Shown piece by piece: positions 1-33,147 of a stretch of DNA of 33,147 nucleotides. The position numbers and the translations under genes were made by a program. The DNA is taken from the NCBI GenBank assembly GCA_030690545.1, contig JAUYGN010000092.1:1-33147 (forward strand). Reading direction: 5' to 3'. The notes beneath the pieces are model-generated. The model was not told the DNA's origin and did not search any database. It was given only the letters and a program-made list of their open reading frames with translations. How positions within the stretch are numbered: the first letter of the stretch is position 1; each line of letters opens with the position of its first letter. Origin of the DNA: Solirubrobacteraceae bacterium. GTDB lineage: Bacteria; Actinomycetota; Thermoleophilia; Solirubrobacterales; Solirubrobacteraceae.

Positions 1-1
1 C

Positions 2-985
2 CGCATCGCCCTCGGCGAGCGCGCAGCAGCGGGCGACGGTCTGCCGCAACGACTCGAACGTCTCCCGCGCCCCCGCGGGGACCGCCGGCGGCGCCTCGAC
101 GAGCGCTTCGATCCGCCCAAGGCGCTGGCCGCGACGGCGCGCTACCTGCTGATCGCGCGCGACGCGCTCGGGCGCGACGACCTCGCCGTCGTCAGCTACC
201 ACATGGGCATCGGCAACCTGCAGAACGTCCTGCGCGACTACGGCGAGGACGACGTCTCCTACGCGCGGCTGTACTTCGACTCGACCCCGCAGGAGCATGC
301 CGCGGCATACCGCCGGCTGGCGTCGCTCGGCGACGACTCCGCGACGTACCTGTGGCGGATCGCGGCGGCGCGCGAGATCATGCGCCTGTACCGCTCCGAT
401 CCCGACGAGCTCGATCGCATCTCGGAGCTGCAGAACGCGAAGAACTCCGCCGAGGAGGTGCTCCATCCACGCGCGGAGAGCGAGGTGTTCGCGAGCCCCT
501 CGGAGCTGCGCGACGCCTACGACGACGGCCGCATCGTCGCGCTGCCGCGCGCGCGGCTGCTGCAGCGCGGCATCGCGATCGATCGCGGGATGGGCGAGCT
601 CGCCGGCCGCATCGATCGCCCGCGCACGCTGTACCGCGGGCTGCGCGAGCCGGCGCTCGCGCTGCTGGCCTACATCGGCGCGGGCGTCAAGGCGATCTCA
701 GGCGACGAGCCGCTCGTCGTCACGAGCACCGTCCGCGACGAGCGCTACCAGCGGCTGCTGGTCAGGCGCAACAACCAGGCGACGCGAAACTACTCGCTGC
801 ACACGACCGGCTGGTCGTTCGACGTCCTGCGCGAGTACCGCTCGCGCGACCAGGCGCGCGCGTTCGAGTTCATGCTCGCGCGCCTGCAGTCGCACGACCT
901 GATCGCCTGGGTCCGGGAGCCCGCCGCGATCCACGTGACGGTGTCGGCCGAGGCCGAGCAGATCGCGAACGTGCTCAGGCCGTAG
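2..985 (+). CDS. Lytic transglycosylase / M15-like peptidase fusion, 5'-truncated
   Basis: The reading frame is open from the window edge, so the start lies upstream and 327 residues are visible. A likely internal ATG at 203 is not the true start, because the preceding codons encode a typical SLT-type continuation (RFDPPKALAATARYL, then VSYHMGIGNL). The catalytic Glu of the transglycosylase half lies outside the window. The C-terminal part has the arrangement SLHTTGWSFDV followed by AIHVTV, resembling the S-x-H-x(6)-D and H zinc ligands of M15 D,D-peptidases (DUF5715-like). The protein is therefore probably an exported bifunctional peptidoglycan hydrolase, cutting glycan strands and possibly peptide stems. 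It converges on transketolase with 28 bp between the stops. The transglycosylase call is good; the peptidase activity is inferred from motif spacing only. Confidence 0.75.
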   Translation, partial: RIALGERAAAGDGLPQRLERLPRPRGDRRRRLDERFDPPKALAATARYLLIARDALGRDDLAVVSYHMGIGNLQNVLRDYGEDDVSYARLYFDSTPQEHAAAYRRLASLGDDSATYLWRIAAAREIMRLYRSDPDELDRISELQNAKNSAEEVLHPRAESEVFASPSELRDAYDDGRIVALPRARLLQRGIAIDRGMGELAGRIDRPRTLYRGLREPALALLAYIGAGVKAISGDEPLVVTSTVRDERYQRLLVRRNNQATRNYSLHTTGWSFDVLREYRSRDQARAFEFMLARLQSHDLIAWVREPAAIHVTVSAEAEQIANVLRP

Positions 986-1013
986 AAGGCATGGGCGACC
1001 GGAGCTCGCCCCC

Positions 1014-2984
1014 CTACGCGAGCAGCTCGCGCACGTGCGCGGCGACGTTCTCGGGAGTGATGCCGAACTCCTCGAGGATCTTCTCGGCGGGCGCCGAGGC
1101 GCCGAAGCGGTCGACCGAGACGATCGCGTCGGCGTAGCGCTCCCAGCCCATCCGCACGCCGGCCTCGACCGAGACGGTCGGCAGATCCTGCAAGACCGCG
1201 TCCTGGTAGTCCTCGTCCTGCTGCTCGAAGAGCTCCCACGAGGGCATCGAGACGACGCGCACCGGCACGTCGAGCTGGTCGGCCGCGGCGAGCGCGACCC
1301 AGACCTCGCTGCCGGTGGCGATGATCGTCGCCTGCGCGTCGTCGTCGTCGGCGAGCACGTACGCGCCCTTGCCGACGCCCGCCGCGGCACCGTAGACGGA
1401 GCGATCGATCACCGGCAGGTCCTGGCGCGACAGCACGAGCGCGGCGGGACCTTCGAGATCCTCGAGGATCACGCGCCAGGCCTCGGCCGTCTCGTGCGCG
1501 TCGGCCGGGCGCAGGACGACGAGCCCGGGGATCGCGCGCAGCGCCGCGAGGTGCTCGACCGGCTGGTGCGTCGGGCCGTCCTCGCCGAGCGCGACGGAGT
1601 CGTGCGTGAAGACCCACGCCACCGGCAGCCCGGTCAGCGCCGACAGGCGGATCGCGCCGCGCATGTAGTCGGCGAACTGCATGAACGTCGAGCCGTACGG
1701 GCGGACGATGCCGCCGTGCGCGGCGATCCCGTTGACCGCACCGCCCATGCCGTGCTCGCGGACCCCGAAGAAGACGTTGCGCCCGGCCTTCTCGGCCGTG
1801 TAGCGCTCGGACTGCGGGAACTCGGTCTTCGTCGACTCCGACAGGTCGGCGGCACCGCCGACCATCGTCGGCGTGAACGGCTCGAACGCCGCCATCACCT
1901 TGGCGCCGGCGCTGCGGGTCGCGATCTTCGGCTTGTCCCAGTCGATCCGCAGCGCGTCGGCGAGGCCGGGCAGCGGCTTGCCGGCCCAGGCGAGGTCCCA
2001 CTCCTCGGCGAGCTCGGGATTCGCGGCGCGCCACGTCTGCAAGCGCTCCTTCCACTCCGCGTGCGCGGCGGCGCCCTCCTGCTTCATCGACGCGGCCGCG
2101 TAGGCCTCGTCGGGCACGTGGAAGTGCTTGTCCGGATCCCAGCCCATGACCTCCTTCGTCAGGCGCACCTCGTCCTCGCCGAGCGCCGCGCCGTGCGCCT
2201 TGCTCGAGCCGGACTTGTTCGGCGACGGATAGCCGATGATCGACTTGACGCGGATCAGCGACGGCTTGTCGGTGACCTGCTGGGCGGCCTTGATCGCCGT
2301 CTGCAGCGCGACCATGTCGTTGGCGTCATGGACGGCCGAGACGTCCCAGCCGTAGGCCTCGAAGCGCTTCTCGACGTCCTCCTTGTCGAAGCTCAGCGAC
2401 GTCGGGCCGTCGAGCGAGATGTCGTTGTCGTCGTAGAGGTAGACGATCCGGCCGAGGCCCAGCTGCCCGGCGAGCGACGCGGCCTCGGCGGCGATGCCCT
2501 CCATCAGGTCGCCGTCGGAGACGATCGCGTAGACGAAGTGGTTCTGGACCTCCTCGCCGTAGTGCTCGCGCAGGTACTGCTCGGCGAGCGCCATGCCGAC
2601 GCCGTTGGCGAAGCCGGCGCCGAGCGGCCCGGTCGTGACCTCGACGCCGGGCGTGACGTGGACGCGATCGCGCTCCGGGTGGCCCGGAGTCAGCGAGCCC
2701 CACTGGCGGAAGCGCTTGATCTCGTCCAGCGAGAGGTCGTAGCCGGTGAGGTGCAGGATCGCGTAGAGCAGCATCGAGCCATGGCCGGCGCTGAGCAGGA
2801 AGCGGTCGCGGTCGGGCCACTGCGGATCCGCCGGGTCGTGGCGCATGATGTGCCGGTACAGGACGAGCGCGGCCGGCGCCATCGCCATCGGAAGACCCGG
2901 ATGACCGGAGTTCGCCTTCTGGATCGCATCCATCGCGAGGACGCGGATGGAGTCGACGCAGAGCTGATCAGAATCGGAAGTCAT
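1014..2984 (-). CDS. tkt: Transketolase
   Basis: Thiamine-diphosphate enzyme of the non-oxidative pentose phosphate pathway, moving two-carbon ketol units between sugar phosphates in the cytoplasm. The 656-residue length fits the family. Visible landmarks are SGHPG (residues 26-30), AGHGS (66-70), GHPE near 101, the ThDP/Mg motif SDGDLMEG (156-163), the pyrimidine-domain segment [12 protein letters not shown] and the [19 protein letters not shown] loop. An upstream start at 3065 would add 27 residues that do not look like transketolase, so ATG 2984 is chosen. It has a -10-like GATACT seven nt upstream and no Shine-Dalgarno, suggesting leaderless transcription. No transaldolase or zwf gene is beside it, so it is not in the pentose-phosphate cluster common in actinobacteria. 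Confidence 0.95.
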
Positions 2985-2991
2985 GTCGGGA

Positions 2992-3014
2992 AGTATCGAG
3001 ATCGGCGCGCCGAT
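2992..3014 (-). promoter_or_regulatory. tkt promoter -10 with adjacent palindrome
   Basis: On the minus strand GATACT (2992-2997) lies 7 nt before the tkt ATG. Immediately upstream is a perfect 14-bp palindrome, ATCGGCGCGCCGAT (3001-3014). It could be an operator for a dimeric regulator, or chance in GC-rich DNA. It sits in the 98-bp gap shared with the divergent HTH_42 gene. Confidence 0.35.
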
Positions 3015-3082
3015 ACGTCGCCTGCATCCTTCCGCGGCCGACGTCGCGGTCCGAGCGGACGGCATCTGTCACGTTGTCGAGC

Positions 3083-4213
3083 ATGCCCGATGAGCTCGAT
3101 TGGGAGGCCGTGCTGGCCTGGCGCGTCGCCCGCCACGGCCTCGCGCGGCGCGCCGCGGCCGATGCCTGGCCTGCGGTCGTGCAGCGCATCTGCGGCCTGC
3201 ACGCGCAGGTCCAGGCCGCGGCCGAGCTGACGCTCTGGGCGCGCGTGGAGGACCTCCCCGCGCAGGCCGTCACGCAGGCGCTGTGGGCCGACAGGTCGCT
3301 CGTGCGCACGTGGGCGATGCGCGGCACGCTGCACCTGCTGCCGGCCGCCGAGCTCGGCATGTGGGTCGGCGCGCAGGGCATGCTCAAGCCGCGCTACGAG
3401 TCGGCGAGCTGGCGCAAGGCGTTCGGCATGACGAGCGCCGAGGCGGCGGCCGTGCTCGACGCGATCCGCGCCGTGCTCGACGGCGAGCCGCTGACCCGCG
3501 ACGAGCTCGGCGAGGCCGTCGGCGCGCTGCTCGGCGACGACCGCCTCGGCGAGGCCGTGCGCGGGAGCTTCGGCACGATGCCCAAGCTGGCGGCCTTTCG
3601 CGGCGACGTCGTGTTCGCCGAGCCCGCCGGGCAGAAGGTGCGCTTCACGCGCCCGGACCGCTGGCTCGCGGCCGAATGGCGGCCCGATCCCGCGCGCGAG
3701 GCGATGGCGGCCGTCATCCGCCGCTACCTGGCCGTCAACGCTCCCGCCTCGCGCGAGACGTTCGCGCGCTGGTTCGGGATGGCGTCGGCGGCACAGGCCG
3801 GCAAGCTGATCGCCGCGCTCGGCGACGAGGTCGTCGAGGTCTCGGTGCAAGGAGCAGCGGGCTGGGTGCTGCGCGCGGACGTCGCCGGGATCGCCGCCGC
3901 GCGGCCGAGCGGGGTCGTCGCGCTGCTGCCGGCATTCGACCAGTACGTCGTCGCGGCGCCGCGCGACGACAGCCCGGTGCTGGCGGCAGAGCACAAGGAG
4001 CGGGTCTATCGCCGGCAGGGCTGGCTGTCGCCGGTGCTGCTCGTCGACGGCCGGATCGCGGGCGTCTGGCGCCACGAGCGCAAGGGCGGCTTCGTCGGCG
4101 TGACGATCGAGCCGTTCGCGGCGGTCGACGACGAGGTGCGCGCGGGCGCCGAGCGCGAGGCGCGGCGCCTGGCGCGCTACTTCGGCGACGAGCTCGAGCT
4201 CGTCTGGGCCTGA
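3083..4213 (+). CDS. HTH_42 (winged-helix) protein, AlkZ/YcaQ-like DNA glycosylase candidate
   Basis: 376-residue protein of the HTH_42 superfamily (PF06224), which includes AlkZ and YcaQ, glycosylases that unhook interstrand crosslinks and remove bulky alkyl adducts. Family hallmarks are IVxRICGLHAQ-like text near residues 34-44, TWAMRGTLHLLP about 75-86 and a C-terminal LVDGRIAGVWRHER segment. Residues 42-44 read QVQ, matching the QxQ catalytic motif described for the AlkZ-like branch rather than the QxD of YcaQ. ATG 3083 is chosen over TTG 3074. There is no clear Shine-Dalgarno; CACGTT seven nt upstream may be a leaderless -10. It is divergent from tkt. Fold assignment is secure; glycosylase activity is inferred, since many family members are annotated only as winged-helix proteins. 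Confidence 0.85.
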   Translation: MPDELDWEAVLAWRVARHGLARRAAADAWPAVVQRICGLHAQVQAAAELTLWARVEDLPAQAVTQALWADRSLVRTWAMRGTLHLLPAAELGMWVGAQGMLKPRYESASWRKAFGMTSAEAAAVLDAIRAVLDGEPLTRDELGEAVGALLGDDRLGEAVRGSFGTMPKLAAFRGDVVFAEPAGQKVRFTRPDRWLAAEWRPDPAREAMAAVIRRYLAVNAPASRETFARWFGMASAAQAGKLIAALGDEVVEVSVQGAAGWVLRADVAGIAAARPSGVVALLPAFDQYVVAAPRDDSPVLAAEHKERVYRRQGWLSPVLLVDGRIAGVWRHERKGGFVGVTIEPFAAVDDEVRAGAEREARRLARYFGDELELVWA

Positions 4214-4220
4214 CGCCCGT

Positions 4221-4244
4221 GGGCCGGTCGGCGGGCCGGTCGGC
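4221..4244 (+). repeat. 12-bp tandem duplication
   Basis: GGGCCGGTCGGC occurs twice in direct tandem (4221-4232 and 4233-4244) in the gap between the HTH_42 gene and the hydrolase. It may be replication slippage; no function is evident. Confidence 0.6.
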
Positions 4245-4295
4245 GCCGCGGGACGGCGGGTCGATCATCCGCATCGCGCGCCGCCAGATGGCGGC

Positions 4296-4301
4296 TATGG
4301 T
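4296..4301 (+). promoter_or_regulatory. -10-like hexamer of the alpha/beta hydrolase
   Basis: TATGGT followed by six nt, then the ATC codon at 4308. This spacing matches other leaderless starts in the window and is the main reason for proposing that translation begins at 4308. Confidence 0.35.
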
Positions 4302-4307
4302 GCGTCG

Positions 4308-5162
4308 ATCGGCAGCTTCCGTCACGCAGGGCATCGCATCGCCTACACGGAGTACGGCTCGGGCGCCCGGACCGTCGTGCTGATCCACGGCCTGCTGCTG
4401 TCGCAGCGGATGCACGAGCGCCTCGCGCACTCGCTCGCCGAGCACGGCAACCACGTCGTGACGATCGACCTGCTCGGGCACGGCCGGTCGGACCGCCCGA
4501 CCGAGCCGTCGAGCTACTCGACGGCGCTGTTCGCCGAGCAGGTCGTCGCGCTGCTCGACCATCTGGCCGTCGACGAGACGGTCGTCGTCGGAACGTCGCT
4601 CGGGGCGAACACCGCGCTCGAGGTCTGCCAGCACGCGCCCGCTCGCGTGCGCGGCATGGTCATCGAGATGCCGGTGCTCGACCACGCGCTGGTCGCCTGC
4701 CTCGTCGCGTTCGGCCCGCTCCTGGTCGGCCTCACGGCGGCGCAGCCGGCCGCGCGCCTGCTGGCGCTCGCGGCGCGCGCCGTGCCCAGCCGCCTGCTGC
4801 CGTTCTGGGGCGACATCGCGCTGGACACCGTGCGCCAGGACCCGGCACCGAGCGGGGCCGTCCTGCGGGGCCTGTTCTTCGGCCGCAGCGCCCCGCCGGC
4901 GGCGCAGCGCCGCGCGATGCTCGCGCCGGCGCTCGTGATCGGCCACCGCCGCGACCCGATCCACCCGCTGACGGACGCCGGCATGCTCGCCGACGAGCTG
5001 CCCAACGCGCAGCTCGTGGAGGCGAGCTCGCTCGTCGAGCTGCGGCTCACGCCCGAGCGTCTGACCGGTGAGATCGCGAGCTTTCTCGATGCCTGCTGGA
5101 TGCCCGCACGCCGCGGCGGGGCCGAGCGGAGCACGGCGACGGCGGCGGTCGCGTCGACATGA
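4308..5162 (+). CDS. Alpha/beta hydrolase, start codon problematic
   Basis: Alpha/beta hydrolase-fold protein (284 residues from 4308). Visible are the oxyanion motif LIHG (residues 25-28), DLLGHGRSD, and the nucleophile elbow GTSLG with Ser97. The usual late catalytic His is absent at SSLVELRLTPERL; GHRRDPIHP near the C-terminus (Asp216, His219) may supply the acid/base pair. The substrate is unknown. The first canonical in-frame start is GTG 4377, which would delete the first beta strands (FRHAGHRIAYTEYGSG). That text is in frame and family-like, so coding must begin earlier. The only upstream ATGs (4288, 4297) and the GTG at 4300 are in another frame. Either ATC 4308 initiates, or one base is missing or extra near 4300-4308. 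A conservative annotation would use 4377. Confidence 0.8.
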   Translation: MGSFRHAGHRIAYTEYGSGARTVVLIHGLLLSQRMHERLAHSLAEHGNHVVTIDLLGHGRSDRPTEPSSYSTALFAEQVVALLDHLAVDETVVVGTSLGANTALEVCQHAPARVRGMVIEMPVLDHALVACLVAFGPLLVGLTAAQPAARLLALAARAVPSRLLPFWGDIALDTVRQDPAPSGAVLRGLFFGRSAPPAAQRRAMLAPALVIGHRRDPIHPLTDAGMLADELPNAQLVEASSLVELRLTPERLTGEIASFLDACWMPARRGGAERSTATAAVAST

Positions 5163-5185
5163 CACGCACTGTGACCCAATCAGGC

Positions 5186-5191
5186 TAGGCT
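5186..5191 (+). promoter_or_regulatory. -10 hexamer, DUF3105 gene
   Basis: TAGGCT ends nine nt before ATG 5201 and there is no Shine-Dalgarno site, consistent with a very short or absent leader. The same hexamer precedes the GT4 gene on the minus strand at 17157-17162. Confidence 0.5.
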
Positions 5192-5200
5192 TCTGCGCCG

Positions 5201-5887
5201 ATGTCCAGCCGCCAGGAGGAGAAGGAGCAGCGCAAGCAGGAGCGCCTCGAGCGCGAGGCGAAGGCGGCGAAGGCCGCCAAGCGCAAGCGCCTGCTGCAGC
5301 TGATCGGCGGCGTGATCGTCGCAGGCGCGGTCGTCGCCGGCATCGCCTTCGCCGTGTCCAGCGCCGGCAACGGCACCAGCGAATCGGCCGGCGGCGCCGA
5401 TGTCGACACCGGCAGGCTCACCAGCGCCGCGTCCGACGCGGGCTGCGTCTACCGCGCCTTCCCCAACGAGGGCGAGGAGCACACGGCCGAACCGCTCACA
5501 GCGGAGGACTTCGAGACCAACCCGCCGACCTCGGGGACGCACAACCCCAACCCGGCTCCGGACGGCCTGTACGTGACCGGCAACGAGCCGGCGATCGAGA
5601 ACTGGGTCCACACGCTCGAGCACGGCCGTGTCCTCTTCCAGTACAAGCCCGGCACCGACGAGGCGGTCGTGTCACAGCTCGAGGCGCTCTTCAACGAGGA
5701 CGTCGCGGGCAGCGGCGGGGGCTACCACAGCGTCCTGATGCAGAACAACACGGACATGCCGTTCGAGGTCGCTGCGGTCGCCTGGCGCCACTACATGGCG
5801 TGCGAGACGTTCACCCCGCGGACGATCGAGGCGCTGCGGGTCTTCCGCGACGAGCTCGTCGACAAGGGCCCCGAGACCGTTCCGTAG
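5201..5887 (+). CDS. DUF3105 membrane-anchored protein
   Basis: 228-residue protein with a highly charged Lys/Glu/Arg/Ala N-terminus (1-33, probably a cytoplasmic helix), one transmembrane segment (about 36-56) and an extracytoplasmic DUF3105 domain. The domain shows the conserved TNPPTSGTHN (about 106-115) and HTLEHGRVLFQY (about 145-156) motifs, His-rich segments that could bind metal. The role of the family is unknown. Start ATG 5201 is supported by the -10-like TAGGCT just upstream. It stands alone between the hydrolase and the VOC gene. Confidence 0.85.
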   Translation: MSSRQEEKEQRKQERLEREAKAAKAAKRKRLLQLIGGVIVAGAVVAGIAFAVSSAGNGTSESAGGADVDTGRLTSAASDAGCVYRAFPNEGEEHTAEPLTAEDFETNPPTSGTHNPNPAPDGLYVTGNEPAIENWVHTLEHGRVLFQYKPGTDEAVVSQLEALFNEDVAGSGGGYHSVLMQNNTDMPFEVAAVAWRHYMACETFTPRTIEALRVFRDELVDKGPETVP

Positions 5888-5982
5888 GTCAGCGTCGCCC
5901 GCCCGCCGCGCCGATGTCGCGGCGCAGCGATGAGTTTCTCCGGTCCGGCCGGTCTATGGACCATCTGATCACCTGACCGGCT

Positions 5983-5987
5983 GGAGG
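5983..5987 (+). promoter_or_regulatory. Shine-Dalgarno of the VOC gene
   Basis: GGAGG four nt before ATG 5992. This is one of the few strong ribosome-binding sites in the window and it fixes the start of the VOC gene. Confidence 0.8.
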
Positions 5988-5991
5988 AACC

Positions 5992-6432
5992 ATGGCCACG
6001 CAATCTCGCCTCATCTTCGTGAACCTTCCCGTCAGCGACGTCACCGCGTCGATGACGTACTTCGAGGCGCTCGGCTTCGGCTTCGACGAGAAGTTCACCG
6101 ACGCCTCCTGCGCCTGCATGATCGTCAGCGACCAAGCCTACGTGATGCTGCTCGACAGGACGCGCTTCGCCGACTTCACGAGCAGGCCGATCGCCGACGC
6201 GCACGCGTCGACCGAGGCGATCGTCTGCGTCTCGGCCGAGGATCGCGCCGGCGTCGACGCGTTTGCCGACGCCGGCCTGGCCGCAGGCGGGACGCCCGCC
6301 GGTGAGCCGATGGACTACGGGTTCATGTACGGCCGCAGCTTCCACGACCTCGACGGCCACCTCTGGGAGGTCATGTGGATGAGCCAGGAGGCCGTCGAGC
6401 AGGGCCCCGCCGAGATGACCGTCAACGGGTAG
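5992..6432 (+). CDS. VOC family protein (glyoxalase/extradiol dioxygenase fold)
   Basis: 146-residue cytoplasmic protein with two beta-alpha-beta-beta-beta units of the vicinal oxygen chelate superfamily. It opens with [21 protein letters not shown] and ends with [15 protein letters not shown], where the Glu is a typical metal ligand. The sequence resembles the subgroup often annotated only as VOC or glyoxalase-like, without known substrate; some relatives are antibiotic-binding or lyase enzymes. A strong Shine-Dalgarno precedes it and a 13-bp stem hairpin follows, so it is probably monocistronic. Confidence 0.88.
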
Positions 6433-6442
6433 CGCGCGACCG

Positions 6443-6484
6443 GCAGTCCCGGCGCGTTTGGCCTCCGCCGTGCGCCGGGACTGC
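6443..6484 (+). terminator. Hairpin after the VOC gene
   Basis: GCAGTCCCGGCGC (6443-6455) pairs perfectly with GCGCCGGGACTGC (6472-6484), a 13-bp stem with a 16-nt loop starting 11 nt after the stop. There is no clear U-tract, as is common for actinobacterial terminators. The rest of the gap to 6600 shows nothing else convincing. Confidence 0.7.
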
Positions 6485-6599
6485 TCGAGCGCTGCGATCG
6501 CCCGCAGGCCGGGGCCCCAACCGGACCCGGCGCTGATCGGCCAGCCCCGCTGCAAGCGGGCGTGCGGGACCGCACCCCGGCGGCGGTCATGGTGTTGAC

Positions 6600-8327
6600 A
6601 TGTCGATGCGCCGGATCGCCGCTCTGCTCGTCGCCGCGGGCCTGCTCGCCTGGCTCGCCGCGCCGGCGCTGTCGTCGCGGCCGTTCGTCCCGCGCGCGAT
6701 CGAGTTCTCCCAGACGCTGGACGCCCGCGGCTGGGCGCGCGACGCCGACGGCGCCTGGCGCTCGCCGGTCGTGCGGGCTCCGAAGCGCTTCGATCTCGTC
6801 GGCCTGCGGTGGGCGCGGTCCAGCGGCGAGCCCGAGACGCGGATCCGCGTGCGCGACGCGGACGGGCGCTGGAATCGCTGGACGCTGATGGCACACGACC
6901 ACGGCGGCGGATCGGGCGCGGAGCCCGTCTGGGCGGGCGGCGCGGACGCCTACCAGCTGCGCATGAGCGAGCGGCCGCGCGCGCTGCGCGCGCGCTTCGT
7001 CAACGCGACCGGCAGCGCGACCCGCGCCGACCGCGTGAAGACGACGCTGCGACGCGCCGCGCATGACGCCTTCGCGACGCTCTCCGGCGCCGCGGCGCGC
7101 GCCCAGACGCCCGCCCCCGGCAGCCGCGCGGCACCGGCGATCATCCCGCGCGAGGCCTGGGGCGGCGACCAGTGCGCACCGCGCTCCGCGCCGTCCTACG
7201 GCAACGTGCAGCTCGGCGTCGTGCACCACACCGTCAACGCGAACTCCTACGCGCCGCAGGACAGCGCCGCGATCGTGCTGTCGATCTGCCGCTATCACCG
7301 CAACACGAACGGCTGGCGCGACGTCGGCTACAACTTCCTCGTCGACCGCTACGGACAGATCTTCGAAGGTCGTGCGGGCGGGGTCGACCAGGCCGTGATC
7401 GGCGCCCAGGCGCAGGGCTACAACGGCGTCTCGACCGGCGTGGCGAACATCGGCACGTTCTCGCAGGCACCGCAGACGGCTGCCGGCGTCAGCGCGACCG
7501 CCGAGCTGCTCGCCTGGAAGCTGGCCCTGCACGGCGTCCCGGTCGCCGGCCAGGTGCGCGTGACGTCGGCGGGCGGGCCATCCAACCGCTTCTCGAACGG
7601 CTCCTCGGTGACGTTCGCGCGCATCGCGGCGCATCGCGACGCCAACAGAACCGCCTGCCCCGGCGACGCGTTCTTCGCTCAGCTGCCGCAGATCCGCGCC
7701 CAGGCGGCGACGCTCGCGCCGCAGTACGCGTTCACCGCGCCCGCCGGCCTCGTATCGCTCGAGTCACCGCGAACGACGCTCTCCTATCCCCAGAAGGCAC
7801 AGCTCTCCGGCCGCGCGACGACCGCCGACGGCGCCCCCCTCGCCGGCGCGCCGATCTCGCTGCAGGTCGCCGGCACGAAGGCGGCGGTCACGCTCGCGCG
7901 GACGACGACCCGCGCCGACGGCAGCTGGAGCGCGGAGCTGCAGACGCAGTACTCGCGGCGCCTGCACGCGGTCGCGCGCGTGCCCTCCGGCGCGCTCGTC
8001 AGCTCGCGGCCGCTCGACGTGCAGGTCGCGCCACGCGTGCTGCTGCGCACGCCGCCGGCGCGCGTCACGGCACGGCGGCACTTCACGGTGCGCGGGACGC
8101 TGAGCCCGCGCCGCCCGCGCGTCGTGCTCGAGGTCGCGCGGCGCGGTTCGGACCGCAAGTATCACACGGTCGCCCGATTGCCGGTAAAGGTGCGCAACGG
8201 CAGCTTCACCACCCGCGTCCAGCTGCGCCGAGCCAGCCAGCACCGCCTGCGGGTGACGTTCGCCGGCGATGCCCGCAACCGCGCCGCGCGCTCGAGCGAT
8301 CGCTTTCTGCGGGCCGTGTCGCGCTGA
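6600..8327 (+). CDS. Secreted PGRP-type N-acetylmuramoyl-L-alanine amidase
   Basis: 575-residue exported protein. Residues 1-26 form a signal peptide (MRR, hydrophobic core, APALSS). Residues 30-150 are a beta-rich region of the kind found before PGRP domains in actinobacteria. The amidase_2/PGRP domain runs about 180-360: IIPREAWGGD, VVHHTVN with zinc ligand His209 or His210, GWRDVGYNFLVDRYGQIFEGR, and the second and third ligands in AAHRDANRTACPGD (His345, Cys353). The C-terminal 200 residues look like two Ig-like beta domains. It probably cleaves the bond between MurNAc and L-Ala in peptidoglycan. ATG 6606 is an alternative start. No strong Shine-Dalgarno is seen. Confidence 0.9.
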   Translation: MSMRRIAALLVAAGLLAWLAAPALSSRPFVPRAIEFSQTLDARGWARDADGAWRSPVVRAPKRFDLVGLRWARSSGEPETRIRVRDADGRWNRWTLMAHDHGGGSGAEPVWAGGADAYQLRMSERPRALRARFVNATGSATRADRVKTTLRRAAHDAFATLSGAAARAQTPAPGSRAAPAIIPREAWGGDQCAPRSAPSYGNVQLGVVHHTVNANSYAPQDSAAIVLSICRYHRNTNGWRDVGYNFLVDRYGQIFEGRAGGVDQAVIGAQAQGYNGVSTGVANIGTFSQAPQTAAGVSATAELLAWKLALHGVPVAGQVRVTSAGGPSNRFSNGSSVTFARIAAHRDANRTACPGDAFFAQLPQIRAQAATLAPQYAFTAPAGLVSLESPRTTLSYPQKAQLSGRATTADGAPLAGAPISLQVAGTKAAVTLARTTTRADGSWSAELQTQYSRRLHAVARVPSGALVSSRPLDVQVAPRVLLRTPPARVTARRHFTVRGTLSPRRPRVVLEVARRGSDRKYHTVARLPVKVRNGSFTTRVQLRRASQHRLRVTFAGDARNRAARSSDRFLRAVSR

Positions 8328-8468
8328 GGCACGCGGACACTCCTGCCGCGCAACCGTAGGGCGCGCGGACGCACGCTCGCAACGAGCGGTTCACGGACTC
8401 GACACGGTTCGCACACGACGTCGAAACGGCGGACTGCCAGCGTGCTGCGCACACCCCGCGAAGGTTTT

Positions 8469-8474
8469 GAGGAG
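8469..8474 (+). promoter_or_regulatory. Shine-Dalgarno setting the narK-like start
   Basis: GAGGAG lies six nt before GTG 8481 and inside the longer reading frame that begins at 8442. This favours GTG 8481 as the start. Confidence 0.75.
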
Positions 8475-8480
8475 CAACGT

Positions 8481-10019
8481 GTGAGCACCACCATGCAACG
8501 GCCGGCCGACGCGCCGGCGCCCGCGACGAGCAGCCGCCGCGGACGCTGGCTGGACGACTGGGAGCCCGAGGACGAGACGTTCTGGGAGACGACCGGCCGG
8601 CGGATCGCGCGCAAGAACCTGTGGATCTCGATCTTCGCCGAGAACCTCGGCTTCAGCGTCTGGGTGCTGTGGACGATCATCGTCATCAACCTCGCCAACG
8701 CCGGCTTCACGCTGTCGCTGTCGGAGAGCTTCCTGCTGATCGCGCTGCCCAACCTCGTCGGCTCGACGCTGCGGATCCCCTACACGTTCGCCGTGCCGAG
8801 GTTCGGCGGGCGGGCGTGGACCGGGATCAGCGCCTCGCTGCTGCTGATCCCGGTGCTGCTGCTCGCGTTTCTCGTGCCGAGCGGCTGGCTGCAGGCCCAG
8901 GGCCATGCGACCCAGATGTGGGTGCTCGCGCTGTGCGCCGCGACCGCCGGCTTCGGCGGCGGCAACTTCTCCTCCTCGATGGCGAACATCTCGTTCTTCT
9001 ATCCGGACCGCCACAAGGGCTTCGCGCTCGGCCTCAACGCTGCCGGCGGCAACATCGGCGTGGCGACCGCTCAGCTGCTCGTGCCGCTCGTGATCATCAT
9101 CGGGGTGCCGGCGGCGGCGGTGAAGATGCCGGTCCACGAGGTGAACCTCTCCTACGCCGGCCTGATGTGGATGCCGTTCATCGTCCTCGCCGCGATCCTC
9201 GCCTGGCGGTACATGGACAGCATCACCCACGCGAGGTCCGACGGGCGCTCGTACATGCGGTCACTGAAACACGGTCAGACGTGGATCATGTCACTGCTGT
9301 ACATCGGAACGTTCGGGTCGTTCATCGGATACGCGTTCGCACTGCCATTGGTCATGAAGAACACCTTTCCGGAGTTTCTTGCCGCACATCCCTTCATCGC
9401 CACCTACCTCGCCGGCTTGGGCTTCGTCGGCGCGCTGATCGGCTCGGTCTCGCGACCGCTCGGCGGCTGGATGTCGGACAAGCTCGGCGGCGCGCGGGTC
9501 ACGCTCGCCGTGTTCGCCGGCGAGGCGGTTTTCACGCTGACGGCGATCTGGGGGGTGCGCGAGCACAGCTTCCCGATCTTCTTCGGGTCGTTCATGGCGA
9601 TCTTCCTGCTGGCCGGCATGGGCAACGGCTCGACGTACCGGATGATCCCGCTGATCTTCACCGAGCTGGGGCGCAAGGAGGCGGCGCAGACGGGGCGCGA
9701 CGCCAAGCAGACGGCGCTGGACTTCAAGCGCCAGGCGGCGGCCGTGATCGGGATCGCCGGCGCGATCGGCGCGTTCGGCGGCTTCTTGATCCAGGTCGTC
9801 TTCCGGCAGGCGAGCCTCGGCGTCTCGTCGGCGGTCAACGCCGCCGAGACGCCGGCCGAGAAGGTCGCGGTCGCGCAGGCGATGGCGGACTGGTCGATCC
9901 CGGCGCTGTGGGTGTTCCTCGGCGCCTACGTCGTGTTCGCGGCGATGACCTGGTTCTTCTATCTGCGCACGAGCTTCGCGACGAAGCGGTTCCCGAGCCT
10001 CGCGCACGCCTCCGTGTAG
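8481..10019 (+). CDS. narK: NarK-type nitrate/nitrite transporter (MFS)
   Basis: 512-residue membrane protein of the nitrate/nitrite porter family of the major facilitator superfamily, with about 12 hydrophobic segments. The family signature AGFGGGNFSSSMANISFFYP is at residues 156-175. Conserved substrate-binding arginines are visible in GSTLRIPYTF (Arg98) and GNGSTYRMIPLIF. A longer loop (ETPAEKVAVAQAMAD) lies between the last helices. It should move nitrate in and/or nitrite out. No nitrate reductase, nirBD or regulator is nearby, so the metabolic partner must be elsewhere. Start set by GAGGAG before GTG 8481. The 153-bp gap upstream shows no other gene. Confidence 0.9.
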   Translation: MSTTMQRPADAPAPATSSRRGRWLDDWEPEDETFWETTGRRIARKNLWISIFAENLGFSVWVLWTIIVINLANAGFTLSLSESFLLIALPNLVGSTLRIPYTFAVPRFGGRAWTGISASLLLIPVLLLAFLVPSGWLQAQGHATQMWVLALCAATAGFGGGNFSSSMANISFFYPDRHKGFALGLNAAGGNIGVATAQLLVPLVIIIGVPAAAVKMPVHEVNLSYAGLMWMPFIVLAAILAWRYMDSITHARSDGRSYMRSLKHGQTWIMSLLYIGTFGSFIGYAFALPLVMKNTFPEFLAAHPFIATYLAGLGFVGALIGSVSRPLGGWMSDKLGGARVTLAVFAGEAVFTLTAIWGVREHSFPIFFGSFMAIFLLAGMGNGSTYRMIPLIFTELGRKEAAQTGRDAKQTALDFKRQAAAVIGIAGAIGAFGGFLIQVVFRQASLGVSSAVNAAETPAEKVAVAQAMADWSIPALWVFLGAYVVFAAMTWFFYLRTSFATKRFPSLAHASV

Positions 10020-10067
10020 CTCACGATCGTGACCACCGTCGTCCTCGACGGTCCTCCTCCGGGGCGA

Positions 10068-10091
10068 CGGTCGCCGGGTCACCGGCGACCG
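10068..10091 (+). terminator. Hairpin between narK-like gene and ion channel
   Basis: CGGTCGCCGG (10068-10077) and CCGGCGACCG (10082-10091) form a perfect 10-bp stem with a GTCA tetraloop. It probably ends the transporter transcript. It also covers the place where a -35 element of the channel promoter would lie, so it could affect initiation. Confidence 0.65.
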
Positions 10092-10097
10092 CCGGGT

Positions 10098-10103
10098 TAC
10101 GCT
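10098..10103 (+). promoter_or_regulatory. -10 hexamer, ion channel gene
   Basis: TACGCT lies seven nt before GTG 10111 without a Shine-Dalgarno, consistent with a leaderless transcript. The same hexamer precedes the lipoprotein gene at 22888. Confidence 0.5.
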
Positions 10104-10110
10104 TGCGCGC

Positions 10111-10998
10111 GTGACGCGGCGAGGGCCATCGACGGACGACCACGAGCACCACGGCAGCAGCTCGCGGGTCGTTCGCCTCTGCGCGCGCCTGGCGGACTCG
10201 TCGGCGTTCAACCTGTTCATCTTCGCGGTCATCCTCGGCAATGCCGTCGTGCTCGGACTGGAGACCTACGACGGCATCGTGCGCAATGTCGGCGGGCTGC
10301 TGCAGCTGCTCAACGACGTCGCGCTCGGGATCTTCGTCGTCGAGATCTGCATCCGCCTGACCGCGTTCGGCTCGCGCCCGCAGGAGTTCTTCCGCAGCGG
10401 CTGGAACGTCTTCGACTTCCTCGTCGTGGCGGCCTCGCTGATGCCGGGGCTGCGCGAGAACGCGCTGCTCCTGCGCCTGATCCGCCTGGCGCGCGTACTG
10501 CGAATCGTGCGGCTGCTGCCCGACCTGCGCGTGCTGACCGTCGCGATCGGGCGCTCGATCCCCGGCGTCCTGTCGCTCGGCGTGCTGGCCGTGCTCGTGC
10601 TGTTCATCTACGGCATGGTGGGCTGGACGATCTTCGGCGACGACGAGCCCGATCAGTACGGAACGATCAGCGAGGCGATGCTGACGCTGTTCATCACGCT
10701 GACGCTCGAGAACCTGCCCGACCAGATCGCGATGGGCCGCGAGCTGTCGGAGTGGACGCTGCTGTACTTCATCTCCTACGCGCTGCTGGCCGCGTTCTTG
10801 ATCTTCAACATCCTGATCGGCGTCGTCATCAACTCGCTCGAGGAGGCGCGCGTGATCGAGCATGCTCGCGCGCGCGCCGACCGGCTCGAGCATGGCGGCG
10901 ACGCCGGGCCGACCGTCGAGGACCGCGTCGCGGCGGTGCGCGAGGCGCTCGACGAGCTCGAGGCCGACCTGCGCGGTCGCGCTCCGCCGTCGGAGTGA
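10111..10998 (+). CDS. Voltage-gated ion channel (NaChBac/Ion_trans type)
   Basis: 295-residue six-transmembrane channel subunit expected to form a homotetramer. S1-S3 span about 32-112. S4 carries arginines at every third position (122, 125, 128, 131, 134), the voltage sensor. S5 is about 153-176, then a pore loop with LTLENLPD (about 197-204), then S6 about 215-242 and a charged C-terminal helix (245-290, coiled-coil-like as in NaChBac). Bacterial sodium channels have TLESW in the filter. Here the Glu (200) is kept but SW is NL, so ion selectivity is uncertain. Start GTG 10111 follows a -10-like TACGCT. The gene converges on the sugar transferase. Confidence 0.88.
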   Translation: MTRRGPSTDDHEHHGSSSRVVRLCARLADSSAFNLFIFAVILGNAVVLGLETYDGIVRNVGGLLQLLNDVALGIFVVEICIRLTAFGSRPQEFFRSGWNVFDFLVVAASLMPGLRENALLLRLIRLARVLRIVRLLPDLRVLTVAIGRSIPGVLSLGVLAVLVLFIYGMVGWTIFGDDEPDQYGTISEAMLTLFITLTLENLPDQIAMGRELSEWTLLYFISYALLAAFLIFNILIGVVINSLEEARVIEHARARADRLEHGGDAGPTVEDRVAAVREALDELEADLRGRAPPSE

Positions 10999-11025
10999 AC
11001 GAGCGTCGCCGGCGACCGGGGGGGT

Positions 11026-11064
11026 GGGGCGGATGAGCCTCGCTGGGCGAGGATGATCCGCCCC
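11026..11064. terminator. Nested bidirectional hairpin
   Basis: The outer stem GGGGCGGAT/ATCCGCCCC (11026-11034 with 11056-11064) is perfect. Inside it is a second perfect stem CCTCGC/GCGAGG (11038-11043 with 11047-11052) with a TGG loop. It is placed midway between two convergent genes, as expected of a shared terminator. Confidence 0.75.
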
Positions 11065-11083
11065 GCCCCTCGCGACGACACTG

Positions 11084-11674
11084 CTACTTCGGGCGCCAGC
11101 CCCCCGTCTCGCCCCTGTAGAGGCCGTCGCCGGCGACGACGAGCCGCGCGCTGCGCCAGAGGATCGTCAGGTCCAGGCGCCACGAGCGGTGCTCGATGTA
11201 CCAGAGGTCGAGCTCGATGCGCTGCGCCCACGGCAGCGACGTGCGGCCGTTGACCTGCGCCCAGCCGGTGATGCCGGGCCTGATCGCGAGGCGACCGCGC
11301 TCGCGCTCGGTGTACTGCGCGACCTGCGACGGAACGGTCGGCCGGGGGCCGATGATCGCCATCTCGCCGCGCAGCACGTTGACGAGGTTGGGCAGCTCGT
11401 CGAGCGACGTCCGGCGCAGGAACGCGCCGACGCGGGTGATGCGTGCGTCGCCGGCGTCGACGGCCAGCCCCGCGCCGATGTGCTCGGCGCCGTCGACCAT
11501 CGTGCGCAGCTTGAGGACGTCGAACTCGCGGCCGCCGCGACCGACGCGGCGCTGGCGGTAGATCACGCCGCCGCGCGACTCGACGCGGATCGCGACCGCC
11601 GCGAGCGCCAGCAGCGGGGCGCCGGCGAGCAGCCCGAGCGACGCGACGACGATGTCGAACGCACGGCGCGGCAC
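11084..11674 (-). CDS. Polyprenyl-phosphate sugar-1-phosphate transferase (priming transferase)
   Basis: 196-residue bacterial sugar transferase (PF02397, WcaJ/WbaP catalytic-domain type), which loads the first sugar-phosphate onto undecaprenyl phosphate at the inner membrane. Features are the N-terminal hydrophobic hairpin (7-29), QRRVGRGGREFDVLKLRTM (about 41-59), the Asp-Glu pair in LRRTSLDELPNLVNVLRGEM, GPRP, and RPGITGWAQVNGR. It is the short catalytic form without the long membrane domain of WbaP. The GTG start follows the GT2 stop by 3 nt, so both are surely co-transcribed and translationally coupled. Which sugar is transferred cannot be told. Confidence 0.92.
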   Translation of the reverse strand: MPRRAFDIVVASLGLLAGAPLLALAAVAIRVESRGGVIYRQRRVGRGGREFDVLKLRTMVDGAEHIGAGLAVDAGDARITRVGAFLRRTSLDELPNLVNVLRGEMAIIGPRPTVPSQVAQYTERERGRLAIRPGITGWAQVNGRTSLPWAQRIELDLWYIEHRSWRLDLTILWRSARLVVAGDGLYRGETGGWRPK

Positions 11675-11677
11675 GAG

Positions 11678-12811
11678 CTACCGCGTCCCCTCCGGCGCTT
11701 CCCAGCCGGCCGGCGTGCCGTGGCGCAGCCAGTCCCACAGCCCCGCCGCGACCGACGCCGTCGTCAGGACGTAGTAGCGCGCGACGAGCAGCGCACGCAG
11801 CGCCAGCAGCGGCGCGAGCGCGGCGCCGGCGAGCAGCGCGAGCTGCAGCGCCAGGGCGACGGCGTAGACGACGCTCGACGTCGCCAGCGCGATGCTCGCC
11901 GCGAGCGCCGCCAGATGCAGGAACGGCGCCGCGTAGCGCAGCACCCGATGGGAGGCCATCATCAGCGCGTAGAGCGGCGGGTAGCCGCGCGGCGACAGCA
12001 GCCCGCCGCGCAGGACGATCGGCCAGGCGTGGCTCATCATCCGCCGCTTGCGGGCGAACTCGCCCTCGATCGACGGCACCATCTTCTCCGTCGCGCGCGC
12101 CTGCGGGACGTAGACCGCGCGCCAGCCGCGCTTGACCATGTTGAACGGGAACGACAGGTCGTGGCCCATGATCGGGTCGACCTCGATGTACGCCGCACGG
12201 CGCGTCGCATAGATCGCGCCGTTGCCGGCGGTGACGGAGGCCAGCCGCGACTCCATCCTGCGCAGCGCCATCTCGTAGCGCCAGTACAGGCCCTCCTGGT
12301 TGGTCCCCCCGTCGTTGACGAAGCGCACCTGGCCGCAGGCGTAGCCGACCTTCGCGTCGGCGAACGCGCCGACGAGCTCGCGCAGCGCCTCGGGCTCCCA
12401 TGCGCTGTTGGCATCGGAGAACGCGACGACCTCTGCGCGCGAGCGCGCGACGGCCGCGTCCTGCGCGCGGATCTTGCCGCCACGCTCGAGCTCGAGCACG
12501 GCGTCAGCGCCCGCGCGGCGCGCCTCGAGCACCGTGCCATCGGCCGACCCGTCGCTCGCGACGACGACCTCCAGCAGCTCGCGCGGGTAGTCGAGCGCGA
12601 GCGCGTTGGCGACCTTGCGGGCGATCACCGCGCCCTCGTCGTAGGCCGCCACGATCAGGCTGACGGTCGGCAGATCGGCGGCGGCGGACGGCACGGCGGT
12701 CGGCCGCGAGCCGCGCAGGCGTGCGAGCGCGCCGAGCAGCAGCGGGTAGCCGAGCTGCGCGTAGGCGAGCAGCGACACGCAGAGCCAGAACGCGATCTCC
12801 CAGGCGAGCAC
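11678..12811 (-). CDS. Membrane-associated GT2 glycosyltransferase
   Basis: 377-residue glycosyltransferase family 2 protein. An N-terminal membrane helix (about 3-24) precedes the GT-A domain: SLIVAAYDEGAVIARKV, VVVASDGSADGT (nucleotide-binding Asp), AFSDANSAW (DxD-like), AGNGAIYATRR and DLSFPFNMVKRGWRAVYVPQA. The C-terminus has several transmembrane segments, as in processive polysaccharide synthases. A longer frame reaches 12943, but its first 44 residues are low-complexity. GTG 12811 is chosen because GAGAAT lies 6 nt upstream, matching the leaderless pattern, and because the membrane helix starts there. It forms a two-gene surface-glycan unit with the priming transferase just downstream. 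Confidence 0.88.
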   Translation of the reverse strand: MLAWEIAFWLCVSLLAYAQLGYPLLLGALARLRGSRPTAVPSAAADLPTVSLIVAAYDEGAVIARKVANALALDYPRELLEVVVASDGSADGTVLEARRAGADAVLELERGGKIRAQDAAVARSRAEVVAFSDANSAWEPEALRELVGAFADAKVGYACGQVRFVNDGGTNQEGLYWRYEMALRRMESRLASVTAGNGAIYATRRAAYIEVDPIMGHDLSFPFNMVKRGWRAVYVPQARATEKMVPSIEGEFARKRRMMSHAWPIVLRGGLLSPRGYPPLYALMMASHRVLRYAAPFLHLAALAASIALATSSVVYAVALALQLALLAGAALAPLLALRALLVARYYVLTTASVAAGLWDWLRHGTPAGWEAPEGTR

Positions 12812-12817
12812 GCCGCC

Positions 12818-12823
12818 ATTCTC
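12818..12823 (-). promoter_or_regulatory. -10-like hexamer, GT2 gene
   Basis: On the minus strand GAGAAT is six nt before GTG 12811. It keeps the conserved A2 and T6 of a -10 box. No Shine-Dalgarno is present. Confidence 0.4.
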
Positions 12824-12973
12824 GCGGAGAGCGCCGGCACGACGAGCGGCCGCGCCCGACGTCCCGCCTGCCGGCGGTCGCCGACCGGCGCGACGCAGCG
12901 ACGCACCGACATCCCGCGGCCCCAGCATCACCGCATCAGGCAAAGATCAACCAAACAACGACAACCGACGCAG

Positions 12974-13018
12974 GTGGGGCCACTTCAAGGCATCGAAGTG
13001 GGCCGGTGCAAGCCATCG
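12974..13018. repeat. Imperfect 21-22 bp direct repeats, possible IS21-type end
   Basis: Unit 1 (12974-12995) starts GTGGGGCCACTTC and ends AAGGCATCG. Unit 2 (12998-13018) starts GTGGGCCGGTGC and ends AAGCCATCG. The same stretch also forms CCACTTC/GAAGTGG (12980-12986 with 12995-13001). Repeated GTGGG(G)CC-type units are typical of IS21-family ends, where transposase binds multiple copies. No istA/istB gene is present, so this would be a leftover end. Confidence 0.4.
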
Positions 13019-13200
13019 TTTTCACACAGCTGAATGGTGCCGACACGCCGAGGTGATCACGCGCCTCGAGGCGCTCTGCGCGCGTGGGAGCGCCTGCGCC
13101 TGGACCCTGCGGCGGCATGTCGGTCTGGTCGCGCGATCGCGCCGACCACCCACGGCCGTGCTGCTGAGCCCAGCTGGCCCTTACCGTTGCCGGCGGGCTT

Positions 13201-13353
13201 GTTCGGTGGTGCGCGATGCCGATGAGCACCCTCCGCGAGACCTGCCGCCTACAAGGCCACCGCCTCCACGAATACCTCACCGCCGCGATCACCGCCGACC
13301 TCCACAGCCAGCCGATCCCCCGCTACCCGCCCAACCTGACCGGATACCCGTGA
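13201..13353 (+). pseudogene. Transposase C-terminal remnant (IS66-like)
   Basis: A short frame ending at TGA 13351-13353 reads MPMSTLRETCRLQGHRLHEY followed by LTAAITADLHSQPIP. This resembles the C-terminal tail of IS66-family transposases (S-x-L-x-T-C-x-x-Q-G-R-x(4)-Y-L-x-x-A-I, then a PxP segment). No catalytic domain, start or inverted repeat survives. It ends 31 bp before the ABC operon. Family assignment is from memory of the tail pattern and is tentative. Confidence 0.45.
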
Positions 13354-13384
13354 ACGGCTACACCCGAGCCACCGGAGAACACTC

Positions 13385-14152
13385 ATGAACGACGCCAATC
13401 CACCCGCGCTGTCCATCCGCGGACTGCACAAGACCTTCGGCCGGAAGGTCTCGGTCGACCATGTGGACCTGGAGGTCCCCCGCGGCTCCTTCTTCGGGCT
13501 GGTCGGCCCCAACGGAGCCGGCAAGACCACCCTGCTGTCGATGGCAGTCGGGCTACTGCGCCCCGATGCCGGAACCGCCGCGGTGCTGGGCACCGACGTG
13601 TGGAGCGACGGCCTGCGGGCCAAGACACACCTGGGCGTCCTACCCGACGGCCTGGCGATGCCGGAGTTCCTCACCGGCCGCGAGGTGCTCACCTTCCTCG
13701 GCCGGCTCCGGGGGCTCGACCCCGCGCTGGTGGATGCCCGCGCCCAGGAGCTGCTGGAGGTGATGGACCTGCTGGGGGCCGAGCAGACGCTCGTCGTGGA
13801 CTACTCCACCGGGATGCGCAAGAAGATCGGGCTGGCCACCACGCTGCTGCACAACCCGGAGGTGCTCGTGCTCGACGAGCCGTTCGAGGCCGTCGACCCG
13901 GTGTCGGCGCTGACCCTCAAGCGGATCCTGACCCGGTTCGTCTCCCTGGGCGGCTCGGTCGTGCTGTCCAGCCACGTGATGGCCCTGGTGGAGCAGCTGT
14001 GCGACACGGTCGCGGTCATGTCGGACGGGGTGGTGGTGGCTCGCGGGCCGGTGGCGCAGGTCCGCGGCGAGACCACCTTGGAGGAGACCTTCGTCACGCT
14101 GGTCGGCGCGGGAACCGGCACCGTGGAGGGGCTGTCGTGGTTGGGGACCTGA
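13385..14152 (+). CDS. ABC transporter ATP-binding protein
   Basis: 255-residue ATPase subunit with Walker A GPNGAGKT (41-48), a degenerate signature DYSTGMRKK (139-147), Walker B LVLDEP (161-166) and the switch His in SSHVMA (197). The Q-loop reads GVLPDGL, lacking the usual Gln, as in some drug or lantibiotic exporters of the CcmA/BcrA kind. GGAG at 13374-13377, seven nt before ATG 13385, is a proper Shine-Dalgarno, unlike most neighbours. The stop overlaps the permease start. Codon choice shifts from the ACG/GCG style of the surroundings to ACC/CTG/GTG, suggesting transfer from another actinobacterium. The substrate is unknown. Confidence 0.92.
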   Translation: MNDANPPALSIRGLHKTFGRKVSVDHVDLEVPRGSFFGLVGPNGAGKTTLLSMAVGLLRPDAGTAAVLGTDVWSDGLRAKTHLGVLPDGLAMPEFLTGREVLTFLGRLRGLDPALVDARAQELLEVMDLLGAEQTLVVDYSTGMRKKIGLATTLLHNPEVLVLDEPFEAVDPVSALTLKRILTRFVSLGGSVVLSSHVMALVEQLCDTVAVMSDGVVVARGPVAQVRGETTLEETFVTLVGAGTGTVEGLSWLGT

Positions 14153-16008
14153 TCGGTCTGAAGCTGGCGCTGACCCGCAACTCGATCACCGGTAGCCGGG
14201 CCGTGTGGGCCTGGACCGGGGCGAGCGTCGGCGTCGTGCTCGCCGCCGGCGCGGTGGTGCTGGCCGGTTGGCCGCTGCGGCCGGCCTCGCTCGTGCCGGA
14301 CCTGCTCGCCATCGCCTATCTCACCTGGCTCATCGGCTGGGTCGTCGGACCGGTGATGTCGCCGGCGCCGCCGCTGCGCCCGGCCCACCTGGCGATGCTC
14401 CCGATCCCCCGGCACCGGCTGGCCCTGGGGCTCCTGGTAGCCGGATTCGTGGGGCTCGCCACCGCGGTCACCGCGCTGCTGTTCACCAGCCTCATCGTGT
14501 ATGCCGCGCGCCTGGGCGTGGTGCCCGCGCTCCTCGCGGTCCCACTGGCCGCGCTCCAGGTGTCCCTCCTCGTGCTGGTGTCGCGGGTGGCGCACGTGGC
14601 CTTTGGTCGACTCGCCCGAGCGCGCGCCGGCGCCGCGCTCAACGGCATCGTGCTGGCGGTCGTGCTCGTGCTCAGCCAGTCCGGCTGGATGCTGCTGGTC
14701 GGGCTGCTGTCCTCCGGCGTCCTCGAAGAGGGCTTCCCCGACGGCTTCTCCTCCGCGCTGCGGTGGGTGCCGTCCGGGTGGGCCCTGGCCGCGGTGGAAG
14801 CCGCCGCGGCCGGTGCCTGGGCGACGGTGGTGCTCGTCGTCGCGGCGATGCTCGCGCTGGCGGCCGTGCTGCTCGTCCTGTGGGGCACCAGCCTGGGCGA
14901 GGCACGCGGCGCTCGCGCGGTGGTCCGTGGCTCCGTCGCGCGCGCGACACCCCGGAGGGCCCCGTTCGACCGGCCCGTCGGAGCCATCGTGGGCAAGGAG
15001 CTGCGCACCTGGTGGCGCGATCCGGCCCGCTCCGCCGCCCTGTCGGCGCCGCTCGCCTGGGGCGTGCTCACCGCGGTCCTGCCGCTGACCTTCGGAGCCG
15101 TCGAGCTGCTGCCATGGGCCGGAACGCTGATCGCGATCATGGCCGCCAGCTGGCTGGCGAACATGTACTCCTTCGACGGCACCGGCATCTGGCTCACCCT
15201 GCAGACCAGCACCGAACGCGTCGACGTGCGCGCCCGCCAGTCGGCCTACCTGCTCGTCTACGGCCCGATCGCGCTCCTGGTGACGATCGCGTTCACGGCC
15301 GCCAGCGGCCTGGGCTGGGCCTGGCCCTGGGCACTGGCCGCCGTCACCGCAGCGGTCGGCGGCGGCGCCGGCCTGGTCGCCTACAGCTCGGCGTTCATGC
15401 CCGCACCCGGACCGGACGTCCACGAACGGGCCGAGAACCCGGCCGAGGGAACGGAAGAGATCGGGTCGTCCTTCCTCGTGTTCTTCGCCGCTCTGGTGCC
15501 TCCGCTGCCCGGCCTGGGTGTCGTCTACCTCGGCACCCTGCGAGACAGCATGGCCCTGCAATGGGCCGGTGTCCTGGTCGGGATCCTCGTCGGCGCCCTC
15601 CTGGCCTGGGGCCTCGGCCGGCTGGCCGCCGCCAGACTGCAACGCACCGCCCCGGAGCTGCTGCTGCTGATGCGCTCCGGGCGCCCCGCATCGAGCACCG
15701 ACACCGGCGACGAGGAGCTGGAGCTGACGACGTGGGAGACCACCCTGATGACGGTCAGCTGGACCTTGGGCATCCTCGCCGTCATTCCCCAGGGACTCCT
15801 CACCATGCTGTTCAAGCTCACCGGCAACGACGACGTGCGGGTGTGGTTCCTCGCGATGTACCTGCCCGAGCCGTGGGGCTGGCTCACCAGCATCGGCATG
15901 GTGCTGCTCGGCGCCTACCTGATCTGGATCGCCTCCCGAGTGCTCAAACGGGCCGCCGCCAGAAGAACGCCGCAGGCCTCAGCACCCGAAAGGGAGAGGA
16001 CTCGGTGA
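14137..16008 (+). CDS. ABC transporter permease, large multi-TM
   Basis: 623-residue integral membrane protein with about 12 or more hydrophobic segments, partner of the ATPase just upstream. GTG 14137 overlaps the ATPase gene by 16 nt, and GGAGGGG (14125-14131) sits five nt before it, so translation is coupled. A cytoplasmic patch (FDRPVGAIVGKELRTWWRDP, about 278-297) is typical of ABC-2-type exporters just before a second membrane half. A second acidic linker lies near 505-530, with a basic tail. The permease belongs to no named family that I can recognise. It shares the atypical codon use of the ATPase gene. No substrate-binding protein or regulator is beside it, favouring an exporter. Confidence 0.85.
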   Translation: MVGDLIGLKLALTRNSITGSRAVWAWTGASVGVVLAAGAVVLAGWPLRPASLVPDLLAIAYLTWLIGWVVGPVMSPAPPLRPAHLAMLPIPRHRLALGLLVAGFVGLATAVTALLFTSLIVYAARLGVVPALLAVPLAALQVSLLVLVSRVAHVAFGRLARARAGAALNGIVLAVVLVLSQSGWMLLVGLLSSGVLEEGFPDGFSSALRWVPSGWALAAVEAAAAGAWATVVLVVAAMLALAAVLLVLWGTSLGEARGARAVVRGSVARATPRRAPFDRPVGAIVGKELRTWWRDPARSAALSAPLAWGVLTAVLPLTFGAVELLPWAGTLIAIMAASWLANMYSFDGTGIWLTLQTSTERVDVRARQSAYLLVYGPIALLVTIAFTAASGLGWAWPWALAAVTAAVGGGAGLVAYSSAFMPAPGPDVHERAENPAEGTEEIGSSFLVFFAALVPPLPGLGVVYLGTLRDSMALQWAGVLVGILVGALLAWGLGRLAAARLQRTAPELLLLMRSGRPASSTDTGDEELELTTWETTLMTVSWTLGILAVIPQGLLTMLFKLTGNDDVRVWFLAMYLPEPWGWLTSIGMVLLGAYLIWIASRVLKRAAARRTPQASAPERERTR

Positions 16009-16051
16009 TCGTGCGTCAGGCGATCACGACCGGCCTGCGGCGGCCGAACGG

Positions 16052-17149
16052 TCAGCGCAGCGCGCCGTAGAGCGCGAGGTGGCGAGCGGCGATCACGTCC
16101 CACGAGTAGGCGCCGGCGGCTGCCGCGCGGGCGCCGGCGGCGAGCCGCTCGCGAGCGGCGCCGTCGCCGAGCAGCCGCGTCAGCTCGCCCGCCAGCGCAT
16201 CCGCGTCGCCGGGCGCGACGAGCGCCGCCGCGCCGTGCGCCGCGACCTCGGCGAAGCCGCCGACGTCGCTCAGCAGCAGCGGCGCGCCGAACGCGAGTGC
16301 CGTGAAGAGCACGCCGGACTGGTCGATCTCGCGGTAGGGCAGGACGACGAGGTCGGCGCGGCGGAAGTACGCGCCGAGCTCGTCGTCGGCGACGAAGCGC
16401 GGCACCCAGCGCACGGACGGCGGCGCGCTCGCGCGCAGCGCCGCGATGTCCATCCGCGGCATGCCGACGATCCACAGCTCGGCGGCGGGCGCCGCCGCCC
16501 GCCAGGCATCGAGCAGGGCGTCGATCCCCTTGTACGGGCGCATGAGCCCGAAGCACAGGACGACGGGCCGCTCGACCGCCGCGAGCTCGTCCGGCAGCGA
16601 CCGCTCGCCGGGCACATGGGTCAGGTGCTGGAAGGCGCCGTGCGGGATGACGCTGACCTTCTCGGGAGCGATCCCGAGCGCGTCGACGAGCCGCGCGCGA
16701 CCGTGCTCGGAGTGCACGACGACCGCGTCGACGCGGTCGTAGAGGCGGCGCTGGGCGCTGAGCTGCCCGCGGCGCGGCTCGCGCGGCAGCACGTCGTGGG
16801 CGGTGAGCACGACCGGGCGCGCGGACGGCAGCAGCCGCACGTCGACCGGCTGGACGGTCAGCCACTGGAAGTGGACGACGTCGGCGGCATCGGCGGCGCG
16901 CCGGTAGGCGAGCATGTCGGGGCCGTGCTGGGCGAGCTTGGCCGCGAAGCGCGCGCGGGAGCCGGCGCGACCCGGCGTGCGGCGGTAGAAGCGCTCGACG
17001 CGCTCGTAGCCCTCCGCCGCGGGCACCGGCCCGTAGTCGAAGCGGCTCGTCTGCAGGCGAACCTCCGCGCCGGCGCGCGCGAGCGCGGCACACAGCGCGT
17101 GGTCGTAGGGCGGCGTGTAGGCCGAGGGGTCGACGACGTCCACGCGCAC
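16052..17149 (-). CDS. GT4 (GT-B fold) glycosyltransferase
   Basis: 365-residue retaining glycosyltransferase of family 4 type. N-terminal domain: DVVDPSAYTPPYDHALCAAL, VVHFQWLTVQ, LTAHDVLP, VVVHSEHGRARL, VIPHGAF. C-terminal nucleotide-sugar domain: VLCFGLMRPYKGIDALLDAW, LWIVGMPR, VVLPYREIDQSGVLFTALAFGAPLLLSDVGG with the conserved acidic/E-x7-E region degenerate (D-Q-S-G). It probably acts in the cytoplasm on a lipid-linked glycan. The longer frame begins at 17185, but GTG 17149 follows a -10 box TAGGCT by 7 nt and begins exactly at the first beta strand. It is divergent from the next glycosyltransferase. Confidence 0.88.
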   Translation of the reverse strand: MRVDVVDPSAYTPPYDHALCAALARAGAEVRLQTSRFDYGPVPAAEGYERVERFYRRTPGRAGSRARFAAKLAQHGPDMLAYRRAADAADVVHFQWLTVQPVDVRLLPSARPVVLTAHDVLPREPRRGQLSAQRRLYDRVDAVVVHSEHGRARLVDALGIAPEKVSVIPHGAFQHLTHVPGERSLPDELAAVERPVVLCFGLMRPYKGIDALLDAWRAAAPAAELWIVGMPRMDIAALRASAPPSVRWVPRFVADDELGAYFRRADLVVLPYREIDQSGVLFTALAFGAPLLLSDVGGFAEVAAHGAAALVAPGDADALAGELTRLLGDGAARERLAAGARAAAAGAYSWDVIAARHLALYGALR

Positions 17150-17156
17150 GGGGCTG

Positions 17157-17162
17157 AGCCTA
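17157..17162 (-). promoter_or_regulatory. -10 hexamer, GT4 gene
   Basis: TAGGCT on the minus strand, seven nt before GTG 17149 and with no Shine-Dalgarno. It would be inside the coding region if the longer start at 17185 were used, which argues for 17149. Confidence 0.5.
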
Positions 17163-17234
17163 GAGGCCCGGGCGATCGCGCCCAAGCCGCGCGAGGAGGA
17201 GCCCTGTCGCGTTCCTGTCGGCGGGCTCAGGCGG

Positions 17235-17291
17235 TCAACGCAGCAGCAGGTCGTTCATCTTCTCAGCTGGGGTCTTCCAGCCGAGTGGTTG
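17235..17291 (-). pseudogene. IS30-like transposase C-terminal scrap
   Basis: The minus strand reads QPLGWKTPAEKMNDLLLR followed by a stop. This is the characteristic end of IS30-family (and related DDE) transposases, where RPRKxLGWxTPAE precedes the last helix. Upstream sequence does not continue the similarity, so only the last ~18 codons remain. It lies in the gap between two divergent glycosyltransferases and marks a past insertion. Confidence 0.65.
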
Positions 17292-17345
17292 GCGGCCGGC
17301 CCGCGAGGCCCTTGCCCGCGCCGGCCGCGGCCGCGGTCCGTGGCG

Positions 17346-17351
17346 TAACGT
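17346..17351 (+). promoter_or_regulatory. -10 hexamer, GT2 rhamnosyltransferase-like gene
   Basis: TAACGT six nt before ATG 17358, without a Shine-Dalgarno; leaderless pattern. Confidence 0.5.
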
Positions 17352-17357
17352 GGACCG

Positions 17358-18293
17358 ATGGCCGTCGAGGTCTCCTACTGCGTCGTGAACACCGCGGGCC
17401 GCGAGCTGCTGCTGCGCTGCCTCGACGCGATCGCCGCCGAGCAGGAGACGCTGGGCTTCGCGACCGAGGTGCTCGTGCTCGACAACGCCTCGGGCGACGG
17501 CTCGGCCGGCGCCGCGCGGCGCCATCCCGCGACGAGCGAGCTGATCGCGCTCGACCGCCGGCGCGGCAAGGGGGAGAACGACTCCGAGCTGCTGCAGCGC
17601 GCGCGCGGGCGCCTGTGCCTGCTGCTCAACGAGGACTCCGAGCTGCTGCTCGGCGCCACGAAGGCCCTGCGCGCCGCGCTCGACCAGCGCCCCGACGCGG
17701 CCGCGGCGGGCGCCAGGCTCGTGCGCCCCGACGGCCGTCAGCAGCCCTCCGCGTGGCGCTTTCCGACGCCGCTGACGGCGCTCGTCGGCGCGCTGTTCCT
17801 GCACCGCCGCTACACCGTCCAGAGCCGCGGCGAGCACGTCCGCGAGGTCGACTGGGCGCAGTCCGCGGCGCTGCTCGTCCGCCGCGACGCCGCCGAGCAG
17901 ATCGGCTGGCTCGATCCCGCGTTCTTCGTCTACTCCGACGAGGTCGACTTCTGCAAGCGCCTGCGCGACGCCGGCTGGCGCACGCTCTACGTCCCGCAGG
18001 CGACCGCGATCCACCACGAGCAGCTCTCGACCGGTCCGGTGCCCGAGCGGCGCATCGTCGAGCTGTCGCGCAATCGCGACCGCTACATGCGCAAGCACCA
18101 CGCGTGGCCCGCCGCCTGGGCCGTGCGGCTGCTGACCGCGTTGACGTACGCGGCGCGCGCGCTCGCCGCCGTCGCGCTGCCCGGTCACGACCCGCGGCGC
18201 TACTGGCGCCACGTGACCGCGACGCTGCGCCCCGCGCGCGGCGAGGGCCTGCGCGAGGCGGCATCCGAGCACAACCGCGGCACGCGGCTGTAG
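17358..18293 (+). CDS. GT2 glycosyltransferase (rhamnosyltransferase-like)
   Basis: 311-residue inverting family 2 glycosyltransferase of the WbbL/RfbF-like type. Visible are EVSYCVVNTAGRELLLRCL, VLVLDNASGDGS (nucleotide-binding Asp), LLLNEDSELL (the DxD equivalent, E-D-S), a variable middle ending DWAQSAALLVRRDAAEQIGWLDPAFFVYSDEVDFCKRL with the catalytic-base acidic residues, and GWRTLYVPQATAIHH. The C-terminal helix may lie on the membrane. The closest described relatives add rhamnose to cell-wall or capsular glycans; the donor here is inferred only. The gene is divergent from the GT4 gene, and its 3' side is followed by 172 bp with no gene I can support. Confidence 0.88.
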   Translation: MAVEVSYCVVNTAGRELLLRCLDAIAAEQETLGFATEVLVLDNASGDGSAGAARRHPATSELIALDRRRGKGENDSELLQRARGRLCLLLNEDSELLLGATKALRAALDQRPDAAAAGARLVRPDGRQQPSAWRFPTPLTALVGALFLHRRYTVQSRGEHVREVDWAQSAALLVRRDAAEQIGWLDPAFFVYSDEVDFCKRLRDAGWRTLYVPQATAIHHEQLSTGPVPERRIVELSRNRDRYMRKHHAWPAAWAVRLLTALTYAARALAAVALPGHDPRRYWRHVTATLRPARGEGLREAASEHNRGTRL

Positions 18294-18448
18294 CGCGCCG
18301 GTCAACGCCAGCGTCAGCGCTGCTGAGCAGCCGGCGCCCGTCGATGAACTGGTGCTCGCGCGCCGAGCAGCACAATGCCGGCTGCGCTCCTGGATGGCCG
18401 GCGCCGGGGCACCGACGACGTCTCCGTGCTTCGCCTCGCCGGCGCGGC

Positions 18449-18454
18449 TACCGT
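18449..18454 (+). promoter_or_regulatory. -10-like hexamer of the redox-signalling operon
   Basis: TACCGT lies 11 nt before ATG 18466, with no Shine-Dalgarno between. It supports ATG 18466 over the longer frame from 18352. Confidence 0.4.
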
Positions 18455-18465
18455 TCAGCCCAGCG

Positions 18466-20187
18466 ATGGCGACCACTCCCGCCGACGGCAGCACCACGAC
18501 GACGTCTGCGTCCACGTCCGCCGAGGCCGCGCCCGTCCGCGAGCGCCGGCCGGCGATCGTCGCCGTCGACGACGAGCCCGCGGTCCTCGCCGCGGTCGCG
18601 CGCGACCTGCGCCGCGGCTTCGGCGAGCGCTTCCGGATCATGCGCGCGAGCTCGGGACCCGAGGGTCTGGACCTGCTCAAGCAGCTGCGCGCCCGCGGCG
18701 ACCAGGTCGCGATGCTGATCGCCGACCAGCGGATGCCGGCGATGTCCGGCACCGAGTACCTCGTGCAGGCACGCACGCTCGTGCCCGACGCCAAGCGCGT
18801 GCTGCTGACCGCCTACGCCGACACCGAGGCGGCGATCGCGGCGATCAACGAGGTCGCGCTGGACTACTACCTGCTCAAGCCCTGGGACCCACCCGAGGAG
18901 CAGCTCTTCCCGGTCGTCGAGGACCTCCTGACGACGTGGGAGTCCGGCGCGGCGCTGGAGGCCGGCGGCGTGCGGATCGTCGGCCACCGCTTCTCGAAGG
19001 ACACGCACGACCTGCGCGACTTCCTCGCGCGCAACCGCGTGCCGGCGCGCTGGCTCGACGTCGAGCGCGACGGCGAGGCGCGCGAGCTGCTGACCGTCGC
19101 CGGCGTCAGCGCCGAGGGGCTGCCCGTCGCGCTGCTCGAGGACGGCTCCGTGCTCGAGCGCCCGACGGTGCTCGAGCTCGCCGAGCGGCTCGGCGTCGCC
19201 GGGCAGCCGGCGCAGGACCACTACGACCTCGTCGTCGTCGGTGGCGGCCCGGCCGGGCTCGGCGCCGCCGTCTACGGCGCCTCGGAGGGGCTGCGCACGA
19301 TCATGGTCGAGCGCGAGGCGCCCGGTGGCCAGGCCGGGCAGTCGAGCCGGATCGAGAACTACCTCGGCTTCCCGGCGGGCCTCAGCGGCTCGGACCTCGC
19401 GCGCCGCGCGACCGACCAGGCGCGCCGGCTCGGCGCCGAGCTGCTGACGGTGCAGGACGCCGTCGGGCTGCGCGCCGAGGGCGCCGGGCGCTTCGTGGCG
19501 CTCAGCGGCGGCGGCGTCCTGAGCGCCAACTGCGTGATCATCGCCTCGGGCGTGTCGTACCGGCAGATGACCGCTCCCGGCTTCAGCGAGCTGACGGGCA
19601 CCGGGATCTACTACGGCGCGGCGATGACCGAGGCGCGCTCGTGCTCCGAGCAGCACGTCGTCGTGATCGGCGGCGCGAACTCCGCCGGCCAGGCCGCCGT
19701 GCACTTCAGCGGCTACGCGCGCCAGGTGACGATGCTCGTCCGCGGTCCGTCGCTGGAGGCGTCGATGTCGCACTACCTGATCGAGCAGCTCGCCGAGCTG
19801 CCGAACGTCGAGGTGCGCACCGGCAGCTCGGCGATCGCGGCGCACGGCGCGGACGGGCGGCTGGGACATCTGCGCGTCGCGAGCACGGCCGGCGGCGAGT
19901 ACGACCTCGACGTCGACGCGTGCTTCGTCTTCATCGGCGCCTCGCCGCACACCGACTGGCTCGAGGGCGTCGTCGCGCGCGACGCGCACGGCTTCCTGCT
20001 CGCCGGCCCCGACGTCCGCGACGCCGGCTGGCCGCTGAAGCGCGACCCGTACCTGCTCGAGACGAGCGTGCCCGGCGTCTTCGTCGCCGGCGACGTCCGC
20101 GCGCGCTCGATCAAGCGCGTCGCCAGCGCCGTCGGCGAGGGCTCGATGGCGGTCTCGCTCGTCCACCAGTACCTCGTCGAGGCATGA
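18466..20187 (+). CDS. Response regulator fused to thioredoxin-reductase-like flavoprotein
   Basis: 573 residues in three parts. A receiver domain (about 28-155) has the acidic pair Asp35-Asp36, phospho-acceptor Asp87 (IADQRMP), Thr115 and Lys138 (LLKPWDPP, the style of REC domains in cyclic-nucleotide/RpfG-like regulators). A thioredoxin/glutaredoxin-like linker follows (about 168-245) without CxxC. An FAD/NAD(P) reductase (252-573) has GGGPAG (259-264), GGANSAGQAA (402-411) and GVFVAGD (537-543). The TrxR disulfide CxxC is missing; only Cys393 (EARSCSEQ) lies near that position. It probably senses or controls redox under phosphorylation control. It starts the operon; its stop overlaps the kinase ATG (ATGA). 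Cytoplasmic. The architecture exists in databases; its function is not established to my knowledge. Confidence 0.92.
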   Translation: MATTPADGSTTTTSASTSAEAAPVRERRPAIVAVDDEPAVLAAVARDLRRGFGERFRIMRASSGPEGLDLLKQLRARGDQVAMLIADQRMPAMSGTEYLVQARTLVPDAKRVLLTAYADTEAAIAAINEVALDYYLLKPWDPPEEQLFPVVEDLLTTWESGAALEAGGVRIVGHRFSKDTHDLRDFLARNRVPARWLDVERDGEARELLTVAGVSAEGLPVALLEDGSVLERPTVLELAERLGVAGQPAQDHYDLVVVGGGPAGLGAAVYGASEGLRTIMVEREAPGGQAGQSSRIENYLGFPAGLSGSDLARRATDQARRLGAELLTVQDAVGLRAEGAGRFVALSGGGVLSANCVIIASGVSYRQMTAPGFSELTGTGIYYGAAMTEARSCSEQHVVVIGGANSAGQAAVHFSGYARQVTMLVRGPSLEASMSHYLIEQLAELPNVEVRTGSSAIAAHGADGRLGHLRVASTAGGEYDLDVDACFVFIGASPHTDWLEGVVARDAHGFLLAGPDVRDAGWPLKRDPYLLETSVPGVFVAGDVRARSIKRVASAVGEGSMAVSLVHQYLVEA

Positions 20188-21584
20188 CCGCCGCGGTCAC
20201 CGTCGCCGACCTGCGTCCCGTCGACCTCTTCGACGGGATCGACGACGCGCAGCTCGCCGAATGGACGGCGCACGCGACGGTGCGCGACGCCGAGCCCGGC
20301 GAGGCGATCATCGCCCAGGGCGAGCACGTGCCCGGCGTCATCCTCCTGCTCGAGGGCACGGCGCTGACGCAGATGGCCAACCGCGGGCAGATCGAGCCCG
20401 TCGGCCACCAGCGCGCGCCGACCTGGATCGGCGCGATCTCCGTGCTGACCGGCGACCCGCTGCCGGTCAGCATCGTCGCCGAGTCCGTCTGCCACATGGC
20501 GATCGTCGCGCCGGAGGAGTTCCGCAGGCTGATCTTCGCCCAGCCGGCCGTCCACCAGACGGTCATGCGCCGCGTCGCCCCGGTCATGCAGCGCCTCGGC
20601 GGGATCGAGCAGAGCCACGAGCGGCTCGCCGCGCTCGGCACGATGGCAGCCGGGCTCGCGCACGAGCTCAACAACCCGGCCGCGGCGTCGCGGCGCGCCG
20701 CGTCGGCGCTGCGCGAGGAGGTCGAGGTCGTGCAGTCGACGCTCGTGAAGTTCGTCAGGTCCGGCGTCGAGCGCGCCGACGCCGAGCAGCTCGTCGACCT
20801 GCAGCAGGAGGCGATCGCGCGCGCGGCGACGGCGACGGCGCTCGACGCGCTCGACGCCGCCGATGCCGAGGACGAGCTGCTCGAGCGCCTCGAGGCGCTC
20901 GGCGTCGCCGAGCCGTGGCGGCTCGCCGAGCCGCTCGCGACGGCCGGCGTCGACGAGGACTGGCTCGATCGCGTCGCCGCGGTCGCCGGCCCGGCGACCG
21001 GGCCGGCGCTGCGCTGGGTCGCCGCGACGCTGACGATCGGTCGCGTCTCGGGCGAGCTGTGCGAGTCGACCGACCGCATCTCGGCGCTCGTCGGCGCCGT
21101 CAAGAGCTACGCGTACATGGACCGCGGCGGGCTCGTCGAGGTCGACCTGCACGAGGGCCTGGAGACGACGCTGACGGTGCTCGGCCACAAGCTCAAGCAC
21201 ACGGCGATCGAGGTCGAGCGCGACTACGACCGCGCGCTGCCGCGCACGATGGTGCGCGGCTCGGAGCTCAACCAGGTCTGGACGAACCTGCTCGACAACG
21301 CGATCGGCGCGCTCGGCGAGCGGGGCACGATCACGCTGACGACGCGGCGCGACGGCGACGGCGCCGTGATCGAGGTCTCCGACGACGGCCCCGGCATCCC
21401 GGACGACATCAGCGAGCGGATCTTCGAGCCGTTCTTCACGACGAAGGACGTCGGCGCCGGCACCGGCCTCGGCCTCTCGACCGCGCGGCAGATCGTCGTC
21501 GAGCGCCACGACGGCTCGCTGACCGCCCGATCCGAACCTGGCCGCACGACCTTTCGCGTGCGACTGCCGATCACACAGACCTGA
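20184..21584 (+). CDS. Soluble histidine kinase with cNMP-binding-like sensor domain
   Basis: 466 residues without membrane segments. Residues 10-125 form a cyclic-nucleotide-binding-like beta barrel (PGEAIIAQGEHVPGVILLLEGTA). The kinase H-box is LAHELNNP with His160. A roughly 115-residue Ala/Glu-rich helical insertion follows (about 180-295), and the second dimerisation helix seems to resume at RISALVGAVKSYAYMD (298-313). The ATPase domain has N-box NLLDNAIGAL (368-377), G1 DDGPGIP (400-406), F-box FEPFF (414-418) and G2 GTGLGLS (426-432). It overlaps the upstream gene by four nt (ATGA), so it is almost certainly the cognate kinase for that REC domain. The phosphate-binding Arg-Ala cassette typical of true cAMP sensors is not evident, so the ligand is open. 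Confidence 0.92.
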   Translation: MTAAVTVADLRPVDLFDGIDDAQLAEWTAHATVRDAEPGEAIIAQGEHVPGVILLLEGTALTQMANRGQIEPVGHQRAPTWIGAISVLTGDPLPVSIVAESVCHMAIVAPEEFRRLIFAQPAVHQTVMRRVAPVMQRLGGIEQSHERLAALGTMAAGLAHELNNPAAASRRAASALREEVEVVQSTLVKFVRSGVERADAEQLVDLQQEAIARAATATALDALDAADAEDELLERLEALGVAEPWRLAEPLATAGVDEDWLDRVAAVAGPATGPALRWVAATLTIGRVSGELCESTDRISALVGAVKSYAYMDRGGLVEVDLHEGLETTLTVLGHKLKHTAIEVERDYDRALPRTMVRGSELNQVWTNLLDNAIGALGERGTITLTTRRDGDGAVIEVSDDGPGIPDDISERIFEPFFTTKDVGAGTGLGLSTARQIVVERHDGSLTARSEPGRTTFRVRLPITQT

Positions 21585-21592
21585 GGACACCC

Positions 21593-21597
21593 GGAGG
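21593..21597 (+). promoter_or_regulatory. Shine-Dalgarno of the UBP zinc finger gene
   Basis: GGAGG four nt before ATG 21602, inside the 17-nt gap after the kinase stop. It shows independent ribosome loading within the operon. Confidence 0.75.
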
Positions 21598-21601
21598 CGC
21601 C

Positions 21602-21919
21602 ATGGCACGCTGCACCCATCTCGACGCGGTCACGATCACCGAGCTGCCCGACGCAGCGGAGGGCTGCGTCGACTGCCTCGTCACCGGCGACCCGTGGTGC
21701 CACCTGCGGATCTGCCTGACGTGCGGCCACGTCGGCTGCTGCGACGACTCGCCGAACCGCCACGCGACCGCGCACGCGAGCGCCAGCGGCCATCCGCTGA
21801 TCCGCTCGATCCAGCCCGGCGAGGACTGGTCGTGGTGCTTCGTCGACGAGGTCGCGCTGCGGATCGCGGCCGTCAGCGGATCGCCGCGGGTCCCGCCGTC
21901 GCCGATGGGCTGCCCATGA
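21602..21919 (+). CDS. UBP-type zinc finger protein
   Basis: 105-residue protein consisting of one ZnF_UBP domain (PF02148). Its Cys/His set is CTH (residue 4-6), GCVDCL, CHLRICLTCGHVGCC, then NRHATAHASASGHPL. In eukaryotes this fold binds the free C-terminus of ubiquitin. In bacteria stand-alone copies occur without ubiquitin and have no settled role. Here it is the third gene of the redox/histidine kinase operon, 17 nt after the kinase, with its own GGAGG. It may recognise a C-terminal peptide or act as a zinc/redox-responsive partner. The assignment is firm for the fold, open for function. Confidence 0.88.
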   Translation: MARCTHLDAVTITELPDAAEGCVDCLVTGDPWCHLRICLTCGHVGCCDDSPNRHATAHASASGHPLIRSIQPGEDWSWCFVDEVALRIAAVSGSPRVPPSPMGCP

Positions 21920-21935
21920 GGCGGACTTCGCCTCA
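21917..21935 (+). terminator. Short hairpin at the operon end
   Basis: TGAGGCG/CGCCTCA (21917-21923 with 21929-21935), a perfect 7-bp stem with a GACTT loop, begins at the stop codon of the zinc finger gene. It is a plausible terminator, though short and without a U-tract. Confidence 0.45.
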
Positions 21936-22013
21936 CGCGGCATCGGGGCCGCCGCGAGCTCCGGCCGGCGCGGGCGCCCGCCGCGGTCACGCCATCGTGA
22001 CAAGACGGCGCGC

Positions 22014-22724
22014 TCAGCCCGCGCGCGCCGCCGCCAGCCACGCCGCGAGGCTGGGAAGCCCGTCGATCGCCTCGGGCGCCGGCGGCCGGGCCAGCGTATG
22101 AGCGACCGCGCGCAGGCTGTTGCTGACCTGGCGGCGCACATCCTCCTGGCTGATCCCCACCTGCGCTGCGACCGCAGCGGTGGGATGGCCCTCGACGACG
22201 CACAGGCGAACGATCTCGCGCGTGCCCTCGGGCAGCAGCGCAAGCCGCCGCGCGACCTCGCTGCGCAGCGCGGGCAGGCCGGCGAGCACGTCGAGGCCGA
22301 CGATCTCCTCGGCCGCGGGCACGGGTGGGCAGAGGCCGAGTCGGCGCAGCGCGCGACTCTCCGTGCGACCCGTCGCGCGAAACCGGGCGAGCTGCCGGTA
22401 GGCCATCGCGTCCAGCCACCCGACCGCCTCGCTGCTCGTCCGCAGGCGCCGCGCGGCGAGGTGCGCATGCGCGACCGTCTCGGCCCACAGCGCGATCCCC
22501 GCCTCGGCCTCGAGCGCGCGGCGCACGAAGAACGTCAGCAGGACGAGGGCGTGCCCGTCCAGCGCGGTGTGCACCGCGCTACCGGCGGACGCCCGCGCTC
22601 CGCGCAGCGCACGCTCGTCGTCACCGTCGATCGCGGCATCGCAGCTCGGGCAGCGGGCGACCGTGCTGTGCGTCGCGACGGCGTGAAACCGCAGCTCGCA
22701 CGCCTCGCACGAGACGTACGGCAT
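22014..22724 (-). CDS. ECF-type sigma factor with N-terminal zinc ribbon
   Basis: 236 residues from ATG 22724. Residues 6-28 hold a four-Cys zinc ribbon (C6xxC9, C25xxC28). A region resembling sigma region 2 follows (FFVRRALEAEAGIALWAETV and AVGWLDAMAYRQLARFR). Sigma region 4, a helix-turn-helix, is near the end: LPEGTREIVRLCVVEGHPTAAVAAQVGISQEDVRRQVSNSL. It would direct RNA polymerase to a small regulon. Zinc ribbons are common in anti-sigma factors (ZAS) but unusual fused to the sigma itself, suggesting built-in redox or metal sensing. A longer frame reaches 23111, but it overlaps the divergent lipoprotein promoter and is low-complexity. No anti-sigma gene is adjacent. Confidence 0.78.
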   Translation of the reverse strand: MPYVSCEACELRFHAVATHSTVARCPSCDAAIDGDDERALRGARASAGSAVHTALDGHALVLLTFFVRRALEAEAGIALWAETVAHAHLAARRLRTSSEAVGWLDAMAYRQLARFRATGRTESRALRRLGLCPPVPAAEEIVGLDVLAGLPALRSEVARRLALLPEGTREIVRLCVVEGHPTAAVAAQVGISQEDVRRQVSNSLRAVAHTLARPPAPEAIDGLPSLAAWLAAARAG

Positions 22725-22784
22725 CGTCAGCGCCCACCGGTCGCATACGTGCTCACACCTGTTAAGTGCCGCGGAGCCGACCGC

Positions 22785-22822
22785 TGTGACGCGGATCATC
22801 CGCTCGCGGCGCTTGTGACGCG
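22785..22822. repeat. 9-bp direct repeat in the sigma/lipoprotein divergent gap
   Basis: TGTGACGCG occurs at 22785-22793 and 22814-22822, 29 bp apart start to start (about three helical turns), in the 175-bp gap between the divergent sigma and lipoprotein genes. Possible regulator-binding sites. Confidence 0.35.
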
Positions 22823-22887
22823 CGGAGAGGCGTGCAGCGGCCGCGGGGAGACCGGCGTCGCGCGGCCGACAGGAGGATGACGAGCGA

Positions 22888-22893
22888 TACGCT
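22888..22893 (+). promoter_or_regulatory. -10 hexamer, lipoprotein gene
   Basis: TACGCT six nt before GTG 22900, with no Shine-Dalgarno in that short interval; leaderless pattern. Confidence 0.5.
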
Positions 22894-22899
22894 CCGCGC

Positions 22900-23904
22900 G
22901 TGCCCCTCCCACGCGTCGTCGTCGCTGCCGTCGCCGCGCTCCTCCTGACGGGCTGCGGCGCAAGCTCCGGCGACACGTCGCGGGCTCCGCTCGCCGCATC
23001 CTCGGCGGAGCTTCGCGAGCAGCTCAAGGGCGCGACGCAGTCCAGCGCGGCGGACTTCCCGGCCACGGCCGGCCGCACGCTGCAGGCCGTCGCCGATGCG
23101 ATCAACGTCACCGGGCCGCAGGTCGCGCTCGCCGGGACGCTCTACACGCCGGGCGAGAACCGGCTCGCCTTCGGCGTCATCGACGAGCAGACCGGCTTCG
23201 TCTACGGCAAGACCGCCGTGTATGTCGCCGACGGCCCCGACGCCAGGGCGCGCGGCCCGTTCCCGGCGCCCGCCGACCTGCTGATCACCGATCCGGCGTT
23301 CCGCAGCCAGACCGCGGCCGGCGAGGACGATCCGTTCGCCGCGGTCTACGAGGCCCAGGTCCCGTTCCCGCGCACGGGCAAGCAGTCGATCCTCGTCGTC
23401 ACGCAGGTCCGGGGGCGGCTCGTCGCCGCTCCAGCCGCGCTGACGGTCACCGCCGCGAGTCGCGACCCGGTCCCGCGTCCCGGCGCGCGACCGCCGTCGA
23501 TCAACACCGACACGGTCGCCTCGGCCAGCGGCAACGTCGAGGCGATCGAGACGCGCATCCCGCCCGACGACATGCACGGCGTCGACTTCGCCGACGTGAT
23601 CGGCAAGCGCCCGGTCGCCCTGCTGTTCGCGACGCCAGCCCTCTGCGCGTCGCGTGTCTGCGGCCCCGTCGTCGACATCGCGCTGCAGCTCAAGGCGACC
23701 TACGGCAACCGGATGGAGTTCATCCACCAGGAGGTCTACGTCGACAACGATCCCAAGAAGGGGCTGCGGCCGCCGCTGCGCGCCTTCGGCCTACCGACCG
23801 AGCCGTGGCTGTTCGTCTTCGACGAGGACGGCCGCACCACCGCGCGCCTGGAAGGCTCGTTCGGCTTCAACGCCTTCGAGCGCGCGATCAAGAGCGCCCT
23901 CTAA
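22900..23904 (+). CDS. Lipoprotein with thioredoxin-like C-terminal domain
   Basis: 334-residue secreted lipoprotein. The signal peptide ends in a lipobox LLTGC (Cys19). Residues 60-190 form a beta-rich, substrate-like domain (LAFGVIDEQTGFVYGKTAVYV). Residues 220-334 look like a thioredoxin fold: GKRPVALLFATPALCASRVCGPVVDIA, then QEVYVDNDP, a cis-Pro-like PTEPWLFVFDEDGR and a final helix. The Cys pair is C249-x4-C254 instead of CxxC, so it may not be a standard dithiol oxidoreductase. It is divergent from the zinc-ribbon sigma factor, suggesting joint control. Its TAA stop overlaps the TAG of the convergent flippase gene (CTAA). Confidence 0.82.
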   Translation: MPLPRVVVAAVAALLLTGCGASSGDTSRAPLAASSAELREQLKGATQSSAADFPATAGRTLQAVADAINVTGPQVALAGTLYTPGENRLAFGVIDEQTGFVYGKTAVYVADGPDARARGPFPAPADLLITDPAFRSQTAAGEDDPFAAVYEAQVPFPRTGKQSILVVTQVRGRLVAAPAALTVTAASRDPVPRPGARPPSINTDTVASASGNVEAIETRIPPDDMHGVDFADVIGKRPVALLFATPALCASRVCGPVVDIALQLKATYGNRMEFIHQEVYVDNDPKKGLRPPLRAFGLPTEPWLFVFDEDGRTTARLEGSFGFNAFERAIKSAL

Positions 23905-25355
23905 CGCGCCTTGCGCGGCCGCCGGCTCGACCACAGGCGCCGCAGGGCGGCGAGCTCCTCGGGGCGCGCGAAGCGGGTGACGACGAACAGCGCCGGCAGC
24001 AGCGCCAGCGCGCCGGCCCGCAGCGCGAACCCGGCCGCGCCGCCGTCGGGCGCCAGCAGCTCGCCGGCGACGACGACCCCGGCCAGCAGCGCGACCGCGT
24101 GCGCCAGCCGCCCCCATTCGAACGGCACCGTGAACAGCCGCCGGGTCAGGAAGTGCAGGACGACGAGCATCACGGCGTAGGCGAGGACGAGCGCGATCCC
24201 GGCGCCCGCGATGCCGAGCGGCTCGACGAGCACGACGAGCGCGACGACGTTCACGACGACGCCCGCCAGCGCGGCGGGGAAGTTGCGCGTCGTCACGCCG
24301 GCGCGGCCGCCGATCGTGACGACGAGCAGGAACAGGCCGTACATCGACCAGCCGAGCGCGACCCACGGCAGCGCCTCGTGCGCCTCGAAGTACTCCGGCG
24401 CGGCGAGCAGTCGCACGAGCCAGCGCCCGAGCAGCGCCAGGCCGGCGACGACGAAGCCGGTCGCGACGACGTACCAGGTCGTCACCGCCGCGTAGAAGCG
24501 CCCGGCCTGACGGTCGTCGCCGATCGAGTACGCCAGCGGCGGCCAGGCGAGCTGGAAGGCGCGCACGGCGAGGATGACCGCCGTCGCGAGCTTGACCGAC
24601 AGCGCGAACAGGCCGGCCGCCGCCGCGCTCTGCGTGCGCAGCAGGTAGGCGCGGTCGATCACGTGCAGCGCGAAGACGGTCGCCTCGGCGGGAACGGTCG
24701 GCACGCCGAAGGCGAGCAGCGGCCCGAGCCGCATCTGCGGCCGCAGGCCGATCCGGCCGCGCAGCAGCCACCACAGCCCGGCCAGCACGACGACCGACGC
24801 GAGGTAGTTGCCGGCCAGATAGCCGCGCGCGCCGCCGTCGAGCACGACGACGAGCGTCACCGTCAGCGTGACGGTCAGCACGACGTTGCACAGCGACGCG
24901 GCGACGTACGCGCGCCGGCGCTCCTCCACGCGCAGCAGCGCGTAGGCGATCTCGAGGTTCGTGAAGGCCCACAGCCCGACGACCGCGATCCGCATCAGCC
25001 CCGCGTCCTCGAAGCCGAGCAGCAGCCTGCTCAGCGGCCCCGCCAGCAGCATCGCCAGCAGCCCGGCGAGCGTCGTCGTCAGCAGCACCGTCGCGGTCGT
25101 CGTGCGCGCGAGGCGGTCGCGGTCCTCCTCCGGCGTCTGGAAGTGGAAGCGCACGAACGCCTCGCCGAGTCCGAAGCGCAGCAGGATCGAGGCCAGGATG
25201 ATGAACGTCAGCAGCGTCTCGGCGATGCCGAAGTCCGCCCGGCTGAGCGCACGGGTGTAGAGCGGCAGCGTGACGAGCGCGAGCACCGCCGACAGCAGGC
25301 TGGCCGCCTGGTAGGCGGCGCCGCCGGCCAGCAGACGAGCGAACAGGCCGCGCAT
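23901..25355 (-). CDS. Polysaccharide flippase (Wzx/MOP-type)
   Basis: 484-residue protein with about 12-14 transmembrane segments of the oligosaccharide flippase group (MOP superfamily). It opens with GGAAYQAASLLSAVLALVTLPLYTRALSRADFGIAETL, the conserved first-helix text ending in Y/F-G. It should flip undecaprenyl-linked repeat units across the inner membrane. Start ATG 25355 is divergent from the next glycosyltransferase with a 70-bp shared gap. The 3' end overlaps the lipoprotein stop by four nt. The polymerase/ligase candidate is nearby at 28431. Confidence 0.9.
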   Translation of the reverse strand: MRGLFARLLAGGAAYQAASLLSAVLALVTLPLYTRALSRADFGIAETLLTFIILASILLRFGLGEAFVRFHFQTPEEDRDRLARTTTATVLLTTTLAGLLAMLLAGPLSRLLLGFEDAGLMRIAVVGLWAFTNLEIAYALLRVEERRRAYVAASLCNVVLTVTLTVTLVVVLDGGARGYLAGNYLASVVVLAGLWWLLRGRIGLRPQMRLGPLLAFGVPTVPAEATVFALHVIDRAYLLRTQSAAAAGLFALSVKLATAVILAVRAFQLAWPPLAYSIGDDRQAGRFYAAVTTWYVVATGFVVAGLALLGRWLVRLLAAPEYFEAHEALPWVALGWSMYGLFLLVVTIGGRAGVTTRNFPAALAGVVVNVVALVVLVEPLGIAGAGIALVLAYAVMLVVLHFLTRRLFTVPFEWGRLAHAVALLAGVVVAGELLAPDGGAAGFALRAGALALLPALFVVTRFARPEELAALRRLWSSRRPRKAR

Positions 25356-25413
25356 CGCTAGCCGTCCGCTGCGCGACGGCCGGTGGTTTTCAGACAGCCC
25401 ACGCGCGCCACGC

Positions 25414-25419
25414 TACTGT
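25414..25419 (+). promoter_or_regulatory. -10 hexamer, glycosyltransferase gene
   Basis: TACTGT six nt before GTG 25426 with no Shine-Dalgarno; leaderless pattern. Confidence 0.5.
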
Positions 25420-25425
25420 CCGCCC

Positions 25426-26463
25426 GTGCCGGATCCGCGTGCCCTCCTGCTCCTGCCGCGACCGCTGGAGGGGTTCATCCTCGCCGACCAGGCCCGCGAT
25501 CTGCTGCGCGCCGACGGCGTCGTCGCCGCCGATCCGCCGCGGATTCCGTACGGCGCGGTGGCGCGATTGCCCACGGCGCTGCGCGATCGCGTGGCCGGCA
25601 CGACGGCCCGCCGGCTGCTGCGCGCGCTGGACGGCGACCTGCGCGCGGTCGCGATCTTCCATCCCGTGCAATGGCCGCTGGCGCGCGCGCTGCTCGCCGC
25701 GCGCCCCGCCGCCGAGCTCTGGTACGGGCGCTGGGATCGCTACGAGGCCGCCTACGACGCGTCGCCGCCGATGCGCGCCCGGCTCGCCGCGCTGCACGAG
25801 CAGGCCGCCGCGCGCTCGGCGCTGACGTTCGTCGCCTCGGGCAAGCTCGCCGAGCTCGAGCGCGCGGCCGGTCGCGAGGCGCAGGTCGTCGGCCTGGCGG
25901 CCGACTCCTTCCCGGCGCCCGATCCGGGCAGCGCCGTGATCGCCGTCTCGCTCGGCCATCTCGGGTGGCGCACCGACTGGGCGCTGCTGCGCGCGGTCGC
26001 CGAGCGGATGCCCGAGCTCGTGCTGCTGCTCGTCGGCGCCTGGCACGACGACGAGTGCGCAGGCGACGCCGACTTCGCCTGGTGCCGCAGCGCCCCCAAC
26101 CTCGTCTGGCTGGGCCGGCGCTCCGACGACGAGGCGGCACGGCTGATCCTCTGCGCCGACGTCGGGATCCTGCCGTTCCGCGTCGAGCCCTTCAACGACG
26201 CCGCGCTGCCCTACCGGATCCTCAAGTACGCGTGCCTCGGGCGGCGGACGATCTCACCCGAGCTCGCCGGCGTGCACACCTGGGGACGCGCCGTGACGAC
26301 CGTACCCGACGCCGACGCCTTCGTCGCGGCGCTGCGCGCGCAGGCCGGCGCGCGGCTGGCTCCCGACGCGGCGCTGCGCGCGTGGGCGCTCGAGCAGACC
26401 GCCGAGCGCGTCAACGCGCCGCTGTGGGAGCGGCTGCGCGCGCTGGGCATCGCCTCGCGCTGA
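25426..26463 (+). CDS. Glycosyltransferase (GT-B type)
   Basis: 345-residue protein with two Rossmann-like halves. The N-terminal half has ALLLLPRPLEGFI, VAIFHPVQWPLA and YGRWDRYEAAY. The C-terminal half has VIAVSLGHLGWRTDWALL, LVLLLVGAWHDDE, NLVWLGRRSDDEAARLILCADVGILPFRVEPFNDAALPYRILKYACLGRRTIS. The last stretch is the usual donor-binding segment of GT1/GT4-like enzymes (DVGILPF..N....P.K..EY..). It is probably cytoplasmic and works on the same surface glycan as its neighbours. GTG 25426 is supported by the -10 TACTGT. It converges on the septum-formation gene with an 8-bp gap. Confidence 0.8.
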   Translation: MPDPRALLLLPRPLEGFILADQARDLLRADGVVAADPPRIPYGAVARLPTALRDRVAGTTARRLLRALDGDLRAVAIFHPVQWPLARALLAARPAAELWYGRWDRYEAAYDASPPMRARLAALHEQAAARSALTFVASGKLAELERAAGREAQVVGLAADSFPAPDPGSAVIAVSLGHLGWRTDWALLRAVAERMPELVLLLVGAWHDDECAGDADFAWCRSAPNLVWLGRRSDDEAARLILCADVGILPFRVEPFNDAALPYRILKYACLGRRTISPELAGVHTWGRAVTTVPDADAFVAALRAQAGARLAPDAALRAWALEQTAERVNAPLWERLRALGIASR

Positions 26464-26471
26464 GCGACGGG

Positions 26472-26999
26472 TCAGGTGTCGTCGTCGGACTGCGGGCGCT
26501 GCGGCAGCTTGCCCGTGCGGGGCTGCTTGAACGTCGCCAGGCAGGTGATCTCGCGATCGCCGTCGGCCCAGCTGGCCTGCGTCGGATAGACGTACTTGTA
26601 GCCCAGCTGCGGATCGCGGAACGCCTCCGCGGTGGCCTGGCGGCGCAGCCGCGCACGGCACCCGCGCTGCCCCTTGCCGTTGACGAACTCGACGCCGGGA
26701 TAGCGTGCCTTCTCGCCGCCCTCGAGCTCGATCAGCGTGAAGATCTCGCCGTCGTGCGGCCGGTCGCAGCTGACCGCTTCGAACGTCGTCACGTCGCCCT
26801 GGTTGGCGTTCGCGTCGGTCACGCAGTCGCCGATCTTCAGGCTGTTCGCGCTGACCGTGCCGATGCTCGGCTCGACCGCCGCGGCGCTGTCGTCGTCGTC
26901 GCCGCCGGACAGCGCGAGCACGAGCGCGAAGACGATCAACGCGATCGCCGCCAGAGCCCCCAGTCCGATCAGGAACGGCTTGGTCGTGAGGACCTTCAC
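26472..26999 (-). CDS. Septum-formation-domain membrane protein
   Basis: 175 residues. A single N-terminal transmembrane helix (about 9-30), an Asp-run (GGDDDDS), then an extracytoplasmic domain of the Septum_form type: IGDCVTD, AVSCDRPHDGEIF, RGCRARL, PTQASWADGDREITCLATF. Four cysteines (CVTD, SCD, GCRA, TCLA) could make two disulfides. Family members are thought to act at the division septum or envelope of actinobacteria; evidence here is similarity only. GTG 26999 is chosen over the longer frame from 27230, because that extension lies inside the GT39 gene and a -10 TAGTCT sits 7 nt upstream. Confidence 0.75.
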   Translation of the reverse strand: MKVLTTKPFLIGLGALAAIALIVFALVLALSGGDDDDSAAAVEPSIGTVSANSLKIGDCVTDANANQGDVTTFEAVSCDRPHDGEIFTLIELEGGEKARYPGVEFVNGKGQRGCRARLRRQATAEAFRDPQLGYKYVYPTQASWADGDREITCLATFKQPRTGKLPQRPQSDDDT

Positions 27000-27006
27000 T
27001 CCGCCG

Positions 27007-27012
27007 AGACTA
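27007..27012 (-). promoter_or_regulatory. -10 hexamer overlapping the GT39 stop codon
   Basis: TAGTCT on the minus strand, seven nt before GTG 26999. Its first three bases are the TAG stop of the upstream glycosyltransferase, so the septum-formation gene may have its own promoter at the end of the operon. Confidence 0.45.
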
Positions 27013-28434
27013 GCGCGGACGCGCCGGGCATGAGACCGCGGCGCGGAACGGCCCGTGCACGGCGGACGCAGCGGCGCCCGGCGGTCGGTTCGTCGCGCGC
27101 GACACGCCGTCGGCGCGTCCGAAGCGCCGCTCGAACTTCGCGTCGCCGGCGATGTAGACGGCAACCGCGCCAGGCGAGCGCAGCGCGCCGCCCTCGCCCG
27201 CCCGCGTGCGAACGGCGTCGGCGTCGGCATCGAGCAGCCAGCGCGCGTCGGGCACGAGCCGGTAGGTCGGGAACGTCAGCGCGCCGCAGCGCAGCCCCGC
27301 CTGCACGCGCGGCTGCGCCAGCAGGCCGCTCAGCTCGCCGTGCGTGCGGTCGATGAAGCGCAGCTCGTCGCGCAGCGCACCGAAGCTGCCCGCCTTGACG
27401 ACGAGGAACGCGACGCCGACGACGAGCGCGCCGGCCGCCGCGCGACGCCAGCGCGTGCGCAGCGGCCCCGGCTGCAGCGTCGTGAAGCCCAGCACCGCAT
27501 AGCCGGCCAGCACGCACAGCGCGACGGCGGGCAGCGTCAGGTAGCGCGGGATCAGCGACAGCCCGGCGACGCCGATCGCCGCGAACGTCAGCGCGCCCGC
27601 GCCGCACAGCGCGAGCGGGACCGCGAGCGCCCGCCAGCCGAAGCGGCGCAGCGCGAGCGCGAGCCCGATCACCCCGGCCAGCGCGACCGGCGGACGCGCG
27701 AGGTCGGCGAGGTGCGTGACGAACGTGCCCGGCACGTTGCCCAGGCCGCGCTCGCGGTCCAGCGACTCCGACAGCGCCTGCGTGCTCGTCAGGCTGAAGA
27801 GGGGGTCGCCGGTGACGGCGAGGTCGACGAGGCACCACAGCACGGGCGCGCCGGCGGCGAGCGCCAGCAGGCCGCCGCGCGCGCGCGGCGAGCGTTCCGG
27901 CAGGCACCACAGCCAATACAGGCCCGCCAGCACCCACGCCTCCGGTCGCAGCAGCCCGGCGAGCGCGAGCAACGTCATCGGCAACGCGCCGCGGCGCGGG
28001 CGCCGGACCTCGAGCGCGGCCGCCCAGACGACGAGCGCGAGGAACGGCACGTCGACGAAGGCGCGCACCGCGTAGAGCAGGAACGCGAAGCTCGATCCGA
28101 CGAGCAGCGCGCCGAGCAGCGCCGGCGCCGTGCCGAACAGCGCGCGGCCGAGCACGTAGGCCGCCGCGATCAGCGCGACGAGGCTGAGCACGGTGACGAG
28201 CACGAGCAGCCGGTCGGCGTGCTCGCCGGCGAGCGACAGCAGCGCGCCGAGCGCGAGGTAGAGCGGATGCTGCGTCGGCGCGAACGGGTCCTCGAAGCCG
28301 GGGGTGGCGCCGGCCAGCAGGTCGCGGCCCCAGACGAGGTGGTGGTAGGCGTCGTAGTCGGGGTAGGTCGGAACGAGCGCCCAGGCGATGACGGCGGCGA
28401 GCGTCAGCGCGGCGAGCGCCGCCCGCTCGCTCAC
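27010..28434 (-). CDS. GT39-like membrane glycosyltransferase (ArnT/PMT fold)
   Basis: 474-residue polytopic protein with about 11 hydrophobic segments. The first external loop has VPTYPDYDAYHHLVWGRDLLAG, where the Asp pair matches the catalytic acidic motif of GT-C enzymes using lipid-phosphate sugars. A later LLRPEAWVLAGLYWLW segment is typical of the family. A C-terminal soluble part (about 350-460) ends in low-complexity Arg/Ala sequence. It would transfer a sugar outside the membrane onto a glycan or protein. GTG 28434 overlaps the TGA of the ligase gene by four nt (GTGA), placing it in the same operon. Confidence 0.82.
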   Translation of the reverse strand: MSERAALAALTLAAVIAWALVPTYPDYDAYHHLVWGRDLLAGATPGFEDPFAPTQHPLYLALGALLSLAGEHADRLLVLVTVLSLVALIAAAYVLGRALFGTAPALLGALLVGSSFAFLLYAVRAFVDVPFLALVVWAAALEVRRPRRGALPMTLLALAGLLRPEAWVLAGLYWLWCLPERSPRARGGLLALAAGAPVLWCLVDLAVTGDPLFSLTSTQALSESLDRERGLGNVPGTFVTHLADLARPPVALAGVIGLALALRRFGWRALAVPLALCGAGALTFAAIGVAGLSLIPRYLTLPAVALCVLAGYAVLGFTTLQPGPLRTRWRRAAAGALVVGVAFLVVKAGSFGALRDELRFIDRTHGELSGLLAQPRVQAGLRCGALTFPTYRLVPDARWLLDADADAVRTRAGEGGALRSPGAVAVYIAGDAKFERRFGRADGVSRATNRPPGAAASAVHGPFRAAVSCPARPR

Positions 28435-30011
28435 GGCTCCGAGGTCGGCTCGGAGGTCGCGGCCGGGCTCGGCGCGGACGGCGGCGCGGGCGCCGTCCCC
28501 GAATCCGGCTCGCGTGCCGCGCCGGCCGCCAGCACGGACCCGAGCGCCAGCAGCGCCCAGGTCAGCGGGTCCTCGAGGAACGCCGCGTAGAGCAGCGTGT
28601 GCACGACGAGCGCGGCGAACGCCGCGGCCACCGCCGCTCGCATGATCGAGCCGCTCGCGCGGCGCAGCAACGTCGCGATCGCGGTGCCGACGAGCGCCAG
28701 GTAGAGCAGCAGGCCGCCGATGCCCTGCTCGGCCGCGACGGTGATCGGGATCGTGTGCGAGGCCGCCGTCGCGCGCGCGCTGGAGGTCTTCTCACGGGCG
28801 CGGTACTCGGTCTCGAAGGCAGCCGCCCCCCAGCCGGTGAGCGGGCGCTCGGCGGCCAGCTCGACGCCGCCGCGCACGAGCGACCAGCGTCCGCTCGTGA
28901 CGTTGTCAGCCGAGCCCTGCAGGCCGACCACGCCCGGCGCGAGGAGCACGACGAGCAGGCCGGTGACCGCGAAGCCGGCGACGACCGCCGCCGCCCGCCC
29001 GGCGCCCCAGCGCAGCCCGCCGAGCACCGTCAGCCCGACGAGCAGGCCCGTGAAGGAGGACTGCGACAGCGTCAGCACGAGCCCCGCCCAGAGCAGCGCC
29101 AGCGCCGCCACGCAGCCGGCGGCGAGCGCCGGGCGCCGGCACCACAGCAGCACCGCCGCGACGGCGAGCATCACCGTGACGAGGAAGCGCCCGTAGATGT
29201 TCGGATCGAAGAACAGCGAGTTGACGCGGAAGTGGATCTCGAACTGGTTGGAGCTGATCACCTTCGGGTTGAGCAGCAGCTCGCGCTTGGCGTACTCGAC
29301 GAAGCCGATCCCGACGAAGGCCGCCGCGAGCACGAGCAGCACGATCAGGCAGCGGCCCGCCAGCGCGGCCGTCCAGCGAATCCGGACGAGCAGCGCGTAG
29401 AGCAGCGCGAACGGGACGTAGAAGAAGATCGTCTGCGCGAGCGCGGCGTCGAAGTCGCTCGAGTAGGCGGCCTGCGCGGCGTACAGGACGATCGCCCCCG
29501 CCAGCAGCCATTCGAGCGCCCCGCGCTCGTGCTCGCGCCGATGCTCGCCGGCGCCCTCGCCGGGCGCGGGGTCGTCGAGCCCGCGCGTCGCGCGCAGGCG
29601 CGGCACCGCGTAGGCGAGCACGCCGGCGGCGATCACGAGATACAGCGGCACGAGCAGGTTCGCCGTGTCGCCGCCGGACTCGATCGGCACGCGAAACGGC
29701 AGCGCCGCCGCCGCGGCGAGCGCGAGCAGCGCCGGCCGGCGATGGATCGCGAGCGCGCCGAGCGCGAGCACGACGAGCCCGCCGCCGGCGGCGGCGAGCG
29801 CCAGCAGCGGGCGCTCGCGCAGCGGCTGCAGCTGCGGCGTCGACCAGATGTTCGCCAGCAGCAGGACCGGCGTCAGGACCAGCGCGCCGAGCATCGCGGT
29901 GGCGCGGGCGCGCGGCGAGCGGGCCAGCAGGACGGCGGCCGCCAGCAGCGCCGCGACGACGACCCCCGCCGTCTGGGCGACCTCCCCGAGCGTTGTCACC
30001 GCGCCGATCAT
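28431..30011 (-). CDS. O-antigen ligase / Wzy-like polymerase
   Basis: 526 residues, about 12 transmembrane segments, with the Wzy_C/O-antigen ligase signature. The conserved block SLFFDPNIYGRFLVTVMLAV, LVLTLSQSSFTGLLVG, then RPLTGWGAAAFETEY and SHTIPITVAAEQGIGGLLLYLALV match the large periplasmic-loop region of ligases and polymerases (the Arg/His-containing GWG...H segment). It would polymerise or attach lipid-linked glycan on the outer face of the membrane. ATG 30011 overlaps the FlgD-like gene stop by four nt (ATGA). A longer frame to 31193 is an antisense-frame shadow of that gene. Confidence 0.88.
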   Translation of the reverse strand: MIGAVTTLGEVAQTAGVVVAALLAAAVLLARSPRARATAMLGALVLTPVLLLANIWSTPQLQPLRERPLLALAAAGGGLVVLALGALAIHRRPALLALAAAAALPFRVPIESGGDTANLLVPLYLVIAAGVLAYAVPRLRATRGLDDPAPGEGAGEHRREHERGALEWLLAGAIVLYAAQAAYSSDFDAALAQTIFFYVPFALLYALLVRIRWTAALAGRCLIVLLVLAAAFVGIGFVEYAKRELLLNPKVISSNQFEIHFRVNSLFFDPNIYGRFLVTVMLAVAAVLLWCRRPALAAGCVAALALLWAGLVLTLSQSSFTGLLVGLTVLGGLRWGAGRAAAVVAGFAVTGLLVVLLAPGVVGLQGSADNVTSGRWSLVRGGVELAAERPLTGWGAAAFETEYRAREKTSSARATAASHTIPITVAAEQGIGGLLLYLALVGTAIATLLRRASGSIMRAAVAAAFAALVVHTLLYAAFLEDPLTWALLALGSVLAAGAAREPDSGTAPAPPSAPSPAATSEPTSEP

Positions 30012-31804
30012 CGCGTCCGCAACAGCGTCCAGATGCGCGTCAGCAGCTCGGCGAGCTCGGGGTTCTCGCGCAGCGAGGCGGAGAACTCCGGCAGGCCCGG
30101 CCGGATCACCAGCCCGCGGCCGACGCGCGCGGCGACGATCACCTGGCGGGTGGCGTCCTGCGTCGCCGCGGACGCGGCGACCGCGCTCGCGCCGCCCTCC
30201 ACGTCGATCGTCTGCTCGAAGGCGCCGAAGGTGCCGAACTGGCCGGTGGTGCCGGAGAACAGGTCGATCCGGTCGGCGGTGTTGACGAGCGTCACCGGCT
30301 CGCGCACGATCGGGGCGAGCTGGGCGCCGAACAGGTCGCGCGCCGTCGGCTGCGTCGGCGAGATCGCGCGACCGCCCGCCGTCAGCGTGACGCTGCGGCG
30401 CAGCGATCCGGTGCCGACCGACAGCAGGCGGCCGCCGTCGCGCACGAAGTCGCGCAGCGAGCGTGCCACGCCGGCGTCCAGCCAGCGCGCGTCGCCGGCG
30501 ATGATCACGCCGCGGTGGCCGTCGAGCGTCGGTCCCTCGCCGCGCGCCAGCGCGACGTCGGTCGTCAGGTCGTAGCGGCGGCCGGCGCGGTCGAGCTGGG
30601 CCAGCAGGAGCGCCTCGTTGCGGCGGATCTGGTCGGGCAGGCCGTCCTTGACGTAGGGCCGGGCGACGCGCACCGGCAGCCCGGCCGAGAGCGTGTTCGG
30701 GCGTCCGTCGCCCTCGTCGTCGACGGGGTTGAGTCCCTGCCACGTCGTCACCGGCAGCACGACGAGGACGTCGTTGTCGCTGCGCGACTGCACGACGAGC
30801 GGCGTCGCGGTGCGGCGCGTGCGCGTGCGCACCTCGAAGACGTAGAGGCCCGACTTGCCGGGTGGGGCCTGGAAGCGCACGACGCGCGAGCGCGTGCCGC
30901 TGCCGCTGTTGCGGACGGCGCTCGAGCCGACGCGGCGCAGCCGCCAGGTGAAGCGCTCGCCGACCGAGTCGACGGCGACCGAGGCGGTCTCGCGCGCCTT
31001 GACCGGCCCGGACGGGCCCTGCGCGGTCAGGTAGCGAACGGTGATCCCGCCGCGGCCGGCGAACGGCTCGCCGAACTCCGGGCGCGGCGGGACCGGCACC
31101 GACGAGCCGATGTTGCCGGCCTGGTCGCGCGCCCGCACGACGACGACGTAGGTCCCGGCCGCGACCCGCCGGCCGTTGGCGGTGCCGTCCCACTCCCAGC
31201 GCGTCGCATCGTCGGCCAGCCTGATCGGCTCGTCGAAGACGGCGCGCGCCGGGCGCACGTCGGTGCGGTAGACGACGATCTCCCTGCGCCGACCGCCGGT
31301 CTGGAAGTTGATGCGCGCCGGGGCGCCGTCGGCGCGCGGCAGCAGCTCGGCACCGGGCGTGCGGTCCGGGCCGATCGACGTGACGCGGACCGACGGCGGC
31401 ACCGTGTCCTTGCGGATGTTGCGCGGGACGAGCACCGAGCGGCCCTGGCGGCGCAGGTTCAGGCGGATCCGGTAGATCCCGTCGGGCACCGCTTCGCCGC
31501 GGTCGTCGGTTCCGTCCCAGACGAGCCGCATGCGCTCGCCGGCGGTCAGCGGCTCGTTGTCCTCGAGCATGCGGATCTCGTCGCCGGCGCGGTTGACGAC
31601 CGTCGCGGTGACGTCGTCGGAGCGCTTCAGGAAGAACGACATCCGCGCACGATCGAAGCGCCCGTCGCGGTTGGGCGAGAAGAAGGGATCGGCCCGGATG
31701 TCCTGCACGTTGGGCGGCGTCGTCTTCAGCGCCTGCGCGGCGAAGAACGCCGCGAAGGTGGCGACGACGAGCACCGCGAACGCGATCGGCGCGGTCCTCG
31801 TCAT
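30008..31804 (-). CDS. FlgD-like Ig-domain protein with GATase-like C-terminus
   Basis: 598 residues with an N-terminal membrane anchor or signal (about 5-24). Two FlgD-type Ig-like modules follow: residues 30-125 (DPFFSPNRDGRFDRARMSFFL, then WDGTDDRGEAVPDGIYRIRL) and about 130-235 (WEWDGTANGRRVAAGTYVVVV). A beta-rich middle runs to about 350. The C-terminus (about 355-598) contains LVVLPVTTWQGLNPVDD and a glutamine-amidotransferase-like/N,N-dimethylformamidase-beta-like stretch (GVIIAGDARWLDAGVARSLRDFVRDGGRLLSVG). No catalytic Cys is evident there. It is outside the membrane and its function is unknown. ATGA overlaps on both sides tie it to the phosphatase and the ligase, so it likely helps surface-glycan assembly. 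Confidence 0.78.
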   Translation of the reverse strand: MTRTAPIAFAVLVVATFAAFFAAQALKTTPPNVQDIRADPFFSPNRDGRFDRARMSFFLKRSDDVTATVVNRAGDEIRMLEDNEPLTAGERMRLVWDGTDDRGEAVPDGIYRIRLNLRRQGRSVLVPRNIRKDTVPPSVRVTSIGPDRTPGAELLPRADGAPARINFQTGGRRREIVVYRTDVRPARAVFDEPIRLADDATRWEWDGTANGRRVAAGTYVVVVRARDQAGNIGSSVPVPPRPEFGEPFAGRGGITVRYLTAQGPSGPVKARETASVAVDSVGERFTWRLRRVGSSAVRNSGSGTRSRVVRFQAPPGKSGLYVFEVRTRTRRTATPLVVQSRSDNDVLVVLPVTTWQGLNPVDDEGDGRPNTLSAGLPVRVARPYVKDGLPDQIRRNEALLLAQLDRAGRRYDLTTDVALARGEGPTLDGHRGVIIAGDARWLDAGVARSLRDFVRDGGRLLSVGTGSLRRSVTLTAGGRAISPTQPTARDLFGAQLAPIVREPVTLVNTADRIDLFSGTTGQFGTFGAFEQTIDVEGGASAVAASAATQDATRQVIVAARVGRGLVIRPGLPEFSASLRENPELAELLTRIWTLLRTR

Positions 31805-32358
31805 GGCGTGCTCGCCGACGGCGCCGTCAGGCGAAACAGCGCGCAGTTGCCGATCGACCCGCCCGCCGGACGGTCGATGCCCTGCACGGCGCGGATCGTG
31901 CCGCCGTGCGTGACGACGAGCGCCGGCAGCGGCCCGGCGACGATGTCCGCCAGCGCGGCGGCGATCCGCTGCGCCTGCTCGGCGACCGACTCCCCGGCCG
32001 GAAAGCGGAACGTCGGGTCGGCGGCGCGCCAGCGCTCGTACTCGGCCGCCTCGCCGGCGACGATCTCGGCGATCGGCCGGCCCGACCAGGCACCGGCGTC
32101 GGCTTCCATCAGGCGCTCGTCGAGCACCGCCTCGAGCTTGATCGCGGCGCCGACGATCTGCGCCGTCTCGCGTGCGCGCCGCAGCGGGCTGCAGTACAGC
32201 GCGCGCACGCCCTCCGCGCGCAGCCGGGCCGCGAGCGCGTGCGACTGCGCCCGCCCGCGCTCGTTGAGGGGGGTGTCGAGCTGACCCTGGAAGCGAGCGG
32301 CCACGTTGTCGTCGGTCTCCCCGTGGCGCACGAGCAGGACCTCGTTGAAGCCGGCCAT
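31801..32358 (-). CDS. Histidine phosphatase (phosphoglycerate-mutase-like)
   Basis: 185-residue cytoplasmic phosphatase of the His-phosphatase superfamily. LLVRHGETDDN has Arg11 and the phosphohistidine His12; SPLRRARETAQ has Arg60; VVTHGGTIRAV has the second His151. Residues 81-92 (ERLMEADAGAWS) carry the acid. Relatives act on sugar phosphates, cobalamin intermediates or small phosphorylated metabolites; the substrate is not indicated, though a nucleotide-sugar or polyprenyl step would fit the operon. A GGAGG (CCTCC at 32362-32366 on the plus strand) sits three nt from ATG 32358, close but likely functional. Its stop overlaps the FlgD-like start (ATGA). Confidence 0.88.
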   Translation of the reverse strand: MAGFNEVLLVRHGETDDNVAARFQGQLDTPLNERGRAQSHALAARLRAEGVRALYCSPLRRARETAQIVGAAIKLEAVLDERLMEADAGAWSGRPIAEIVAGEAAEYERWRAADPTFRFPAGESVAEQAQRIAAALADIVAGPLPALVVTHGGTIRAVQGIDRPAGGSIGNCALFRLTAPSASTP

Positions 32359-32374
32359 ACGCCTCCGGAGCGGG

Positions 32375-33147
32375 TTACTCGATCTTGTCCGAGCCGACGG
32401 TCACGACGACGTCGGCGGACGCGGCGGCCGTCGTGTTCGCGTCGGCGAGCTGCACGGAGCCGCGGTCGATCTCGATCAGCCTCGCCACCTCGCGCGCCGC
32501 CTGCTCGTTGCCGGTCGTGTAGGAGACGATCGTCGCCGGCAGGGTCTGATCGGCGTTGTCGCCGACGCTGGCCACCGTGTAGCTGCCCTGCTCGATCCTG
32601 TCGGCGACGTTGCGAGCGAGGCCGGTCTGCGTCGTGCCGTTGAGCACGGCGACGTTCGTGCCACGCCGCTGGGCGGTCGAGAGGGTCGCCGGACCGTCCG
32701 TCGCGGTACCCGAGCCGACCGGAGGCGCCGGAGCGGGAGCGTCGCTCTGCGCCGGCGGGGTGTCGCCGAAGTCATTGGGCGCGGGCGCCGGGTCGTCGCC
32801 GGTCAGCGCGACCATCAGGACGACCGCGACGACGACGGACGTCACCGCGCCGCCGATGATCAGGCCGACGCGGCGGCTCCCGAGGCCGCGGCCCTCGTCG
32901 TCGTCCTCGTCGTCGTCGAACGCCGATGGCGGAGCGATCAGCGGCTCGGGGCGGGCGGCCGCCGACTCATGGGTCTCCTGACCGGTCGTGCCGTTGCTGT
33001 ACGCCGCCGGCGTCGGGGTGCGCGCGGCTGCGGCGGCGCGCGCGGCGGCCTGCGTCGAGGCAGCCGGCGGCGTGGTCGAGGAGCTCGCCCCGGCCGCGGC
33101 GGAACCGGCGGCTGCGGCCGACCCGGCGGCAGCGGCGCTTCCGGCGG
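32375..33147 (-). CDS. LytR C-terminal-domain protein, 5'-truncated
   Basis: The frame is open to the window edge, so the start lies outside; 257 residues are visible. The N-terminal visible part is a disordered Ala/Ser/Pro-rich run, then DDDEDDDE, then one transmembrane helix (VGLIIGGAVTSVVVAVVLMV). A short Pro/Ala linker leads to a LytR_C domain (PF13399): TNVAVLNGTTQTGLARNVAD, VASVGDNADQTLPATIVSY and DVVVTVGSDKIE at the end. LytR_C often follows an LCP (LytR-CpsA-Psr) ligase domain, but here the upstream part is not LCP within the window. It is the first visible gene of the envelope operon, with the phosphatase following after 16 bp. Confidence 0.82.
   Translation of the reverse strand, partial: AGSAAAAGSAAAAGSAAAGASSSTTPPAASTQAAARAAAAARTPTPAAYSNGTTGQETHESAAARPEPLIAPPSAFDDDEDDDEGRGLGSRRVGLIIGGAVTSVVVAVVLMVALTGDDPAPAPNDFGDTPPAQSDAPAPAPPVGSGTATDGPATLSTAQRRGTNVAVLNGTTQTGLARNVADRIEQGSYTVASVGDNADQTLPATIVSYTTGNEQAAREVARLIEIDRGSVQLADANTTAAASADVVVTVGSDKIE

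What the first reader, a model, noticed from the sequence alone, without database searches (positions are those of the whole stretch)
18466..21919. Three-gene redox/histidine-kinase/UBP-zinc-finger module
REC-flavoprotein fusion, cNMP-sensor histidine kinase and UBP zinc finger are packed with a 4-nt overlap and a 17-nt gap, and end in a hairpin. The two signalling proteins have matched kinase and receiver halves, while the output is a flavin redox enzyme rather than a DNA-binding domain. The zinc finger has no obvious partner other than these. This looks like a complete signalling system in which a small ligand, phosphorylation and flavin redox state are joined. I know of the fused regulator family but not of a described function for the set.
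Basis: partly seen in the sequence, partly recalled or inferred. Interest (0 to 1): 0.68.

Follow-up and report, generated by a model that had tools for sequence, protein, structure and literature searches.

The report
Kinase-controlled flavoprotein operon with zinc finger
Three adjacent bacterial genes form a real, widely conserved stress-signalling unit in which a histidine kinase is predicted to switch a flavin enzyme that resembles thioredoxin reductase but has lost its catalytic cysteines; the arrangement is already recognised in databases, but nobody has shown what it does.

Summary
Three same-strand ORFs (18466-20187, 20184-21584, 21602-21919) have a 4-nt overlap and a 17-nt gap. A 7-bp hairpin starts at the last stop but has no T-run. 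The first two genes are a conserved pair: the kinase lies in the same fetched stretch in 69 of 80 species loci and in 20 of 20 family loci, across at least seven phyla. The zinc-finger gene is optional (24/80; 11/20).

Corrections:
- The flavoprotein is receiver + glutaredoxin fold + thioredoxin-reductase fold, but both active-site cysteine pairs are gone, so it is not a thioredoxin reductase.
- The 'cNMP sensor' lacks the phosphate-binding Glu and Arg, as do about 98% of its relatives, so a cyclic-nucleotide ligand is not supported.
- The zinc finger has other partners. It is fused or adjacent to Na+/H+ antiporters and to receiver-less flavoproteins carrying a CRP-like domain, and the residue at the ubiquitin-binding Arg is Asp.

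Receivers lacking the phosphorylation site never had a kinase nearby (0 of 23), though this is essentially two clades. Published data show the Streptomyces gene SCO7298 induced by acid shock and sulfane sulfur. The regulator class ('TrxB') is catalogued, and I recall a 2011 analysis describing such a zinc-finger redox system. It is a new member of a known, experimentally uncharacterised kind.

The parts
18466..20187 (+). Response regulator fused to a TrxR-like flavoprotein (573 aa): REC ~28-160 (Asp87), glutaredoxin-fold domain without CxxC ~165-246, TrxR-like FAD/NAD(P) domain without CxxC ~250-573, single conserved Cys393
18547..18945 (+). Receiver domain with intact DD/D87/T115/K138 phosphorylation site
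18958..19203 (+). Glutaredoxin/mycoredoxin-fold linker domain; GHR(W/F)S in place of the CxxC region, cis-Pro-like P220 kept
   Evidence: model pLDDT 86.6; Foldseek best hit Mrx1 2lqo; alignment A2
20184..21584 (+). Histidine kinase (466 aa): degenerate CRP/cNMP-like N-terminal domain, H160 box AHELNNP, about 110-residue insertion before the second DHp-like motif, intact HATPase_c
21602..21919 (+). Small zf-UBP protein (105 aa); conserved Cys/His Zn-ligand pattern, Asp48 at the ubiquitin-binding Arg position
21917..21935 (+). 7-bp hairpin starting at the last stop codon; no T-run, so at most a weak or convergent-gene terminator

Best explanation
A cytosolic two-component system with an enzyme as output. 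Shown here: conserved linkage, intact kinase and receiver residues, fold assignments, and loss of the redox dithiols. Inferred: the CRP-like domain senses an intracellular condition, probably linked to acid or oxidative/sulfur stress and probably not canonical cAMP/cGMP; His160 autophosphorylates and passes phosphate to Asp87; phosphorylation changes how the receiver packs on the Grx/TrxR body and so turns the flavoprotein on or off. Without CxxC, the flavoprotein would move hydride from NAD(P)H to FAD and then to a non-disulfide acceptor, perhaps through the single conserved Cys393, or would report NAD(P)H/FAD redox state through protein contacts. The UBP zinc finger is most likely a small adaptor that binds the flavoprotein and links it to partners such as cation/proton antiporters.
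For: Kinase in the same stretch in 69/80 species loci and 20/20 family loci; all 16 Actinomycetota genomes with a close regulator have the kinase, and 3 of the other 133 do (p = 8e-19). His160 103/103. Receivers with an intact D/T/K site: 96 of 107 have a kinase within 5 kb; proteins with a degenerate receiver or none: 0 of 23. CRP-like domain fused directly to the same Grx-TrxR body, with zf-UBP beside it, in receiver-less relatives (L098, L143, L144). No CxxC at the TrxR site and a single conserved Cys393. zf-UBP linkage changes about 10 times on the flavoprotein tree. SCO7298, listed as a TrxB-type regulator paired with kinase SCO7297 (PMC9739842), is strongly upregulated by acid shock (PMC2631018) and induced by sulfane sulfur (PMC9952706). 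zf-UBP fused or adjacent to Na+/H+ exchangers.
Against: The receiver/kinase correlation is essentially two clades, and the independent-pair test is not significant. The zinc finger is absent near about 70% of regulators. No biochemistry exists in the papers found. The acid-stress link rests on expression in Streptomyces and on guilt by association. Genome size was not controlled in the co-occurrence test.
Confidence: 0.55

Rival explanations
1. Cyclic-nucleotide-dependent redox signalling: the kinase's N-terminal domain binds cAMP or cGMP and the flavoprotein acts as a thioredoxin/disulfide reductase, as the family annotations suggest.
For: PF00027 match above cutoff; TRX_reduct is the best NCBIfam model, though below its cutoff (194 vs 343 bits); the cNMP-like domain recurs in fused relatives.
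Against: The cassette Glu and Arg are replaced (GAISVLTGDPLPVSI against GE...PRAA of PKA); the strict motif is found in 2/100 kinases and 0/4 fused flavoproteins; both CxxC motifs are absent.
Confidence: 0.12
2. The flavoprotein is a catalytically dead sensor or scaffold: FAD/NAD(P)H binding is read out as a conformational signal that feeds back on the kinase or on an unlinked target.
For: Loss of all dithiols with extreme conservation of FAD-side motifs; degenerate-receiver relatives persist without a kinase.
Against: The FAD and NAD(P) GxGxxG-type motifs and the near-flavin region are strongly conserved, which argues for retained catalysis.
Confidence: 0.25
3. The zinc finger is a separate pH or antiporter accessory gene that often lands beside this two-component system without acting in it.
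For: Fused or adjacent to Na_H_Exchanger proteins in several genomes; absent near about 70% of regulators.
Against: Recurrent linkage in separate clades, including receiver-less flavoproteins (about 10 changes on the tree); genome-level association p = 8e-12.
Confidence: 0.25

Closest known systems
'TrxB' class of response regulators; SCO7298/SCO7297 of Streptomyces coelicolor; [quoted passage not shown]
   Same: Same REC-TrxR fusion with a kinase beside it; catalogued in PMC9739842, PMC9953108 and PMC5847659
   Different: Those surveys list the class only; they do not mention the Grx-fold domain, the missing dithiols or the zinc finger in the passages read
Bacterial ZF-UBP redox system of Burroughs, Iyer & Aravind 2011 (Mol BioSyst 7:2261)
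   Same: From memory, its abstract says bacterial ZF-UBP domains belong to a 'novel cyclic nucleotide-dependent redox signaling system', which looks like this gene set
   Different: The text is not held (title confirmed through a citation); the cyclic-nucleotide part is not supported by the cassette residues here
Thioredoxin reductase / AhpF
   Same: Fold (Z about 31-36 over about 300 residues) and FAD/NAD(P) motifs; AhpF also carries an N-terminal thioredoxin-fold part
   Different: No CxxC in either part; HRRxxxR reduced to VRGxSL
zf-UBP protein solved as PDB 2IDA ('Hypothetical protein'; Rhodopseudomonas palustris RPA1320 by my recollection)
   Same: E = 1e-30 over 86 residues
   Different: Solved structure with no assigned function

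Membership tests
Two-component system | Kinase phospho-His with intact HATPase_c | tested here: met
   His160 103/103, NNP box and GTGLGL conserved; HATPase_c 95 bits
Two-component system | Receiver acidic pair, Asp, Thr/Ser, Lys | tested here: met
   DD/D87/T115/K138
Two-component system | Phosphotransfer between the pair | not testable with these tools
   Needs a biochemical assay
Thioredoxin reductase | Redox-active CxxC in the NAD(P) domain | tested here: not met
   YCAVC of TrxR aligns with YYGAAMT; single conserved Cys393 in the family
Thioredoxin reductase | TrxR fold with FAD and NAD(P) dinucleotide motifs | tested here: met
Thioredoxin reductase | HRRxxxR-type NADPH 2'-phosphate motif | tested here: not met
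   VRGxSLxxSMS in the family, aligned to the HRR region; the motif definition is from general knowledge
Glutaredoxin/mycoredoxin | Grx fold | tested here: met
   pLDDT 86.6; best hit 2lqo Mrx1, E = 1.8e-4, then Grx/NrdH-type proteins
Glutaredoxin/mycoredoxin | CxxC or CxxS active site | tested here: not met
   GHRFSKDTHDLRDF in the window protein, no conserved Cys there in the family
cNMP-binding sensor | Phosphate-binding cassette GE...R[TSA]A | tested here: not met
   the motif test was checked on textbook cassettes (4 of 5 positive)
zf-UBP | Conserved Zn-ligand Cys/His | tested here: met
   C22, C25, C38, C41, C46, H54, H58, H64 at 97-100% in the alignment of 70 relatives
zf-UBP (ubiquitin-binding type) | Arg for the ubiquitin C-terminus (GR motif) | tested here: not met
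   Asp48 in 96% of relatives; USP16 has GR at that place
ZF-UBP cyclic-nucleotide redox system (Burroughs 2011) | zf-UBP genes linked to a TrxR-like flavoprotein and CRP-like domains | tested here: met
   the definition is recalled, not read

The most novel reading that the evidence does not exclude
A response regulator whose phosphorylation gates a dithiol-free flavin/NAD(P)H module, with a non-ubiquitin UBP zinc finger passing that state to cation/proton antiporters. This would be a phospho-controlled coupling of cell redox to cell pH, with a nucleoside-like or other non-cNMP ligand on the kinase.
Probability: 0.15. Interest if true: 0.65.

Novelty: new member of a known kind. Interest (0 to 1): 0.4.

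Why it matters
Response regulators with redox-enzyme outputs are catalogued but, as far as the held literature shows, have no proven activity. This module spans at least seven phyla and is extremely conserved. Its pieces make three clear predictions: no thioredoxin reductase activity, no cyclic-nucleotide binding, and no ubiquitin binding. Each of these contradicts the database names and is directly testable.

Tried and rejected
A classical terminator at the 3' end was not found. A fourth conserved neighbour was not found: recurrent clusters were alternative frames, generic families or Streptomyces synteny. Taking the receiver/kinase correlation as independent evidence was rejected after the tree showed two clades. 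Papers on the named fusion with a zinc finger: none held; the 2011 paper is not held. The fold search of the full model tested only residues 249-573, so the Grx domain was folded alone. The viral-contig search for the zinc finger gave three loci with no module found around them.

Full report
Observation. The three ORFs are real and at the stated places: 18466-20187, 20184-21584 and 21602-21919, all on the + strand, with a 4-nt ATGA overlap and a 17-nt gap holding a GGAGG sequence. Pfam gives Response_reg plus Pyr_redox_2, cNMP_binding plus HATPase_c, and zf-UBP. The hairpin at 21917-21935 exists, but no T-run follows and the terminator scan finds nothing. The window lies in a 3.5-Mb, 149-contig assembly. 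Its closest named relatives are Solirubrobacterales, Patulibacter, Conexibacter and Solirubrobacter.

Is it more than chance? In 80 species loci picked by the flavoprotein alone, the kinase lies in the same fetched stretch in 69, on the same strand in 66, and the zinc finger in 24. In 20 close relatives of the same family it is 20/20 and 11/20. In 149 Actinomycetota genomes, all 16 with a close regulator carry the kinase, against 3 of 133 others (p = 8e-19). A zf-UBP gene occurs in 19 of 24 genomes with any flavoprotein of this kind, against 12 of 125 others (p = 8e-12; genome size not controlled). Carriers include Actinomycetota, Cyanobacteriota, Chloroflexota, Deinococcota, Acidobacteriota, Bacteroidota and Pseudomonadota. 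A Streptomyces record shows the same three genes, annotated FAD-dependent oxidoreductase, ATP-binding protein and UBP-type zinc finger, overlapping by 4 nt each. Some loci carry two or three tandem kinases (L010, L044, L167).

The flavoprotein. It has three parts: receiver, a roughly 80-residue domain, and a TrxR-like body. The middle domain, folded alone (pLDDT 86.6), matches glutaredoxin-like proteins, best Mrx1 of Mycobacterium, but carries GHR(W/F)S where the CxxC should be. The TrxR body matches thioredoxin reductases at Z of about 31-36, but its CxxC is replaced (YCAVC against YYGAAMT). More than 100 columns are invariant at about 50-60% identity. The only cysteine conserved in the family is Cys393 (77/81). 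So it is not a thioredoxin reductase, although that is the best NCBIfam model (194 bits, cutoff 343).

The kinase. His160 and the AHELNNP box are invariant or nearly so in 103 sequences, and the ATPase motifs are conserved. A long stretch separates the H box from the next conserved helix, and HisKA scores below its cutoff. The N-terminal domain is of the CRP/PKA kind, but the phosphate-binding Glu and Arg are absent: GAISVLTGDPLPVSI aligns with GE...PRAA of PKA subunits. Only 2 of 100 relatives match the strict cassette, a pattern that recovered 4 of 5 textbook cassettes. A cyclic nucleotide is therefore unlikely, and another small ligand is open. The best solved relative is the Euglena PKA regulatory subunit; from general knowledge some of its relatives bind nucleosides, which is only a lead.

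The zinc finger. The Zn-ligand pattern is conserved, but the arginine that USP-type domains use for the ubiquitin C-terminus is Asp48 in 96% of relatives. The same domain is fused to, or sits next to, Na+/H+ exchangers in other genomes. It also stands beside flavoproteins that carry a CRP-like domain instead of a receiver (L098, L143, L144). The recurrent link to the flavoprotein, with or without kinase, suggests that the flavoprotein is its partner here.

A natural experiment. Of 130 distinct flavoproteins, 107 have an intact D/T/K receiver and 96 of these have a kinase within 5 kb. Most of the remaining 11 are cyanobacterial, and at least one is cut by a contig end. Of 23 with a degenerate receiver or none, zero have a kinase nearby (p = 1e-17). 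The degenerate-receiver clade has also lost Cys393 (0 of 18). On the tree this is essentially two clades, so it is suggestive and not independent proof.

Function. Published expression data concern SCO7298 of Streptomyces coelicolor, listed as a TrxB-type regulator paired with kinase SCO7297 (PMC9739842). It is strongly upregulated by acid shock (PMC2631018) and induced by sulfane sulfur (PMC9952706). In the latter paper the authors treat it as thioredoxin reductase trxB3, but in the passage read they overexpressed other genes to test H2S release. With the antiporter links of the zinc finger, acid or redox stress is the best guess for the input and physiology. I infer a phosphorylation-gated NAD(P)H/FAD module with a small zinc adaptor (confidence about 0.55).

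Known or new. [quoted passage not shown] From memory, Burroughs, Iyer and Aravind (2011) described bacterial ZF-UBP domains as part of a cyclic nucleotide-dependent redox signalling system; I could not read it, and only its title is confirmed through a citation. The window is a new member of that known kind.

Noticed in passing
L106, L108, L111, L112, L115, L089, L116: The same zf-UBP domain is fused to or adjacent to Na+/H+ exchangers in other Actinomycetota.
   Followed up: partly
L172, L177-L179, L186-L200: A clade of flavoproteins keeps a receiver-shaped domain that mostly lacks the phosphorylation site, and has lost both the neighbouring kinase and Cys393.
   Followed up: partly
L010, L044, L167: Two or three tandem copies of the kinase follow one flavoprotein gene.
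   Followed up: no
window 20600-21100: The kinase has about 110 residues between the H-box helix and the next conserved helix motif, with a conserved D.ED...WL pattern, unlike standard HisKA.
   Followed up: no
L090, L092: A standalone zf-UBP gene sits divergent to a patatin-like phospholipase gene in two genomes; a CRP-family regulator lies nearby in L090.
   Followed up: no
window 11084-18293 and 23901-26463: The module lies among glycosyltransferase, polysaccharide-transport-like and ABC-permease-like genes with no evident link to it.
   Followed up: no
window 22014-23111 (-): Convergent ORF with sigma-70 region 4, probably an unusual ECF-type sigma factor with a zinc-ribbon-like CxxC...CxxC start.
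   Followed up: no
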